Shown in pieces: positions 1 through 64,000 of a stretch of DNA of 64,000 nt. Below the pieces are notes generated by a model. The model did no database searches, was not told the DNA's origin, and worked only from the letters and a program-made list of their open reading frames with translations. The position numbers and the translations under genes are program-made. The stretch is from positions 62,001-126,000 of the forward strand of contig NZ_FNNJ01000003.1 of the NCBI RefSeq assembly GCF_900106565.1, read 5' to 3'. This DNA is from Lutibacter oricola (GTDB lineage: Bacteria > Bacteroidota > Bacteroidia > Flavobacteriales > Flavobacteriaceae). Every line of letters starts with the position of its first letter. Within the stretch, counting starts at the first letter, position 1.

Positions 1-106
1 TTATTGTAAAAGCTTATAATTGCATTATTAAAAATTATAAACAATGGTGTACAATTTTAGTATTTATATCCTAAATTTGTTTCAGAAAAAAATAAAAACA
101 TATAAT

Positions 107-1054
107 ATGTCAGAAAATATAGAGAGAATAAAATGTTTGATAATTGGTTCTGGACCAGCAGGGTATACTGCTGCAATTTATGCTTCAAGAGCTGATTTGA
201 AACCTGTAATGTATACTGGTATGCAAATGGGTGGGCAATTAACAACTACAACAGAAGTTGATAATTTTCCGGGATATCCAAAAGGTACAGATGGTACTGC
301 TATGATGGAAGATTTGAAAAGTCAAGCTGAGCGTTTTGGAACTGAAGTTCGTTTTGGTTTGGTTACGGAAGTTGATTTTAGTAAAGAGGTTGGTGGTGTG
401 CATAAAGTTACAGTAGATGGTTCTACTTTAATTGAGGCTGAATCTGTAATTATTTCAACAGGAGCAACAGCTAAATATTTAGGTTTAGAAAGTGAACAAC
501 GTTTAATTGGTGGTGGAGTTTCTGCTTGCGCAACTTGTGATGGTTTCTTTTATAAAGGACAAGATGTTGTTGTAATTGGAGCTGGAGATACTGCTGCTGA
601 AGAAGCAACTTATTTATCTAATATCTGTAACAAGGTTACAATGTTAGTTAGAAAAGATTATATGAGAGCTTCAAAAGCAATGCAACATAGAGTTGAAAAA
701 ACGGCTAATATTGAAGTGAAATATAATACCGAGTTAGATGAGGTTTTAGGAGATAATGTTGTTGAAGGTGTTAGAGCTGTTAATAACCAAACTGGTGAAA
801 AAGAAGTAATTGATGTTACAGGTTTATTTGTTGCTATTGGACACAAACCTAATACAGATATTTTTAAAAATGTTTTAGAAATGGATGAGACAGGTTATTT
901 AATTACCAAGGGTAAATCTACAAAAACAAATTTACCAGGTGTTTTTGCAGCTGGAGATGTTCAAGATAAGGAGTATAGGCAAGCTGTAACTGCTGCTGGT
1001 ACTGGATGTATGGCAGCTTTAGATGCTGAGCGTTATTTAGGAGCGTTAATTTAA
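107..1054 (+). CDS. trxB: Thioredoxin reductase (NADPH)
   Basis: A 315-residue cytoplasmic FAD/NADPH enzyme that reduces oxidised thioredoxin. Visible: the FAD-binding GSGPAGYTAA motif near the N-terminus, the redox pair CATC (Cys141 and Cys144) in SACATCDGF, the NADPH-binding GAGDTAAEEA, and the C-terminal FAD motif GVFAAGDVQDKEYRQ. Length and motif order match low-molecular-weight bacterial TrxB. An in-frame ATG at 44 would add 21 AT-rich residues that are not part of the family; the ATG at 107 (MSENIERIKC) puts the FAD fold at the usual distance from the start. It stands alone, followed by a strong terminator. Confidence 0.97.
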   Translation: MSENIERIKCLIIGSGPAGYTAAIYASRADLKPVMYTGMQMGGQLTTTTEVDNFPGYPKGTDGTAMMEDLKSQAERFGTEVRFGLVTEVDFSKEVGGVHKVTVDGSTLIEAESVIISTGATAKYLGLESEQRLIGGGVSACATCDGFFYKGQDVVVIGAGDTAAEEATYLSNICNKVTMLVRKDYMRASKAMQHRVEKTANIEVKYNTELDEVLGDNVVEGVRAVNNQTGEKEVIDVTGLFVAIGHKPNTDIFKNVLEMDETGYLITKGKSTKTNLPGVFAAGDVQDKEYRQAVTAAGTGCMAALDAERYLGALI

Positions 1055-1075
1055 AAACTAATTAAATATATTTAA

Positions 1076-1106
1076 AAACCCAAGTTTTAACTTGGGTTTT
1101 TTATTT
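1076..1106 (+). terminator. Rho-independent terminator after trxB
   Basis: Perfect stem CCCAAGTT/AACTTGGG followed by a T-rich run (TTTTTTATTTTT), about 20 bases after the trxB stop. Confidence 0.9.
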
Positions 1107-1195
1107 TTATAAATAAATCGTTTTCGTTAATACAGAAAATAAAAGATGAATTAAAAGCCATTACTAATTAATTTTGCAATTCAAAAAAAGAGATT

Positions 1196-2779
1196 ATGAA
1201 TTTACTTACCAACAGTTACTTTGTGTTATTTCTAATTATTTTAATTGGGTTTATTATTGGTAGAATAAAAATAAAAGGAATTTCTTTAGATGTTTCTGCA
1301 GTTATTTTTGTTGCCTTAGTATTTGGACATTTTGGGGTTGTTATCCCAAAAGATTTTCAATATTTAGGTTTGGTATTATTTATTTTTACAATTGGTATCC
1401 AAGCTGGTCCAAGTTTTTTTGAATCTTTTAAAAAGAATGGTAGAGAGTTAGCATTATTGGCAAGTGTACTTATAGTAAGTGCAGGTTTAATTACATTTTG
1501 TATTTTTTACTTTTTAGGTATCGATAAAAATTTATGTATTGGATTGTTAAACGGATCTTTAACAAGTACACCTGGGTTAGCAGCTGCAATTGATGCGACA
1601 GGTTCTCCGTTAGCTTCTATTGGTTATGGTATTGGTTATCCGTTTGGTGTAATTGGAGTTATTTTATTTGTAAGTTTTTTACCTAAAATTCTTCGTATTA
1701 ACTTAAAAAAAGAAGAAGATATTTATAAAAAAGAAGTTCTTACAGGATTTCCAGAAATAACAAGAAAGTATTTTGTAGTTGAAAATGAAAGTGTTATTGG
1801 TAAAACTTTGGGTGAATTAAATATTCGCTTTATGACCAAGGCTGTGATTTCGAGGATAATGCATAATGATGAAGTAATTGTGCCAGACCCAAAAATTGTT
1901 TTTCATAAGGGAGATATTGTAAAGGCTGTTGGTACAAACGATGCTTTGGAGCGTGTTAAATTATTAATTGGTAGTGAAACCGAGCAAGAAATACCTTCAG
2001 ATAATAATTTTGACATTAGATCGGTATTAGTAACTAATAAAGATGTTGTTAAAAAAACATTAGGGCAATTAAATATTTTAGAAACTTACCGAGCTACAGT
2101 TACTAGAATTCGTCGTTCGGGTATTAATATCTCTCCAAGTCCATCAGCAAAATTACAGTTTGGAGATAAACTAATTGTAGTGTGTCATAAAGATACTATG
2201 AAGCACGTAAGTAGAATATTTGGAGATGACACAAGTAAATTATCGAATACAGATTTTATGCCAATTGCAGCTGGAATTTTATTAGGAATTTTAGTTGGTA
2301 AATTAAGTATAAACTTTAGCTCATTCTCATTTAGTTTAGGATTAACTGGAGGAATTTTATTAGTGGCTTTAGTACTAGGTAGAACTGGTAAAACAGGACC
2401 AATTATGTGGACTATGACTGGTGCTGCCAATCAATTATTAAGACAATTTGGACTGCTCTTTTTCTTAGCAGCAGTAGGTACAAGCGCAGGGTCTAGTTTG
2501 GTAGAAACTTTTTTAGAGTACGGTATAGAATTATTTGTTTATGGTATTGCAATTACGCTAATACCTATGATTATTACAACAGTAATGGCTATTTACGTAC
2601 TTAAAATAAATATACTTACAATTTTAGGAACATTAACAGGTAGTATGACAAGTACGCCAGGTTTAGCAGCAGTTGATAATTTAGTAGATACTGATGCGCC
2701 TGCAGTTGCTTATGCTACAGTATATCCAATAGCAATGGTATTGTTAATTATTGTAGTTCAAATATTAAGTTTGTTATAA
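1196..2779 (+). CDS. AspT/YidE-type membrane transporter with two TrkA-C (RCK_C) domains
   Basis: A 527-residue integral membrane protein of the aspartate-alanine exchanger (AspT/YidE/YbjL) family. Layout: about five hydrophobic helices (1-165), two soluble RCK_C domains (about 190-340, each with a VxxGKTLGEL- or VKKTLGQL-like beginning), then another helix block (350-527). The two membrane halves are internal duplicates: each contains TSTPGLAA (near residues 123 and 482), the expected family signature. The substrate is unknown; an amino-acid or dicarboxylate anion is a guess from the family. A possible -7 box TAATTTTG lies at 1169-1176. The 3' end overlaps the convergent gene by 6 bases. Confidence 0.88.
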   Translation: MNLLTNSYFVLFLIILIGFIIGRIKIKGISLDVSAVIFVALVFGHFGVVIPKDFQYLGLVLFIFTIGIQAGPSFFESFKKNGRELALLASVLIVSAGLITFCIFYFLGIDKNLCIGLLNGSLTSTPGLAAAIDATGSPLASIGYGIGYPFGVIGVILFVSFLPKILRINLKKEEDIYKKEVLTGFPEITRKYFVVENESVIGKTLGELNIRFMTKAVISRIMHNDEVIVPDPKIVFHKGDIVKAVGTNDALERVKLLIGSETEQEIPSDNNFDIRSVLVTNKDVVKKTLGQLNILETYRATVTRIRRSGINISPSPSAKLQFGDKLIVVCHKDTMKHVSRIFGDDTSKLSNTDFMPIAAGILLGILVGKLSINFSSFSFSLGLTGGILLVALVLGRTGKTGPIMWTMTGAANQLLRQFGLLFFLAAVGTSAGSSLVETFLEYGIELFVYGIAITLIPMIITTVMAIYVLKINILTILGTLTGSMTSTPGLAAVDNLVDTDAPAVAYATVYPIAMVLLIIVVQILSLL

Positions 2780-3607
2780 TTCTCTTTTATGTATTGAAGC
2801 TTTATCCAAAAAATTAGTAATAGTAATTTTTGGATTTGAATAAATATAAACTTCAGAGGTGTTTATGGTAGAAATATCAATAGTTTCTGAAGCATTTATA
2901 AAAGCGTCAGCATTATTTTCTGTGTTTACAATAGCATTTTTAATAGAGAATTCTTTTCCTATAAAATGTCCATTTCCAATAGCTTTTAATTCTAAATTTT
3001 CTGAATTACCTTTAAAAGAAATATCAGATTTTTCTGTTAATGAAATAAACGTGTTTTGAGAGTTTACATTACCTTTAATTGCACTGTTTTGAATTGTATT
3101 TACAAACAAATCATTTGTAAGAATTTCTAAATTTAAGTCGCTGTTTTTTTTAGCGTTTACAGTTACAATTTTAGCGTTCAATTTTAAACTAAAATCTGCA
3201 TTATCAAAAGCATTTACTGTTAAGGAGTCTATGTTTAAAACGTTGGTAGTTTTAATTTTAGCATTGTTGTATGCATTAATTTCAGTTAAATAATTATTAA
3301 CTTGAATAATTATTTTAAGCTCTTTTTTTCTAGTAATTTTAGTTGAAGTTTTTATGGTAAGAATACCATCATTAACTTCAGTAATAATTGCATTTAGAAG
3401 GTTAGAATCTGCTTTTACTTTTAAATCTTGATTTTCATTGTAAAGTAGTTCTACTTCAACATTGTCAATAACTTCAATTTTGTCAAATTCAGCTATTTCT
3501 CTTTCTTCTGTTGTAATTTCTCTATTACCTTTTAATTTGTCTTGTGAAAATGATGTTCCTATTACAAATATTGTAAAAAATAAAGCTATTAAGTATGAAT
3601 TTTTCAT
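2774..3607 (-). CDS. Secreted head-GIN-domain protein (DUF2807)
   Basis: A 277-residue exported protein. It has an N-terminal signal peptide (MKNSYLIALFFTIF... ending near GTSFSQ), then a domain of short repeating beta-strands with many Asn/Asp turns, typical of the putative auto-transporter adhesin head GIN domain. The role is unknown; in Bacteroidota such proteins are periplasmic or surface-attached. The ATG at 3607 is preferred over the in-frame start at 3646 because it begins a clean signal peptide. A Bacteroidota-like -7 box (TAAATTTG on the minus strand, 3622-3629) lies 15 bases upstream. The gene is divergent from the trp operon and convergent with the transporter. Confidence 0.85.
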   Translation of the reverse strand: MKNSYLIALFFTIFVIGTSFSQDKLKGNREITTEEREIAEFDKIEVIDNVEVELLYNENQDLKVKADSNLLNAIITEVNDGILTIKTSTKITRKKELKIIIQVNNYLTEINAYNNAKIKTTNVLNIDSLTVNAFDNADFSLKLNAKIVTVNAKKNSDLNLEILTNDLFVNTIQNSAIKGNVNSQNTFISLTEKSDISFKGNSENLELKAIGNGHFIGKEFSIKNAIVNTENNADAFINASETIDISTINTSEVYIYSNPKITITNFLDKASIHKREL

Positions 3608-3654
3608 AAATATGTTTTTATCAAATTTAATAAAATAATTTTTCAATGAATAAT

Positions 3655-3684
3655 TTGTACAATTAAAAATCTATGTTACATTTG
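3655..3684 (+). promoter_or_regulatory. trp operon promoter (Bacteroidota type)
   Basis: TTG at 3655-3657, a 19-base spacer, and TACATTTG at 3677-3684, an exact match to the flavobacterial -33/-7 consensus TTG-N17-23-TAnnTTTG. The start of transcription would be near 3689-3691, only a few bases before the leader-peptide ATG at 3695. Confidence 0.8.
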
Positions 3685-3694
3685 TACCTAAATA

Positions 3695-3748
3695 ATGAAA
3701 AACAATAATTTAAATACAACTTGGTGGTGGAACTCTCTTATACAATAA
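3695..3748 (+). CDS. trpL: trp operon leader peptide (17 aa, Trp-Trp-Trp)
   Basis: Short ORF encoding MKNNNLNTTWWWNSLIQ, with three consecutive TGG codons at 3722-3730. Its ATG lies about five bases after the predicted transcription start, and it is followed by a terminator hairpin before trpE. This is the arrangement of ribosome-mediated tryptophan attenuation and agrees with the Bacteroid-trp leader class known from Bacteroidota. When Trp-tRNA is scarce the ribosome stalls on the WWW codons; otherwise it runs to the stop codon and the terminator forms. The peptide itself is presumably degraded. Confidence 0.9.
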   Translation: MKNNNLNTTWWWNSLIQ

Positions 3749-3820
3749 GCGAGAAACCTGTTATATTTAAAAAAATAATATAAAACTTAAAAGGACTTAT
3801 CTCGTGATAAGTCCTTTTTT
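3749..3820 (+). promoter_or_regulatory. trp attenuator: antiterminator segment and terminator hairpin
   Basis: Terminator: AAAGGACTTATC (3790-3801), loop TCGT, GATAAGTCCTTT (3806-3817) and a T run to 3820. Alternative pairing: GCGAGA at 3749-3754, immediately after the trpL stop, can pair with TCTCGT at 3800-3805 (one G-U pair), which takes the top of the terminator stem and its loop. A competing upstream hairpin pairs TCTC-TTAT (within trpL, 3734-3741) with ATAA-GAGA (3745-3754, bulge GC). A ribosome stalled on the Trp codons would mask that hairpin and free the antiterminator. The mutually exclusive pairings are read directly; the mechanism is inferred. Confidence 0.85.
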
Positions 3821-3831
3821 TATACAACATA

Positions 3832-5223
3832 ATGGAAAAACTAAAATTTAAAACAATTTCTAAACATCAGCTTTCTGATACGGTAACTCCAGTTGGTTTG
3901 TACTCTAAAATTAGAGATAAGTATGCCAATAGTTTATTGTTAGAAGGTTCAGATTATCACAGTAAAGAAGAAAGTTTCACCTTTATTTGTGCCGATCCAA
4001 TAGTTACATTAAAAGCTGATAAAAACAAGTTTACGTATAGTTATAAAAATAAAGAATTGGATGCAAAAGAAATCAATAGAGATTTTTATTCAATTTTTGA
4101 AAATTATAAGCAAACAGTAGATGTAGATTGTAGTGACGAAATAAAATCGTTTAACGGTTTTTATGGATATATTTCTTACAATTCAATTCAGTATTTTGAG
4201 ACTATAAAATTAAAGGCTGAAAAAGCACCTTCTGAAATTCCAGATTTACAATTTAGTTTCTTCCGTTTTATTATAGTTATTAATCATTTTAATGATGAAT
4301 TAACGTTGATTGAAAACATTGAAGAAGGCGAGGAGTCAAGAATTGAAGAAATGCAAACTCTAATAAATGCTCGTACTTATGGTTTGTATAAGTTTGAAAT
4401 GGAAGGGCAAGAATCTTCAAATTGTACCGATGAATATTTCAAAAATAATGTTGCCAAAGCAAAAATGCATTGTAAACGTGGTGATGTTTTTCAGTTAGTT
4501 TTATCTCGCCAGTTTCAACAATCTTTTTCAGGTGATGATTTTAATGTGTATAGAGCATTACGTTCAATAAACCCTTCGCCATATTTATTTTATTTCGACT
4601 ACGGAAGTTTTAAATTAATGGGTTCTTCACCAGAAGCACAAATTAAAATTGATTCAGAGAAAGCAATCATCAATCCAATTGCTGGAACATTTAGAAGAAC
4701 TGGTGATATGGCAAAAGATATTTTGTTGGGTGAAAAACTTTCAAATGATCAAAAAGAAACCGCCGAACACGTAATGTTAGTGGATTTAGCGCGTAACGAT
4801 TTAAGTAAACACGCAAGCAATGTAAATGTTGAGGTGTTTAAAGAAGTACAATATTTTAGTCACGTAATTCATTTAGTTTCAACAGTTCAAGGGAAACCAA
4901 AAGGCGAAGCTATTAAAATTGTTGGTGATACTTTTCCCGCAGGAACTTTAAGTGGAGCGCCTAAATTTAAAGCAATGGAATTAATTGATACTTATGAGAA
5001 TCAAACACGTGGTTTTTATGGTGGAGCAGTTGGTTTTATTGGGTTAGATAATAGTGTAAATTTAGCAATTGCCATTCGTTCATTTGTAAGTAAAAGCAAT
5101 ACGTTGTATTACCAAGCAGGAGCAGGAATTGTAATGAAATCCTCAGAAGAAGGAGAACTACAAGAAGTAAATAACAAATTAGCTGCTTTGAAAAAAGCAT
5201 TAACATTGGCAGAGAAAATATAA
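3832..5223 (+). CDS. trpE: Anthranilate synthase component I
   Basis: A 463-residue chorismate-binding enzyme making anthranilate from chorismate with ammonia supplied by TrpG. Visible: the tryptophan feedback-site region LLLEGSDYHS near residue 35 (counterpart of the LLES motif), and the chorismate-binding core including GSSPE, NPIAGTFRR, the ETAEHVMLVDLARND helix, and SGAPKFKAMELI and GAGIV near the C-terminus. Normal length. It is the first structural gene of the operon, 11 bases after the attenuator, so it is expected to be controlled both by attenuation and by feedback inhibition. Confidence 0.97.
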   Translation: MEKLKFKTISKHQLSDTVTPVGLYSKIRDKYANSLLLEGSDYHSKEESFTFICADPIVTLKADKNKFTYSYKNKELDAKEINRDFYSIFENYKQTVDVDCSDEIKSFNGFYGYISYNSIQYFETIKLKAEKAPSEIPDLQFSFFRFIIVINHFNDELTLIENIEEGEESRIEEMQTLINARTYGLYKFEMEGQESSNCTDEYFKNNVAKAKMHCKRGDVFQLVLSRQFQQSFSGDDFNVYRALRSINPSPYLFYFDYGSFKLMGSSPEAQIKIDSEKAIINPIAGTFRRTGDMAKDILLGEKLSNDQKETAEHVMLVDLARNDLSKHASNVNVEVFKEVQYFSHVIHLVSTVQGKPKGEAIKIVGDTFPAGTLSGAPKFKAMELIDTYENQTRGFYGGAVGFIGLDNSVNLAIAIRSFVSKSNTLYYQAGAGIVMKSSEEGELQEVNNKLAALKKALTLAEKI

Positions 5224-5231
5224 CTAAAACA

Positions 5232-5301
5232 CGTCATTCTGAACTTGTTTCAGAATCTCATAATATTGATAATGAGGCCTTGAAATAAGTTAGGGAGACG
5301 A
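5232..5301. repeat. Interspersed palindromic element, trpE-trpG spacer
   Basis: The left arm GTCATTCTGAACTTGTTTCA (from 5233) and the decayed right arm (TGAGGCCTTGAAATAAG... to GGGAGACG) are approximate reverse complements. This is the well-known family of Bacteroidota intergenic sequences beginning GTCATTCTGA. It fills most of the 95-base spacer. Confidence 0.7.
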
Positions 5302-5318
5302 AAACAGAAATTGAAACA

Positions 5319-5894
5319 ATGAAAATTTTAATATTAGACAATTACGATTCATTTACATACAACCTAGTTCATATGGTTGAAGATATTACAGGTGAATATC
5401 CAGCTGTATTTAGAAACGATGAGATTGAAATTTCAGAAATAGATAAATACGATTTAATAATTCTTTCTCCAGGTCCTGGTATTCCAGATGAGGCAGGAAT
5501 TTTAAAAGAAACTATTAAAACCTATGCAGGTAAAAAACCAATTTTTGGTGTGTGTTTAGGTTTACAAGCTATTACAGAAGTTTTTGGTGGAAGTCTCGAA
5601 AATATGGATGAAGTTTTTCACGGTGTAGCAACTACAATGAATATTACCAAAAAAGATGCTACAATTTATAAGGATTTTCCTACTGAATTTGAAGCGGCTC
5701 GTTACCATTCTTGGATTGCTTCAAAAAAAGGTTTTCCTGCTGAATTAGAAATTACTGCAGAAGATGAATTTGGAGATATTATGAGTATTCAACATAAAGA
5801 ATACAGTATTAGCGCGGTGCAATTTCACCCAGAATCTATTTTAACGCCAACAGGAGAAAAAATGGTTCGTAATTTTATTGATGCAAATAAATAA
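5319..5894 (+). CDS. trpG: Anthranilate synthase component II (glutamine amidotransferase)
   Basis: A 191-residue class I glutamine amidotransferase giving ammonia to TrpE. It starts MKILILDNYDSFTYNL; oxyanion-loop motif SPGPGIP; catalytic Cys79 in GVCLGLQ; His and Glu of the triad in QFHPESILTPTGE near the C-terminus. Normal length for a free-standing TrpG/PabA; its place between trpE and trpD supports TrpG, though in many bacteria the same subunit also serves PabB. Confidence 0.96.
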   Translation: MKILILDNYDSFTYNLVHMVEDITGEYPAVFRNDEIEISEIDKYDLIILSPGPGIPDEAGILKETIKTYAGKKPIFGVCLGLQAITEVFGGSLENMDEVFHGVATTMNITKKDATIYKDFPTEFEAARYHSWIASKKGFPAELEITAEDEFGDIMSIQHKEYSISAVQFHPESILTPTGEKMVRNFIDANK

Positions 5895-5897
5895 TTA

Positions 5898-5965
5898 GGT
5901 CGCTGAGCGGAGTCGAAGTGACATCGGAATAGAGGAAATGTGATTTCGACTCCGCTCAATCACCC
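5898..5965. repeat. Interspersed palindromic element (GAGCGGAGTCGAA family), trpG-trpD spacer
   Basis: Arms GCTGAGCGGAGTCGAAGTGA (from 5902) and TGATTTCGACTCCGCTCA (5941-5958) are near-perfect reverse complements around a short centre. The same element recurs at 7016-7081, at 8315-8387 inside trpF, and as half copies near 34415 and 34925. Confidence 0.85.
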
Positions 5966-5975
5966 TAAAAAATAT

Positions 5976-6009
5976 GTCATTGCGAGGAGAGAAACGACGT
6001 AGCAATCTG
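5976..6009. repeat. Interspersed element (GTCATTGCGAGGA family)
   Basis: GTCATTGCGAGGAGAGAAAC followed by GACGTAGCAATCTG. This half-element of another family common in Bacteroidota intergenic DNA lies directly after the previous element and just before trpD. Confidence 0.65.
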
Positions 6010-6028
6010 TTTTATTAAAAGAAATTAA

Positions 6029-7015
6029 ATGAAAAATACATTAAACAAATTATTTGAGCAACAACGCTTAACCAAAGAAGAAGCAAAATCTATATTGATT
6101 GAAATTGCAGCAGAGAAGTTTAATAACTCCCAAATTGCTTCATTTTTAACAGTGTTTTTAATGCGACCAATTTCGGTTGATGAGTTAGCTGGGTTTAGAG
6201 AAGCATTGTTGGAATTATCGGTAAAAGTTAATTTGTCCGATTTTAATACCATAGATTTATGTGGAACTGGAGGAGATGGAAAAGACACTTTTAATATTTC
6301 AACATTAACATCGTTTATTGTTGCAGGTACTGGAAATAAGGTTGCTAAACACGGTAATTATAGTTCATCTTCAATTAGTGGTTCATCAAATATGCTAGAA
6401 TATTTGGGTTATAAATTCACAAATGAAGAGTCAATTTTAAAAAGCCAAATAGATAAAGCAAATATTTGTTTTTTACACGCTCCGTTATTTCATCCAGCTA
6501 TGAAAGCAGTTGGACCAACTCGAAGAGAATTAGGTATGAAAACCTTTTTTAATATGTTAGGTCCGTTGGTAAATCCAAGTAATCCTCAAAATCAAATGGT
6601 TGGAGTTTTCAATTTAGAAGTTGCAAGATTGTATAATTATTTATTGCAAGAAACTACTCAAAATTATGCCATAGTTCATAGTTTAGATGGTTACGATGAA
6701 ATTTCATTAACAAGTGGTTTTAAATTACTTACAAAAGATAACGAGCAATTTATTACTCCTGAAGAATTGAATTTAAGAAGATTAGAACAAGAAGAGATTT
6801 TTGGAGGAGATTCAGTTGAAGAATCAGCAAAAATATTTGTTTCAATATTGGAAGGAAATGGAACTGAAGCCCAAAATAATGTAGTGTGTGCCAATGCCGC
6901 ATTTGCATTAAAAACATTTGATAAAACTAAATCTTTTGAAGATGCTTTTGCAGAAGCAAAAGATTCATTATTAGGATTAAAAGCAAAAGAAAGTTTAAAG
7001 AAGTTGATTATATAA
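6029..7015 (+). CDS. trpD: Anthranilate phosphoribosyltransferase
   Basis: A 328-residue enzyme transferring phosphoribose from PRPP to anthranilate, the second step of the branch. Visible: helical N-terminal domain, PRPP-binding GTGGDGKDTFNIST near residues 79-92, KHGNYSSSSISGSSNMLE, and the anthranilate-site stretch HPAMKAVGPTRRELGMKTFFN with NMLGPLVNP. Normal length with no insertion. Flanked by repeat elements on both sides but part of the same transcription unit. Confidence 0.97.
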   Translation: MKNTLNKLFEQQRLTKEEAKSILIEIAAEKFNNSQIASFLTVFLMRPISVDELAGFREALLELSVKVNLSDFNTIDLCGTGGDGKDTFNISTLTSFIVAGTGNKVAKHGNYSSSSISGSSNMLEYLGYKFTNEESILKSQIDKANICFLHAPLFHPAMKAVGPTRRELGMKTFFNMLGPLVNPSNPQNQMVGVFNLEVARLYNYLLQETTQNYAIVHSLDGYDEISLTSGFKLLTKDNEQFITPEELNLRRLEQEEIFGGDSVEESAKIFVSILEGNGTEAQNNVVCANAAFALKTFDKTKSFEDAFAEAKDSLLGLKAKESLKKLII

Positions 7016-7081
7016 GGTTGGTCACTGAGCGGAGTCGAAGTGACAATAGTAATAATGTGGTTTCGACTCCGCTCAACCTCC
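7016..7081. repeat. Interspersed palindromic element (GAGCGGAGTCGAA family), trpD-trpC spacer
   Basis: GGTTGGTCACTGAGCGGAGT... and ...GACTCCGCTCAACCTCC form a long inverted repeat that occupies nearly the whole 82-base spacer. Confidence 0.85.
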
Positions 7082-7097
7082 AGAATTTATTAGAAAA

Positions 7098-7883
7098 ATG
7101 ACAATACTAGAAAAAATAATAGCACATAAAAAGCAAGAAGTTGCTCAATTAAGAAAAGAAGTTCAGGTAGAGAAACTTATAAAAAGCCCTAACTTTCAAA
7201 GAACTCCATTATCTTTAAAAAAGAGTTTGTTGAGTGTTGGGTCGACAGGAATTATTGCAGAATTTAAAAGGCAATCTCCTTCAAAAGGAATTATTAATGA
7301 TAAAGTTGAAATAGAAGAAGTAACAAATGGGTATTTAGATGCTAAAGTTGCAGCACAGTCTATTTTAACAGATACTCACTTTTTTGGAGGAAATATAATG
7401 GATGTTATGAAAGCTCGTGCAGTTCAAGATACAACACCAATTTTACGTAAAGATTTTATTGTTGATGGATTTCAAATTGTTGAAGCTAAAGCCATTGGAG
7501 CCGATGTTATTTTATTAATTGCAGCCTGCTTAACCAAAGATGAACTAAAAAATTACGGAAAATTAGCTGAAGATTTAGGTTTAGATGTTTTGTATGAAAT
7601 TCATACAGAAGAAGAACTAGATAAGATTGATGCAGACAATAAAATTATTGGAATTAACAATAGAAATTTGAAAACATTTAAAGTTGATTTAGAACATTCA
7701 ATTCAGTTGGCAAGTTTAATTCCTGATAGTTGTGTAAAAGTTTCTGAAAGTGGTTTAAATGATCCAAGAGTGATAACTGGATTGAAAGAATATGGTTTTC
7801 AAGGGTTTTTAATTGGTGAAAATTTTATGAAAACTGATAATCCAGGCGAGGCGTGTAAAGAATTTATTGATCAAATAGGATAA
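7098..7883 (+). CDS. trpC: Indole-3-glycerol phosphate synthase
   Basis: A 261-residue TIM-barrel enzyme closing the indole ring. Signatures: IIAEFKRQSPSKG (catalytic Lys), VLRKDFIVDGFQIVEAKAIGAD-type region (seen as LRKDFIVDGFQ and EAKAIGADVILLI), IGINNRNLKTFKVD, SESGL, and the phosphate-binding GFLIGENFM. Not fused to TrpF, as is usual in Bacteroidota. Normal length. Confidence 0.97.
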   Translation: MTILEKIIAHKKQEVAQLRKEVQVEKLIKSPNFQRTPLSLKKSLLSVGSTGIIAEFKRQSPSKGIINDKVEIEEVTNGYLDAKVAAQSILTDTHFFGGNIMDVMKARAVQDTTPILRKDFIVDGFQIVEAKAIGADVILLIAACLTKDELKNYGKLAEDLGLDVLYEIHTEEELDKIDADNKIIGINNRNLKTFKVDLEHSIQLASLIPDSCVKVSESGLNDPRVITGLKEYGFQGFLIGENFMKTDNPGEACKEFIDQIG

Positions 7884-7886
7884 TTT

Positions 7887-7962
7887 GTTATTCTGAACGT
7901 AGTGAAGAATCTTATAATCCGTGAGATTTTTCGACTTCACTTTGTTTCGCTCAAAATGACAA
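7887..7962. repeat. Interspersed palindromic element (GAACGTAGTGAAGAATCT family), trpC-trpF spacer
   Basis: Left arm TTATTCTGAACGTAGTGAAG and right arm ending CGCTCAAAATGACAA are partly complementary and match the element family also seen at 31441, 33003 and 55040. Confidence 0.75.
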
Positions 7963-7970
7963 TATTAAAT

Positions 7971-8037
7971 GTCATTTCTGGAAAGGCAGGAATCCAAAAC
8001 TAACAGAATAAAAGATACCTGCTTATGCAGGTTTGAC
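7971..8037. repeat. Interspersed element (GGCAGGAATCC / ACCTGCTTATGCAGGT family) before trpF
   Basis: GTCATTTCTGGAAAGGCAGG-AATCC followed by a hairpin ACCTGCTTATGCAGGT. A shorter copy of this family, which reads SFLRRQES when translated, lies inside trpF at 8608-8632. Confidence 0.65.
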
Positions 8038-8056
8038 AAGAGTAAAAAATAGAAAA

Positions 8057-8728
8057 ATGAAAATTAAAGTTTGTGGAATGCGAAATTCCGAAAATATTTC
8101 GGAGCTCATAAAATTAAAACCAGATTATATGGGTTTTATATTTTATAAAAAGTCGAAACGTTTTGTTTCCGATTTTCCACAAGTTAAAATTCCTTCTGAA
8201 ATAAAAAAAGTGGGAGTTTTTGTAAACGAAACTATTGAAACTATTGTTAAAATAGTTCAAAAGCATCAATTGGATGCAGTTCAATTACACGGTAATGAAA
8301 CACCAGAGTATATTCGGTCACTGAGCGGAGTCGAAGTGACTTACAACGAAAATATAAATAATGTGATTTCGACTCCGCTCAATCGCCAAGTTGAAATATT
8401 CAAAGCATTTTCAGTTGATGATGATTTTGATTTTTCTAAAACAGAGCCTTATCAAAAAGTATGTGATTATTTATTATTTGACACTAAAGGAAAAGATTAT
8501 GGAGGAAATGGTGTTAAATTTAATTGGCAGATGTTAGACAATTATAAAGGAGAATTGCCTTATATGTTAAGTGGTGGAATTACAAAAGATGATTCACAAG
8601 TAATACTGTCATTCTTACGTAGGCAGGAATCCAATAAGTGTATAGGAGTAGATATAAACAGTGGTTTTGAAATAGAACCAGCGTTAAAAAATATAGCAAA
8701 TATTAAAGAATTTAAACAAAATTTATAA
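8057..8728 (+). CDS. trpF: Phosphoribosylanthranilate isomerase with two in-frame repeat insertions
   Basis: A 223-residue TIM-barrel isomerase, third step of the branch. It starts MKIKVCGMR, keeping the catalytic Cys of [26 protein letters not shown] (catalytic Asp), LSGGI and GVDINSGFE are all present. It is longer than the usual ~205 residues because two loops carry translated repeats: about 24 residues between TPEYI and VEIFKAF (RSLSGVEVT...VISTPLNRQ), and SFLRRQES just before the phosphate-binding strand. The frame stays open through both. The upstream in-frame start at 8033 lies next to a repeat element, so ATG 8057 is chosen. Overlaps trpB by one base. Confidence 0.93.
8315..8387. repeat. 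Palindromic element (GAGCGGAGTCGAA family) inside trpF
   Basis: Full-length copy, with arms CGGTCACTGAGCGGAGTCGA and TTTCGACTCCGCTCAATCG, lying wholly within the trpF reading frame without stop codon or frameshift. Confidence 0.9.
8608..8632. repeat. Second repeat fragment inside trpF (reads SFLRRQES)
   Basis: GTCATTCTTACGTAGGCAGG-AATCC, in frame. FLRRQES-type peptides are widely seen where this interspersed element is read through in coding sequence. Confidence 0.85.
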
Positions 8729-9909
8729 TGAGTTATTTTGTAGATGAAAACGGATATTACGGCCAATTTGGTGGAGCTTATATTCCAGAAATGTTGTATC
8801 CAAATGTAGAAGAACTACGTCAGAATTATTTAAAAATAATGCAAGAAGATTCTTTCAAAAAAGAATTTGACGAGTTATTAAAAGAGTATGTTGGGCGGCC
8901 AACACCTTTGTATTTTGCAAAAAGGCTTTCAGAAAAGTACAATACAAAAATCTATTTGAAAAGAGAAGATTTATGTCATACAGGTGCTCATAAAGTGAAT
9001 AACACAATTGGGCAAATTTTAATGGCAAAAAAGCTTGGAAAAAATAGAATTATTGCTGAAACTGGTGCAGGACAACACGGTGTTGCAACAGCTACTGTTT
9101 GTGCTTTAATGGGAATTGAATGTGTGGTTTATATGGGAGAAATTGATATTGCACGTCAGGCACCAAATGTTGCTAGAATGAAAATGTTAGGCGCAACGGT
9201 TGTTCCGGCATTATCGGGTAGTAGAACTTTGAAAGATGCTACAAATGAAGCTATTAGAGATTGGATTAATAATCCAGTAGATACACATTATATTATTGGT
9301 TCGGTAGTTGGGCCACACCCTTATCCAGATATGGTGGCTAAATTTCAATCTGTTATTTCAGAAGAAATTAAGTGGCAATTAAAAGAAAAAGAAGGGAAAG
9401 AAAATCCTGACTATGTAGTTGCTTGTGTTGGTGGTGGAAGTAATGCAGCAGGTGCTTTTTATCATTATTTAGATGAAAAAGAAGTTGGTTTAATAGCGGT
9501 TGAAGCAGCAGGTTTAGGTGTTGATTCTGGCGAAAGTGCAGCTACAAGTGTTTTAGGAAATGAAGGTGTTATTCACGGAAGTAAAACATTGTTAATGCAA
9601 ACTAAAGACGGACAAATTATTGAGCCGTATTCAATTTCTGCAGGGTTAGATTATCCAGGAGTTGGGCCATTACACGCGCATTTATGTGAAAGTAAAAGAG
9701 CAGAGTTTATTTCAATTACAGATGATGAAGCAATGCAAGCTGGTTTGGAATTATGTGAGTTAGAAGGGATTATTCCTGCTATAGAAAGTTCACATGCATT
9801 GGCTGTTTTTAAACAGAAAGAATTTAAAAAAGACGATGTTGTTGTACTAAATTTATCAGGAAGAGGAGATAAGGATTTGAATACATATATAAAATATTTT
9901 AAATTGTAA
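8728..9909 (+). CDS. trpB: Tryptophan synthase beta chain
   Basis: A 393-residue PLP enzyme condensing indole with serine. It starts [23 protein letters not shown]-binding lysine is Lys89 in [13 protein letters not shown]; also GAGQHG, the phosphate-binding GGGSNA, EAAG, and the C-terminal LSGRGDKD. Typical of the TrpB1 form that pairs with TrpA. Its ATG shares a base with the trpF stop (TAATG), suggesting translational coupling. Confidence 0.98.
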
Positions 9910-9999
9910 AACTAGATATGAGGTTTTAGATTTAAGAATTGAGAGAAGATAATTGCTGAAAATCTTATTACTAAATACTCATTACTCAATACTATTAAA

Positions 10000-10761
10000 A
10001 TGAACAGAATAAATAAAAAATTACAAGAAGATAAAAAGCTACTTTCTATTTATTTTACAGCTGGTTATCCTAAACTTAATGATACTGTTGAAGTAATTGA
10101 AAGTTTAGAGAAAAGTGGAGTAGATTTTATTGAAATTGGATTACCTTTTAGTGATCCTTTAGCTGATGGACCAACCATTCAAGCGAGTTCTACGGCTGCT
10201 TTAGAAAATGGAATGACTACCGAAGTACTTTTTAATCAATTAAAAGATATTAGAAAAACAGTTTCAATACCGCTAATAATTATGGGGTATTTTAATCCGA
10301 TGATGCAATATGGAGTGGAAGCGTTCTGTAAAAAATGTGAAGAAATAGGTATTGATGGTTTAATTATACCTGATTTACCTGTGCAAGATTATAATGAGAA
10401 CTATAAAGCTATTTTTGAAAAATACGGAATAATAAATGTGTTCTTAATCACACCTCAAACTTCAGATGAACGAATTAGATTTATAGATAGTATTTCAAAT
10501 GGATTTATTTATATGGTAAGTTCTGCCGGTGTTACTGGAGCAAAAGATAGTTTTGGAAATACGCAGGAAACCTATTTTGATAGAATTGCTAGTATGAATT
10601 TAAATGCACCACAAGTAATTGGCTTTGGAATTTCGAATGCAGAAACATTTCAACAAGCTACTTCAAAAGCAAAAGGAGCTATAATTGGTTCTGCTTTTGT
10701 AAATTATATTACAGATAAAGGAATAGATAAAATTCCAGATTTTATTACAACAATAAGATAA
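10000..10761 (+). CDS. trpA: Tryptophan synthase alpha chain
   Basis: A 253-residue TIM-barrel subunit cleaving indole-glycerol phosphate to indole, which is channelled to TrpB. Signatures: YFTAGYP, catalytic Glu in FIEIGLPFSDPLADGP, catalytic Asp in GLIIPDLPVQD, VSSAGVTGAK, GFGISN, and the phosphate-site GAIIGSAFV. Last gene of the operon; separated from trpB by 90 bases of low-complexity DNA rich in TACTCA-like repeats, and followed by a terminator. Confidence 0.97.
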   Translation: MNRINKKLQEDKKLLSIYFTAGYPKLNDTVEVIESLEKSGVDFIEIGLPFSDPLADGPTIQASSTAALENGMTTEVLFNQLKDIRKTVSIPLIIMGYFNPMMQYGVEAFCKKCEEIGIDGLIIPDLPVQDYNENYKAIFEKYGIINVFLITPQTSDERIRFIDSISNGFIYMVSSAGVTGAKDSFGNTQETYFDRIASMNLNAPQVIGFGISNAETFQQATSKAKGAIIGSAFVNYITDKGIDKIPDFITTIR

Positions 10762-10763
10762 AA

Positions 10764-10801
10764 ACAAAAAAGCTCATTTTATTAAAATGAGCTTTTTTGT
10801 T
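10764..10801 (+). terminator. Rho-independent terminator at the end of the trp operon
   Basis: Stem AAAAAAGCTCATTTTA / TAAAATGAGCTTTTTT with T tail, starting three bases after the trpA stop. Nearly symmetric, so it can also serve the convergent FKBP gene. Confidence 0.92.
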
Positions 10802-10819
10802 TTTATCTAAAACTGAATA

Positions 10820-11644
10820 TTAGTCTGTGATTTCAATATCGAAAACAACCACTGCGTTTGGTGGTATTGTGTTGCTATAACCAGTTTCTCCATAAGCCAA
10901 TTCAGGTGGAATAATTAGCGTTCCTTTTCCGCCAGTATTAAATAGCTGTGCGCCTTCAGAAAATCCTGAAATAACACTTTGAAGATTTAATTCTACAGCT
11001 GTTCCATTGCTGTTGTCAAACTCAGTTCCGTCGAGCAAATATCCTTTGTATATTACATTAATTGTCGAAGTAGAAAATATAGTTTCGCCATCTCCAATTT
11101 CATCAACAATGTAGTATAAACCAGAGTCTGTACTTTCTGCTGTTAAACTATTTTCGTTTAAATATGTTAGAATATCATCTTCTCCTTGTGGATTGTACAC
11201 ATTTAAAACTTCAATGTCAAATACTAAAACAGCACTTCCTGGTATAGTTCCATTTCCACTTTCTCCATATGCTAAACTAGGTGGAATTAATAACTTTCCT
11301 TTTCCTCCTTTTTTAAAATGTGTTAGTCCTTCAGCAAAACCGGCAATTAAACCTTCTAGTTTAAAATTGTAGCCTTCGTCACTACTCGCGTCAAATTGGT
11401 TACCGTCTAAAAAAGTTCCAGTGTATTTTACAATAACTGAAGCATTACTTTCAATTAAATCTCCTGTTCCTTCTTCTTCAATAATATAATATAATCCACT
11501 GCTTGAAGTTTCTGCACTTAGATTATTTGTTTGTAAATATTCTATAATATCACCTTCATCTTGATTTAGTGATTTTATATCGTCATCATCACTATTACAT
11601 GCTATGAATAAAGCAAAAAATAAAATATAAAAATATGATTTCAT
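10820..11644 (-). CDS. Tandem FKBP-type peptidyl-prolyl isomerase lipoprotein
   Basis: A 274-residue predicted lipoprotein: signal peptide MKSYFYILFFALFIAC with lipid Cys followed by NSDDDD, an acidic stretch of the kind that directs lipoproteins to the cell surface in Bacteroidota. Two FKBP domains follow (roughly 50-155 and 165-274), each with VxYxG, LxGxxFD and an IPPxLAYGE-type end (IPPSLAYGESGNG; IPPELAYGETGYS). Likely speeds up proline isomerisation in exported proteins. An in-frame start at 11812 would overlap the next gene, so ATG 11644 is used. A possible -7 box (TAAATTTG, minus strand) lies at 11669-11676. Confidence 0.92.
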   Translation of the reverse strand: MKSYFYILFFALFIACNSDDDDIKSLNQDEGDIIEYLQTNNLSAETSSSGLYYIIEEEGTGDLIESNASVIVKYTGTFLDGNQFDASSDEGYNFKLEGLIAGFAEGLTHFKKGGKGKLLIPPSLAYGESGNGTIPGSAVLVFDIEVLNVYNPQGEDDILTYLNENSLTAESTDSGLYYIVDEIGDGETIFSTSTINVIYKGYLLDGTEFDNSNGTAVELNLQSVISGFSEGAQLFNTGGKGTLIIPPELAYGETGYSNTIPPNAVVVFDIEITD

Positions 11645-11717
11645 ACGTTTGTTTATTGGGTTAAAATGCAAATTTAATGAAAAAAGCAAGTTTGGTAATG
11701 CGGAAAGTGTTAAAACT

Positions 11718-12371
11718 CTAAAAGAACTTTTTGTATTGTAAAACTCTAAAATCAAAGGTGTTAAAATTTGGGTTTTTCTGTTTAAGTAATTTGTAATCTG
11801 GGTTACTTCCAACGGCTCTATTTGCTGCTCCAGACGGAGCTGTTAGCGATACAACCTTAATTGTTCTATTGTTTACTTTGAATGAATTAATTTTTGGTGT
11901 TGTTTTACTAATAGGTGTAAATGTTATGTTCTCTGCTTTTAGCAATCTTCTTAAATGGTATTCAGGACCATTTTTACTATTTCCGCCAGTTAATAGCAAT
12001 GTGTCAACCTTTTTAGAATTTTTTATAAAGTTTAATAAATCTCTTAGAATAATATTTTCCATTCCTAAATCTGATGCATCAATTTTTTTTCGTTCACACG
12101 ATTCAACAATATCACAAATACCAATATGGTTTTTTATCAAGAAATTTTTTCTTTGCTGAATTGCAAAATCAGTAGTTTCGAATTGCAGATTTAAGGCGAA
12201 AATTTCATTTAAAATAGGCCATAATTGCCCATCAATACTTCCATAGCAAAAATCTACATCGCCTTTTTTTAAAACACCATTAAAAAATCGAGGAGGAGGT
12301 AAAGTACCAACAATTAGTTTGGTAGCATTTGTAGGAATAAAAGGTTTATATGGGTGTTTATGTAAAAACAT
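11718..12371 (-). CDS. Uracil-DNA glycosylase superfamily protein
   Basis: A 217-residue soluble protein. Motif I-like KLIVGTLPPPRFF lies near residue 20 and a C-terminal LTAPSGAANR resembles the substrate-binding loop (SPS/HPS position) of the uracil-DNA-glycosylase superfamily; LLLTGGNS gives the central strand. This suggests base-excision repair of uracil- or hypoxanthine-like lesions, or a related mismatch glycosylase. The exact family is uncertain because the motif I residue that activates water is not obvious. Single gene, divergent from the FUSC gene. Confidence 0.7.
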   Translation of the reverse strand: MFLHKHPYKPFIPTNATKLIVGTLPPPRFFNGVLKKGDVDFCYGSIDGQLWPILNEIFALNLQFETTDFAIQQRKNFLIKNHIGICDIVESCERKKIDASDLGMENIILRDLLNFIKNSKKVDTLLLTGGNSKNGPEYHLRRLLKAENITFTPISKTTPKINSFKVNNRTIKVVSLTAPSGAANRAVGSNPDYKLLKQKNPNFNTFDFRVLQYKKFF

Positions 12372-12443
12372 TTTACAATTATATAATTTTTATTTCTTCT
12401 GAATAGATAAATACTGTGTAAATTTGCCGCTAATAAAGTATAA

Positions 12444-14672
12444 ATGTTAGCATCATTAAATAGATTTATAAAAAGTTTTAGTTTTTTAAAAGCAATTGTT
12501 TTAGCATTTGCTATGATCTCTCCTGTTTTTTTTGCAAATTATTTTTTAGGTGATATTCATTTAGGATTTAGTATTTCTTTAGGTGTATTATTTTGTTCGC
12601 CAACAGATGTGCAAGGAAGCTTAAAGCATAAGTTTTTTGGATTGCTTGCTGCGTTAATAATTTCATTTAGTATCACCTTACTTTTAGGTTCTATTTCTTT
12701 CAATTTATGGGTATTATTACCTGTTTTAAGTGCATTAGTATTTTTAGTTTCGTATATATCTGTTTTTGGTTTTAGAGCTTCACTTATATCGTTTTCAGGC
12801 TTGTTGGCTATTGTTTTAAGTTTTGCTTACGAAGTAGAGGAAATGAGTTTGTTAATGCATTCAATGCTAGTTGCTATTGGTGGTTTATGGTATTTGTTAT
12901 TAACTATGTCGGCTTCATTATTATTGCCTAAAATTCAAACAGATCAGCTTTTTGTTGAGGTTGCAGAAAAAACTGCAGAATTTTTAAAAGTTAGAGGTCA
13001 ATTGTTAGTTTGCACAACAAAACGTGATGAGTTGTATAGCAAGTTGTTTCAATTACAGTCGGAAATTAATGACAGTCACGAATCATTACGTGAAATTATT
13101 TTGAGTAAGCGTTTAATGTCTGGTTTTTCAAATAGAACACGTAGGCAGCAATTATTCTTTTCTGAATTGATAGAGATTTTAGAGTTGGCTGTTTCTAACC
13201 CTGTTAATTACGAAAAATTTGATGAGGTTTTTAAAGATCACTCTGAAAAAACAGAAGCATTTAAAAATCTAATATTTGAAATTTCTAATCAACTTTTGCA
13301 TATTTCAAAAGTAATAGGAGGTGATGGCAAGGTTACACATAATGAGCAAATACCTGGAATGCTTAAAAAAATTAGTTTACAAATAGATTATTATAGAATA
13401 CTAGTTGGTTTACCTAAGTCTAGAGTAGGTACTTTAATGTTGTTAAACCTTAAAAATTATTTAGAAAAACAAGCACAATCCGTTATTAGTATTGAGCGAA
13501 TTATAAATAATTATAAAACAAATGATAAAATATTAGGTGTTAAAGATGCTGATAGATTTATAACACCACAAGATTATGATTTAAAAAAACTGAAAGAAAA
13601 CTTTAGTTTAAAATCTCCAATTTTTAAACATTCGTTAAGATTGGTAATTGTTGTAATTATTGGGTTTTTTATTGGTAGTGTTTTTTCTATGCAAAATCCA
13701 TATTGGATTCTATTAACCCTAGTTGTTATAATGAGACCAAGTTATGGTTTAACTAAAGAACGATCTAAAAATAGGGTTTTAGGAACATTAATTGGAGCTG
13801 CAATAGCTACAGTTATTTTTTTGGTAACTCAAAATGCAGTTATTTTTGGAGTTATTGCAGTTATTTCTCTTCCATTAGCATTTTCATTAATACAATCTAA
13901 TTATAGAAATGGAGCCATATTTATTACGTTACACGTAGTATTTGTTTATGCATTATTAGAACCAAATACGTTGTCTGTAATAAAGTTTAGAGTGTTGGAT
14001 ACCTTAATTGGTGCAGCATTAGCTATAGCTGCAAATTATGTGTTGTGGCCATCTTGGCAATTTCAAAATATACACGAATATTTTATGGATGCTATTAAGG
14101 CTAATAAATTATTTTTGAAGCAAATAGATAGTTATTACCATAAAAAAGGTGAAGTGCCAACTAGTTACAGCTTGTCTAGAAAAGAGGCTTTTTTAAATAT
14201 TGGAAATTTAAATGCAGCTTATCAGCGAATGAATCAAGATCCAAAATCTAAACAAAAAGAGTTAGCAACTATTTACGATATTATTACCATAAACAATACA
14301 TTTCTTTCTTCTTTAACATCGTTAGGTGTATTTATTAGAAATAATAAAACGGCTCAAGTTCCAAAACAGTTTACTGTTTTTGTAAAGTATATTGTTGCTA
14401 ATTTAGAGTTGGCTAATAATTTGTTAGAAGGAAAAACAGCTATTGAAGCATTAGAAGTTTCTGAAATTGAAAATGCAAAGGCAGTTTACGATAATTATTT
14501 TGATAATTTATCTAAACAAAGAGATCAAGAAATAGAAGATGGTAAAGAAATTAGTATAGAAATGGGAGAGATGTTAAAAGAGACCCAACTAGTTTCAGAA
14601 CAAGTTAAATGGTTGTTTAACTTGTCTGAAAAACTAATTAATTCTATAAAGCATTATAAGTCGAATTTGTAA
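12444..14672 (+). CDS. FUSC-family (YccS/YhfK-like) inner-membrane protein
   Basis: A 742-residue protein with two membrane blocks (about 15-160 and 395-525), each followed by a long helical cytoplasmic region, the layout of the YccS/FusC/AaeB family of putative efflux or envelope proteins. The second block contains NPYWILLTLVVIMRPSYG, the characteristic sequence of this family, and a GTLIGAAIA repeat. The substrate is unknown. A -7 box TAAATTTG at 12419-12426 gives a short leader. The 3' end overlaps the convergent outer-membrane gene by 19 bases. Confidence 0.88.
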   Translation: MLASLNRFIKSFSFLKAIVLAFAMISPVFFANYFLGDIHLGFSISLGVLFCSPTDVQGSLKHKFFGLLAALIISFSITLLLGSISFNLWVLLPVLSALVFLVSYISVFGFRASLISFSGLLAIVLSFAYEVEEMSLLMHSMLVAIGGLWYLLLTMSASLLLPKIQTDQLFVEVAEKTAEFLKVRGQLLVCTTKRDELYSKLFQLQSEINDSHESLREIILSKRLMSGFSNRTRRQQLFFSELIEILELAVSNPVNYEKFDEVFKDHSEKTEAFKNLIFEISNQLLHISKVIGGDGKVTHNEQIPGMLKKISLQIDYYRILVGLPKSRVGTLMLLNLKNYLEKQAQSVISIERIINNYKTNDKILGVKDADRFITPQDYDLKKLKENFSLKSPIFKHSLRLVIVVIIGFFIGSVFSMQNPYWILLTLVVIMRPSYGLTKERSKNRVLGTLIGAAIATVIFLVTQNAVIFGVIAVISLPLAFSLIQSNYRNGAIFITLHVVFVYALLEPNTLSVIKFRVLDTLIGAALAIAANYVLWPSWQFQNIHEYFMDAIKANKLFLKQIDSYYHKKGEVPTSYSLSRKEAFLNIGNLNAAYQRMNQDPKSKQKELATIYDIITINNTFLSSLTSLGVFIRNNKTAQVPKQFTVFVKYIVANLELANNLLEGKTAIEALEVSEIENAKAVYDNYFDNLSKQRDQEIEDGKEISIEMGEMLKETQLVSEQVKWLFNLSEKLINSIKHYKSNL

Positions 14673-16384
14673 GTAATTCCTGCAGAAACTTGTAAAGTTT
14701 GTACTTGGTAATTTACAAAAGGATGGTATTTTTTACCTAACGCATTATTTATTTTTGCAAACGCTGTTAACCTATCCGAAAATATATAACCTCCATTTAA
14801 ATTTAAATCTATATAGCTATCGTTTTCTACAATTGTACCAGTATTTGGAGCTGCTAAATAAAGTAAAACATAATCCTTAGTTGCACCATTATAAAATAAT
14901 TTAGCGCCAGCAAACCAATTTTTGTTTTGGTAATTACCAGAAATTGTAGCGTACATATCTGGTAAATTCCAAGCTTCTGTTTGGTTTGTAGTTGTATAAT
15001 TGTTGTAGTTTAAATTAGCTCCAATATTTAAGTTTTCAGAAACATTAATTGTAATTTCAGCAAAAACGCCTAAAGTTTTAATATCGTCATAAATTACACT
15101 AAACGAATTTCCTAATTGGTAAGCTTCAGTAACACTACTTGTACCGTTTGTTTGCGTTTGATTTTGAATAAATAAAGGTTTATTTTTTTCGTTTGAATGA
15201 CTAACATTTAAATTATACCCAATGTTAGATGCTAATTTACCTTTTGCACCAACAAAAGCTTTGTATTGCTGATCGCTTTGCATAATGTTTAGTGTAGGAG
15301 AAACATAGGGATTGTCTTCTGTAAAATCTTTATAATTATTTTGAATCAAGTCTCCGGTAACTCCACCAACTAAAGTAAAAACATCTTCAACCATTTTTAA
15401 TGAAGCAGTAACATTTGGGTAGGCATAAAAATTATTTGCACTATTTTCTAAATCATTAGAGTAATATATTTTTGCTCCAAGATTTACTGTTAAATTATCT
15501 CTTAATACTTCAAAATTAGGATTAAAACCAAGGTTTAAAAAGCTGTATTTAGTTTCTGTATTTACTAAATAATTTTGTTTGAATTTTCCTGAAATAAAGT
15601 CCACTAAAAATTCACTATTAATAAGCTCTGTTGAAATTGGGAATTCTACTTTAGGCTTTGCTACAAAACGAATTTCATTAGAGCTATAATTATCTGTAAA
15701 GTTTACAACTTCTACCGTAGCACCTTTAAAATACGAATCGAAAAAGTCAATTTTTCCACCTAAATAAATATTTTTGTAAACTTGTTTTTCGTCTAAACTA
15801 TTTAACATTGTATCATCAAAAGTAATCTGGCTGTCTAAACCATAGTAATTAAATTGTCTACGTTGTACGCCAGCGTTTACTTGCCAGTTAAAATCTCTGT
15901 CAAATTGCTTGTAAAAAGCATCAATTCTGGTGTCAGCAAAACTATCATCTAATTGTAGGTCTTTAATACCACCTTCCGAAGAATAATGATTTACAAAAAC
16001 ACCAAAATCATTATACCTACTTTCTCCAGAATGTATGTAAGCTTCGAACGTTGGGCTTGTAAAGTTTCCGAACCCAGCAGAAATGTAATTTTGAAACAAG
16101 CGTTCTTTTGGAGCTCGTTTTATACTTTGCGCTTTTCCTTTTGAAGGTGTAAAAGTAGACGCTACAGGAATAGAAAAAATACTATAGTTTACTTTTTCTT
16201 TTTCTATGTTTTTAGTTTCTTCAATAGAAGGATTAGATTTTACTTTAAAAGCATCTGTAATAGTTGGTGTGTATGGTTTTACAACAATTATTTCTTCAGT
16301 TTTTAAGGTGTCTTTACTCTTTTTTTGAGCAAATAAAAGACTTGATGAACAAATTAATATAGATACTATAAATAGCTTTCGCAT
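14654..16384 (-). CDS. Outer-membrane beta-barrel protein, TonB-receptor-like without plug
   Basis: A 576-residue protein with signal peptide (MRKLFIVSILICSSSLLFAQ) and many amphipathic strands with aromatic ends, closing with a strand ending in Phe-Asp-Leu (VSAGITYKFDL). An N-terminal KTEEIIVVKPYTPTITDAFK resembles the start of a TonB-dependent receptor, but no plug domain follows; the barrel begins around residue 80. It probably forms an outer-membrane pore or anchor. It follows the large TPR gene by 41 bases in the same direction, so the two are likely co-transcribed and may form one envelope complex. Function unknown. Confidence 0.8.
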   Translation of the reverse strand: MRKLFIVSILICSSSLLFAQKKSKDTLKTEEIIVVKPYTPTITDAFKVKSNPSIEETKNIEKEKVNYSIFSIPVASTFTPSKGKAQSIKRAPKERLFQNYISAGFGNFTSPTFEAYIHSGESRYNDFGVFVNHYSSEGGIKDLQLDDSFADTRIDAFYKQFDRDFNWQVNAGVQRRQFNYYGLDSQITFDDTMLNSLDEKQVYKNIYLGGKIDFFDSYFKGATVEVVNFTDNYSSNEIRFVAKPKVEFPISTELINSEFLVDFISGKFKQNYLVNTETKYSFLNLGFNPNFEVLRDNLTVNLGAKIYYSNDLENSANNFYAYPNVTASLKMVEDVFTLVGGVTGDLIQNNYKDFTEDNPYVSPTLNIMQSDQQYKAFVGAKGKLASNIGYNLNVSHSNEKNKPLFIQNQTQTNGTSSVTEAYQLGNSFSVIYDDIKTLGVFAEITINVSENLNIGANLNYNNYTTTNQTEAWNLPDMYATISGNYQNKNWFAGAKLFYNGATKDYVLLYLAAPNTGTIVENDSYIDLNLNGGYIFSDRLTAFAKINNALGKKYHPFVNYQVQTLQVSAGITYKFDL

Positions 16385-16425
16385 TGTTTTATGTTTTAAA
16401 AGTTGAACGTTTTATGGTTTAACTG

Positions 16426-19400
16426 TTATTGTTTTATTGATTCGTTAGTTTTAGCTTGCTCTGTTTTTATACGGTTCAGTTCTAAGGTTGCTTCATCAAC
16501 AACATCTTTAAACTCAGCAAAATTTTCTATTACACTTTCTAAAATATAAGTGGCCTGAAAAGCATCTTTTAACTCGTAATGGTTATTTGCCATAACTATT
16601 AAACCTTTAGCTCCCCAATATTTATATGGTGCATAATTAGCAACTAAATTTTGAATTATTTGATTAGAAACTCTGTAGCTACCATCGTTATTTTCGAAAT
16701 AAGCGCTGTAGTATAAAGCTTCAGCTTTAAGCTCTCCAGAAGCAATTTTTTCCACTTCTTTATAAGCGGTTTTCGCTTTTTCTAGTTTATTAGTTTTAAT
16801 TGCAGATCGAGCAATAATTATATGAGCATCAGATTTTATTCTGTTTTCAATTTTATTATTAGCCAGTACTTTATCGGCATAATTAACCGCTTTGGTATAA
16901 TTTTCATTTGCATAATACCCTTTCATTAAATTAGACTGCGCAAACGTTTTGTTTTGTGGTATGTTAGATTCTAGCTCTAAACGTTCTAATAACGGAATAG
17001 CTTTTTGCCAGTTTTTGTTTTCTAAATAAATTTCAGACAATCTAGATAAGGCATTTTCAGAAAACTCACTTTGTGGTGCATCAACAACAAAAGTATAATA
17101 CGTTGCAGCTTCGTTTTGTTTTTTTTCTGAAAACAATGATTGAGCCAAGTAAAAGTTTGCTTGTAATTTGTGTAAGCCATTTGGAAAACTACTTAAGTAT
17201 TTTCTAAAGCTAGTAATTGATTTTTTATGGTTGTTTTGTAGGTATTGCTTTTCTGCAGACTCATACATATCATTATCCAATTCAGCATCAGAAACATTTA
17301 CAAAATCAATATTTTTAACCCAAGCTGCATATTCATCAACTCTACCTAAATCCACATATATTTGGCGTGTGTTTTTAACAGCTTGTTTTGCTTCCGCAGT
17401 ATTAGGAAATTTTTTTACAACAGCTTTATAGGTTGTTAAAGCTTGTTCATTTTTATCGGTATTGTAATAAATTAATCCTTTTTTTAGCATTGCTTTAGAT
17501 ACTAAAGGACTTCTTTTAAAGCTGTTAATTAGATTGTTGAAATTTTGAAGAGCTTTATTGTTATTACCTTTTTTTGTGTAAGAATTTCCTAGCACATAAA
17601 AAGCATCGTCTCTATAAGCAGATTTTGAATGTTTGTTTAAAAATGAATTTAATTCATCAATTTTTTTAGATTCATTACCTGTTAAGCCGTAGCTAATTGC
17701 TTTTTGAAATTGAGCATAATCTTTATCAACTCCGTTAGAACTTATAGCTTTGTTATAGTATTCAATAGCATTAGAATAATTTCTACTTGCAAAATAACCA
17801 TCACCAATTCTTAAATAACTATCGTTTATTCGTATTGCATCTTCAGAATTTTTTGAAGTAAATTTTTTGAAGTTGTCAATAGCATTCGGATACTCTTTTA
17901 ATTTAAAATTAGCATATCCTAAGTTGTAATTAAAATTAGTGTATTCTTCAGTTTGTGAAGCATTAGGATGCGCTTCAAAAGATTTAAAATCGTTTTGAGC
18001 ATCTAAAAAATTATTTAGTCTATAATTTGTTTCACCTTTCCAAAAAGTTGCTCGTGCTGTTGTTGTAGCGTCTAGTGCAACAGTTAGTGAATTTTTAAAA
18101 CTCTCGTTAGCAGCACTAAATTTACCTTTATTAAATAATTCTACACCTCTGTAAAAAGCTACTTTTTGATATAATTCACGCTCTTTCGACCCTTTTTTGT
18201 TTTTCAGAAAATCTAATGCGCCTTTAAAATCGCTAGACGAAATATAAGCGCTTATAATTAAATCGTTAATTTCTTTTTTGTGAGTTGAATTTGGGTACAA
18301 GTCTAAATATTCTTGTAAAACATCGGGTACACTTTTGTATGGGTTTCCAATTTCGTAACTTAATTTAGCATAGTTTAACCAGGCATCTTTTTTAATTTCT
18401 GGTTCAAACTTCATATGTGCAGCATTTCTAAAAGCATTTAAAGCCTCCGTTTTTTGATTTAGTTTTAAATAACACTCAGCCAAATGGTAATAAGCGTTTT
18501 GTGCAACAGCATTAGAACCGCCAATTATTTTGTTAAAATTGCTAACAGCACTTTCAAAATTGTTTTGTTTGTAGTATGTGTAGCCTAATAAATAATAATC
18601 TGTATTATTCCATTTACCACGTTTACCTTTGTAATTTTTTAAGTGTGGTAAAGCATCATCATATTTTTTAAGGTTGAAGTAACTTTCTCCAACAATTTTA
18701 GAAATTTCAGAATGTTCCACACCTTTTGCTTTCTCTAAAAGTGGTAAACCATTAGTAATAGCTTTATCAAACTTTCCTAATTTAAAATTCATATCAGCTA
18801 AGTAATAGCTAACCTTACTTTTGTAATTAGATTCGTTAGCCACTTCACCTAAATATTGATCAGCCGTATCATAATCGTCTAAATTATAAGCAATATACCC
18901 ATAGTAGTATTTTGCTTGAGAACCGTAAGTAGGAGAATCTAACAAGCTTAAAAAATGTTCTTTTGCTTTAGCGTAGCTTTTATTAACAAATAAAGAGTAG
19001 GCGTAATTAAAGTTATAGTCTTCTTCTTTTTTTAATGTTAAGTTGGTTGTATTTACTTTAGAATACCATTTAGCAGCATATGCATATTTACCAGATTTAA
19101 AATAATAGTTTGCAACATTTATAAAAGCACTATTACGTTTTGTACTTGTTGGATATTTATCTACAAAATCTTCCATTAAGCGGTCTGCATCTGGTTGCCC
19201 AAGTCTAACAGCACAATTAGCAGCGTAAAATTCGCAATTAGCTTTTAGTTCTGAAGCGTTGTCAAAACTATATTTAATGTTGTTAAATTTTTCTTGTGCC
19301 GCAACAAAAGCTTTGTTTTGATACAACTCCATTGCGTGGTTGTATTCTTTTAAAGGATTGGTGTGTATAATTGTTTGCTGGGCTGAAAGTGATACTGTTA

Positions 19401-19443
19401 TGAAAAATATAACAATAGGAAAAAACAATTTTTTAAAATTCAT
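16426..19443 (-). CDS. Large periplasmic TPR-repeat protein
   Basis: A 1005-residue exported protein (signal peptide MNFKKLFFPIVIFFITVSLSAQ) made almost entirely of tetratricopeptide-like helix pairs, e.g. repeated A..YYxxAxxxLxxxxYxxAxxxF units, resembling YbgF/BamD-type repeats. Such proteins scaffold envelope complexes. The ATG at 19443 starts the signal peptide; the in-frame start at 19539 adds a non-signal segment. Upstream of the barrel protein in one transcription unit and divergent from ftsE. No enzymatic domain is visible; partner and role unknown. Confidence 0.88.
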   Translation of the reverse strand: MNFKKLFFPIVIFFITVSLSAQQTIIHTNPLKEYNHAMELYQNKAFVAAQEKFNNIKYSFDNASELKANCEFYAANCAVRLGQPDADRLMEDFVDKYPTSTKRNSAFINVANYYFKSGKYAYAAKWYSKVNTTNLTLKKEEDYNFNYAYSLFVNKSYAKAKEHFLSLLDSPTYGSQAKYYYGYIAYNLDDYDTADQYLGEVANESNYKSKVSYYLADMNFKLGKFDKAITNGLPLLEKAKGVEHSEISKIVGESYFNLKKYDDALPHLKNYKGKRGKWNNTDYYLLGYTYYKQNNFESAVSNFNKIIGGSNAVAQNAYYHLAECYLKLNQKTEALNAFRNAAHMKFEPEIKKDAWLNYAKLSYEIGNPYKSVPDVLQEYLDLYPNSTHKKEINDLIISAYISSSDFKGALDFLKNKKGSKERELYQKVAFYRGVELFNKGKFSAANESFKNSLTVALDATTTARATFWKGETNYRLNNFLDAQNDFKSFEAHPNASQTEEYTNFNYNLGYANFKLKEYPNAIDNFKKFTSKNSEDAIRINDSYLRIGDGYFASRNYSNAIEYYNKAISSNGVDKDYAQFQKAISYGLTGNESKKIDELNSFLNKHSKSAYRDDAFYVLGNSYTKKGNNNKALQNFNNLINSFKRSPLVSKAMLKKGLIYYNTDKNEQALTTYKAVVKKFPNTAEAKQAVKNTRQIYVDLGRVDEYAAWVKNIDFVNVSDAELDNDMYESAEKQYLQNNHKKSITSFRKYLSSFPNGLHKLQANFYLAQSLFSEKKQNEAATYYTFVVDAPQSEFSENALSRLSEIYLENKNWQKAIPLLERLELESNIPQNKTFAQSNLMKGYYANENYTKAVNYADKVLANNKIENRIKSDAHIIIARSAIKTNKLEKAKTAYKEVEKIASGELKAEALYYSAYFENNDGSYRVSNQIIQNLVANYAPYKYWGAKGLIVMANNHYELKDAFQATYILESVIENFAEFKDVVDEATLELNRIKTEQAKTNESIKQ

Positions 19444-19600
19444 TTTGCTGAAAATTGAAAGAATTAAACTATAATGTATTAACGCATATTTTTTTTGAAA
19501 TTGCGTAGGCTCGATTATTTTTAAGTAATAAGCTTGCAATTTTTATACCTTTTTTAATCTATGAGCGAAATTATGCAAATTTTAAATAGTTTAATAAAGG

Positions 19601-19631
19601 TTGATACTTTATTTTATAATAGTTAGATTTG
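19601..19631 (+). promoter_or_regulatory. ftsE promoter (Bacteroidota type)
   Basis: TTG at 19601-19603, 20-base spacer, TAGATTTG at 19624-19631, which matches TTG-N20-TAnnTTTG, 16 bases before the ftsE ATG. Confidence 0.7.
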
Positions 19632-19647
19632 TTCAAAATCAGAAACT

Positions 19648-20331
19648 ATGTCAGAAGAAATTCTTTCTTTACACAATGCTGAAATTTTTCAGCGAGAAAA
19701 TCTTGTTTTATCAAACGTAAATTTATCTATAAAAAAAGGTGAGTTTGTTTATTTAATAGGGAAAACTGGAAGTGGAAAAAGTAGTTTAATGAAAACACTT
19801 TACGGAGATTTACCTTTAGAAAAAGGTACTGGAGGTATTGTAGATTTCGATTTGACTAAATTAAAAGAGAAGGAAATTCCATTTTTAAGAAGAAAGTTAG
19901 GTATTGTTTTTCAAGATTTTAAATTGCTAAATGATAGAACGGTTTATGAAAATTTATTTTTTGTTCTTAAAGCAACTGGGTGGAAGGATAAGGGTAAAAT
20001 GAAAGCGAAAATTATAGAAGTTTTATCTAAAGTAGGTATGGAAACTAAAGATTTTAAAATGCCCTTTCAATTGTCTGGTGGAGAGCAACAAAGAGTAGCT
20101 ATTGCAAGAGCTTTGTTAAATGATCCAGATTTAATTTTAGCAGATGAACCAACGGGGAATTTAGATCCAGTAACTTCAGTTGATGTTATGAATGTTTTGA
20201 GAGATATTCATAATAGCGGAAAAACCATTTTAATGGCAACACACGATTATGCTTTAATTTTAAAGTTTCCTTATAAAACTATTAAGTGCGAAGGTGGAGA
20301 ATTGTTTGAGGTTGTTCAACAAAAAAATTAA
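19648..20331 (+). CDS. ftsE: Cell-division ABC transporter ATP-binding protein FtsE
   Basis: A 227-residue ABC ATPase. Walker [10 protein letters not shown] near residue 38, Q-loop FQDFKLL, signature [16 protein letters not shown], Walker [14 protein letters not shown] and the H-loop ATHDY. The FQDFKLL and [10 protein letters not shown] combination is characteristic of FtsE, which with FtsX couples ATP hydrolysis to septal peptidoglycan hydrolysis. ftsX is not adjacent, which is usual in Flavobacteriia. It overlaps the convergent glycosyltransferase by 4 bases. Confidence 0.92.
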
Positions 20332-21440
20332 TCTAGTAGAGCAATAATTTTTTTAGCATTTTCGATATTGTTAAAATCAACTAAAGAATGCTTTCTTTTT
20401 TCTATTTCTTTTTCTGAAAACTCTTTTTGAAATAAATTTTTAATTTGTTTTTGAAATTCATGTTTTGTGTTTGCTGTTTCACATAGGTTTTCTAAACCTG
20501 TATTTTCTATCATTGCATTATTAACCAAGCAAAACCTTCCGTTAAATAAAGCATTGATTAGTTTTAATTTAATACCGGTATTTTGAAAAGTAGGAAGTAT
20601 ATTAATATGGGCGTTTATTATTAAGTTATTTAATTGTTTATTATCAATTTTATGAATTAATTTAATGTTCGAATACTTTTTAAAATTGCCTATTAATTTT
20701 TTGTTATTAGTATTTCCTGCAATAATTAGATTATAATTTATGTTAGAAAAAATTTCACATAAATATTTACAAGCTTTTATATTGTCTCCTACACTTAAAT
20801 CTCCATGGTACAGTGCGTAATCTCCTTTGCCAGCTAAACTTGTAATAGTACTATTTTGATGAAAAGCAGGAATGTATTCAATATTAGTATCTAGTTCTTT
20901 TTTTAAATAGTTGTCTTCTTTTTTTGAAATAGATAAAACATAATTTCCTTTGTTTAATATTGATTGATGTTTTTTTAATTTTAGAGCTTCAATTAAAAAG
21001 TATACTTTTTTTAATACAGAAGGTTCACTTTTTGACAAACCTAAATAATAGTGATGCTCTATATTATGAGATCTTACAAGTATGTTTCTGTTTTTTAAAG
21101 GTAATTTTAAAATAGGAAATGTTGTATGTAACCCTTCAAAAAGAATAGGATAATTATTGGATTTTAAATTTTGAATTAAGTTTAAATCCTTTCTAGATTT
21201 AACAATAAAAGGTAAAGAAGATATTAGTTGATTTATATTTTTGGTTCTTTTGTAGTAATAAACATTTTCGCAGTATTTATTTAATTCAAAAGCCTCGCCT
21301 CTTCCGTATTCAAAAGTATGTAAGGTTATTTTTATGCCTAATTGATATAAAGCTTTTATTTTAAAAAAAACATCTATTACTCCACCGTAATTTGGAGGGT
21401 AGGGAACATCAAATGAAACTATGTTTATATGTTTAGACAA
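20328..21440 (-). CDS. Glycosyltransferase (GT4-like), TTG start
   Basis: About 370 residues. N-terminal strand INIVSFDVPYPPNYGGV is typical of GT-B glycosyltransferases that bind sugar nucleotide; a C-terminal half with YHGDLSVGDN, LIIAGNT and LINALFNGRFCLVN is consistent with the nucleotide-binding lobe. No ATG exists near the conserved N-terminus; TTG codons at 21440 and 21458 are the candidates, and 21440 gives MSKHINIVSFD with an 8-base overlap with the upstream gene. Probably builds a surface or exported glycan together with the next gene; donor and acceptor unknown. Confidence 0.8.
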   Translation of the reverse strand: MSKHINIVSFDVPYPPNYGGVIDVFFKIKALYQLGIKITLHTFEYGRGEAFELNKYCENVYYYKRTKNINQLISSLPFIVKSRKDLNLIQNLKSNNYPILFEGLHTTFPILKLPLKNRNILVRSHNIEHHYYLGLSKSEPSVLKKVYFLIEALKLKKHQSILNKGNYVLSISKKEDNYLKKELDTNIEYIPAFHQNSTITSLAGKGDYALYHGDLSVGDNIKACKYLCEIFSNINYNLIIAGNTNNKKLIGNFKKYSNIKLIHKIDNKQLNNLIINAHINILPTFQNTGIKLKLINALFNGRFCLVNNAMIENTGLENLCETANTKHEFQKQIKNLFQKEFSEKEIEKRKHSLVDFNNIENAKKIIALLD

Positions 21441-22524
21441 GGTTGTTGAAAATTTCAATTAATTGTTTTTCTTCGTTTTCCCAAATTAATTCTTTTTTAG
21501 CTGTTTTAAGCTGTTTTAGATATTTGTTTTTAGAGTTTAATAAAATATCAATTTGTAAAGCAAGTTTTTTAGGTGTTCTATTATTAACAACTTGTCCAAT
21601 TTTATATTTTTTTATAATAGCACTCATTTCTGGTAAATCTGAAACTAAAACAGGAACTTCAGCTTGCACATAATCAAATATTTTATTTGGTAGAGCATAC
21701 CTATAATTTAAACCTAAATCCTCTTCAATACTAATGCCTAAATCGGCTAATGGTGTTATTTTTTTTAATTCAGATGGTAATACCCTAGAAATTAGTTTGA
21801 CGTTTGTTAATTTATGTTTTTCAACTTCTTTTTTAATATCCGTTTCAATTTCTCCACTGCCTATTATTAATAAAAGAGCATTATTTAAGTATTGCATAGT
21901 TTCAATAATTAATTCAAGCCCTCTGCCTTTATTAATTGCACCTTGATAAATGATTAATTTTTTATCATTAGGATTAAAGTTTAATTTAGATTTTGCTATT
22001 GAAAGTTGAGCTTTAGGAAAATTTCTAACAACCTTAAAGTCTGTTTTATACAGCTTATTATAAAAATTGGCAATTGAATTATTTACTGTATATGTGTTTT
22101 TTAAATTAGGAACAATTAGTTTTTCAATAGTAAGCCAAATTTTTTGTTTAAAAGGCCTGTTTATTAATTCAGGAAGTTCAGAAAATAATTCGTGAGAATC
22201 ATAAACTAATTTAATATTAAAAAGTTTACTAATAATAAAATTTGGAAGTAGAGTATCTAAATCATTGGCTAGTAAAACATCTTTTTTGGAAAAAAATAAT
22301 TTAAAAAAGAGTCTTGTATTAAATTCAGCATAAGAAAGCATACCGCGATTAAATACTAAATTGAATTTTAAAACTTTATATGGGAGTTTTAATTTTAGGG
22401 TTTTGGTTTTTTTTCGTCCAATTACTAAAACTTCAAAATTATTGTTAATTAATGTGTTGCATACTTTCTGTACTCTTTGGTCGGTACTAAAATCGTTGTT
22501 AACAGATACAATAATTCTTTTCAA
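21433..22524 (-). CDS. Glycosyltransferase family 4 protein, TTG start
   Basis: A 363-residue GT-B enzyme: N-terminal VSVNNDFSTDQRVQKVC (the common SNDLxTDQRVxK pattern of this group), DSHELFSELPEL in the middle, LIIYQGAINKGRGLELIIE at the linker, and a C-terminal ADLGISIEEDLGLNYRYALPNKIFDY, the conserved E-x7-E nucleotide-sugar region. The codon at the conserved N-terminus is TTG, with no ATG alternative. Twelve bases downstream of the YgjV-like gene; likely one unit of three genes. Confidence 0.85.
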   Translation of the reverse strand: MKRIIVSVNNDFSTDQRVQKVCNTLINNNFEVLVIGRKKTKTLKLKLPYKVLKFNLVFNRGMLSYAEFNTRLFFKLFFSKKDVLLANDLDTLLPNFIISKLFNIKLVYDSHELFSELPELINRPFKQKIWLTIEKLIVPNLKNTYTVNNSIANFYNKLYKTDFKVVRNFPKAQLSIAKSKLNFNPNDKKLIIYQGAINKGRGLELIIETMQYLNNALLLIIGSGEIETDIKKEVEKHKLTNVKLISRVLPSELKKITPLADLGISIEEDLGLNYRYALPNKIFDYVQAEVPVLVSDLPEMSAIIKKYKIGQVVNNRTPKKLALQIDILLNSKNKYLKQLKTAKKELIWENEEKQLIEIFNNLV

Positions 22525-22535
22525 AAATTAATTTT

Positions 22536-22763
22536 TTAATTCTTTTTTAAAAATAAGTAATAAATGTTAGCAAATAAAATAAAAACGTTTGTAATTATTA
22601 TTGGGTAAGAAATATTAAGCATAAAACCATACAAAACGAAAAGTACAGCTCCAATAGAATTTATAATTCTTAGTGTTTTAACGTTTTTCATTGTAAACGA
22701 AATAATAAGGGCTAGCGAGGCTAAATATCCAACCCATTCGGTATAAGTAATTCCAAATATCAT
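22536..22763 (-). CDS. Small YgjV-like inner-membrane protein
   Basis: 75 residues with three hydrophobic helices (about 8-25, 35-52, 53-70) and the pattern WVGYLASLALIISFTMKNVK then LRIINSIGAVLFVLYG, as in the YgjV-like family. Function unknown. First gene of the glycosyltransferase unit on the minus strand. Confidence 0.75.
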   Translation of the reverse strand: MIFGITYTEWVGYLASLALIISFTMKNVKTLRIINSIGAVLFVLYGFMLNISYPIIITNVFILFANIYYLFLKKN

Positions 22764-22823
22764 AATGTTAAATTTTTAAGGGGGGCAAATGTAGTAATTA
22801 ATTTGAGAATAACATACCTCTAT

Positions 22824-22898
22824 AAAAAAAGAAACCTCACTCAAAGTATGAGTGAGGAAAATTGCTATGAAAAAGATTGATAAGTATTACACTTATCA
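22824..22898 (-). ncRNA. Candidate small RNA with own promoter and terminator
   Basis: On the minus strand there is a TTG (22931-22929), an 18-base spacer and TATATTTG (22910-22903). About 40 bases further lies a perfect 9-bp hairpin CCTCACTCA/TGAGTGAGG (22857-22835), followed by TTTCTTTTTTT. Between them is a second perfect hairpin GATAAGT-GTAAT-ACTTATC (22896-22878). The resulting RNA would be about 75 nt with two stem-loops. No convincing ORF. It could instead be the end of an unprocessed tmRNA transcript; the separate promoter match argues otherwise. Not recognised as a named family. Confidence 0.5.
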
Positions 22899-22931
22899 GG
22901 TACAAATATACAGCTAATATTTTATATGCAA

Positions 22932-23190
22932 TACAAAAAATGTGAAAAAAATGTTAAAATAATAAGTTTAGTTAAAGTTTTCTTTGTTTGAAATTTTTCA
23001 AATGAATCTATCTACCTGTAAATAAGTTGTTTGTGTGGTTTGGTTGGAGGTTGTTAGAATAAAATAATTTAATATTTTTTTTCTTTTAAATTAACTTATT
23101 CAAATTAAAAAAATTATATTGGTTAAATTACAAGAAATTATTAAGGTAGAATATTGAATAATTGAGAGAAAAAGGGAAAAAATAAAATAG
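22932..23190. other. AT-rich intergenic DNA, nothing recognised
   Basis: About 260 bases between the candidate small RNA and tmRNA with no ORF, hairpin or promoter that I can support. Confidence 0.6.
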
Positions 23191-23581
23191 TGGAGACGCC
23201 GGGAATCGAACCCGGGTCCAAACAAGCAACCAAAGTAGTTTCTACATGCTTAGTTTTCGATTAATTTTCGATAATAAGCTGACCGAAAACAGCCCACTTA
23301 AAACTTAGTTTTTTTAGTTTCGAAATACTACCAAAACTTTAGTATTTCTATATTAACTTTTACGATGCCCGTAAATTGATCGCCGCTAATCAAGGCTATC
23401 AGGGGGCATAAAGCTTGCACACCTTGTGTGCCGAGGCTAATCCTACTATAATTCGGATTATGCAGCTAAAGCGTAGTTATCTTCGCCGTTTAAAATGTTG
23501 AAATTGTGATTTACGAGTGCTATTTCATTACTCGACATGCTTCTAGTTTAATTGACCTTGCAGTCAAAACCAGTCGTCCCC
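23191..23581 (-). ncRNA. ssrA: Transfer-messenger RNA (tmRNA), tag GEDNYALAA
   Basis: Rescues stalled ribosomes. The 5' end GGGGACGACTGGTTTTGACT pairs with the 3' CGTCTCC (seven pairs, one G-U), and the T-arm/loop GGGTTCGATTCCC lies next to the 3' end. The internal reading frame at 23487-23458 encodes the tag GEDNYALAA followed by TAA, close to the GENNYALAA type of flavobacteria. The CCA end is not encoded (the discriminator A is at 23191). A -7 box TACATTTG (minus strand, 23623-23616) lies about 35 bases before the mature 5' end, leaving a short leader for RNase P to remove. Confidence 0.97.
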
Positions 23582-23703
23582 AATAAATCAAAGATCTTAT
23601 ATCTTTTAAAGATCGCAAATGTATAAAAAAATCTGTTAGTATAATTATTTGCGTGTTCCTTTAATTCATAATATATTGTGCAAAACTTATACCAAATGTA
23701 ATT

Positions 23704-24909
23704 ATGAAGTTAGGAATTATTAAAGAAAGAAAAAATCCACCAGATAGAAGAGTAGTTTTATCACCAAAAAAATGTAAAGAAATTCTAAAAGAATATCCTC
23801 AACTTCACATTAAAGTAGAAAGTTCTGATATTAGAGTTTTTAAAGATGAAGATTATATAAAGGAAGGTATTGAGGTTGTAAATGATGTTTCGGATTGTGA
23901 TATATTGCTTGGAGTAAAAGAAGTGCCTATTGAAAATTTAATTCCTAATAAACAATATTTCTTTTTCTCACATACTATTAAAAAGCAACCTTATAACAGA
24001 AAATTACTTAAGGCTATTTTAGATAAAAACATTAAACTATATGACCATGAAGCTATTGTAGATAAGCATAATGTGCGTTTGGTTGCTTTTGGAAAGTATG
24101 CTGGTAATGTAGGTGCTTATAACGGTTTAAGAGCTTATGGAAAAAAGGCTGAGCTTTTTGAAATGCCTAAGGCAGAAGAGTTACACAATCAGCAAGAATT
24201 GATTGATGAAATGAGTAAAGTAGATTTACCGAACATTAAAGTTGTATTAACTGGTTGTGGTAGAGTTGGTAATGGAGCAAAAGAAATGCTTGAAGGTATG
24301 GAAATGCGAGAAGTTACTATTAATGAATTTTTAAACGAATCGTTTAAAGAACCTGTTTATGTTCAAATAAATGCGTTAGATTATAATGTTAGAAAGGATG
24401 GTTTTGTAAAAGGCTATCAAGACTTTTTTACACATCCAGGAGCTTATGAAAGTAATTTTATGCGTTTTGCCAAAGTGGCAGATATGTACATTGCGGGGCA
24501 TTTTTATGGAGATAATGCACCCTTTATTTTTAGCAGAGAAGATGCTAAACATAAAGATTTTAATATAAAAGTTGTTGCAGATATTAGCTGTGATATTGAT
24601 GGGCCTGTTGCCTGTACCATAAAACCTTCAACCATTAAAAATCCTATTTACGGATATTCTCCTTCAGAAGAAAAAGAAGTTGATTATTTAAATGAAGAGG
24701 CTATTGCTGTTATGGCAGTTGATAATTTACCTTGTGAGTTACCTAAAGATGCATCTGAAGGTTTTGGAAAAAGTTTTGCAGAGCATGTGATTCCTTCATT
24801 TTTTAATAATGATGAAGATGGTGTTCTAAAAAGAGCTAGAATGACTAGTAAAGGTAAATTGAAACGTAGATTTAAATATTTGCAAGATTTTGTTGATGGA
24901 AAAGAATAA
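23704..24909 (+). CDS. Saccharopine/alanine-dehydrogenase-like NAD(P) oxidoreductase
   Basis: A 401-residue enzyme. The N-terminal MKLGIIKERKNPPDRRVVLSP is the AlaDH/PNT-type domain; VVLTGCGRVGNGAKEML (about residues 180-196) is the dinucleotide-binding loop; KVVADISCDIDGPV is the conserved active-site-proximal segment. This is the fold of lysine-forming saccharopine dehydrogenase and alanine dehydrogenase. The substrate cannot be told from sequence; a role in amino-acid metabolism is inferred. Confidence 0.8.
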   Translation: MKLGIIKERKNPPDRRVVLSPKKCKEILKEYPQLHIKVESSDIRVFKDEDYIKEGIEVVNDVSDCDILLGVKEVPIENLIPNKQYFFFSHTIKKQPYNRKLLKAILDKNIKLYDHEAIVDKHNVRLVAFGKYAGNVGAYNGLRAYGKKAELFEMPKAEELHNQQELIDEMSKVDLPNIKVVLTGCGRVGNGAKEMLEGMEMREVTINEFLNESFKEPVYVQINALDYNVRKDGFVKGYQDFFTHPGAYESNFMRFAKVADMYIAGHFYGDNAPFIFSREDAKHKDFNIKVVADISCDIDGPVACTIKPSTIKNPIYGYSPSEEKEVDYLNEEAIAVMAVDNLPCELPKDASEGFGKSFAEHVIPSFFNNDEDGVLKRARMTSKGKLKRRFKYLQDFVDGKE

Positions 24910-25120
24910 CCAACAACATGAATTAGTAAAATTAGCAAATACTAAAATGCCATACGGAAAGTATAAGGGTAAGCATTTAATTGATTTGCCAGAACATTAT
25001 GTAGTTTGGTATAATAATAAAGGGTTTCCGAAAGGTAAATTGGGCGATATGCTACGTTTGGTTTATGAATTAAAACTAAATGGTTTAGAAGATTTAGTTA
25101 GAAAATTGAGAGTTTATTAA
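24896..25120 (+). CDS. DUF3820-family small protein
   Basis: 74 residues; conserved MPYGKYKGKHLIDLPEHYV and the motif W-NNKGFPKGKLGDML mark the DUF3820 family. Biochemical function unknown. The ATG at 24896 lies inside the end of the previous gene (14-base overlap), implying co-transcription. The 3' end overlaps the convergent DUF2809 gene by 27 bases. Confidence 0.8.
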   Translation: MEKNNQQHELVKLANTKMPYGKYKGKHLIDLPEHYVVWYNNKGFPKGKLGDMLRLVYELKLNGLEDLVRKLRVY

Positions 25121-25471
25121 TTTTTCAAACACTAGAGTTGTAACTACTCCAAAAGTATAAGCGATTAAATCGCTTATACTAAATGTGGTACCTATAATTA
25201 TTTTTATAATTCTGTTTTCAATATTTAATATTTTTATAATGTTTATTAATTGTAAAAATTCAACAAAAAAAGAAATAGTAAGTACTGCTATTCCAATTGA
25301 AAGCGGATTCACTTTTAAAAAACTTTTAAAAAAACAGTACAAAAGTATAGTTGCTAAAAAATCACCAAATATATTTCTAATAAAGGGCTGTGTGCAATAG
25401 CTAGCTATTAATATTTCCGTTATTAACACTATTATAAAAGTTAAAAAGTAGCGGTAGTTATATGTAATCAT
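25094..25471 (-). CDS. DUF2809-family membrane protein
   Basis: 125 residues with four hydrophobic segments. The pattern FGDFLATILLYCFFKS, followed by VEFLQL and ISDLIAYTFGV near the end, matches the DUF2809 family (VanZ-like small membrane proteins). Function unknown. Confidence 0.75.
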   Translation of the reverse strand: MITYNYRYFLTFIIVLITEILIASYCTQPFIRNIFGDFLATILLYCFFKSFLKVNPLSIGIAVLTISFFVEFLQLINIIKILNIENRIIKIIIGTTFSISDLIAYTFGVVTTLVFEKLINSQFSN

Positions 25472-25494
25472 TCTATTTCTAAAATTATTTTATT

Positions 25495-25899
25495 TTATTT
25501 TTTAAAAAACCAAATCCAACTTGTAACAGATGTTAAAAATACCGTTATGATAAAGTTGATAATAAAAGGTTCAATTATATTCATGTTAAATGCTAGCCCA
25601 GTGCAAATAACAAATGATACTATTGCGTAATATGGGAAATACCTTTTGAAAATTTCTTTTGGATTAAATTTAGTAATGGATATTTTATAAAATGGAACAA
25701 TGGTTAGTATAACTGAAATATAACAGATTACGCTTATAATAATTGATGAGATGATAAAAAATGCAAATACGATTGGAAGATCATCTAGGTCTGTTTTTTG
25801 AATTTTACCGTAACATAATATGTTCAAACTCCAATTTAAAAATATTGCGGTAATTGTTGCTCTTAAACTTGTAGCTGTAATTCGTTGTGATAAATTCAT
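25495..25899 (-). CDS. Small four-helix membrane protein, unrecognised
   Basis: 134 residues, four predicted transmembrane segments (about 14-35, 42-70, 90-110, 112-130) ending in Lys-Lys. I do not recognise a family. Its ATG overlaps the stop of the DUF4173 gene by one base (TAATG), so it is probably translationally coupled and works with it. Confidence 0.65.
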   Translation of the reverse strand: MNLSQRITATSLRATITAIFLNWSLNILCYGKIQKTDLDDLPIVFAFFIISSIIISVICYISVILTIVPFYKISITKFNPKEIFKRYFPYYAIVSFVICTGLAFNMNIIEPFIINFIITVFLTSVTSWIWFFKK

Positions 25900-27293
25900 T
25901 ACTCAATAGTTAAATTATCAGCAACCATTTCTTGCCAAGAGTTTCTTTTTAACTGAGATACATAATTTGCGTGTTTACTCTCAATTTCCTCTTGTTGTCT
26001 AAAGCTTACATTGTTTCCTTTATCAATATATGCTTTAAGAGCAAATGTGTTGTTGTTAGATAGGTTTAGTAGGTATTCCATATCAATAACTTCAGCAGTA
26101 TATAAATTGTATTTTGAAATAATTGCATCCCAATTTATGAAAGAGAACATAACTAAAATTGAAAAAGCAATAGTTGCATTTTGTCTAAATAAATACCAAA
26201 TATTTTTTTGCTGGTTTACCTTTATAAAAGTTGTAATTAAACCACTAATAGCTAATAATAAATAGATTAAAACTCCAATTCTTTTATAAGTTAACCCAAA
26301 CGAAGTTATATATTCAATATTTTTAATACTTGTACTAACACTTAATAATAAGTTTAAAACAATCCACACAATAGTTAGCGTTTTTAGTTTTTTGTTTTCT
26401 TTATAAAAGTTTAAATGACCTCTAAAAAAGTATAGAATAATTGCAATAGCTAATACAATAGATATAATTAATGTGTAAACGCCATTGTGTACTTGTTTAG
26501 AAATTTCTGCAGCAGATAAATAATGCAGTTTAGATATGTAAACAAAATCTGTTACTAAAAACAATATTATTAAAACATTTAATGTTAGAATTAATACGGT
26601 TGCTAATTTATTTTCATTTTTTAAATTATCCGTTGAAGTTTCTTTCAATTTATTTTGAAGGAGCAAATTTCCAGTAGTTAAATCTGTGTTTGTTGCTGGT
26701 TCAATTTTAATTGGATTAAGAATATTATTGAATAAATAATAGCCCAAACCAGTAAATAATATCCATTTAAAATTTATAAAACTTAAATCTATTTTAGAAA
26801 GTAAATCACTAAATACCGGATTTCCTTTGCTGTACAATACTATAAATACAACAACTACAATTATGGTTGGAATTGTTATTTTTAAATTTGAGACAAATTT
26901 TTTCTGATTGTTAGTGTTGCTTGTTGAAATAACATTAGAATTTTGTTTTTCGAAATAAATGGCAAATACAGATACAATACAACTATATAAACCATTTATC
27001 CAATTAATATAAATAGAGGTTCTATTTTCTGAAAAAGCACCAACTACCGTAAAAAATGAAATAAGGTTTGCAATAATAGTTAAATCCGATTTTTGAAAAA
27101 ACACTGCTATTCCAGTTAGCAAGTAAATAACGCTATACCAAATTGTAGTTTTGTTATTAATTTTTGAAGGATGAACTATTGCTAAACTAATAATTGTAGT
27201 TATAGTAAAAAGCAAAAGGTTTAGCCCTACAGATTGTTGAAAAAAGAGTAGGCTAAAAGTAATAGCGGAAATAAGTGTAATAATTTTCTTCAT
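25899..27293 (-). CDS. DUF4173/DUF4153-like polytopic membrane protein
   Basis: 464 residues with about twelve hydrophobic segments and a soluble C-terminal tail (YLLNLSNNNTFALKAYIDKG...). The final part, with a DMEYLLNLS motif after the last helix, is characteristic of the DUF4173 family. Function unknown. Lies downstream of a winged-helix regulator and a membrane protein in the same direction; this cluster recurs in flavobacteria. Confidence 0.75.
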   Translation of the reverse strand: MKKIITLISAITFSLLFFQQSVGLNLLLFTITTIISLAIVHPSKINNKTTIWYSVIYLLTGIAVFFQKSDLTIIANLISFFTVVGAFSENRTSIYINWINGLYSCIVSVFAIYFEKQNSNVISTSNTNNQKKFVSNLKITIPTIIVVVVFIVLYSKGNPVFSDLLSKIDLSFINFKWILFTGLGYYLFNNILNPIKIEPATNTDLTTGNLLLQNKLKETSTDNLKNENKLATVLILTLNVLIILFLVTDFVYISKLHYLSAAEISKQVHNGVYTLIISIVLAIAIILYFFRGHLNFYKENKKLKTLTIVWIVLNLLLSVSTSIKNIEYITSFGLTYKRIGVLIYLLLAISGLITTFIKVNQQKNIWYLFRQNATIAFSILVMFSFINWDAIISKYNLYTAEVIDMEYLLNLSNNNTFALKAYIDKGNNVSFRQQEEIESKHANYVSQLKRNSWQEMVADNLTIE

Positions 27294-27346
27294 AATTATA
27301 TTTATTTAAAAGTACTTTGTTTTTCAAAGTGTATAGTTAAAAAAAT

Positions 27347-27643
27347 TTAGTTTTTATTAATTAGTTTTTCTAAAGCAGTTATATGCTTTTTAAATTCTAA
27401 AGTTCCAAGTTTAGATATGCTATAGCGAGTATTTGGTTTTTTACCAATAAACTGTTTTTCAATTATTAAATATTCAACTTTTTCTAAAGCTTTAATATGG
27501 CTAGCTAAATTACCATCGGTAACACCTAATATTTCTTTTAACGAATTAAAATCTAAAAACTCGTTAACCATTAACGCTGACATTATTCCTAGTCTTATTC
27601 TATTATCAAAAGCTTTATTTATATTTTTAAGAATATCTTTCAT
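27347..27643 (-). CDS. Winged-helix transcriptional regulator
   Basis: 98 residues. One winged HTH: RIRLGIMSALMV, then DFNSLKEILGVTDGNLASHIKALEKVEYL (recognition helix around TDGNLASHIKAL), then the wing with KPNTRYSISKLG. It resembles the HTH_34/MarR-ArsR-like single-domain regulators of Bacteroidota. No metal-binding cysteines, so sensing is not by metal. Six bases after the upstream membrane-protein gene and 53 bases before DUF4173; it probably regulates this cluster. Confidence 0.85.
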   Translation of the reverse strand: MKDILKNINKAFDNRIRLGIMSALMVNEFLDFNSLKEILGVTDGNLASHIKALEKVEYLIIEKQFIGKKPNTRYSISKLGTLEFKKHITALEKLINKN

Positions 27644-27648
27644 ATAAA

Positions 27649-28266
27649 TTACTTGTCGTATTTAGTATACATTAAAGTTCCGTATATTATATGAAATACA
27701 CCAAAGCCTAAAGCCCAAAAATAAATTCCGTAGCCAATAAACTGTGTTGCAATTAAACCTGTAATTATGTTAGCCATTCCTAAATACTCAATATTACCTA
27801 ATGTATATTTACTAGCATTTACACAAGATAAACCGTAAAAAATTAACATAAATGGAGCAATTAAACCTATTAAGTTGTATTGGTATAAAACAATACATAA
27901 TAAACCACCAGTAAATAAAGGAACAATAAAGCTTTTTAGCAACCTTCTAGTAGTTGACGTCCAAATTTTTTCGTTATTAGATTTAGCCTTTTTGCTAGTT
28001 AATAAAAAGGCTGTAGATACAGATAGTAACAGTACAATACTAGCAACAACTAAAAGTAGAATTTCAAAATAATGAATTGGTAAGTGTTCGATACCAGTTT
28101 CGCCTTGCTGATACGAATTAATTAAGAATTTTCCAACAAAAGCTCCTATCAAAGCATACACGCCAGCTAAAATTCCAGACATTCCACTAAGTGATATAAA
28201 CCGAGTAGATTTATTCATTATCGATTTAATTTCTGTAAGGTCTTGTAAATAATCTTTTTCGCTCAT
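27649..28266 (-). CDS. Membrane protein upstream of the winged-helix regulator
   Basis: 205 residues with six predicted transmembrane helices; starts MSEKDYLQDLTEIKSIMNKS, a cytoplasmic helix found in this group of flavobacterial proteins. The in-frame start at 28317 adds 17 residues not fitting that pattern. First gene of the cluster with the regulator; possible sensor or partner, but no function is known. Confidence 0.7.
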   Translation of the reverse strand: MSEKDYLQDLTEIKSIMNKSTRFISLSGMSGILAGVYALIGAFVGKFLINSYQQGETGIEHLPIHYFEILLLVVASIVLLLSVSTAFLLTSKKAKSNNEKIWTSTTRRLLKSFIVPLFTGGLLCIVLYQYNLIGLIAPFMLIFYGLSCVNASKYTLGNIEYLGMANIITGLIATQFIGYGIYFWALGFGVFHIIYGTLMYTKYDK

Positions 28267-28426
28267 GTTAAAAGTACTTTGAAAAGCAAAGTAAATAAAA
28301 AAATGGCACTCAAACAAGTTTTCAACAAAAAATGTTAATTACTAATTCTAAATAAGACTGTTTAGTTTTTAATTAATGCATAATTTTAATTTTTGAAAAA
28401 TAAAACGATAAATCTGCTTAATAAAA

Positions 28427-30976
28427 ATGACTGAAGAATTAGTGTTTCCGAAAACGTATACTTATAAAGAGGTGTTAAAGAGTTGTTTAGACTACTTTAA
28501 TGATGATGAACTTGCAGCAACAACTTGGATGAATAAATACGCCATGAAAAATAAAGATGGTGAGTATTTAGAGTCTTCTCCAAATGATATGCATAAAAGA
28601 ATGGCTGCTCAGTTTGCTAGAATTGAGAAAAAATATGATGAAGCTAAAGTTGATACTGAAGGCTTATCTGAATACGGAAAAACTCGTTCTAAACTTGGTG
28701 AAGAAGAGATTTTTGAGCTTTTTAAAGATTTTAAATACACAATTCCACAAGGAAGTGTAATGTCTTCTTTAGGTAATACTAATGTAATTGCTTCTTTATC
28801 AAACTGTGTGGTTGTACCACCTGTTTACGATTCTTATGGAGGTATTTTTCATACAGACCAACAATTAGCACAATTATTTAAACGTAGATGTGGAGTAGGA
28901 GTAGATTTATCAAATTTACGTCCAAATGGTGCACAGGTTTCAAACTCTGCTGGTTCTACAACTGGAGCGGTTTCATTTATGGATCGTTTTTCAAATACAA
29001 CTCGTGAGGTTGCACAAAACGGTAGACGTGGAGCATTAATGCTTACTATGGATATTGCACATCCAGATGTTGAAGATTTTATTACTGTAAAACAAGATTT
29101 AACAAAAATAACAGGAGCAAATATTTCATTAAGATTGTCAGATGAATTTATGTTGGCTGTTGTTAAAGATGAAGATTATACGTTGCGTTGGCCAATAGAC
29201 AGCGAAACACCAAAATATACCAAAGTAGTTAAAGCTAAAAAATTATGGGATTCTATAATTAAATGTGCACATAACACTGCAGAACCAGGATTAATTTTCT
29301 GGGATCGTCAACATTATTATTCTACATCATCGGTATATCCAGGATTTAAGAATGATTCAACAAACCCTTGTTCAGAAATTGCAATGCAAGGTGGAGATAG
29401 CTGTCGTTTAATTGCAGTTAACTTATATAGTTTTGTAGATAACCCATTTACAGATAAAGCATCGTTCGATTTTAAAAAGTTTTATAAAGTAGTTTATGAA
29501 ACACAAAGATTAATGGATGATTTGGTTGATTTAGAGCTAGAAGCTGTTGATAAAATATTCAACAAAATAATGCATGATAAAGAACCAACAGACATTAAAC
29601 AAGTAGAAATTGATACTTGGAAATTGTTGTACAAAACAGGTAAAACTGGACGTAGAACTGGTTTAGGTTTTACAGCATTAGCAGATGCTGTTGCTGCTTT
29701 AGGAAAAAAGTTTGATACCGATGAAGCAATTGAGGTTGTTGATGAAATTATGAAAGTTAAATTTAGAGGTGAGTTTGATAGTAGTATTGATATGGCTATT
29801 TCTCGTGGAAAATTTAAAGTTTTCAACCCAGAAATTGAAAAATTCTCTGAGTTTGTTCAAATGATAGAAACAGATTTTCCTGATATTTATGAAAGAATGA
29901 TGAAATACGGGCGTAGAAATATTTCTGTAAGTACAGTGGCTCCTACTGGAAGTTTAAGTATGCTAGCTCAAACATCATCAGGAATTGAACCTGTATTCTT
30001 ATTATCATACAAAAGAAGAAGAAAAATAAATCCAGACGATCCAAATGCAAAAGTTGCTTATGTAGATGATATGGGAGATGAGTTTGAAGAGTTTGATGTA
30101 TACCACGGTAAATTGAAAACTTGGATGGACATAACTGGAGAAACAGATATAGATAAGAGTCCGTACAAAGGTGCAACTGCCCCAGAAATAGATTGGGAGA
30201 AACGTGTTGAAATGCAAGCGTTAGTTCAAAAATATACTACGCACTCAATTAGTTCAACAATTAACTTGGCTAAAGATGTTCCTGTAGATTTAGTTGGCGA
30301 TATTTATATTGAATCTTGGAAAAAAGGATTAAAAGGAATTACAGTTTATAGAGATGGTTCTCGTAGTGGTATTTTAGTTTCTAATGACGATAAGAAAAAG
30401 GAGAAAAAAGGTGAATGTTATGCTGAAACTATTTTCCCTAAAAGACCTAAGAAAATTGACGCAAAAATAGTTCGTTTCCAAAATGATTACGATAAATGGG
30501 TTGCGGTTGTAGGAGTAATTAATAATAAACCTTACGAAATTTTTACAGGTAAATTAGATGATGCATTTTTATTACCAACCTGGTTAGAAGAAGGTTGGGT
30601 AATTAAAAATAAAGATGACGAAGGTAAAACAAGATACGATTTACAGTTTGCAGATAAGCACGGTTATAAAGTAACTTTAGAAGGTTTATCTAGAACTTTT
30701 GATAAAGAGTATTGGAATTACGCTAAGTTAATATCTGGAGTATTACGTCACGGAATGCCAATTCCTTACGTAGTTGATTTAGTTAACAACTTAAATTTAT
30801 ACGATACAAATATTAACACTTGGAAAAACGGTATTGCACGTACATTAAAACAATTTGTTATAGATGGTACACAAGCTGTAGATAAAAAATGTCCAGAATG
30901 TGGTGATCCAGAAGGGTTAATTTATGAAGAAGGTTGTTTAAAATGTAAAAGTTGTGGACACTCTAAGTGTGGATAG
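28427..30976 (+). CDS. nrdJ: Adenosylcobalamin-dependent ribonucleotide reductase (class II)
   Basis: An 849-residue class II RNR making deoxyribonucleotides with a B12-derived radical. Visible: SNCVVVPP (first catalytic Cys), LFKRRCGVGVDLSNLRP, NPCSEIAM near residue 315 (radical Cys region), APTGSLSMLAQTSSGIEPVF, TGLGFTALADA, and a C-terminal cysteine tail CPECG...CLKCKSCGHSKCG that shuttles electrons from thioredoxin. Full length. It needs no oxygen and no NrdB partner. No cobalamin riboswitch is apparent in the 160 bases upstream. Confidence 0.97.
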   Translation: MTEELVFPKTYTYKEVLKSCLDYFNDDELAATTWMNKYAMKNKDGEYLESSPNDMHKRMAAQFARIEKKYDEAKVDTEGLSEYGKTRSKLGEEEIFELFKDFKYTIPQGSVMSSLGNTNVIASLSNCVVVPPVYDSYGGIFHTDQQLAQLFKRRCGVGVDLSNLRPNGAQVSNSAGSTTGAVSFMDRFSNTTREVAQNGRRGALMLTMDIAHPDVEDFITVKQDLTKITGANISLRLSDEFMLAVVKDEDYTLRWPIDSETPKYTKVVKAKKLWDSIIKCAHNTAEPGLIFWDRQHYYSTSSVYPGFKNDSTNPCSEIAMQGGDSCRLIAVNLYSFVDNPFTDKASFDFKKFYKVVYETQRLMDDLVDLELEAVDKIFNKIMHDKEPTDIKQVEIDTWKLLYKTGKTGRRTGLGFTALADAVAALGKKFDTDEAIEVVDEIMKVKFRGEFDSSIDMAISRGKFKVFNPEIEKFSEFVQMIETDFPDIYERMMKYGRRNISVSTVAPTGSLSMLAQTSSGIEPVFLLSYKRRRKINPDDPNAKVAYVDDMGDEFEEFDVYHGKLKTWMDITGETDIDKSPYKGATAPEIDWEKRVEMQALVQKYTTHSISSTINLAKDVPVDLVGDIYIESWKKGLKGITVYRDGSRSGILVSNDDKKKEKKGECYAETIFPKRPKKIDAKIVRFQNDYDKWVAVVGVINNKPYEIFTGKLDDAFLLPTWLEEGWVIKNKDDEGKTRYDLQFADKHGYKVTLEGLSRTFDKEYWNYAKLISGVLRHGMPIPYVVDLVNNLNLYDTNINTWKNGIARTLKQFVIDGTQAVDKKCPECGDPEGLIYEEGCLKCKSCGHSKCG

Positions 30977-31001
30977 TAAGCACAAATAATTAAAAATATT
31001 A

Positions 31002-31038
31002 AACACCAACATAATTTTATATCTTGTTGGTGTTTTTT
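31002..31038 (+). terminator. Rho-independent terminator after nrdJ
   Basis: AACACCAACA ... TGTTGGTGTT followed by TTTTTT, ending one base before the ATG of the next gene. Confidence 0.85.
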
Positions 31039-31039
31039 T

Positions 31040-31417
31040 ATGAATCCAATAGACGAATATTTATACAGCCAAAAAGAGCCTTATCAATCAATTATGCTTT
31101 ATGTTAGAAGTGTAATTCATAAGGCGCTTCCAGAAGTTGAAGAAAAGTTTAGTTATAAAATCCCTTTTTTTATGCATTGTAAAAAGCCAATGATTTATTT
31201 AAATGTTTTAAAGGGAACCAATTTTGTAGACATTGCTTTTGTTCAAGGTATTTTGTTAGAAGAAAAATACACAGATCTTAAAAATTATAATAAGCGAAAA
31301 CAAGTTCGTTCTATTCAAGTAAAATCTTTGGAAAATTTTAATGAACCTATGTTTATTCAATTAGTAAAAGATGCAGCTATTTTTATGGAAAATACTGACA
31401 AGGCTTGGTTTGTGTAA
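31040..31417 (+). CDS. DUF1801 / YdhG-like small protein
   Basis: 125 residues. IDEYLYSQKEPYQSIMLYVRSVIHKALPEVEEKFSYKIPFF at the start is the DUF1801 pattern (a fold related to frataxin-like iron proteins; function not established). The ATG directly follows the T run of the nrdJ terminator, so expression depends on read-through or on a start inside the terminator region. Confidence 0.8.
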   Translation: MNPIDEYLYSQKEPYQSIMLYVRSVIHKALPEVEEKFSYKIPFFMHCKKPMIYLNVLKGTNFVDIAFVQGILLEEKYTDLKNYNKRKQVRSIQVKSLENFNEPMFIQLVKDAAIFMENTDKAWFV

Positions 31418-31440
31418 TTATATTGAACAATTAAAAATAT

Positions 31441-31514
31441 GTCATTCTGAGCATTAGCGAAGAATCTCACATAGTAATAGATTCTTCATTCCGTTTCACT
31501 CCATTCGGAATGAC
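31441..31514. repeat. Interspersed palindromic element (GTCATTCTGAGC family)
   Basis: GTCATTCTGAGCATTAGCGA-AGAATCTCAC ... GATTCTTCATTCCGTTTCAC-TCCATTCGGAATGAC: two arms that are approximate reverse complements, in the DUF1801-kdsA spacer. Confidence 0.85.
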
Positions 31515-31532
31515 AAAATTTAATATTTTTAG

Positions 31533-31560
31533 CCAACAACCAACAACCAACAACCAACAG
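31533..31560. repeat. 7-base tandem repeat CCAACAA x4
   Basis: Four copies of CCAACAA (the last CCAACAG) immediately against the kdsA stop codon. Confidence 0.85.
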
Positions 31561-32379
31561 CTAAAACTGATTAATCGTTTTTCTAATAGCAACTAAATTA
31601 CTTAATAAACCCTCTAAATATTGTAAATCTAGCATATTTGCTCCATCACTTTTTGCATTTGAAGGATCAAAATGAGTTTCTATAAACAAACCATCAACAC
31701 CAACTGCAATACCAGCTCTAGCAATAGTTTCAATCATATCTGGTCTTCCGCCAGTAACACCACTAGTTTGGTTAGGTTGTTGTAAAGAGTGTGTAATATC
31801 TAAAACTGTAGGCGCATATTGTTGCATTTCAGGAATTCCTCTAAAATCAACCAACATATCTTGGTAGCCGAACATAGTTCCTCTATCAGTAATCCAAGCT
31901 TTTTCGTTTCCGCTATCTTTTACTTTTTGCACTGCGTGTTTCATTGCAGAAGGACTCATAAATTGTCCTTTTTTCAAATTTACAACTTTTCCAGTTTTTG
32001 CAGCAGCTACTACTAAATCTGTTTGGCGAACTAAAAACGCAGGAATTTGCAATACATCTACATATTCTGCAGCCATTGCAGCATCTTCATTTGTATGAAT
32101 ATCTGTAACTGTAGGAACATTAAAAGTTTCTGAAACTTTTTTTAGTATTTTCAATGCTTTTTCATCTCCAATTCCTGTAAAACTATCAATTCTACTTCTG
32201 TTAGCTTTTTTAAAACTTCCTTTAAAAATAAACGGAATCTCCAATTTATCAGTTATTTTTAAAACGTGTTCAGCAATGCGCATTGCCATTTCTTCACCTT
32301 CAATAGCGCAAGGTCCTGCTAATAAAAAGAAATTGTTGCTATCAGTATGTTTTATGTTCGGAATCAAATTTAAATCCAT
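31561..32379 (-). CDS. kdsA: 3-deoxy-8-phosphooctulonate synthase
   Basis: A 272-residue enzyme condensing arabinose-5-phosphate with PEP to Kdo-8-phosphate, for the lipopolysaccharide inner core. Signatures: LLAGPCAIEGE at the N-terminus, FKGSFKKANRSR, TDIHTNEDA, LQIPAFLVRQTDL, and TDRGTMFGYQ (the Asn of the non-metal class is not assessed). ATG 32379 is preferred to TTG 32397, because a -7 box TATCTTTG (minus strand, 32402-32395) covers the latter, leaving a short leader. Confidence 0.96.
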   Translation of the reverse strand: MDLNLIPNIKHTDSNNFFLLAGPCAIEGEEMAMRIAEHVLKITDKLEIPFIFKGSFKKANRSRIDSFTGIGDEKALKILKKVSETFNVPTVTDIHTNEDAAMAAEYVDVLQIPAFLVRQTDLVVAAAKTGKVVNLKKGQFMSPSAMKHAVQKVKDSGNEKAWITDRGTMFGYQDMLVDFRGIPEMQQYAPTVLDITHSLQQPNQTSGVTGGRPDMIETIARAGIAVGVDGLFIETHFDPSNAKSDGANMLDLQYLEGLLSNLVAIRKTINQF

Positions 32380-32498
32380 TGTTTTAGTTTTTTGCAAAGA
32401 TAGAATAAGTTTGAATGATTAAAAGTTGAAAGGTTGAAAAGTTTGAGTATTAAAAAATAAATAATTATTACTTTGCGAGAAATTTATTTAAAAATATT

Positions 32499-32951
32499 AT
32501 GAAAAGATTATTGCTATTTGTTCTTGTTTGTAGCTTGGTTAGCTGTTCTGTAAGAGAAACACCTGAATTTGTTACTGTTAAAAATATAAAAGTATTAAAA
32601 TCTGATAAGAAAAATTTAACCTTAAAAGGAGATGCTTTATTCAAAAATCCAAATATTATAGGAGGAAAACTTCAAGCTGATGGAATTAAAGTTTTAGTTA
32701 ATGGAAATGAAGTAGCTGAGGTATCTTCGGAAGTTTTTAATGTTCCTTCTGAAAAAGAATTTACCATTCCATTATTAGTTGATATTCCAGTAAACAAGGT
32801 TTTTACCGATAAAAATTTAGGGAGTTTATTAGGAAGTATTCTTACCAAAAAAATGGAAGTAAAATATATTGGTAAGATTAACTATAAAATTTTAGGTTTT
32901 TCGCATTCTTATACTGTTGATGAAACTGAAACGGTGAAGATTAAACTGTAA
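32499..32951 (+). CDS. LEA14-like lipoprotein
   Basis: 150 residues. Signal peptide MKRLLLFVLVCSLVSC with lipid Cys16; the remainder (KNIKVLKSDKKNLTLKGDALFKNPN ... VLVNGNEVAEV ... FTIPLLVDIP) is a small beta-sandwich of the WHy/LEA14 type. Role unknown; such lipoproteins sit in the envelope. Single gene divergent from kdsA. Confidence 0.8.
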   Translation: MKRLLLFVLVCSLVSCSVRETPEFVTVKNIKVLKSDKKNLTLKGDALFKNPNIIGGKLQADGIKVLVNGNEVAEVSSEVFNVPSEKEFTIPLLVDIPVNKVFTDKNLGSLLGSILTKKMEVKYIGKINYKILGFSHSYTVDETETVKIKL

Positions 32952-32967
32952 AAAAAGTAGGATGAGA

Positions 32968-32986
32968 TGCTGAATCAAGTTCAGCA
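32968..32986. repeat. Short inverted repeat after the LEA14-like gene
   Basis: TGCTGAA/TTCAGCA with a 5-base loop and no T run on either side; probably a remnant of an interspersed element rather than a terminator. Confidence 0.5.
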
Positions 32987-33002
32987 TTGCGAATAGTTAA
33001 TT

Positions 33003-33083
33003 GTCATTCTGAACGATAGTGAAGAATCTCACGTTTGTTACGTAAAAGATTCTTCATTTCACTACGTTTCATTCAGAATGACA
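33003..33083. repeat. Interspersed palindromic element (GTCATTCTGAACG family)
   Basis: GTCATTCTGAACGATAGTGA-AGAATCTCACG ... AAAGATTCTTCATTTCACTA-CGTTTCATTCAGAATGAC: the cleanest copy in the window, with arms complementary over about 30 bases. Confidence 0.9.
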
Positions 33084-33104
33084 AATTAAATATTTTACCA
33101 TCAA

Positions 33105-36100
33105 CTAATCTTCAATTCTAACTCTAACACCTTCACTATGGCTACTAAATTCAGGAGCATACATACTTTGAATTGTTGTAATTCCGTTGCTAAAGTTTCC
33201 GGCATTATTTACACGTAAATCATACTCAAAAACGTACACGCCTTTTGGTAAACGTTCCATAAAAAAGTTGGTAGAAGCATCTTTTGTACTTTCGTAATAA
33301 CCTAAACCATCTTGCCATTTATAGCTCGATAATACATTTATAGGTTCTAAACCACTTGCTCTCATATCTTTCATATGCACAAATTCCATTGGTCTATCAG
33401 CTCTTAATTCAACTCTAACGGTAATTAAATCACCAACCTTTAAATTTGTATTTTCAGTAATTTCAGTTAATTCTTTACCGGTATTAGTATTTTGTTTTAA
33501 GAATAATTTCTTACTTAATTTTAAAGGAGTTTCAGCCGAAGTAATTTTGTCTAAATCTTCGAAATATTGCCAATATAAACCTCCCCAAGCAATTCCTTCA
33601 TCTTTTTTAGAAAGTGTAACTTCACCCATTTCAGAAGTAATTTCATTGCCATTCCACGAAGTTTTAAAATAACCAGTTCCAGCTTCAACTTTTACGTTTT
33701 CTAATTTAGAAGGTTCTATTTTTTGTGTTCCAATAGTAACGTCAACAGATTCATTTACAGAAAGCCAATCGCTTCCTTGTAATAATAAAGCATAAACAGC
33801 TTCTGTAGTTGCTTTGGTTGTTTTCCATTGGTTGGTTTGCTTGTTTTTTAACAACCAAATTTTTAAGTTATCAATGGTTTCTAGATTCTTCGTTTCACTC
33901 AGAATGACATTTCCAGCTTCAGCGAAAACTTCAATCATTAATGCTTGTGTTTCAATAGGCGATTGATACCAAAACCAACTAGGTGTATTTGCTTTCCAAT
34001 ACATTCCTAATTCTTCAGAAGTAATGCTATTCTCTTTTAATGATTTTAATATATCAGAAGTGATTGTTTTATTCTCATTTCTATGTTGAATTAAAGCAAT
34101 CATTCCTTTTGAATATAGATTAAAGTCTGTCCAGTAAGTAGCCGATTGTTTTGTATAATAATCCACCGCTTTTTGAACTTTTGAAGGAACTTCAACATTC
34201 TTATAAAAGCTACGCATATATAAATAATGTAATTGCGTATGCCCTAAATTATTTTTTTCTAAAAATTCTTTTTCAGCCTTTATTCCTTTTGATTTTGTTT
34301 TCGCTTTTTCTCTTGTTTTTTTAGCTCTTTCTAAAAGTTTGTTATAATCATCTAAAATTTCATCATCTAAAAATTGGACGGCTTTGGTAATCATTTTAGA
34401 TGCTTCACCATCTGTCATTTCGACTCCGCTCAATGACCTAAGTTGTTTTAAATGACCATAACTAGAAGCAATGTGTTGTGTAATATATCGGTTAGGATAT
34501 TTACTTCCTTTAAACCAAGGGAAACCACCATTGCTAAACTGTAATTCCTTTAGCTTGTTTAAAGCAATTTCTTGCTCGTTTTTCATTTTATTTAAATCGA
34601 ACAACAAACCAATTCTTTTCTTTTGCTCGGTTTCATTTTGAGCATCACGTAACCAAGGAGTTTCTTGAATAATTATGGATTTTAATTCTTCATTTTTCTC
34701 TAAATTAGAAACCAATGCATCACTCGTTTTCCAAAGATTAAATACTTCTTGAATTCTTGGATTTGAATTCGCAATATGGCTAGCCAAGGTATTTGCATAA
34801 TAACGCGAGAATGTTTGCTCAGCACATTCATACGGATATTCCATTAAGTATGGCAAACTTTGAACTGCATACCAAGCCGGATTGGAAGTTATTTCCAACG
34901 TTAACTTATGATTTTTTAATGTTCGGTCGCTGAGCGGAGTCGAAGCGCTATTTATAAGTTTATCTAACTTAAATGTTTTTGTCTGCTTACTACGTACCCA
35001 CATTGGTAATGTTTCAGTAACCAACATTCTGTTAGATAAAACTGGCAATACATTTTGTTCACCATCAGAAAATTCTCCAGCTTTTGCTACAATTTTATAC
35101 TGTACTGCTTGAACATTATCTGGAATAGTTAATGTCCACATTACATTGGTATTTCCTTTAGCATCAACCATAAAGTTTTGAAGCCCTCTCTGTCCTTTGG
35201 ACATCTCTCCCGAAGGGAGAGAAGCTTTTAGAAGTTGTTTTGTAACATCCTGACCAGTAATTGCATCTGTTAACACCAATTGAGCAACTCCATTTAAAGC
35301 TTTATCAGATAAATTAGAAATTTTACTAGAAAACTGTAAAACATCACCCTCACGTAAAAAACGTGGTGGATTTGGTAATACCATTAGGTCTTTTTGTGTA
35401 ACTGTTGTTAAGGTTTTAGTTGCAGTTTCTAGCTGTGGAGTATGTGCCAATAACTGCAATTTCCAACGTGTTAATGCTTCTGGCATTGTAAAGTTGAAAC
35501 TTACGCAACCATCTTTATCGGTTTTTAAATGAGGGAAAAAGAAAGCGGTTTCTTTAAAGTTTTTTCTTGCCTTTACATTTGCTAGATCTTTTTCTAACTT
35601 TTTTTGTCCACTTTTTGTGGAAATTATTATTACTCCATTTGCTCCACGAGAGCCATAAATTGAAGTAGCTGCAGCATCTTTTAAAACATTAATAGATAAA
35701 ATTTCAGCATTACCAATTTCAAATTTATTTACAGGCACGCCGTCAACAATATATAATGCATTTTTGGTATTTGTTGAATTTGTGCCTCTAATCATTACTT
35801 TTTTATTGGCTCCTGATGTTCCAGAGATGTTTACACCTGCAACTTTTCCCTCTAGAATCATTGATACATCTTCTGAAACTTCAGATTTTACTGTAGAGAT
35901 TGATCCAGTTAAACTTGCTTTTCTTTGTGTTCCATAACCAACAACAACAACTTCTTCTAATGCTTCATTTGATGCTTCCAAAGAAATATCCATTGTAGAT
36001 GAGGTTCCAATTGTTTTACCAGTTGTAGAAAATCCAATATAACTATATTGCAATTCATCTCCTTTTTTTACTTTTATTGAGTAGGCACCATCAAAATCTG

Positions 36101-39100
36101 TTTGAGTTCCAAAAGTTGTACCTGAAATAATAACCGAAACTCCAGGTAAAGGTTGCCCATCATTATCTGTTACAACACCTGAAACTATTTTATCATAAGA
36201 ACTTCTTTGTGATTCTTTTCGTTCAACACTAGCTTTAGCTTTTGCCATATAAGTTCGTTGTAAATAACGATTGTTATTCAAACTAAACCCAAACCAATTT
36301 AACTTATCAAAATTTTGCGTTTGATTGTTATAATAATGTCTTGATAAATTATAAACTCTAAAGCTAGTATTACCGTATGAATTCTGCGTATTCCAATTGT
36401 TATAGCTGTAATATGATGAATGTTGAATTGGATTAAAACTCCAACTATGAGATTTAAATTGATCTAAAGAAGCATCGTACATACTAGCCAAAACTTCTGC
36501 AGTGATTTTGTCTTTGTTTGCTCCTTTAATTTTAAAACTCCACGTTTCTTCTTGTCCTGGTTGTAGCTTATTTCTAAAGGTTTGTGTTTCAATAGAAATA
36601 TCGTTTAACTGTTTTGGTACAGCAATATTTAAAACGCCACTTTTAAAACTATTGTATGCTGAAAAACTGTACTTAATTGCAAAGCCGCCTAAATCTTCTT
36701 GTTCTACTGGAATTTTAATGAATTTTACTTCATTATTAAGTTTTACAATTTGCTGACTTACAATTTTATGATTTTTTTCAATGGCAATAGTTACAAAAAC
36801 TTCATTAGAAGCTGAACCAATTTTTAGCTGAACATTTTCATTGGTTTTGTACAAGTTCTTATCGGTTGAAATTTCAAATAACTGATTGTCTGCAACAGCA
36901 GGTTTTTTTGAATTGAAAACTGAAAATCGAGTTTTATCTTCAACTTTTTGATTGAATTTATCATTGGCTTCAACTTCAATTAAATATTTGCCAATGTTCC
37001 AATTTTTAATCTTTTTTAACTGTATTTCTTTACTTTCTTCAGTGTTAAATTCAGTTTCATAAACTAAAGCTCCTTTTTTCCAGTTATTAACCTTGTTTTC
37101 ATCGTTTGTGTAAGGTTCGTGTGGAAATAAATTTTGATATTCATTTTTAGATAAAACTTGATAATCAGGAACACTCCAAGGTCTTTCTCGCAATACATTT
37201 ACTGGTGCTAATAGTTTGTAAATTTTTAAAGCTCCTTTAGTTGGAACAAATTCTCCGTTTAAATTGTTGGTAGTTAATGTGATTTTATGAGTTTTTTCAT
37301 TCAAATCAATTTTATCCGAAATACTTGCTGAAATATCTAATGTATGATACCCAACTTTTACCAAAGTAGTTGCACTTCTAGTTTCTCCATTTATATCTGT
37401 AATATCTGCTTCAATTTCATAAGTGAAAACAGGTTTATTCTCCTTGTCAGCACTTTTATCTGGAATGGATTTAAACGTGATTTCAAAGTTTCCTTCATTA
37501 TCAGTTTTAGTTTCACCATGTGTAATTTCCATCGCTCCTGAAGTATTGTAAGACGGTCTGTACCAATAAAACCAACGTGGATAAATTACTTTTCTATGAA
37601 CTCTATACGTAACTTTAGCATCAGAAATTGAACTGCCAGCAAATGCGGTTGCGTTTCCTTTTACAGTAACTGAATCGTTTAATTTAAAAGTTTCGGTTAC
37701 AGGTTTAAACTCTGCTTCAAATTTTGGACGTTTGTATTCTTCTACGGAAATAGTATGTTCTAAATAGTCAAAATCATAATCAGCATTGTTGTAAAAGTTA
37801 GTGTTATCGTGTTCATAACTTTCATCTACATAAATTGTGTATTCACCGTTTAAACCATTATTTGGTAAAATGAAAGATTCTGAAACTGAACCAAACTCAT
37901 TTAATTTTAATTCAATTTCTTTGATTTCCTCTCCATTAGGGTTTTCCAAAATAAAACTAACGTATTCATTGGTGAAAACTTCAGATTTGTCTCCTTGTTT
38001 TTTTAAGAAAATAGCTTTAAAATGAACCGTTTGTCCAGGTCTATAAATACTTCTATCAGTAAAAATAAATGGTTTAATAGTTATTTCATCATCGTTATTT
38101 TTTTCAATGCGTGGTTTTCTATTTTCGTTTAAATAATAATCTTCAAAAGCTGCTTTTTCATTTTTAGTTTCTACTGTAATTGCTACATTTCTGTGATAAT
38201 TTCTAGTTTTAAAATTAAATTCACCAAACTCGTTTGTAACTAAATTTTTTGAGATAGATTTGTTATATCTGCTAATGTCGTAGTTTTTTACAGAGACCTT
38301 TGCATCAGTAAAAGGTTCTCCTGTATTTCTATCTATTACCTGATAAATATGTTGCTCATTTGTGCTTTTTTGAACAACAGAAATGTTTGTACTTTGAATA
38401 GTTGTAGTTGCAAAAGTTGAATTTTTATTGAGTACTTCTTGAGGTGAAGCAACCAATAAATAGTTTCCATTTTTTAAAGGAGGTAGTACAATTTCTGTAA
38501 TGTGCTGTTGGTAATCTTTTTCGTTTTTTAATGTGTTTTTTAATGCTTCAACTTTTTTGAGTTTATTTATATAAGCAATCTTTGTAGAATCATTATAAAT
38601 TTTATTAAAAGTTCTAATTTCTTTTTCCGAAACTTTATAAATGGTTGTATTTAATTTATTAAAGTTTTTGAAGAAAACTGATATTTTACTATGTAAATTA
38701 GTTGGAATATGTTTTTCCGTAATTATGCTTATTTCTTGTTGTAAAATGCTTTCTTTTAGGTTTTTACATTGTTTGGTCCCTAAACTTTCAGGGAATTTTT
38801 CTATTGCTAAATCACAGATTTCAACAGCTTTTGCCTTTTCAAACTGATGTTTTGTATTTTCAGAATTGTATTCGTTTCCTTTTTCGTTGTGAACACTCGC
38901 AATTTCAAAATCTATTAAAGTTGAAGCTTCGTGGCTTTTAAAATCTTCTTTTAACTCAATTAATTTGTTGAAAAACAGTTCATTTTCACCTTCAAAATTT
39001 GAATGTTGGTTTAAGAATTTCAATCGTTCTAACTCAACAGAAACAAAAGCATTTTTATTGTTATTTTTATTATGAAAAGCAATTAAGCTTTGATAAATGT

Positions 39101-39845
39101 TTAAGGCATTTAATTGCAATGATTGCTTGTCTTTTTCATTTAGATAACTTGTGTTTATCTTATAAAACTGTTCAAAATCTTTTGCTGAAATCACAAATTT
39201 ATCTGCTGGTTTTGTGATGGAGTTTTCAGAAGTTTTGTAAAAGTCTAATGCATTGTGAGCAATAAAATCGTATAAAGTTGGTCTATATAATTTTGAATCT
39301 TTTTGAAGATGTAAAATATCGTTAAACTGTTCTAATTTAGTTTGTTGTAGAATAATTCCGTTTTGTAATGAATTTTGAAAATGAGTGTGAATTTCAGTAA
39401 ACAATGTATTTAAATCCCAAGTTCTAAAATCAACAGTATCTATTTTTTCAGATGTTTTTGTTCTATTATAAAATTTCCATCTATTTTGTTGAAAATATTG
39501 CCAGTATAAATTTGCCAATACACTTTCCAATACATTTTTTGTTGGAGTTTCAGCCTTTTCAATTTCAGTTTTTAAATTAGATATAACACTTAATTTCGCA
39601 TCTTCTTCTAAAGTTAATGCAAATTTTGATTTATATAGTAATGCTTTTACTAGTTGAGGAGAGTTTTTCTGTTTTTCAGCTTTTTTATAAATGGTTTCAA
39701 CCACTTTTAAAGCAGATTTAGGCAGGTTTTTAACTTCATTTTGTTGAACTTCCTTCCATAAATTGGAATAGTTGTCAAATTTTTGGGCTTTTGATACGTG
39801 AGAGAATAAAAATACAGACATTAATGTTAAGGCAATTTTTTTCAT
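33105..39845 (-). CDS. Giant alpha-2-macroglobulin family protein with inserted carboxypeptidase-regulatory and TonB-plug domains
   Basis: 2246 residues, secreted (signal peptide MKKIALTLMSVFLFSHVSKAQ). N-terminal helical region to ~400; beta-rich macroglobulin domains, including an MG2-like FTDRSIYRPGQTVHFKAIF (~595); a bait-type domain (~1000-1150). Then, at ~1220-1300, a CarboxypepD_reg-like domain (GVVTDNDGQPLPGVSVIISG), and at ~1300-1410 a SusC-style plug (EEVVVVGYGTQRKASLTGS, LYIVDGVPV, INVLKDAAATSIYGSRGANG, VIIISTKSG). The macroglobulin core resumes (FNFTMPEALTRWKLQLLAHT) with the thioester motif ECAEQ at Cys1674. Likely traps proteases at the outer membrane; the plug insert is odd. 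Four fragments of interspersed repeats lie in frame (33881, 34415, 34925, 35184). Confidence 0.9.
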   Translation of the reverse strand: MKKIALTLMSVFLFSHVSKAQKFDNYSNLWKEVQQNEVKNLPKSALKVVETIYKKAEKQKNSPQLVKALLYKSKFALTLEEDAKLSVISNLKTEIEKAETPTKNVLESVLANLYWQYFQQNRWKFYNRTKTSEKIDTVDFRTWDLNTLFTEIHTHFQNSLQNGIILQQTKLEQFNDILHLQKDSKLYRPTLYDFIAHNALDFYKTSENSITKPADKFVISAKDFEQFYKINTSYLNEKDKQSLQLNALNIYQSLIAFHNKNNNKNAFVSVELERLKFLNQHSNFEGENELFFNKLIELKEDFKSHEASTLIDFEIASVHNEKGNEYNSENTKHQFEKAKAVEICDLAIEKFPESLGTKQCKNLKESILQQEISIITEKHIPTNLHSKISVFFKNFNKLNTTIYKVSEKEIRTFNKIYNDSTKIAYINKLKKVEALKNTLKNEKDYQQHITEIVLPPLKNGNYLLVASPQEVLNKNSTFATTTIQSTNISVVQKSTNEQHIYQVIDRNTGEPFTDAKVSVKNYDISRYNKSISKNLVTNEFGEFNFKTRNYHRNVAITVETKNEKAAFEDYYLNENRKPRIEKNNDDEITIKPFIFTDRSIYRPGQTVHFKAIFLKKQGDKSEVFTNEYVSFILENPNGEEIKEIELKLNEFGSVSESFILPNNGLNGEYTIYVDESYEHDNTNFYNNADYDFDYLEHTISVEEYKRPKFEAEFKPVTETFKLNDSVTVKGNATAFAGSSISDAKVTYRVHRKVIYPRWFYWYRPSYNTSGAMEITHGETKTDNEGNFEITFKSIPDKSADKENKPVFTYEIEADITDINGETRSATTLVKVGYHTLDISASISDKIDLNEKTHKITLTTNNLNGEFVPTKGALKIYKLLAPVNVLRERPWSVPDYQVLSKNEYQNLFPHEPYTNDENKVNNWKKGALVYETEFNTEESKEIQLKKIKNWNIGKYLIEVEANDKFNQKVEDKTRFSVFNSKKPAVADNQLFEISTDKNLYKTNENVQLKIGSASNEVFVTIAIEKNHKIVSQQIVKLNNEVKFIKIPVEQEDLGGFAIKYSFSAYNSFKSGVLNIAVPKQLNDISIETQTFRNKLQPGQEETWSFKIKGANKDKITAEVLASMYDASLDQFKSHSWSFNPIQHSSYYSYNNWNTQNSYGNTSFRVYNLSRHYYNNQTQNFDKLNWFGFSLNNNRYLQRTYMAKAKASVERKESQRSSYDKIVSGVVTDNDGQPLPGVSVIISGTTFGTQTDFDGAYSIKVKKGDELQYSYIGFSTTGKTIGTSSTMDISLEASNEALEEVVVVGYGTQRKASLTGSISTVKSEVSEDVSMILEGKVAGVNISGTSGANKKVMIRGTNSTNTKNALYIVDGVPVNKFEIGNAEILSINVLKDAAATSIYGSRGANGVIIISTKSGQKKLEKDLANVKARKNFKETAFFFPHLKTDKDGCVSFNFTMPEALTRWKLQLLAHTPQLETATKTLTTVTQKDLMVLPNPPRFLREGDVLQFSSKISNLSDKALNGVAQLVLTDAITGQDVTKQLLKASLPSGEMSKGQRGLQNFMVDAKGNTNVMWTLTIPDNVQAVQYKIVAKAGEFSDGEQNVLPVLSNRMLVTETLPMWVRSKQTKTFKLDKLINSASTPLSDRTLKNHKLTLEITSNPAWYAVQSLPYLMEYPYECAEQTFSRYYANTLASHIANSNPRIQEVFNLWKTSDALVSNLEKNEELKSIIIQETPWLRDAQNETEQKKRIGLLFDLNKMKNEQEIALNKLKELQFSNGGFPWFKGSKYPNRYITQHIASSYGHLKQLRSLSGVEMTDGEASKMITKAVQFLDDEILDDYNKLLERAKKTREKAKTKSKGIKAEKEFLEKNNLGHTQLHYLYMRSFYKNVEVPSKVQKAVDYYTKQSATYWTDFNLYSKGMIALIQHRNENKTITSDILKSLKENSITSEELGMYWKANTPSWFWYQSPIETQALMIEVFAEAGNVILSETKNLETIDNLKIWLLKNKQTNQWKTTKATTEAVYALLLQGSDWLSVNESVDVTIGTQKIEPSKLENVKVEAGTGYFKTSWNGNEITSEMGEVTLSKKDEGIAWGGLYWQYFEDLDKITSAETPLKLSKKLFLKQNTNTGKELTEITENTNLKVGDLITVRVELRADRPMEFVHMKDMRASGLEPINVLSSYKWQDGLGYYESTKDASTNFFMERLPKGVYVFEYDLRVNNAGNFSNGITTIQSMYAPEFSSHSEGVRVRIED
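33881..33911. repeat. Repeat fragment in the macroglobulin gene (reads VILSETKNLE)
   Basis: CTAGATTCTTCGTTTCACTC-AGAATGACATT on the plus strand: a half copy of the GTCATTCTGA family, in frame. Confidence 0.8.
34415..34439. repeat. Repeat fragment in the macroglobulin gene (reads RSLSGVEM)
   Basis: TCATTTCGACTCCGCTCAAT-GACC: a half copy of the GAGCGGAGTCGAA family, the same peptide that occurs in TrpF (RSLSGVEV). Confidence 0.85.
34925..34949. repeat. Repeat fragment in the macroglobulin gene (reads APLSDRT-like)
   Basis: GGTCGCTGAGCGGAGTCGAA-GCGCT: another half copy of the GAGCGGAGTCGAA family in the opposite orientation. Confidence 0.85.
35184..35225. repeat. Repeat element in the macroglobulin gene (CTCTCCCGAAGGGAGAG palindrome)
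   Basis: Contains the palindrome CTCTCCCGAAGGGAGAG preceded by CCTCTCTGTCCTTTGGACAT. A third, distinct repeat type in the same gene, in frame (reads LPSGEMSKGQRG). Confidence 0.8.
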
Positions 39846-39860
39846 AATTCATTCATTTTA

Positions 39861-39888
39861 GATACTAAAGATACTTGTATAAAGTATC
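39861..39888. promoter_or_regulatory. GATACT direct/inverted repeat upstream of the macroglobulin gene
   Basis: GATACT (39861), GATACT (39870) and AGTATC (39883-39888); the last two form the 7-bp inverted repeat GATACTT-GTATA-AAGTATC 25 bases before the start codon. Possible operator or 5'-UTR hairpin; unproven. Confidence 0.4.
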
Positions 39889-40012
39889 AAACAGACGTAT
39901 AATTGAGTAAACAATACGTTTTAGCTCGTGAAACTAACTTTTTAATTAGTGTTCTTAAATTTATAAAAATTCTGAAAGCTATTTTGTACATTTACGCTAC
40001 AAATTTTTCAGA

Positions 40013-41368
40013 ATGAATATACATTTTATTGCTATTGGTGGAAGTGCAATGCACAACTTAGCTATTGCACTACAACAAAAAGGATACCAAATTACAGGAA
40101 GTGACGATACCATTTTTGAACCTTCTAAATCTCGCCTTGAAAAACGTGGTTTATTGCCAAAAGCGTTTGGCTGGTTTCCTGAAAAATTGTCAGCTAATAT
40201 AGGTGCAGTTATTTTAGGTATGCACGCAAAAGGTGACAATCCTGAATTGTTAAAGGCAAAAGAGTTAGGTTTAAAAATATATTCGTATCCAGAATTTTTA
40301 TACGAGCAAAGTAAAGATAAAACTCGTGTGGTTATTGGTGGTTCTCACGGAAAAACTACTATAACTTCAATGATTTTACATGTTTTAAATTATCATTCTG
40401 TTGAGGTTGATTATATGGTTGGTGCTCAATTAGAAGGTTTTGAAACTATGGTTCATTTAACTAAAGAAAATGAATTTATGGTACTAGAAGGTGATGAGTA
40501 TTTGAGCTCACCCATAGATTTACGACCGAAGTTTCATTTGTACAAGCCTAATATTGCACTAATTAGTGGAATAGCTTGGGATCATATAAACGTTTTTCCA
40601 ACTTTTGAAAACTATGTGGAGCAGTTTTCCATTTTTACAGATTCCTTAACCAATGGCGGAATTATGGTGTATAATGAAGAAGATGTTGAGGTAAAAAACG
40701 TTGTTGAAAATTCTGAAAGCCCAATAAAAAAATACGCTTACGGAACACCTGAACATACTATTGTAAACGGAACTACTTTTATTGAAACGCCTGACGGCGA
40801 AATGCCTTTAGAAATTTTTGGAAAACATAATTTGCAAAATATGGCAGGTGCAAAGTGGATTTGTCAGCATATGGGAATAGGAGAGGAGGAATTTTACGAG
40901 GCAATTTCAACTTTTAAAGGTGCAAGTAAACGTTTAGAAAAAATTGCAGAAAATAATTCAACAGTAGTTTTTAAAGATTTTGCACATTCACCGAGTAAAG
41001 TCCAAGCTACTACAAACGCTGTTAAAGATCAATACGCAGAAAGAACTGTATTGGCTTGTTTAGAATTACATACTTATAGCAGTTTAAATGCTGAATTTCT
41101 AAAAGAATATGAAGGAGCGTTAAATTCAGCCGATAAAGCTGTGGTATTTTACTCACCTCACGCTGTTGAAATTAAAAAGTTAGAAGAAGTTTCAGCTGAA
41201 CAAATTAAAGAAGCTTTTAATCGTGACGATTTAATTATTTACACAAACCCAGAAGAATTTAGAAATTATTTATTTTCTCAAAATTTAGCTGAAACAGCTG
41301 TATTGTTAATGAGTTCAGGGAATTATGGAGGATTAGATTTTGACAAAGTGAAAGAATTTTTACAATAA
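40013..41368 (+). CDS. mpl: UDP-N-acetylmuramate:L-Ala-gamma-D-Glu-meso-DAP ligase (Mpl)
   Basis: A 451-residue Mur-ligase family enzyme that recycles the murein tripeptide back to UDP-MurNAc-tripeptide. Starts IHFIAIGGSAMHNLA (the Mur nucleotide fold), ATP-binding GGSHGKTT near residue 108, GDEY, and the central ISGIAWDHINVFPTF, typical of Mpl rather than MurC. Full length. Single gene. Confidence 0.93.
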   Translation: MNIHFIAIGGSAMHNLAIALQQKGYQITGSDDTIFEPSKSRLEKRGLLPKAFGWFPEKLSANIGAVILGMHAKGDNPELLKAKELGLKIYSYPEFLYEQSKDKTRVVIGGSHGKTTITSMILHVLNYHSVEVDYMVGAQLEGFETMVHLTKENEFMVLEGDEYLSSPIDLRPKFHLYKPNIALISGIAWDHINVFPTFENYVEQFSIFTDSLTNGGIMVYNEEDVEVKNVVENSESPIKKYAYGTPEHTIVNGTTFIETPDGEMPLEIFGKHNLQNMAGAKWICQHMGIGEEEFYEAISTFKGASKRLEKIAENNSTVVFKDFAHSPSKVQATTNAVKDQYAERTVLACLELHTYSSLNAEFLKEYEGALNSADKAVVFYSPHAVEIKKLEEVSAEQIKEAFNRDDLIIYTNPEEFRNYLFSQNLAETAVLLMSSGNYGGLDFDKVKEFLQ

Positions 41369-41380
41369 ATCACAAAATAG

Positions 41381-41413
41381 AAGATAAAACTATCTTTTAT
41401 TTTTATATCTTTG
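41381..41413 (+). promoter_or_regulatory. Palindrome AAGATA-N4-TATCTT and -7 box before the DUF2249 operon
   Basis: AAGATA (41381-41386), AAAC, TATCTT (41391-41396), then TATCTTTG at 41406-41413, an exact -7 match to TAnnTTTG. No TTG is found at the -33 position; the palindrome is there instead. It may be an operator for a regulator, or simply a weak terminator of mpl (a T-rich run follows). Confidence 0.5.
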
Positions 41414-41434
41414 TTTAGAAATAATCTAAATAAG

Positions 41435-42220
41435 GTGAAGATTTCTCAACATACAAAAATTTCAACTTTAATTAAAGAACATAAAAGTGCTATAGATATT
41501 ATTGCATCTATAAATCCGCATTTTAAAAAGTTACAGAATCCTTTATTAAGAAAAGTATTAGCTCCAAGAGTTACCATTTCCGATGCTGCAAAAATTGGAG
41601 GGATTTCTGTTGAAACATTTTTAAGTAAGTTGAAAACTATTGGGTTTGAAATTGAAAATGATACTGAAGAAACTTCACAAAAAGAAGAAATTATTATGGA
41701 TAAAAGTAATGTGTTAAGTTTTGATGTAAGGGAATTATTAGCTGGAGGTACAGACCCTTTTAAGGCTATAATGGAGAAGATAAAAATACTTAAAAAAGGG
41801 CAAACATTAGAAATTATAAATACGTTTGAACCAATTCCTTTAATTAATGTATTAAAATCTAAAGGTTTTATTGCCGAAGTTGAGCGAAAGAATGATTTGG
41901 TTTATACCTATTTTCAAAAAGTTGAAGACGCAGAAATCAATGTTTCAGAATCTACTTGTACTTCTGAAAATAATTTTGACGATGTTTATAAAACTTACAT
42001 TGGTAAAATGGAACATATTGATGTTCGTCATTTAGAAATGCCAGAACCAATGACAACCATTTTAGAAAAGTTAGAAACTCTGCCTGAAGGTTTTTGTTTG
42101 GTAGTAGATCATAAAAAAGTTCCTCAATTTTTATTGCCAGAATTAAAAGAAAGAAACTTCGATATTTTTTACAATAAAATTGATGAACATAATATTCAAC
42201 TATTAATAAGAAGAGCTTAA
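41435..42220 (+). CDS. DUF1858 plus tandem DUF2249 protein, GTG start
   Basis: 261 residues. N-terminal DUF1858-like domain (KISQHTKISTLIKEH ... TISDAAKIGGISVETFLSKL); then two DUF2249 domains, at about 98-170 (LSFDVRELLAGGTDPFKAIM) and 195-260 (HIDVRHLEMPEPMTTILEKL), each with the D-V-R motif. Similar domains occur next to Fe-S repair (ScdA/RIC) and nitric-oxide genes. The only ORF start upstream (TTG 41411) overlaps the predicted -7 box, so GTG 41435 is chosen. First gene of a three-gene unit. Confidence 0.8.
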   Translation: MKISQHTKISTLIKEHKSAIDIIASINPHFKKLQNPLLRKVLAPRVTISDAAKIGGISVETFLSKLKTIGFEIENDTEETSQKEEIIMDKSNVLSFDVRELLAGGTDPFKAIMEKIKILKKGQTLEIINTFEPIPLINVLKSKGFIAEVERKNDLVYTYFQKVEDAEINVSESTCTSENNFDDVYKTYIGKMEHIDVRHLEMPEPMTTILEKLETLPEGFCLVVDHKKVPQFLLPELKERNFDIFYNKIDEHNIQLLIRRA

Positions 42221-43509
42221 TGAATGGTTTACAAACAAATAATGCGCCACATAGTAGTGTAGTTGTTCCTCATTTTATTTTTGGAGCAATTAGTTTATTG
42301 GTTTTAGCTGTACTTATAATTTTAGCCGATGAAAGTTTATTGCAAGCCTATTTTAATACAAAACTAATAGCCATAACCCATATTGCGGTGTTAGGTTGGG
42401 CTTCTATGATTGTTTTTGGAGCGCTTTATCAATTAGTTCCTGTGGTTTTTGAAACAGCTTTATTTAGCGAAAAATTAGCAAAAGTTACTTTTTGGTTTTC
42501 AGCTGTTAGCGTATTGTTTTTATCGTATAGTTTTTGGGTAGGATCTTATGTTACATTGCTACCGTATGCATCAATTTGTATGTTTTTATCGCTGTTATTA
42601 TTTGTGGTAAATATTCTATTAACGTATAAAAATGCTACCTTAAAAAACATTAAATCTACGTTTGTAATTACTTCGGTTTTTTGGTTGCTAATTACTGAAT
42701 TAATTGGAACCTTAATCGCATTGAATTTTAAGTTTAATTTTCTTTCTGAAATTCATCTTCATTATTTAAAAATACACGCAACAATTGGGTTAATAGGTTG
42801 GTTTGTTTTATTGATTATCGGAGTAGGAGCTACCTTAATACCAATGTTTTTAATTTCGCACGAGTTAAAAGAAAAGAAACTAACATTTGCTTATTATTTG
42901 GTAAATGGAGGATTAATTGTAGCGGTAATTAATTGGTTTTTATTTAAAAATGAACTAATTGATTATCTAATTCCGCTATTAATTATTAGTGGAGTTTTGT
43001 TTTTTGTTTCCTTTATTTATGATTCATACAAAAAGAGGTTGCGTAAAAAATTAGATGTTGGTATGCAGTATTCTATGTTGGCAATTGCAGCTATTTTTGT
43101 GCCTTTTATTTTAATAGGATTTATAGTTTTAAACACATCTTTTGAAGTTGAATTTATTTATAGAATTATCACTTTTTATGGTTTTTCAATTGTATTTGGG
43201 TTAATTACTACCTTAATTTTAGGACAAACTTATAAAACCTTACCATTTATAGTTTGGTTGAATAAATATCAAAAATTGGTTGGAAAAACAAAAACACCGT
43301 TGCCAAGAGAATTGTATTCTGAAAAAATAGCTAATATTCAAATCATCATCTATTTTGTATTTATAGCATCATTTGTAATTGGTTTATTGTTTAACCAACT
43401 TCTATTTATAAAAATTGGTAGTTATGCATTGTTATTGGTTGCTATTTTATACAATGTAAATATATTTAAAATGATTACTCATAAAGTAAAATCTGTTGAA
43501 AATGACTAA
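42220..43509 (+). CDS. Haem-copper-oxidase subunit I-like membrane protein
   Basis: 429 residues with about twelve transmembrane helices. His54 in THIAVLGW and His186 in KIHATIGLIGWF are followed by parallel sequences (G-x4-L-x-P), an internal duplication. It resembles NnrS or single-subunit cytochrome-oxidase-like proteins that bind haem and handle nitric oxide, not a full terminal oxidase: no CuB histidine set is evident. Its ATG overlaps the previous stop by one base. Confidence 0.75.
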   Translation: MNGLQTNNAPHSSVVVPHFIFGAISLLVLAVLIILADESLLQAYFNTKLIAITHIAVLGWASMIVFGALYQLVPVVFETALFSEKLAKVTFWFSAVSVLFLSYSFWVGSYVTLLPYASICMFLSLLLFVVNILLTYKNATLKNIKSTFVITSVFWLLITELIGTLIALNFKFNFLSEIHLHYLKIHATIGLIGWFVLLIIGVGATLIPMFLISHELKEKKLTFAYYLVNGGLIVAVINWFLFKNELIDYLIPLLIISGVLFFVSFIYDSYKKRLRKKLDVGMQYSMLAIAAIFVPFILIGFIVLNTSFEVEFIYRIITFYGFSIVFGLITTLILGQTYKTLPFIVWLNKYQKLVGKTKTPLPRELYSEKIANIQIIIYFVFIASFVIGLLFNQLLFIKIGSYALLLVAILYNVNIFKMITHKVKSVEND

Positions 43510-43822
43510 AGAAGAAATCACTCAATTTGAATTAGAATTATTAGAATTGTTGAAAAATGTTATGGATCCTGAAATTGAAATTAACATTGTTGATTTAGGT
43601 TTAATTTACGAACTAAACTATGATGAAGGTAAAGGTGAAGTGGATATAGATTTAACATTTTCAACGCCATCTTGCCCGTTAGGTGAAACTATAATAAGTA
43701 ATATTAAAGAAACCATTGCACAAAAACATCCTTCAATTTACACCAATGTAAATGTTGTATTTGAACCAAAATGGTCAACAGCTAATATTTCAGAAGAAGG
43801 TAAAAAAATCTTAGGAATGTAA
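43502..43822 (+). CDS. DUF59 metal-sulfur cluster biosynthesis protein (SufT/PaaD-like)
   Basis: 106 residues of the MIP18/DUF59 family: VMDPEIEINIVDLGLIYEL and TFSTPSCPLGETI with the conserved Cys. Such proteins assist Fe-S cluster maturation. ATG 43502 lies inside the end of the oxidase-like gene (8-base overlap), so all three genes are coupled. Ends 8 bases before convergent trkH. Confidence 0.85.
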   Translation: MTKEEITQFELELLELLKNVMDPEIEINIVDLGLIYELNYDEGKGEVDIDLTFSTPSCPLGETIISNIKETIAQKHPSIYTNVNVVFEPKWSTANISEEGKKILGM

Positions 43823-43830
43823 TTTCTTAA

Positions 43831-45330
43831 TTAGTTTTTCTTCCAAAAGAAAGGTGTTAACAGTATTAATACTGTAAATAATTCCAATCTACCAATTAGC
43901 ATTAAAAAGGAACAAGTCCATTTTGCAGGAATAGATAAATGCGAAAAATTATCAACAGGACTTACAGTACCAACAGCTGGACCAATATTACCCAATGATG
44001 AAGCTGCTGCTCCCATTGCAGAAATAAAATCTAGGCCAAAAATTGCTAAAATAACAGAGCTAACTATAAATATACCCATGTAAAGTACAAAGAAAGATAG
44101 AATGTTAAATACAATGTTTTGTTGTATTCCTGCTCCGTCATAACGCACAGGTAATATGGCATGTGGGTGAAGTAATTTTTTAAATTCTAGTATACTGTTT
44201 TTTATAATTATAATATGTCTTACAATTTTTACACCACCACTTGTAGAGCCCGCAGAACCACCAATAAAAAATAAAGAGAACATTAGCATTGTTCCAATAG
44301 AACTCCACATAGTAAAATCAGCAGAAACAAACCCTGTTGTTGTTAGTACTGAAACTACTTGAAAAGCAGCGTGTCTAAAAGCACTTTCAATTTTACCATA
44401 AGGCTCTGGATGATGTATGCTTGTTACCAAATTAGGATCTCTATAATTAAGAATTATTATAGTTAGAACTAAGGTAAAACCAATAACACCGAAAAAATAA
44501 TATTTAAATTCTTCACTTTTAAAAACCTTTCTAATTTTACCTTTTAAAGCAAAGTAAGTTAATACAAAGTTGGCACCAGCTACAAACATAAATGCCGTAA
44601 TTATATATTGAATTAAAGGAGCATTGTTATAATATGCAATACTTGAATTTTTTGTTGAAAACCCTCCAGTACTCATAGTTGCCATTGCGTGGTTAATGGC
44701 ATCAAACCAGGTCATTCCAGCAATTTTTAAAAGAAAAAACTCAGTAAACGTCAAAGAAAAATAAATTAACCAAAGTCTTTTAGCCGTTTCTGTAATTCTT
44801 GGATGCATTTTATCTGCACTTGGTCCAGGAGCTTCAGCCATAAATAACTGCATACCACCAATACCTAATAACGGTAAAATAGCTACTGTTAATACAATAA
44901 TACCCATACCACCAATCCAATGCGTTGCACTTCGCCAAAAAAGTATACCTTTTGGCATAGATTCAATGTCAGTTAAAATGGATGAACCAGTTGTGGAATA
45001 ACCAGAAATAGTTTCAAAAAAGGCATCTGTAAATTGTGGGATTGTATTTGTGAAAACATAGGGGAGAGTTCCTGTAAAGGATAGCATTAACCAGCCAAGT
45101 GTAACAATTATATAGCCTTCTTTTTTTCCTAAATTCTTTTTTGCTTTTCTATTTGTAAACCAAAGTGTAAATCCTAAAGCAATGGTTGTTAAACCAGCGT
45201 ATAAAATTCCCCATTGAGCTTCTTCTTTATGGTAAATACTAAATGGTACAGCTATTAACATAAATACACCGTTTAGCATAGATGTTAAACCTAAAAAGCT
45301 GATTATTATTTTAATGTTTAGCTGATTCAT
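43831..45330 (-). CDS. trkH: Potassium uptake channel subunit TrkH
   Basis: A 499-residue K+ transporter of the TrkH/KtrB superfamily. Four pore loops are visible: TTGSSIL, STGGFST, TTTGFVS and LGNIGPA, each with the selectivity glycine. About ten or more helices. ATG 45330 directly follows the trkA stop with a one-base gap; the in-frame codon at 45351 is TTG and lies inside trkA. Works with TrkA below. Confidence 0.95.
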   Translation of the reverse strand: MNQLNIKIIISFLGLTSMLNGVFMLIAVPFSIYHKEEAQWGILYAGLTTIALGFTLWFTNRKAKKNLGKKEGYIIVTLGWLMLSFTGTLPYVFTNTIPQFTDAFFETISGYSTTGSSILTDIESMPKGILFWRSATHWIGGMGIIVLTVAILPLLGIGGMQLFMAEAPGPSADKMHPRITETAKRLWLIYFSLTFTEFFLLKIAGMTWFDAINHAMATMSTGGFSTKNSSIAYYNNAPLIQYIITAFMFVAGANFVLTYFALKGKIRKVFKSEEFKYYFFGVIGFTLVLTIIILNYRDPNLVTSIHHPEPYGKIESAFRHAAFQVVSVLTTTGFVSADFTMWSSIGTMLMFSLFFIGGSAGSTSGGVKIVRHIIIIKNSILEFKKLLHPHAILPVRYDGAGIQQNIVFNILSFFVLYMGIFIVSSVILAIFGLDFISAMGAAASSLGNIGPAVGTVSPVDNFSHLSIPAKWTCSFLMLIGRLELFTVLILLTPFFWKKN

Positions 45331-45331
45331 T

Positions 45332-46675
45332 TTAGTTAAATAGTTTTTCAACTTTATGAATAGCTTCAGGCAAGCAAAATACCACAGCTTTATCTCCAGC
45401 TTTTATTTGGAAATCTCCAAAAGTCATCATAGCAACTCCGTTTCTAATAACCCCACCAAAAACCGCTTTTTTAGTAATTTTAATATCTTTTACTATATTT
45501 TTTGTTACTAGAGAATTTTCTTTAACTAAAAATTCCAATACTTCAGCATCTACATTATGTAGGTTGGCTAATTTTAAAACTTCACCTTTACGTACGTGCT
45601 TAAAAATAGCACTTGCAGCTAATAATTTTTTGTTTATAAGTGTGTCAATACCAATAGTTTGAGATATGTTTATGTAGTCCATATTTTCAACTAAAGCTAT
45701 CGTTTTTTTAACACCTTTAGATTTTGCAACTAAGCAAGACATTATGTTGGTTTCAGAATTTCCTGTAACAGCTATAAAAGCATCCATTTCAGCAATATCT
45801 TCTTCTTCTAATAACTCAACATCTCTACCGTCTCCTTTAATTATAAGTGCATTTGGTACTTTTTCAGCAACTTCAAAAGCTTTGTCCTTATCAATTTCAA
45901 TTAGTTTAATATTAAAATTAGGGCAAAGGTTTCTAGCAGCTTTTACTCCAATTTTACCACCACCAAGAATCATAACATCTTTAACACCAAATTGGGTTTT
46001 ACCCATAAGTTGGTATAAATCTTTAATACTTTCTTTAGGTGTAGAAAAATATATTTGATCGTTTGCTTGATAAACAGTATTTCCTCTTGGAATTATAGTT
46101 TCATCACTGTTTTCTGGTTTAATGGCAATGGTAATAAAATCTACGTTTGTAAATTTTCCTGTTGCTTCTTGGACTGTTAAACCAATAAGCGGCGATGTAT
46201 ATTCTAATGTACTTCCTAAAATATTTAATGTTCCATTTTCAAATTGAATAGTGTCATTAAATGCAGATTGATTTAAAAGCATTTTTATTTCGTCTGAAGC
46301 TAATTCTCCAGGAGAAATCATGCTATCTATACCAATTTCTGAAAAATCGATTTCAGAATTTTGAGTAAATTCATGATTAGAAATACGTGCAATTGTTTTT
46401 TTTGCTCCTAATTTTTTTGCTAAAACAGCTATGGTAAAATTAGTGTTTTGAGATTCAGTTACAGCCAGAAAAATATCTGCACTAGCAATACCAACTTCTC
46501 TTAAAAGTTTTAAAGAAGTTGCATCTCCTTTTTTAGTAATAACATCTATATGGCTACTGGCATAGTCTAATTTTTCTGCATCAGAATCAATTAGAAAAAT
46601 GTCTTGGGATTCAAAAGAAAGTAATTTGGCTAAGTGAAACCCAACATCTCCTGCTCCAGCAATAATAATTTTCAT
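45332..46675 (-). CDS. trkA: Trk potassium uptake regulator TrkA
   Basis: 447 residues, two RCK repeats. NAD-binding loops IIAGAGDVGFHLAKLL (start) and VMILGGGKIGVKAARNL (middle), each followed by a TrkA_C domain. Peripheral gating subunit of TrkH, sensitive to NAD(H)/ATP in relatives. First gene of the trkA-trkH unit; a -7 box TATCTTTG (minus strand) lies at 46702-46695. Confidence 0.95.
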   Translation of the reverse strand: MKIIIAGAGDVGFHLAKLLSFESQDIFLIDSDAEKLDYASSHIDVITKKGDATSLKLLREVGIASADIFLAVTESQNTNFTIAVLAKKLGAKKTIARISNHEFTQNSEIDFSEIGIDSMISPGELASDEIKMLLNQSAFNDTIQFENGTLNILGSTLEYTSPLIGLTVQEATGKFTNVDFITIAIKPENSDETIIPRGNTVYQANDQIYFSTPKESIKDLYQLMGKTQFGVKDVMILGGGKIGVKAARNLCPNFNIKLIEIDKDKAFEVAEKVPNALIIKGDGRDVELLEEEDIAEMDAFIAVTGNSETNIMSCLVAKSKGVKKTIALVENMDYINISQTIGIDTLINKKLLAASAIFKHVRKGEVLKLANLHNVDAEVLEFLVKENSLVTKNIVKDIKITKKAVFGGVIRNGVAMMTFGDFQIKAGDKAVVFCLPEAIHKVEKLFN

Positions 46676-46756
46676 GAATGTATAATATTTACTACAAAGA
46701 TATTATACTTATTTAGGAAAAAAAAATAATGTTAATTAGATTAAAAAAACGTTTTC

Positions 46757-47452
46757 TTATTCGTATTTTAATGTAATTTCAATAGCACCATTTCCACCTC
46801 TCATTCCCCAATGTCCAGCTTTATTTCCTGTTAAAACTTTAATAGTTTTTATATTTGCAGGTATAACTGATGAAATATCTTGAACTACCATTCCATCTAT
46901 AACTAAAAGGGCATCAGGTTTTGCAAATATAGATTTGGGACCTCTCGAAGCTAATTCAATTATGGTTCGTCCATCATCGGGGCTTTCATAAATATTTACG
47001 CCTGGGTAAATAAGTTCAATAACTTCATAAACAGATTGGTATATGTCGTAATTGTTATTGTCTTCAATTAAATTTTCTAAGCAATAATTTAATTGTTCTT
47101 TGGTCATGTAGTCATATTTTATGACATCTTTATAGGAGTTTTTACCTTCAATATATATTAAATTGGCATTAATAGAATCTATTCCTTTAGCCTTAAATGA
47201 ATAATTGTTAAAACCATAAGCTTTAACTTTTATTGCATCTTTTTTAGAACATTTGATTGAAAAATTACCTAAAGAATCTGTAACTGTCCGATTCTTAGTT
47301 TTTTTTGTTTCAACAGTAACGTTTTTTAGTGGGTAAATTTTAAAGGCTAGAACCTTTCCTTTTATTACCTTATCTTGGGCATTAGATGTTACTTGAAATA
47401 AAATTAAGAAGGTAAAAAAAAGCGCAATTTTTAGAATCTTTTTTAGGTACAT
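46757..47452 (-). CDS. Orphan carboxypeptidase-regulatory plus TonB-plug protein
   Basis: 231 residues with signal peptide (MYLKKILKIALFFTFL...TSNAQ). Residues ~27-85 form a CarboxypepD_reg-like domain (VIKGKVLAFKIYPLKNVTVE, DSLGNFSI); ~140-231 resemble the plug of a TonB receptor (GRTIIELASRGP, ALLVIDGMVV, IKTIKVLTGNKAGHWGMRGG). No barrel follows, and the protein ends in KYE. It may interact with a transport complex, or be a regulatory or surface protein. Adjacent to and divergent from the HTCS. Confidence 0.75.
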   Translation of the reverse strand: MYLKKILKIALFFTFLILFQVTSNAQDKVIKGKVLAFKIYPLKNVTVETKKTKNRTVTDSLGNFSIKCSKKDAIKVKAYGFNNYSFKAKGIDSINANLIYIEGKNSYKDVIKYDYMTKEQLNYCLENLIEDNNNYDIYQSVYEVIELIYPGVNIYESPDDGRTIIELASRGPKSIFAKPDALLVIDGMVVQDISSVIPANIKTIKVLTGNKAGHWGMRGGNGAIEITLKYE

Positions 47453-47555
47453 GTCAGTATGAAGTTTATCTTATAAAAATAATGAATATTATTCAAAAAA
47501 ATGAGTATATTCCTTACTTAATTTTAAGCTTTTTAGCTTTAAATTTTTGTATGAA

Positions 47556-47589
47556 TTGTTTTATTCATGCTAGTTAAATCTTATTTTTG
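47556..47589 (+). promoter_or_regulatory. Possible promoter of the HTCS gene
   Basis: TTG at 47556-47558 and TATTTTTG at 47582-47589 with a 23-base spacer (upper limit of the usual range), 23 bases before the start codon. Confidence 0.5.
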
Positions 47590-47612
47590 TAAACTTGTTT
47601 TAAAAATATAAA

Positions 47613-50600
47613 ATGCATAAAATGTTAAAGCTTAAAATTGTAGTCCTTTTCTTGTTTTTTGCAAGCCATTGTTTTTCTCAAAACTCGGTGAGGTTTGATC
47701 ATTTATTAACTGAAGATGGTTTGTCGCAAAATGATGTAAATACAATTTATCAAGATAAAAAAGGGTTTATGTGGTTTGGAACTCACGATGGATTGAATAA
47801 ATATAACGGTTATGAGTTTGAAATTTTTAAACCAGACCCTAACAATCCAAACAGTATAAGCAGTAATTTGATTTATACAATTGTTGGTGACAAAGATGAT
47901 AATTTATGGATAGGAACTACTGGTGATGGTTTAAATTTTTACAATCAATCTACCAATAAGTTTACACATTACAAACACGATAGTAATAACCCTCATAGTA
48001 TTTCTCACGATCAAATAAATTCTATATATAGAGACAGGAGTAACAGATTGTGGATTTCTACTTTAGAAGGTATTGATATGTTGGATTTAAACAATTTAAC
48101 GTCTCCAGTAAAATTTCATCATGTAAAAATATCAGAAGATTATCCATATAAAAATGGGAAAAAATTAAATGTATCTACATTTTATGAAGATACGAATGGG
48201 CAGTTATGGATGGGTGAGATTAATGGTACTGGAAAAATGATAAAGAGTAAAGAAGGTGATTTTATTTATGAAAGTGCCAATCCTTATTTTAAGCTAACAC
48301 CTGTAGTGGCCGTTAGAAGTATTTGTGAAGATTCTCATGGACGGTTAATTTTAGGAACTACTGGTGGTTTGTTTTTAATTAAACAAAATAACGGAATTGT
48401 AACTAGACACTTAATTAGCACAGGAGTTTTTAATAAGTTAGTTTCATATAAAAATCAAATTTGGGCAGGGAGTATTAAAGGTTTGTCTAGTTTTCAAACC
48501 TTAGGGGAGAAAGAAAATTTATTAATGAAAAATAAATTTACCTACGACCCTAATAACTCTAAATATAGTTTAGCAAAAAGTAGTGTAAAATCTTTATTTG
48601 TAGATAGAACAGGTATAATTTGGGTTGGTTCAAATGGAGGTGGTGTAAATATTTTAGATCCAAATAGAAAGCAATTTAAATATTTTGGAAAAACCGTTGC
48701 ACCAACAAGTTTAAGTTCAAGTAATATTAAACTTATTTTTGAAGATAGTAACGGAGCAATGTGGTTTGGAACTGAAGAAGGAGGTTTAAATGTTGTGTCT
48801 AAAAAGGACAATGATGGAACCTATACTAATTTTAAAAAGTTATTAGGCGAAAAATCACCAATTTGTGTGGTTGAAATTGAAACAAACAATAAAAAAGAAT
48901 TGTTATTTGGTACGGCCAATTGGTCCGGATTATTTAGGGTAGACATTACAAATCCAAACCTAACCAATACTATTGTAGCAGAAAATATAAATGAAATAGG
49001 TAGAAGTGTTTTTTCAATTTTAAAGGATAGTTCAAAAAATTTATGGTTTGGAACATATAATGGAGGTTTATATAGGTGGCTTAAAAGTGGTGATAATCAA
49101 TATAAAAAAGACATTTTATTTGATAAACCAAATGATACTTCAAGTTTGCCAAGTAGTATTATAAGAGATATTATTCAAGATAAAAAAGGTGATATATGGT
49201 TTGCTACTAGTGAAGGTTTAGCTTTTTTAACTAAAGAAGAATCTTTAAAAAAGAATCCGAAATTTGTTGTATACCAAAACATACCAGGAGATAAAACAAG
49301 TTTAAGCCATAACTATATTTTAAATATTTTTGAAAGTTCTACTGGTGATATATGGATAGGTACTTTTGGAGGAGGTTTAAATAAATTTGTACCATCTAAT
49401 AATTCAAAAGGGCATTTCAAAGTTTATTCTATAAAGCAAGGACTACCAAACGATGTAATTAAGTCTATAATTGAAGATGATCAAGGAGCTCTTTGGTTAT
49501 CTACAAATGGAGGTTTGTCAAAGTTTACCATAGAAAATGAAAAATTTAAAAATTACGATATTAATGACGGTTTACAAAGCAATGAGTTTGGTGAAAAGGT
49601 TAGTTTTAAAAGAGATAACGGAGAGTTATACTTTGGAGGAGTAAATGGGTTTAATATTTTTACAGCAGATAATATAAAAGATAATACAGATAAGCCAGAA
49701 ACTGTTTTTACTAATTTATTAATATTTAATGAGCAAGTTGAAATTGGAGAGAAAATAAATGGTCGGGTAATTTTAGAAAAATCAATAAATGAGATTGATG
49801 AAGTTAAATTAAAATACCAAGAAAATAGTTTTTCTTTTGAATTTGCGGGATTGCATTTTGCGGCTCCAAGTAAAAACCATTACGCATATAAGTTAGAGGG
49901 ATTTAATAAAGATTGGATTTATACAACATCAGATAAAAGGTTTGCTACTTATACAAACTTAGAACCGGGTTCTTATACACTAAAAGTTAAATCATCTAAT
50001 AATGATGGATTATGGAATGAAGAACCAGCAGAATTAAAAATAGAAATTATTCCTCCATTTTGGAGAACAAATTGGGCAAATGCGCTGTATTTATTAATGT
50101 TTTTAGGAAGTTTAATGTTGTTTAGAAGATTTACTATAATTAAATCAACTAAAAAACATCAATTAGAATTAGAACATATAGAAAAAGAAAAGCACGAAGA
50201 AATTCATAGATTGAAGTTAGAATTTTTTACAAACATATCTCATGAATTTAGAACCCCTCTAACCCTTATTAAAGGACCTTTAGAATACCTTCAAAATTTA
50301 GATATAAAACTACCAGAAGTTGTTGTTGAACAGCATAAGTTAATGCATAAAAATACCGATTATTTATTGCGTTTAGTAAATCAGTTGCTCGATTTTAGAA
50401 AAATGGATAAAGGTAAAATGGATTTAAAAGTTGGTGAAGGTGATATTGTTGACTTTGTTAGAGTAGTTGGAGAACCATTTCAATTTTTAAGCCATAAAAA
50501 GGATGTGAAATTTGAAATAAATTCTGACAAAGAAGTTATTAATTCTTGGTTTGATCAAGATGCAGTTGAGAAAATATTAAATAACTTATTATCTAATGCC

Positions 50601-51878
50601 TTTAAATTTGCACCAAAACTAGGAGAAGTAACAATTAACGTTAATGATGGAGTTAATTTTAAAATTCCAAAGGGAATTAAAGAACTACCAAATAAAGAAG
50701 ATTATTTTATTATTCAGGTAAAAGATTCTGGGCCTGGGATACCAAAACATAGGCTTAATTTTATTTTTGAACGGTTTTATGTGGATCGCGATGTAAGAAA
50801 AATTAATTCTGAAGGATCTGGAATTGGTTTAGCATTTACTAAAAAGTTAGTAGAACTTCATAAGGGAAGTATTGATGTTGTTACTGAAGAAAATAAAGGA
50901 ACAATGTTTGTGGTATGGTTGCCAAAAAATAAAGAAGCTTATGAAAATGTTTCTGGAATAAGTTTTGTACATGAAAATGAAAGTAAAACCTTTATTAATC
51001 AAGTTAATGCAGAGTCTCATGCAATTAGTGTATTAGATGAAATAGTAGATCAAAATTTTTCAAAAAAGAAATCTAAACTACCTATTGTTTTAGTTGTAGA
51101 TGACAATGCAGATATTAGAGCTTTATTAAAAAGAGGCTTGGAAGGCATTTACGAAATTTATGAAGCAGAAAATGGAGAGCGAGCTTTTGAGTTTGCAAAA
51201 AAATTGTTGCCAAATATTATTTTAACAGATGTATTAATGCCAATTATGGATGGTATTGTATTATGTGATTTGTTAAAAACAACTCAAGAAACTAGTCATA
51301 TACCTGTAATAATGTTAACAGCTAAAATTTCACAAGAAAGTGAAATGGAAGGCTTAAAAAATGGGGCAGACGCCTACATACGTAAACCATTCGATTTAGA
51401 AATGGTTAAACTAAAAATGCAAAACTTATTAAAGCATAGAGAGGAATTACGTAAAAAGTTTAATCGAGAAATTACCCTACAACCTAATGAAGTTACTGTA
51501 ACTTCTACAGATGAAATATTTTTACAAAAAGCCATCGAAATTGTAGAAGAAAATATGATGAATGATGAATTTAGTGTAGAAATTTTAGTAAAAGGTATGA
51601 GTTTAAGTAGAAGTACTTTTTACTTAAAAATTAAAGAACTTACAGGCTTGTCTTCTGGAGAGTTTATAAGAAATATTAGGCTTAAAAGAGCTATGCAATT
51701 ATTAGATAAAAGTAATTTATCAGTAAAAGAGATAATGTATATGACTGGGTTTAATACAGCATCTTATTTTTCTAAATGTTTTAAAAAGCAATTTGGTGTT
51801 ATACCAAGTAAATATGTTAGAGAAATGAAAGATAAAAATAACGGAGGTGAAATTCCAAACAATGATTTAAAAGAATAA
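47613..51878 (+). CDS. Hybrid two-component system sensor/regulator (HTCS)
   Basis: 1421 residues combining sensor and regulator. Signal sequence; a periplasmic sensor of ~14 propeller repeats (repeated I-x-x-D-x-x-G-x-x-W-x-G/S units, ~25-745); a Y_Y_Y domain (to ~810); a TM helix near 825; HisKA with phospho-His877 in SHEFRTPLT; HATPase (GPGIPKHRLNFIFERF, GSGIGLAFTKKLV); a receiver domain with phospho-Asp1206 in ILTDVLMP; and an AraC HTH (LSRSTFYLKIKELTG, FNTASYFSKCFKKQFGV). Such proteins bind oligosaccharides in the periplasm and activate the adjacent polysaccharide locus. Faces the locus tail-to-tail. Confidence 0.97.
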   Translation: MHKMLKLKIVVLFLFFASHCFSQNSVRFDHLLTEDGLSQNDVNTIYQDKKGFMWFGTHDGLNKYNGYEFEIFKPDPNNPNSISSNLIYTIVGDKDDNLWIGTTGDGLNFYNQSTNKFTHYKHDSNNPHSISHDQINSIYRDRSNRLWISTLEGIDMLDLNNLTSPVKFHHVKISEDYPYKNGKKLNVSTFYEDTNGQLWMGEINGTGKMIKSKEGDFIYESANPYFKLTPVVAVRSICEDSHGRLILGTTGGLFLIKQNNGIVTRHLISTGVFNKLVSYKNQIWAGSIKGLSSFQTLGEKENLLMKNKFTYDPNNSKYSLAKSSVKSLFVDRTGIIWVGSNGGGVNILDPNRKQFKYFGKTVAPTSLSSSNIKLIFEDSNGAMWFGTEEGGLNVVSKKDNDGTYTNFKKLLGEKSPICVVEIETNNKKELLFGTANWSGLFRVDITNPNLTNTIVAENINEIGRSVFSILKDSSKNLWFGTYNGGLYRWLKSGDNQYKKDILFDKPNDTSSLPSSIIRDIIQDKKGDIWFATSEGLAFLTKEESLKKNPKFVVYQNIPGDKTSLSHNYILNIFESSTGDIWIGTFGGGLNKFVPSNNSKGHFKVYSIKQGLPNDVIKSIIEDDQGALWLSTNGGLSKFTIENEKFKNYDINDGLQSNEFGEKVSFKRDNGELYFGGVNGFNIFTADNIKDNTDKPETVFTNLLIFNEQVEIGEKINGRVILEKSINEIDEVKLKYQENSFSFEFAGLHFAAPSKNHYAYKLEGFNKDWIYTTSDKRFATYTNLEPGSYTLKVKSSNNDGLWNEEPAELKIEIIPPFWRTNWANALYLLMFLGSLMLFRRFTIIKSTKKHQLELEHIEKEKHEEIHRLKLEFFTNISHEFRTPLTLIKGPLEYLQNLDIKLPEVVVEQHKLMHKNTDYLLRLVNQLLDFRKMDKGKMDLKVGEGDIVDFVRVVGEPFQFLSHKKDVKFEINSDKEVINSWFDQDAVEKILNNLLSNAFKFAPKLGEVTINVNDGVNFKIPKGIKELPNKEDYFIIQVKDSGPGIPKHRLNFIFERFYVDRDVRKINSEGSGIGLAFTKKLVELHKGSIDVVTEENKGTMFVVWLPKNKEAYENVSGISFVHENESKTFINQVNAESHAISVLDEIVDQNFSKKKSKLPIVLVVDDNADIRALLKRGLEGIYEIYEAENGERAFEFAKKLLPNIILTDVLMPIMDGIVLCDLLKTTQETSHIPVIMLTAKISQESEMEGLKNGADAYIRKPFDLEMVKLKMQNLLKHREELRKKFNREITLQPNEVTVTSTDEIFLQKAIEIVEENMMNDEFSVEILVKGMSLSRSTFYLKIKELTGLSSGEFIRNIRLKRAMQLLDKSNLSVKEIMYMTGFNTASYFSKCFKKQFGVIPSKYVREMKDKNNGGEIPNNDLKE

Positions 51879-51897
51879 GTCTTAAGGAGATTTTAAT

Positions 51898-51931
51898 AAA
51901 AAGGCATAAAAATATTGTTATGCCTTTTTAT
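51898..51931. terminator. Bidirectional terminator between HTCS and GH2
   Basis: AAAAAGGCATAA and TTATGCCTTTTT, 12-bp stem with an 8-base loop, A and T runs on both sides. Serves both convergent genes. Confidence 0.9.
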
Positions 51932-51953
51932 TAAATTAATATATTTTATTAGC

Positions 51954-54863
51954 TTATTTCCATTCACTCAATTCAAAGGCATTCAACCAAATACCTTTAT
52001 TTCCGTTTCCGTTGAAATTAATAATTACAGGGTTTGTACCATCTGCTTTAAAGATAATCTCAGAAATACCAGGTAAATCCCATTGCATTTGTTTTCCTTC
52101 GGTTACTTTTGAAACAATTTTATGTTCAGACACTGAAACAATTACTTCTTTTTCATAAGGTAATTTATGAATTTGAAGTTTTTTCATTTTATCTTTATTC
52201 GGATCCATTAAATCTGAATTAGTTCTTGGAGCGTGGTGCCAAGACTTCAGCTTATAAGTTCCTTTTGGTAAATTATTCAACACTAAATTCATTCCTTTAG
52301 CATCTATTGAAATTACACCATCGCCATAAGCAAATCCATACTTACCAATAACGTTCATTTCTCCAAGCCATCTAATAACACCTTCATTCGAGCCATTTTT
52401 TAATTCAGCTTTTACACCTGGGAAATTTTTTAAAGAAAATTTATTATTAGAATCGTCTTTACCATTCCAAGGACTCCAACCAAACTGTAATAATTGATCT
52501 TCAGCACCTAAATCAACTCTTTCTGATGCAAAATCGTAAATAGGTTTTGCATTTTTTTGAATTTCATTTAAACTATTTCCAATTAAAGAAATACTTGCAC
52601 TTCCAGATTTCAATCTTTTAGATTTTGCTACAACTGTAATTTCTCCAACAGTTTTACCAGCTTTTATAAGCACTGGAGCAACTCCATATTCGGTAAACAT
52701 CGGGTTAGCATTAATGGTTGCTTTATCACCAATAATTGACGCATCACCTTTTACAGAAAAATGTATCATATTTTTTGAATCTGTTACAGTTGTTCCGTTT
52801 TTATCAACTACCGTTGCATAGGCCAAAATCACGTCATTATTGTCTGCAGTAAAAGTTCTTCCTTCTGAATCAATTTTTAATTGAATAGCATATGGTTTCC
52901 CTGCTGTAGATTTTTTAGTTTCCAAAGATTTTCCATTATTAAAATGAGCCTTAGCAACTAAACTCCCATTTTCATAATTAACATTTTTAAAATGAAAAGG
53001 CGCATGTTTTAAACCAACATAACTAGTATCATTACTTGGCTTCAATTTTTCAATTAACTTTCCATTTTTAAATAGAGATACTTCAGGAGCATTACTAAAT
53101 ACCGTAACTTCCTCAATTCCTTCTTTCCAATCTTCAACAATTTTAACAAAAGGCTCTTTTTTAAATTCAGTTTTGTACCAATCTAACTCAGGTCTTGGGT
53201 ATCTAAAAATAGTCATCATACCACTTCTTGTTCTATCTATTTTGTCATTAGATTTTGCATGTGTAGGGTGAAAGGTATAGTATGCATGTGCAGTCCAAGA
53301 AATTAAACCAGTCATTAAATCATCACGCATATAAGGTGCAACTCCTTTAGCGCCATGCCTTCCTTCCATAGCAAACATAGGTTCAGTTCTATCCCAAATA
53401 AATGGTCCGTACAACATATTTGCATTAATATCTGTTAAACCAGAAGTTTGCCAACCTGTCCAACGTGCTCCTTGCGATGCTGTTAATCTAGTTGGATCTT
53501 CTTGTTTAATTGTGTTATGAACTCTAGGCACATAACCTCTATGGTTTACACCTGCTCCCCACATTACAATTGAAGGGTGGTTTCTATGATTTCTAACTAA
53601 AATTCTAGCAGCTTCTTCTAGATTATCCCACCAAGCACCATCTTGCGACATTGACACCCAAGTTGGAGCTTCTTCATAAGCCAAAATACCTAATTCATCA
53701 CAAGCATCAAGTAAAGCATTATCATGTGGATAATGTGCTGTTCTAACAATATTAAAGCCGAATTCTTTAAACTGTAACATATCTTTATAATGAAGTGCAT
53801 TTGGAACAGCATCGCCAATATAAGGAAACTGTTGGTGACGATTTGCCCCAATAAGTTTAATTGGTTTATTGTTTAATACAAAACCTCTAACAGGATCCAA
53901 TTCAAACTTTCTAAGTCCAATTTTGTTTTCAACAAAATCAATTTCTTGATTATTAATTTTTACAACACTATTTACTCTGTATAAGTAAGGATTATCAATG
54001 TCCCAAAAATGTACATTGTCTTCAATACTTCCAATTTGGTTGAATTGAAACTCTTGTCCGCTTTTTATTTCAGAAGTATTTACTAATTTTAAAACTACCA
54101 ATCCTTCTTTATCAATTAATCGAGTAACTAATTCACAATTAACAGCTGTAGAATTTTCATTTTTTACTGAAGTTTTTATATCAATTACAGCATTTTTATT
54201 AACTACATCAATTGTTGGTGTAGTTATGTTTACACCAGAATTTAAGGTTTCCCAATTAAAAGTTACGTGTACTGGATTTGTTTCAACTAAGTAAACATCT
54301 CTATATAAACCACTAAATTTTACATAATCAAAAGGTCCTGGATCTGGAGGAATAATTTCATTTCTTCTGTTATCAACCAATAATGTTACTTGGTTTGTTC
54401 CTTTTTTTACAAAATTTGAAATATCGAAATGAAAAGGAGAATAACCACCAACAGCAAACTGTCCAACATGTTTTCCATTTACCCATAAGTCTGTAACTTG
54501 ATGAGCGCCTTCAAACTCTAAAAATATTTTTTTTGAAGTATTATTAACTTCAATATTTCTTCTGTACCAACCTACTTCTCTATGAAAAACTAATTGTGTT
54601 TTTTCATCTTGTAAACCATCTAATGTAAGTGATGTTAGTTTTAGAGTGTGAGGTACTGTAACAGATTCCCATTTAGAATCATCTACCGAAATCTCATAAT
54701 TTTTAGCTTCTGGATTTCCTAAGTGAAATTTCCAATCTTGATTTAAGTTTAACTTTGTTCTATCGGTTTTAGGAAAACCATAGGGCAAATCTTGAGCTGA
54801 CATTTTTAAAGTTAATGAAACCAAAAAAACGATTAATACAGATATTTTAATCTTGTAATTCAT
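51954..54863 (-). CDS. Glycoside hydrolase family 2 protein with atypical catalytic motif
   Basis: A 969-residue secreted enzyme. Signal peptide (MNYKIKISVLIVFLVSLTLKMSA); sugar-binding jelly roll (NLNQDWKFHLGNP ... VPHTLK), Ig-like domain, TIM barrel (ANRHQQFPYIGDAVPN, GFNIVRTAHYPHDNALLDACDELG), then a C-terminal malectin-like region to 969. Nucleophile candidate Glu500 in MFAMEGRHG. In the usual GNE acid/base position the sequence reads GVNH (Asn440-His441), so the standard Glu is absent. Expected substrates are beta-galactosides or related exo-linked sugars; activity uncertain. A possible -7 box (TATTTTTG, minus strand) lies at 54908-54901. Confidence 0.85.
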   Translation of the reverse strand: MNYKIKISVLIVFLVSLTLKMSAQDLPYGFPKTDRTKLNLNQDWKFHLGNPEAKNYEISVDDSKWESVTVPHTLKLTSLTLDGLQDEKTQLVFHREVGWYRRNIEVNNTSKKIFLEFEGAHQVTDLWVNGKHVGQFAVGGYSPFHFDISNFVKKGTNQVTLLVDNRRNEIIPPDPGPFDYVKFSGLYRDVYLVETNPVHVTFNWETLNSGVNITTPTIDVVNKNAVIDIKTSVKNENSTAVNCELVTRLIDKEGLVVLKLVNTSEIKSGQEFQFNQIGSIEDNVHFWDIDNPYLYRVNSVVKINNQEIDFVENKIGLRKFELDPVRGFVLNNKPIKLIGANRHQQFPYIGDAVPNALHYKDMLQFKEFGFNIVRTAHYPHDNALLDACDELGILAYEEAPTWVSMSQDGAWWDNLEEAARILVRNHRNHPSIVMWGAGVNHRGYVPRVHNTIKQEDPTRLTASQGARWTGWQTSGLTDINANMLYGPFIWDRTEPMFAMEGRHGAKGVAPYMRDDLMTGLISWTAHAYYTFHPTHAKSNDKIDRTRSGMMTIFRYPRPELDWYKTEFKKEPFVKIVEDWKEGIEEVTVFSNAPEVSLFKNGKLIEKLKPSNDTSYVGLKHAPFHFKNVNYENGSLVAKAHFNNGKSLETKKSTAGKPYAIQLKIDSEGRTFTADNNDVILAYATVVDKNGTTVTDSKNMIHFSVKGDASIIGDKATINANPMFTEYGVAPVLIKAGKTVGEITVVAKSKRLKSGSASISLIGNSLNEIQKNAKPIYDFASERVDLGAEDQLLQFGWSPWNGKDDSNNKFSLKNFPGVKAELKNGSNEGVIRWLGEMNVIGKYGFAYGDGVISIDAKGMNLVLNNLPKGTYKLKSWHHAPRTNSDLMDPNKDKMKKLQIHKLPYEKEVIVSVSEHKIVSKVTEGKQMQWDLPGISEIIFKADGTNPVIINFNGNGNKGIWLNAFELSEWK

Positions 54864-54974
54864 AAGTTAATGTTTAAACTTTTATGTTTTATTTGAGCCT
54901 CAAAAATAATTCTCTTTGATACAATTTAGCTACCACAAATGTTTTATTGTTTAAGTGTATTGGTTTATTAAATG

Positions 54975-55008
54975 AAAAAAGACTATTTCAAATGAAATAG
55001 CCTTTTTA
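54975..55008 (-). terminator. Terminator downstream of GH3 on the minus strand
   Basis: On the minus strand GGCTATTTC-ATTT-GAAATAGTC is followed by TTTTTT. About 180 bases after the GH3 stop, with repeat elements in between, and about 110 bases before the GH2 start. Confidence 0.7.
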
Positions 55009-55039
55009 TAAATGGTTATGGTATGTTGTTTTGAAAATC

Positions 55040-55122
55040 GTTATTCTGAATGATATTGACGAATTTCAAGTATTAATGAGCACAAAGATTCTTCATTTCC
55101 GTTACACTTCGTTCAGAATAAC
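55040..55122. repeat. Interspersed palindromic element, GH3-GH2 spacer
   Basis: GTTATTCTGAATGATATTGA ... TTCGTTCAGAATAAC: a decayed copy of the GTCATTCTGAACG family. The 328-base stretch 54864-55191 holds the GH2 promoter region, one terminator and these repeats, and no gene. Confidence 0.75.
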
Positions 55123-55133
55123 AAGTACCGAAT

Positions 55134-55167
55134 GTCATTCTGAGCGAAAGTGAAGAATCTCACATTG
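55134..55167. repeat. Half element next to the previous one
   Basis: GTCATTCTGAGCGAAAGTGA-AGAATCTCAC, one arm only, just after the GH3 stop region. Confidence 0.75.
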
Positions 55168-55191
55168 TATTCTTTGTTTAGATTCTTAATC

Positions 55192-57405
55192 TTATAAAGA
55201 AACCACTGTAGAAATTGTTTTTGAAGCTCCTAAATCTTCACTTCTTTGAGAAGGCAAAGAACCACCAACATAAACTTTATAATCTCCTTTTCTTAATACC
55301 TTTTTTCCTTCAGTATTAAATTGGTTGAAAGTTTCTTTTGTTAAATTAAATGTAACTTTTTTAGTTTCTCCAGCTTTAATAAACTCACGTTTAAACGATT
55401 TTAAATCGTAAATAGGATCTTTTGTTCCAGCAAAAGGAGAACTAATATATAATTGAATTACTTCTTCAGAATCTATTTTTCCAGTGTTTGTAATATCTGC
55501 AGTTACTTTGAAATTGTCATCAATTACTAAATTTTTATATTCAAATGAAGTATATGATAGTCCAAATCCAAATGGATATAAAGGCTCTTTACTCATATAC
55601 TTGTATGTTCTACCTGTCATATTATAATCAATAAATGGAGGTAATTGATCTACAGATTTAGGGAACGTAATTGGTAATTTTCCTGAAGGAGGAACATCTC
55701 CAAATAATACATCTGCAACGGCATTTCCACCTTCTTCACCCGGATACCAAACAAAAAGAATTGCATCTACTAAATCGTGTAATTCTGGAATTGCAATTGG
55801 GCTCCCACCAGTTAACACCAATACAATTGGATTTTTTGTTTTGGCTCTAATTTTTTTAACGTAATCAATTTGATTTTGAGGTAACTTTATATGTTCTCTA
55901 TCTCCACGAGCATCAGAAGCAATTGCTTCACCTTCTTCACCTTCTAATAAACCAGAAATTCCCATTACTGCAATACAAACTTCTGATTGCCCTGCCTCTC
56001 CAGTAGACCAGTCAATTGGGTTTACATTATCTCTAAATGGTAAAACACCAGATTTATAATTTATTGTTGTTCCTGGGCTCACATGGCTTACAATTCCATC
56101 TAAAATTGTTTGAGTACTACTAGTTAATCCATAATAGTTACCTAATAAAACCTCTTCGTTTGAAGCATTTGGACCAACTACGTACATAGTTCTTGCATCC
56201 TTTTTTAATGGTAATATGTTGTTCTTGTTTTTTAATAACACAATCGATTTTTGAGCAACTTCTTTCGCAAGTTGTCTGTGTTTATCAGAATCAATTACTT
56301 CGGCAGAAATATTGTCGTAAGGATTTGTTCCAATTGGATCGAACATTCCAAGCTTAAATCTAGTTAATAAACTTTCCTTTAATCTTTGATTGATTAATTC
56401 TACAGTTATTAATTTTTGATCCAGAGCACTTTTTAAAACTTTATAAACATTTCCACAGTTAATTGTTGTTCCACTTTTTAAAGCTAGCGCAGCAGATTCT
56501 TCTGGAGTTTGAGTTACTTTATGAAAAGCATGAAAATCGTTAATAGCTCCACAATCAGAAACTATGTAACCACCAAATCCCCAATCTTTTCTCAATACTT
56601 CTTGCAATAAAAATGGACTACCACAACAAGGAACTCCTAAGGTTCTATTATAAGCCCCCATAACACCTTCCACCTTAGCTTCTTTTACTAAAGCTTCAAA
56701 AGCAGGTAAATATGTTTCGAATAAATCTTTATTGTTTACTACTGCGTCGAATTCGTGTCTAAATTCTTCAGGACCAGAATGCACAGCATAATGTTTAGCA
56801 CAAGCAGCAGCTTTCATGTATTTTGAATCTGTGCCTTGTAATCCTTTTACAAAGTTTACACCAATTCTACTAGTAAGATATGGATCTTCACCATAAGTTT
56901 CTTGTCCACGACCCCAACGAGCATCTCTAAAAATGTTTACATTAGGAGACCAAAAAGTTAAGCCAGCATATCGAGCTCTATTTCCTATTTTTATAGACTC
57001 ATTATATTTTGCTCTAGCTTCATCTGAAATTGCAGTTCCAACCCTTAAAATTAACTCTTCGTCGAAAGTAGCACCAAATGCAATTGCTTGTGGAAATACT
57101 GTTGCTCTACCATTTCTGGCAACTCCGTGTAAGGCTTCGTTCCACCAATTGTATTCAGGAATATCTAAACGCTCAATAGGAGGGCAGACATCTAATAATT
57201 GAGATGTTTTTTCTTCTAAAGTCATTTCTGCAATTAGTAAATCAACTCTTTCTTCATTTGAAAGTGAGAGATTATCCCATTTGTGTTTTAGCTCTTGGGC
57301 AACTTGTTTAGAAGCTTCATTGTTTTGATCGTTCTTACAGCTGTAAAAAGAAATAGTTGCAATAAATGCAACCATAAAGTAACTAGTAATTTGTTTAAAT
57401 TTCAT
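55192..57405 (-). CDS. Glycoside hydrolase family 3 lipoprotein
   Basis: 737 residues; lipoprotein signal ending in FYSC followed by KNDQNNE. Barrel domain with DIPEYNWWNEALHGVARNG (common in beta-xylosidase/glucosidase GH3), GRGQETYGEDPYLTSRIG, and AKHYAVHSGPE; nucleophile Asp284 in IVSDCGAIND; a second alpha/beta domain with ALAL..GT..NCG and VVLTGGSPIA; C-terminal fibronectin-like domain. An exo-acting beta-glucosidase or beta-xylosidase, probably anchored to the outer membrane. Between terminator hairpins on both sides. Confidence 0.92.
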   Translation of the reverse strand: MKFKQITSYFMVAFIATISFYSCKNDQNNEASKQVAQELKHKWDNLSLSNEERVDLLIAEMTLEEKTSQLLDVCPPIERLDIPEYNWWNEALHGVARNGRATVFPQAIAFGATFDEELILRVGTAISDEARAKYNESIKIGNRARYAGLTFWSPNVNIFRDARWGRGQETYGEDPYLTSRIGVNFVKGLQGTDSKYMKAAACAKHYAVHSGPEEFRHEFDAVVNNKDLFETYLPAFEALVKEAKVEGVMGAYNRTLGVPCCGSPFLLQEVLRKDWGFGGYIVSDCGAINDFHAFHKVTQTPEESAALALKSGTTINCGNVYKVLKSALDQKLITVELINQRLKESLLTRFKLGMFDPIGTNPYDNISAEVIDSDKHRQLAKEVAQKSIVLLKNKNNILPLKKDARTMYVVGPNASNEEVLLGNYYGLTSSTQTILDGIVSHVSPGTTINYKSGVLPFRDNVNPIDWSTGEAGQSEVCIAVMGISGLLEGEEGEAIASDARGDREHIKLPQNQIDYVKKIRAKTKNPIVLVLTGGSPIAIPELHDLVDAILFVWYPGEEGGNAVADVLFGDVPPSGKLPITFPKSVDQLPPFIDYNMTGRTYKYMSKEPLYPFGFGLSYTSFEYKNLVIDDNFKVTADITNTGKIDSEEVIQLYISSPFAGTKDPIYDLKSFKREFIKAGETKKVTFNLTKETFNQFNTEGKKVLRKGDYKVYVGGSLPSQRSEDLGASKTISTVVSL

Positions 57406-57423
57406 ATCTAATTTATAAAAAAT

Positions 57424-57458
57424 AAGGGGTACATTAATAAAGCATAAATGTACCCCTT
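57424..57458 (-). terminator. Terminator between GH29 and GH3 (minus strand)
   Basis: 12-bp stem AAGGGGTACATT/AATGTACCCCTT with 11-base loop followed on the minus strand by a TTATTTTTTAT run, 20 bases after the GH29 stop. Confidence 0.8.
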
Positions 57459-57478
57459 TTATATTAATTCAAAAAATA

Positions 57479-59017
57479 TTATTCAAGTAATATACTAACT
57501 GTATACGCGTGTTCACAAGGCTTAACTGAAGGCATTGTAACTATTAATCCTTCATTTGTTTGTTCCCATTTTATTTTTTCTTCACTACCTAAAACACTAA
57601 TATCTTTAATTGAGATATTTTTAGCATATTTAGATTCTTTAGCTAATGTTGTAATATTAACTTTTCCATCTTCTGGCCAAGCTAAAGCAATTGCATATAA
57701 GTTTTTACCTTTATGAGTAAAACGAATATCTTTTGCAGATAAATCTTGATTGTTTCCTTCTGAATGATGCCCTTTCTTTACTTCAGTTGGTCCTTCACCA
57801 AAAGTCTCCCAATATTTAGTATCATAAATAGCCTCTCCATTAGTTTCTAACCAATCTCCCATCTCTAATAATATTTCTTTTTGATCTTCTGGAATTGTTC
57901 CATCGGCTTTAGGCCCTACGTTTAGTAATAAACATCCATTTTTAGAAACAATATCTACTAAGTCATCTACTAATTGATTTGTTGTTTTAGATTCCCAGTT
58001 TGTAACATGACTCCATGAGTTTTTACCAATTGAAGTATCTGTTTGCCAAGGTAATTTTCTAATACCAGGTAATTTTCCTCTTTCTAAATCATAAATTACA
58101 GTTCCTTCTGGAAATGCCTCGTGTGAAAAGTTTTTGTCTTGTAACACAACTTCTTTATTCCACTCTATACCTTTATTGTAATAATAAGCAGCTAATTTTG
58201 GGCGCATATCTGCAAAGTCTGGAATGTCTAAATAAAAGTCGAACCATAAAATATCTGGTTGGTAATTGTCAATTACATCCTTAGTTCTTTCCCACCAACG
58301 TTTTTTAAACTTTTCAGAAACAGGTTCTCTTAAATCTTTTCCTTTTGAAGAATATAAATCTGCGTATTCTGGATCCGTTGTATCGAAATGATCTTTTTTA
58401 TTATAGAAAGACCAGTTAAATGCAAAATGAGAAGATGTTCCCATTATCATACCTTTTTCTCTACCTGCTTTAAATAATTCTCCTAACACATCACGTTTTG
58501 GACCCATGTCATAGGCATTCCAACGAGTTGTATTTGATTTATACATTGCAAAACCATCATGGTGATCAGCTACAGGAATTACATATTTAGCTCCAGCTTC
58601 TTTAAATAGATCAATCCATTCGTTAGCATTAAATTTTTCAGCTTTAAACATTGGAATAAAATCTTTGTAACCAAATGTTTTATGATCTCCCCAGTTTTTT
58701 TTATGATGCTTAAACTCTTTTGTTGGACCAGGATGTCCAGTTCCAAGCTGAGCATTGAAATTTGCTGTATCCATATACATTTGTCTTGGATACCATTCAG
58801 AACCATATGCAGGAACGGTGTATGCGCCCCAATGAATGAAAATTCCGAATTTTGTTTTATTAAACCATTCTGGGTCTTTATAATTCTCTTTTATAGATTT
58901 CCAGTTGGCTTCGTATTTTGGTTTTTGAGTTACTGGTTCTTTTTTACTTGTGTTGCAAGAAACAAGAAGTGTAAGAATGGTTATTGCACTTAGCACTATA
59001 GCTCTAGTTACTTTCAT
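57479..59017 (-). CDS. Glycoside hydrolase family 29 alpha-L-fucosidase lipoprotein
   Basis: 512 residues; lipoprotein signal ending in LLVSC. N-terminal WFNKTKFGIFIHWGAYTVPAYGSEWYPRQM and KYVIPVADHHDGFAMYKS are GH29 signatures; nucleophile Asp260 in DILWFDFY; LLLNVGPKADGTIP near the end of the barrel; beta-sandwich C-terminus. Releases alpha-linked fucose (or a related 6-deoxy or galactose-type sugar) from the ends of a glycan. Third enzyme gene of the locus. Confidence 0.93.
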   Translation of the reverse strand: MKVTRAIVLSAITILTLLVSCNTSKKEPVTQKPKYEANWKSIKENYKDPEWFNKTKFGIFIHWGAYTVPAYGSEWYPRQMYMDTANFNAQLGTGHPGPTKEFKHHKKNWGDHKTFGYKDFIPMFKAEKFNANEWIDLFKEAGAKYVIPVADHHDGFAMYKSNTTRWNAYDMGPKRDVLGELFKAGREKGMIMGTSSHFAFNWSFYNKKDHFDTTDPEYADLYSSKGKDLREPVSEKFKKRWWERTKDVIDNYQPDILWFDFYLDIPDFADMRPKLAAYYYNKGIEWNKEVVLQDKNFSHEAFPEGTVIYDLERGKLPGIRKLPWQTDTSIGKNSWSHVTNWESKTTNQLVDDLVDIVSKNGCLLLNVGPKADGTIPEDQKEILLEMGDWLETNGEAIYDTKYWETFGEGPTEVKKGHHSEGNNQDLSAKDIRFTHKGKNLYAIALAWPEDGKVNITTLAKESKYAKNISIKDISVLGSEEKIKWEQTNEGLIVTMPSVKPCEHAYTVSILLE

Positions 59018-59146
59018 TTGATCAATTTTAAAGTTTTAGTTTATGATAGTGTAAATATCGTGATATTTAGTAATTGAAATTGAAACGATTGAATTAAAAA
59101 TTGTAACAATTGTGTTATTATGTTGTTTTTTGTAGTAATTAAAATA

Positions 59147-59177
59147 AAAAGCCTAAAACTTGTGTTTTAGGCTTTTA
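59147..59177 (-). terminator. Terminator between the T9SS protein and GH29 (minus strand)
   Basis: GCCTAAAAC/GTTTTAGGC stem with T-rich tail on the minus strand, about 50 bases after the stop of the T9SS protein. The remainder of 59018-59223 shows no gene. Confidence 0.8.
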
Positions 59178-59223
59178 TCTAATAAATAGCATAGCTATTT
59201 ACTATCCTTAAATCAAAATAAAC

Positions 59224-60303
59224 TTAGTTTTTGATAATTTTACGTCTTAAACCATTATCTGTTTGTAAAAAATAGACACCTTTTGAAAGATTTGAAATAT
59301 CAATAGATTTTTGAGCTTTTACACTTAATACTTGTTTTCCTAAAATGTTAGAAACTGTAATAGTATTAATATTAGTTAAATCTGAAATGTAAATTTTATC
59401 TGCAGTTGGATTTGGGTAAACTTTAATGTGGCTTAACGCTTCGTCTTCTACAGAGGCTGTATTTGCTGTAATAACTGCGGGTGTTAAAATTTGAGTTATA
59501 GAATAATCATCACTAGTATCTGCATCAAGTATTCTAAATTGCCAATAATGAATAGATCCAGCGCCAGGGTAGTCTGCTTCACCACTATTTACCTGATTAG
59601 CGTTAATTTCATCAGTTGTCATTATAGTCCCACCAGTAGTTCCTTCATTAGTAATGGCTGAATTAAAATTACCAATTGTTATTGATCCAGACAAGTTTTC
59701 TCCAGCTGGAAGTGTTTCTGAGGTTACCGCAGTTCCTCTCCATTGATCACAGAAAGAAGGTACATCAATAGTAGTCCAATATGTTATTCTAATTCCTCCA
59801 GCAGGAATTTCAGTATCGGAAGTATAAATAAAGTTAATTGTTAAAGATGTATCAGCAGAATAACTTGGGTTTGCAGGATCAAAAGCGATACTGTCTGCAA
59901 CAGGTGCAGGAGTTAGGTCAATAACTTGTTCGAAAGGAGTGCCAAACCAAGAACCATCTGAATGTGTATAAGTTACACGAATAAACCAGTCTAAAGTGTC
60001 ATCTACAGTGGTAGGTATTGTAAAATTTGTTACTGTAACAGTACCTGAGGTAGCATTCGGTTCAATTAAAGGTTGTTTCCCATAGGTCCAAGCTGGTGCT
60101 GGGTCTGTTACACCTGGAGTTCCTTGATACAATGTTATATAAGCTTTGTTAGCTTCTTTAACCCCATCAGTAGTAAAATCAAAGGAAATAGTTATTGTTT
60201 CACCAAGTTCGGCTGTAGCAGGTACAACAGCATTTGTTAAAGTTTGCCCAAAAGTTATACTTGTAGCAAAAAATGTAATAAGTAAAAGTAATTTTTTCAT
60301 CAT
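59224..60303 (-). CDS. T9SS-secreted protein of unknown function in the glycan locus
   Basis: 359 residues (or 358 from the second ATG). Signal peptide MMKKLLLLITFFATSITFGQ; residues ~20-130 and ~135-270 are two beta-rich domains with similar beginnings (VPATAELGETITISFDF; FDPANPSYSADTSLTINF) and conserved Trp residues; the C-terminus (IKVYPNPTADKIYISDL ... DISNLSKGVYFLQT) is the type IX secretion sorting domain. Probably a secreted carbohydrate-binding protein. No enzyme motif. Its place between the surface binding protein and GH29 supports a glycan role. Confidence 0.8.
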   Translation of the reverse strand: MMKKLLLLITFFATSITFGQTLTNAVVPATAELGETITISFDFTTDGVKEANKAYITLYQGTPGVTDPAPAWTYGKQPLIEPNATSGTVTVTNFTIPTTVDDTLDWFIRVTYTHSDGSWFGTPFEQVIDLTPAPVADSIAFDPANPSYSADTSLTINFIYTSDTEIPAGGIRITYWTTIDVPSFCDQWRGTAVTSETLPAGENLSGSITIGNFNSAITNEGTTGGTIMTTDEINANQVNSGEADYPGAGSIHYWQFRILDADTSDDYSITQILTPAVITANTASVEDEALSHIKVYPNPTADKIYISDLTNINTITVSNILGKQVLSVKAQKSIDISNLSKGVYFLQTDNGLRRKIIKN

Positions 60304-60420
60304 AATATTATTTTTAAATGTTAAACAATATTACTCACAAACAGTTATTTTTTTATAAACGATTGGTTTAAAAAGTAGTACAATTATGTTTTTAATGGTT
60401 TAAGAATTTTTTATTTTAAA

Positions 60421-60454
60421 AAAAGCCCAATTGGAATATTCCAATTGGGCTTTT
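60421..60454. terminator. Terminator hairpin between the glycan-binding and T9SS genes
   Basis: Perfect palindrome: GCCCAATTGGAAT and its reverse complement, flanked by AAAA and TTTT runs. On the minus strand it lies about 20 bases after the SGBP stop. Confidence 0.9.
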
Positions 60455-60474
60455 AAATAAACTCAATTTACTGA

Positions 60475-62106
60475 TTAAGGTCTTTCTTCTTTTTCTTGAA
60501 GTTTAAAGTTGTCATAATAAACTGTCACATTAGTATTTAAATTGTTATCTAATATTCTTAAATACAATCCTGTTACATTAGATGCACTATATTCACCAGT
60601 AACGGTTACCCACTCTCCTTTAGGTTTATTAGCTAAGCTTACCCAAGTTTGAGCCCAAGAAGGGAATCTAAATAATCCCATAGCTTTTCCTGCAGTATCA
60701 GAATCTGGAGTAATATACATTTCCCAACTAACAACAAACTTTTCTCCTGTTATATTTTTGATTTCAGGGAATTGGTACGTTCCTGAAGTAGGAGTGCTAA
60801 TCGCAGCCTCTTTTTGTCCTGGAACTAATCCTAGTTTTATACTATAGTCACCTTCATATGCCATTTCGGTTGTAAATTCAACAGTACCATTTGCACTCCA
60901 ATGTTTTGCCCACCAAGATCCACCGCCATCTTCAAATCCGAATAGTTCATCGTTTAATAGGTTAACATCGTGCATAATTACAGGCTCATCTGCAAAAGAA
61001 ACAGGTGTACGTGTATCAGTAGATTCAATTCCACTACCTTCTAATAACGTTACTGTTAATACATCTGGTCGATAAATAGGTTCAGCTAATACAATATCTA
61101 ATATAGTACTATCAGTACTGTTAATTGTTACTGATTCAATTGCCAATTCTGTTGGTGTACCATTATCATCTAAAATAACTTTAAAGAAAGCTTCCTTATT
61201 TAGGAAAGAAGCAAACTCACCATTGAATGGCACTTGTATTGTTTCATTTTCTAATTCTTTGATAGTACCAGTAAGTACGAAAGGTTTCGATGAAGGAACT
61301 ACTTTAAACGGTGCAGGTATAATATATGTGTCAGAATCTGCAGGAATATTTTGCCCTGATCTGTTTGCAGTAATTCTTGCAGTAAAGTTTCCTAGTTTTT
61401 TAAATACTAAATCTGCTGTTTGGTTACCACTTGAAGCAACTACATCATCATCAGAAGCAACAGCTCCTTCAGCTAATGTTTTACGAACAGACCAATATCT
61501 ACCAGTTGGTTCACCAATAGTTGTTTTGTCAATAAATTGAACAACATCTCCAGCTTCAACATATACAGTATCTAAACTTGTATGGTCAATAACATCACCG
61601 AACTGTCTAACTTCAATATCTGCTATAATTGTATCATAAACTTTTACAACAAAAGTTGTATCTATTACCCAATAATCACCTTCTTTAACAGACGGTAAAA
61701 TATAATCACCTAAATCATATGAATTTCCTCTAAAAGCAACAGAGTCTTTAAATAGATTGCGAAGTCTAACCTCTTGATTACCAGATTTATTGAATTGTAC
61801 GTGGATAGTTTTATCTTGCACAATTGTTTGACCTGGATAAATTTGAGTAAATACAGAGTCTCTACTTGCAATTGGTCCATCTAAAAAGAAGTTACCTTCT
61901 CCAATTGACCAAGTATGTTCAACTTCTCCTTGAGATACGTCTACAAAAGTTATATAATCATATATATTCAGTAGCATTTCATCTTGCTGAGCTGTGCTGG
62001 AATAGAAACCAACATCAGAGAATGTATTAGGTTCATCATAGTCGTTATCATCACATCCTACAAAGATCCCAACTATTGCTAATATTAATAAAAATTTGTT
62101 TTTCAT
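60475..62106 (-). CDS. Surface glycan-binding lipoprotein (SusE/F-position protein)
   Basis: 543 residues. Lipoprotein signal ending in FVGC followed by DDNDYDEP, an acidic surface-export signal. Then PKD-like or Ig-like beta domains (~30-370) and a C-terminal jelly-roll domain (~390-540; FGFEDGGGSWWAKHWS, YEGDYSIKLGL, VTGLYLRILDNN) of CBM4/CBM22-like appearance. Lies 53 bases after susD and probably binds the target glycan outside the cell. Trp-rich jelly roll supports sugar binding. Confidence 0.85.
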   Translation of the reverse strand: MKNKFLLILAIVGIFVGCDDNDYDEPNTFSDVGFYSSTAQQDEMLLNIYDYITFVDVSQGEVEHTWSIGEGNFFLDGPIASRDSVFTQIYPGQTIVQDKTIHVQFNKSGNQEVRLRNLFKDSVAFRGNSYDLGDYILPSVKEGDYWVIDTTFVVKVYDTIIADIEVRQFGDVIDHTSLDTVYVEAGDVVQFIDKTTIGEPTGRYWSVRKTLAEGAVASDDDVVASSGNQTADLVFKKLGNFTARITANRSGQNIPADSDTYIIPAPFKVVPSSKPFVLTGTIKELENETIQVPFNGEFASFLNKEAFFKVILDDNGTPTELAIESVTINSTDSTILDIVLAEPIYRPDVLTVTLLEGSGIESTDTRTPVSFADEPVIMHDVNLLNDELFGFEDGGGSWWAKHWSANGTVEFTTEMAYEGDYSIKLGLVPGQKEAAISTPTSGTYQFPEIKNITGEKFVVSWEMYITPDSDTAGKAMGLFRFPSWAQTWVSLANKPKGEWVTVTGEYSASNVTGLYLRILDNNLNTNVTVYYDNFKLQEKEERP

Positions 62107-62159
62107 TTTTTAAAATTTTATTTAATTTACTTTTTAATAAATAAATCTAATCACCTAGA

Positions 62160-63938
62160 TTACTCATCTCCACCGCCTACAGAAGGGTTTGTAATTAACT
62201 CACTAGTTGGTATTTTCCAATAAGCATGTTCACTTTCTTGGTAGTTTAATGCTGCACTTTCAAATTCAGTAACATTAGGGTCAGCATCAGGACTACTTGG
62301 ATCAACTTCTACAAAAATAGAACTCCATTTTGTTTTATTTACACCTTCTGAATCAGTAAATGTATAATGTGTTGCATCATATCTTCTTTCAGATAACTCT
62401 TGAAAACGTTGTTTTTTAACACCCCATCTTCTTAAGTCAATACTTCTACCATTACCATTTCCTTCACAAGATAATTCTAAAGGATATTCTTTGTAACGTA
62501 AATGTTCCATTAAACTTGAAGCATCATATGTAAGGTTATCATGGTCATTTAAAGGATACTCACCAGAACCTACAGGTCCTAATAATTGTAATGCAGAACG
62601 TCTACGAACTTTATTTATATATAATAAAGCTTCATCAACATCTCCCATTTCAATTTTACACTCAGCATATTGTAAGTATATCTCAGCTAAACGAAGTAAT
62701 CTATCATTTACACCACTTCTTACTTTACCTGGAGAAAGTGCTTCTTCACTTTCAAATCCTAGATCCCAGTTAGTGTGTTTTCTCCAAAAACATGTCATTA
62801 ATACATTAAAGTTTGCTGCTTCTGCAGGATTAACGTGTCCGTAGTATTCTAAATCTCTATCATCTACAATGGCAACAGAGTAAGAAGTACGTAAGCTAAA
62901 ATCACGGTATCTTTCAAAATTACCATCTTCATCGTAGACTTCATTTCTTGGATCTGAATAATCAATTGCGTCATTTCTATATTCTTGAATTAACCAGTTA
63001 GCTGCAACAGCTCCCCACCAACCACCGATCGGTGTTAATCTTTTTTGAATTGATGTAGCACCAGTATCTCTCCAGTCCCATTGATTTAAATCACTATTAA
63101 AATCTGTAGAACGTACAACTTCTAAAATAGATTCTTCATTTAGTTCATCCATAGTAGTAAAGTTACTACCTATGTTAGGTGTTAGTGAATATCCGTAGTT
63201 GTTAATTACATTTTCAAAGTAACCAGCAGCAACTTCAAAGTTGTTATCATATAAATAAGATTGTCCTAAAATAGCTTCAGCCGCTCCAGAAGTAGCTCTA
63301 CCTTTTTCAGTAGCTTCCCAAGTTGCAGGAAGATTAGCCATTGCAAATTCTAAATCTGCACGGTAGTAAGCTTTTACGTCTTCAGAAGAAGAAACATTAT
63401 TATAAAATTCTGATTCTTCAACTGGAATACCATCCATTATAATTACATCTCCGTTATTGAAACTTGTATTTAAAATAAAATACATATATGCTCTTAAAAA
63501 TTTAGCCTGAGCATAAATTTCTAAAGCTTCTTCTTCATTATTAGGGCTTAGTGAACCTGTTAATCGTTCGTAAGCATCTATAACCTGATTGGCATAGAAA
63601 ATAGTTGTATATAATTGCGCCCATTTTTTTGATGGGGTAGAACTAGCCTCGTTAAAAGTTTGTAAATAATACTCGTTGGTATTAAATGGTCTTTGATAAC
63701 CACTACTCCAAGCTAAGTCAGTTCTTGCAAGTTCATCAACAATGCTAAAGTTATTAGAATTGCTAAACGCTTTATAGGTAGCAACTAATCCAAGATTTAA
63801 ATCTGTAACATTTGTCCAGAAGCTATCTGTTGAAAGTTCATTCGGATTGGTTTCTTCTAAAAAATCTTCCGAGCAACTCATCACTGTTAATGCTAGTAGC
63901 AAGAACAATGTAAATTTTCCTATTAATAAGTTTTTCAT
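62160..63938 (-). CDS. RagB/SusD family glycan-capturing lipoprotein
   Basis: 592 residues. Lipoprotein signal ending in VMSC followed by SEDFLEETNPNELSTDSFW, the standard SusD start; helical TPR-like repeats (AKFLRAYMYFILN; AEIYLQYAECKIEMGD) and C-terminal RSIDLRRWG. Lid of the SusC transporter; binds oligosaccharide at the cell surface. ATG 63938 is chosen over an in-frame start at 63977 for the clean signal peptide. The SusC gene is expected just beyond the right edge. Confidence 0.95.
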   Translation of the reverse strand: MKNLLIGKFTLFLLLALTVMSCSEDFLEETNPNELSTDSFWTNVTDLNLGLVATYKAFSNSNNFSIVDELARTDLAWSSGYQRPFNTNEYYLQTFNEASSTPSKKWAQLYTTIFYANQVIDAYERLTGSLSPNNEEEALEIYAQAKFLRAYMYFILNTSFNNGDVIIMDGIPVEESEFYNNVSSSEDVKAYYRADLEFAMANLPATWEATEKGRATSGAAEAILGQSYLYDNNFEVAAGYFENVINNYGYSLTPNIGSNFTTMDELNEESILEVVRSTDFNSDLNQWDWRDTGATSIQKRLTPIGGWWGAVAANWLIQEYRNDAIDYSDPRNEVYDEDGNFERYRDFSLRTSYSVAIVDDRDLEYYGHVNPAEAANFNVLMTCFWRKHTNWDLGFESEEALSPGKVRSGVNDRLLRLAEIYLQYAECKIEMGDVDEALLYINKVRRRSALQLLGPVGSGEYPLNDHDNLTYDASSLMEHLRYKEYPLELSCEGNGNGRSIDLRRWGVKKQRFQELSERRYDATHYTFTDSEGVNKTKWSSIFVEVDPSSPDADPNVTEFESAALNYQESEHAYWKIPTSELITNPSVGGGDE

Positions 63939-64000
63939 ATTTAAATATTTTTCTGAATTTTTATATCTAATTTTCATAATATAAGCATTTTAGATTAAAA

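What the first reader, a model, noticed from the sequence alone, without database searches (positions are those of the whole stretch)
33105..39845. Alpha-2-macroglobulin carrying a SusC-type TonB-plug module
Residues ~1220-1410 are a complete CarboxypepD_reg plus plug pair as in SusC-family receptors, placed between the bait-type domain and the thioester-bearing half of a macroglobulin (ECAEQ present). A plug without barrel inside a protease trap could tether or dock it to an outer-membrane channel or TonB system, or present a bait. Similar fusions may exist in flavobacteria, but no function is known to me.
Basis: partly seen in the sequence, partly recalled or inferred. Interest (0 to 1): 0.75.

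Follow-up and report, generated by a model that had tools for sequence, protein, structure and literature searches.

The report
Protease trap baited with receptor fragments
A bacterial protein that looks like a trap for protein-cutting enzymes carries, exactly where such traps hold their bait, a piece like the end of the cell's own nutrient receptors, and some distant relatives show similar likenesses built in other ways, which suggests that the trap may guard those receptors.

Summary
ORF 33105-39845(-) encodes a 2246-aa, intact, thioester-bearing bacterial alpha-2-macroglobulin (A2M) with a SusC-type N-terminal extension (NTE), Ton box and plug at about 1217-1414. It is no assembly error: homologues share the order. 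One correction: the module lies in the bait region itself, directly before the conserved R-x-x-F segment that triggers the trap, where E. coli A2M has its bait and complement C3 its anaphylatoxin domain. In models the NTE is folded, the Ton-box stretch is disordered and only the second half of the plug folds. Conservation is largely SusC-like and dN/dS is 0.12-0.29 in the three closest pairs, so it is not debris. Flavobacterial orthologues with short baits often carry small TonB-receptor pieces (Ton box in 48 of 73); where two motifs co-occur the order is nearly always the reverse of SusC. A minority of distant baits (14 of 65) also resemble receptor ends, six of them a non-SusC type. Best reading, at moderate confidence: bait mimicry, a trap for proteases that cut the periplasmic ends of TonB-dependent receptors. 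TonB docking is the main rival. No protease, cleavage or binding has been shown. I found no paper on this.

The parts
33105..39845 (-). A2M-family ORF, 2246 aa, intact
39786..39845 (-). likely Sec signal peptide (residues 1-20); no cysteine for a lipobox
   Evidence: read by eye from the translation; no signal-peptide program was run
37818..38069 (-). MG2 domain (residues 593-676)
   Evidence: Pfam PF01835; PDB A2M matches
36465..36875 (-). A2M_BRD, bait-region domain, N-terminal part (residues 991-1127)
   Evidence: Pfam PF07703
36198..36464 (-). start of the bait region: aromatic/Asn-rich linker (residues 1128-1216)
   Evidence: sequence; low pLDDT in much of it
35970..36197 (-). NTE domain (CarboxypepD_reg-like, residues 1217-1292), folded
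35931..35960 (-). Ton box L-E-E-V-V-V-V-G-Y-G (residues 1296-1305), disordered in the models
   Evidence: Ton box DEVVVTG defined in Bt1763 (PMC7782687)
35757..35930 (-). first part of the plug (residues 1306-1363), with plug helix LEGKVAGV and strand VMIRG; mostly disordered in the models; its first part (1307-1345) is under relaxed constraint
35604..35756 (-). second half of the plug, YIVDGV...ANGVIIISTKSG (residues 1364-1414), predicted small alpha/beta fold
   Evidence: Pfam PF07715; TIGR04057; pLDDT blocks 79-87
35538..35567 (-). alpha'NT-like segment RKNFKETAFF (residues 1427-1436), the switch segment that directly follows the bait
   Evidence: R1427, N1429, E1432, T1433 invariant in A3; R and F of the alpha'NT described in PMC9352918
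35289..35549 (-). A2M domain PF00207 (residues 1433-1519)
34815..34826 (-). thioester motif CAEQ (residues 1674-1677)
   Evidence: C, E, Q invariant in A3
33150..33521 (-). bMG10, C-terminal macroglobulin domain (residues 2109-2232)
   Evidence: Pfam PF17973

Best explanation
It is, most likely, a periplasmic protease trap of the bacterial alpha-2-macroglobulin family whose bait region has been rebuilt from the periplasmic N-terminus of a SusC-type TonB-dependent receptor (TBDT): NTE, Ton box, plug. Proposed mechanism: a protease that clips the exposed Ton-box linker or ejected plug of receptors cuts this bait instead; the R1427-x-x-F1430 segment then slips out of its channel, the thioester domain swings free, and CAEQ bonds the protease inside the trap. 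Shown by computation: the architecture, the bait position, predicted disorder of the Ton-box stretch, purifying selection, and TBDT likeness of a part of the baits in several bacterial families. Inferred: location, cleavage, the identity of the protease, trapping, and that guarding receptors is the benefit.
For: Position: the module lies between A2M_BRD (ends 1127) and PF00207 (starts 1433); in E. coli A2M the 20 bait residues 923-942 that lack density in the cleaved form (PMC4498604 passages) lie between the same two domains (905 and 976). It is followed closely by R-x-x-F, like the conserved R and F of the alpha'NT next to the bait (PMC9352918 passages). [quoted passage not shown] The disordered, hence probably cleavable, stretch is the Ton-box linker. 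Other baits look like TBDT N-termini: 14 of 65 class-wide baits beat at least 99 of 100 shuffles; 37 of 65 baits from named genomes, the nearest relatives, do, against 3 of 65 for TBDT barrels. Short baits only: 20 of 44, 9 of 61 and 32 of 73, against 0 in each set for window genes as control. Six baits of families f24, f25 and f58 match best a receptor, L130, that does not match the SusC model. In short baits with two motifs the order is the reverse of SusC: IRG strand before Ton box 23 of 23, 9 of 9 and 1 of 1; helix first 6 of 7, 5 of 5 and 1 of 1; full modules Ton box first 12 of 12 and 11 of 11. So these are not just eroded copies. dN/dS of the module is 0.12, 0.27 and 0.29 in the three least diverged non-identical pairs. 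Ejected SusC plugs are described as open to proteolysis in vitro (PMC7782687 passages).
Against: No cleavage, binding or localisation data exist. I know of no protease that attacks TBDT N-termini in these bacteria (no exhaustive search). Class-wide, 51 of 65 baits show no significant TBDT likeness, and among those 51 the barrel panel scores higher at least as often as the N-terminal one (27 against 22); over all 65 it is 36 against 27 in favour of N-termini. The Ton-box motif is not clearly enriched in the 61 short class-wide baits (5, shuffled mean 1.4, maximum 6). Of the 14 significant baits, L059 and L080 rest on gapped alignments that do not convince by eye. The NTE is a compact fold, not an obvious cleavage site. 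Strict conservation of L1296 and E1298 fits TonB binding at least as well. In human A2M, lengthening the bait predisposes to collapse (section heading in PMC9352918). Related sequences inflate the counts.
Confidence: 0.45

Rival explanations
1. TonB-docked trap: the Ton box in the bait binds the periplasmic domain of TonB, so that the A2M, which has no lipid anchor, is held at or worked by the TonB-ExbBD machine, perhaps near receptors through which foreign proteins enter.
For: Ton box is the best conserved part of the module: L1296 and E1298 38 of 38 in modules chosen for length, mean identity 0.70, against 0.26 in the first part of the plug (SusC 0.75 and 0.40). Ton box kept in 34 of 35 and 13 of 18 NTE-length baits, while the plug signature is kept in 24 and 6, and in 48 of 73 short flavobacterial baits against a shuffled mean of 2.0. 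Disordered in the model and so probably accessible. PMC7782687 suggests that the NTE may give TonB specificity.
Against: Does not explain why the motif sits in the bait and not at an end, nor the plug pieces (IRG strand 29 of 73, plug helix 8 of 73), nor baits with plug pieces but no Ton box (L083, L093; L165). Not clearly enriched in short class-wide baits (5 of 61).
Confidence: 0.25
2. Tolerated filler: the bait only has to be flexible and not cut by the cell's own proteases. TBDT linkers already meet this in the periplasm and were captured and kept without any special target.
For: Module presence changes at least 15 times on a tree of the C-terminal half (110 rows with a state: 35 long, 75 short). 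Human A2M works with a Gly-Ser bait (PMC8267569, abstract and section 4). Full modules form one side of a branch against 24 SusCs (support 91, unstarred), so one old capture is possible. Most class-wide baits (51 of 65) lack detectable TBDT likeness.
Against: SusC-like conservation of NTE, Ton box and second half of the plug, dN/dS 0.12-0.29 in the closest pairs, reversed motif order in short baits, a non-SusC receptor type in other families, and in family scans of 65 baits matches below E 0.001 only to SusC, Plug, CarboxypepD_reg and the similar CooC_C and BamP models.
Confidence: 0.24
3. Barrel docking or a misnamed receptor: the plug inserts into a receptor barrel, or the ORF is a frame-joined or misassembled TBDT.
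For: Nearly complete Pfam Plug match; some sources name such proteins SusC/RagA receptors.
Against: Barrel part of the SusC model not matched; unbroken genes with the same order in other genomes; plug absent from many modules; first half of the plug disordered.
Confidence: 0.04

Closest known systems
Bacterial alpha-2-macroglobulins (E. coli YfhM/ECAM, Salmonella A2M)
   Different: About 305 residues instead of 70 between the two Pfam domains; no lipobox seen; not beside pbpC. The genome also has a separate ECAM-type A2M beside a PBP1C gene (TIGR02073), with a short bait that shows no Ton box by eye (L164:5050-10629).
SusC/RagA TonB-dependent receptors (TIGR04056)
   Different: No barrel; first half of the plug degenerate and disordered in models; module sits inside another protein.
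Complement C3/C4/C5
   Different: The inserted domain is of another kind (from general knowledge); furin processing of the anaphylatoxin domain (PMC9352918) has no known counterpart here; bacterial.
Engineered A2M with swapped baits (PMC8267569)
   Same: Shows that bait sequence sets protease selectivity (abstract and section 4).
   Different: Artificial, human; here a natural bait resembles the cell's own receptor.

Membership tests
alpha-2-macroglobulin family | macroglobulin domains with MG2, BRD, PF00207 and C-terminal bMG10 | tested here: met
   all four over the Pfam cut-offs
alpha-2-macroglobulin family | CxEQ thioester motif | tested here: met
   CAEQ 1674-1677; C, E, Q invariant in 25 sequences
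alpha-2-macroglobulin family | bait region followed by the R-x-x-F alpha'NT | tested here: met
   R1427-K-N-F1430
alpha-2-macroglobulin family | bait cleavage, conformational change, covalent trapping | not testable with these tools
   needs protein
ECAM subtype | neighbour of pbpC (frequent, not strictly defining; PMC4498604) | tested here: not met
   flanking genes are a Mur ligase on one side and, past a 150-aa ORF without a hit, a DAHP synthase on the other; the A2M beside PBP1C is another gene, L164
ECAM subtype | anchored to the inner membrane (lipoprotein) | tested here: not met
   no cysteine near the signal-peptide end, by eye
SusC/RagA TonB-dependent receptor | NTE, Ton box and plug | tested here: met
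SusC/RagA TonB-dependent receptor | beta-barrel after the plug | tested here: not met
   TIGR04056 matches only positions 3-218 of 981, 236 bits against a cut-off of 368
SusC/RagA TonB-dependent receptor | Ton box binds TonB | not testable with these tools
   only single chains can be predicted

The most novel reading that the evidence does not exclude
Bacteroidota use molecular mimicry of their own TonB-dependent receptors as bait: a second, non-lipoprotein A2M lineage carries in its bait a captured receptor N-terminus, or short receptor pieces reassembled in a new order, so that proteases which would cut the cell's main nutrient channels are drawn into a covalent trap. The bait is renewed from different receptor types in different families, and perhaps exchanged as a cassette between species.
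Probability: 0.38. Interest if true: 0.82.

Novelty: new variant of a known kind. Interest (0 to 1): 0.66.

Why it matters
What bacterial A2Ms are for is not settled, and bait sequence is usually taken as having no essential motifs. Here the bait carries readable information: it points to the periplasmic ends of TonB-dependent receptors as what is being guarded, or to TonB as a partner. That makes the purpose of this A2M lineage directly testable, and adds a possible natural case of a bait that encodes specificity, as has been done by engineering in human A2M.

Tried and rejected
Misassembly or frame-join: rejected. Recent gene conversion from a SusC of the same genome: not supported; the own-genome SusC matches listed are 43-56% identical (capped list), against 77% for the nearest A2M homologue over 1200-1560.

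Simple erosion of one insert as the source of short baits: does not explain the reversed motif order. Independence is limited, since many of these sequences come from one genus.

Family scans of 65 baits: CarbopepD_reg_2, CarboxypepD_reg and TIGR04056 in 4 members each, CooC_C and BamP in 3 each, Plug in 2; the other listed families were in one or two members with E values above 0.001, apart from TIGR04057 in 1 at 3.2e-16. Short pieces are below HMM sensitivity, so I used local alignment against shuffles and three kinds of control panel: TBDT barrels, reversed N-termini, window genes. In the class sample the N-termini beat the reversed ones in 36 and lost in 22 of 65; in the flavobacterial short baits 63 and 7 of 73, and against barrels 70 and 3 of 73.

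Repeat runs differ with seed and trim: class sample 14 of 65 and 12 of 65; flavobacterial short baits 36 of 73 and 32 of 73; named short baits 18 of 44 and 20 of 44.

A first run of the window-gene control gave 15 of 65 and 3 of 65 hits, in baits that carry whole or partial modules. For the bait checked (L167) the best match was a window gene that itself carries NTE and plug (46757-47452), so it was dropped and the test repeated on short baits only, giving 0 of 44, 0 of 61 and 0 of 73. Long baits were not retested against the cleaned panel.

Panel limits: 40 TBDT loci were fetched, 38 used (two with too short an ORF), from five genomes, four of them chosen after I had seen bait likeness there; at least one entry (L124) is not a receptor frame, which weakens rather than helps the test.

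First module tree with 48 A2M and 8 TBDT rows: two changes, P0091 beside a SusC, one clade not rejected, p-AU 0.343. With 38 and 24 rows: one side of a branch, support 91, not starred.

More diverged pairs listed give module dN/dS of 0.25-0.59 with dS near saturation.

The A3 profile search of the PDB did not list the bacterial A2Ms at E 0.001, so the bait position was fixed by Pfam domains and a MAFFT alignment; in that alignment residues around the bait are placed loosely. The half plug was not tested for fold by itself; the VIA list was filled by the NTE.

Rows dropped: class survey, 70 loci taken, 65 baits parsed, the places in G089 and G096 not taken; set, 120 rows, 117 with the C-terminal motif, 110 with a parsed bait; named genomes, 80 loci, 65 parsed. 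20 SusC loci were fetched for the second tree, 17 used.

Papers looked at and not used as support: PMC6793856 (two passages) and PMC6434023 (abstract and outline; the TBDT Oar is needed to export protease PopC in Myxococcus).

Full report
What is there. The window belongs to a genome of 4.12 Mb (G000, 57 contigs, 99.6% complete). The genus is most likely Lutibacter (Flavobacteriaceae): the nearest named homologue is from Lutibacter sp. TH_r2, and a same-genus genome has a contig as long as a named Lutibacter contig (G022:C1 768056, and L. citreus NZ_QEIH01000001.1 768056); this is an inference. ORF 33105-39845(-) codes for 2246 aa without interruption. Pfam finds MG2, A2M_BRD, CarbopepD_reg_2, Plug, A2M and bMG10 in this order; the thioester motif CAEQ is at 1674-1677. 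The N-terminus reads as a Sec signal peptide without a lipobox (by eye), so the protein is probably soluble in the periplasm. Neighbours with a Pfam match (DAHP synthase, Mur ligase, ribonucleotide reductase, a cytochrome-oxidase-like protein, Trk potassium transport and others) suggest no partner.

The module is SusC's N-terminus without the barrel. Positions 3-218 of 981 of the SusC family model match residues 1221-1429 at E 9.4e-70, and the SusC signature model passes its cut-off. The best matches in the PDB are SusC receptors. Own-genome SusC receptors listed are 43-56% identical to it, whereas the nearest A2M homologue is 77% identical over residues 1200-1560.

Distribution. Of 149 Bacteroidia genomes drawn evenly (own included), 70 hold a match to the C-terminal half at E 1e-20 or better. 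In a list of the 120 nearest proteins by the C-terminal half (capped), 110 baits could be parsed: 35 at least 210 residues long (NTE-length), 2 intermediate, 73 short. On a tree of the C-terminal half the long or short state changes at least 15 times. Full modules from Flavobacteriaceae and from proteins named Chryseolinea and Ohtaekwangia (38 rows chosen for length) lie on one side of a branch against 24 SusC N-termini (support 91, unstarred); an earlier tree with 8 receptors put one module, P0091, beside a SusC and did not reject one clade, p-AU 0.343. One old capture with repeated trimming is the simplest reading of the full modules.

Short baits are not plain. Among the 73 short baits, a Ton-box motif occurs in 48 (shuffled mean 2.0, maximum 7), the plug strand motif x-R-x-R-G in 29 (0.2), the plug helix motif L-x-G-K-V-x-G in 8 (0.0); the two motifs tried from the second half of the plug occur in none. 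Where two motifs co-occur their order is reversed relative to SusC: strand before Ton box in 23 of 23, and in 9 of 9 short baits of named genomes and 1 of 1 of the class sample; helix before Ton box in 6 of 7, 5 of 5 and 1 of 1. In full modules the Ton box comes first in 12 of 12 and 11 of 11. The two flavobacterial sets share 9 identical baits, and many rows are from one genus, so events are fewer than rows; but L079, from another family (f62), shows the same helix-strand-then-Ton-box build. In the 61 short class-wide baits the counts are low: Ton box 5 (shuffled mean 1.4, maximum 6, so not clearly enriched), strand 3 (0.1), helix 1 (0.0).

Likeness to receptors across the class. Best local alignment of each bait against 38 TBDT N-termini was compared with 100 shuffles of the bait. 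Class sample: 14 of 65 beat at least 99 shuffles (11 beat all 100), in eight families (f1, f24, f25, f43, f49, f53, f58, f62; families, scores); four of the 14 are long baits with an NTE-like part, and two, L059 and L080, are gapped and unconvincing. Over all 65, N-termini outscore barrel segments in 36 and lose in 27; among the other 51 they win in 22 and lose in 27, so there is no general signal beyond the 14. Named genomes, which are the nearest relatives: 37 of 65, against 3 of 65 for TBDT barrel segments; short baits alone 18 of 44 against 1 of 44. With window genes as control, after dropping one that itself carries NTE and plug, short baits gave 20 of 44, 9 of 61 and 32 of 73 for receptor N-termini and 0 of 44, 0 of 61 and 0 of 73 for the control. 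For six baits of families f24, f25 and f58 the best match is L130, with motifs such as RGARxExTYxYxDGxxV and GGVPAxxGDxSGG; L130 has CarboxypepD_reg and Plug domains and weak matches to other TonB-dependent receptor models, but no match to the SusC model at E 0.001. Many of the baits without likeness are rich in Gly, Ser, Lys and Glu (seen by eye). So the trait is recurrent, not general.

Selection. In the three least diverged non-identical pairs the module has dN/dS 0.27 (L006/L008), 0.12 (L174/L176) and 0.29 (L007/L008), against 0.06-0.09 for the first 600 codons after it and 0.14-0.17 for the stretch before it: it is under purifying selection, weaker than the trap's core. In the Tenacibaculum pair L174/L176 the module's dS is 0.21 while its flanks have 0.64 and 0.78, which suggests exchange of the bait as a cassette (one pair only). 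Across 38 full modules, mean column identity is close to that of 24 SusCs for the NTE (0.48 and 0.47), Ton box (0.70 and 0.75) and end of the plug (0.55 and 0.56), but falls in the first part of the plug (0.26 and 0.40).

Mechanism. [quoted passage not shown] SusC plugs were missing from closed states in vitro and open to proteolysis in crystals, and the Ton box becomes disordered in the ligand-bound form (PMC7782687, passages). A bait that copies this segment would be cut by whatever cuts receptors there. I therefore favour a guard with a receptor-like bait (0.45), then TonB docking (0.25), then tolerated filler (0.24). The decoy reading alone covers position, plug pieces, reversed order and the second receptor type; TonB docking best covers the strict Ton box and the retained NTE. 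The two can be true together.

Compared with what is known. By features it is a member of the A2M family and not a TonB-dependent receptor, for want of a barrel. It differs from the pbpC-linked ECAM type, which the same genome encodes separately as a 1859-aa protein with a lipobox-like start and a CVEQ thioester beside a PBP1C gene (L164). Databases already name such proteins either A2M or SusC/RagA receptor, so the fusion is visible in annotation. I found no paper that discusses it: searches returned none, one listing on insect endosymbionts, and the 20 of 1,271 papers listed held at most two of the three terms; all in an open-licence library only.

Noticed in passing
window 46757-47452 (-): A 231-aa gene with a signal-peptide-like start, a CarboxypepD_reg NTE and a plug-like half (TIGR04056 E 1e-18, Plug E 7e-06), no barrel and no clear Ton box: a free-standing barrel-less receptor N-terminus in the same window.
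   Followed up: partly
L164:5050-10629 (-) and 2061-4400 (-): Second A2M of the same genome, ECAM type, lipobox-like start, CVEQ thioester, beside a PBP1C gene (TIGR02073); short bait without a Ton box by eye.
   Followed up: yes
L174 and L176 (Tenacibaculum), bait module: Synonymous divergence of the bait module (0.21) is far below its flanks (0.64 and 0.78), as if the bait had been swapped as a cassette.
   Followed up: partly
L093, L083, L082, L043 baits: Baits that resemble the plug of a receptor (L130) that does not match the SusC model: an apparently separate origin of receptor likeness.
   Followed up: partly
window 32499-32951 (+): 150-aa ORF next to the A2M gene without a Pfam or NCBIfam hit.
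   Followed up: no
window 47613-51878 (+): Hybrid two-component regulator (propeller, Y_Y_Y, HisKA, receiver, AraC), a kind known to control polysaccharide use (recalled).
   Followed up: no
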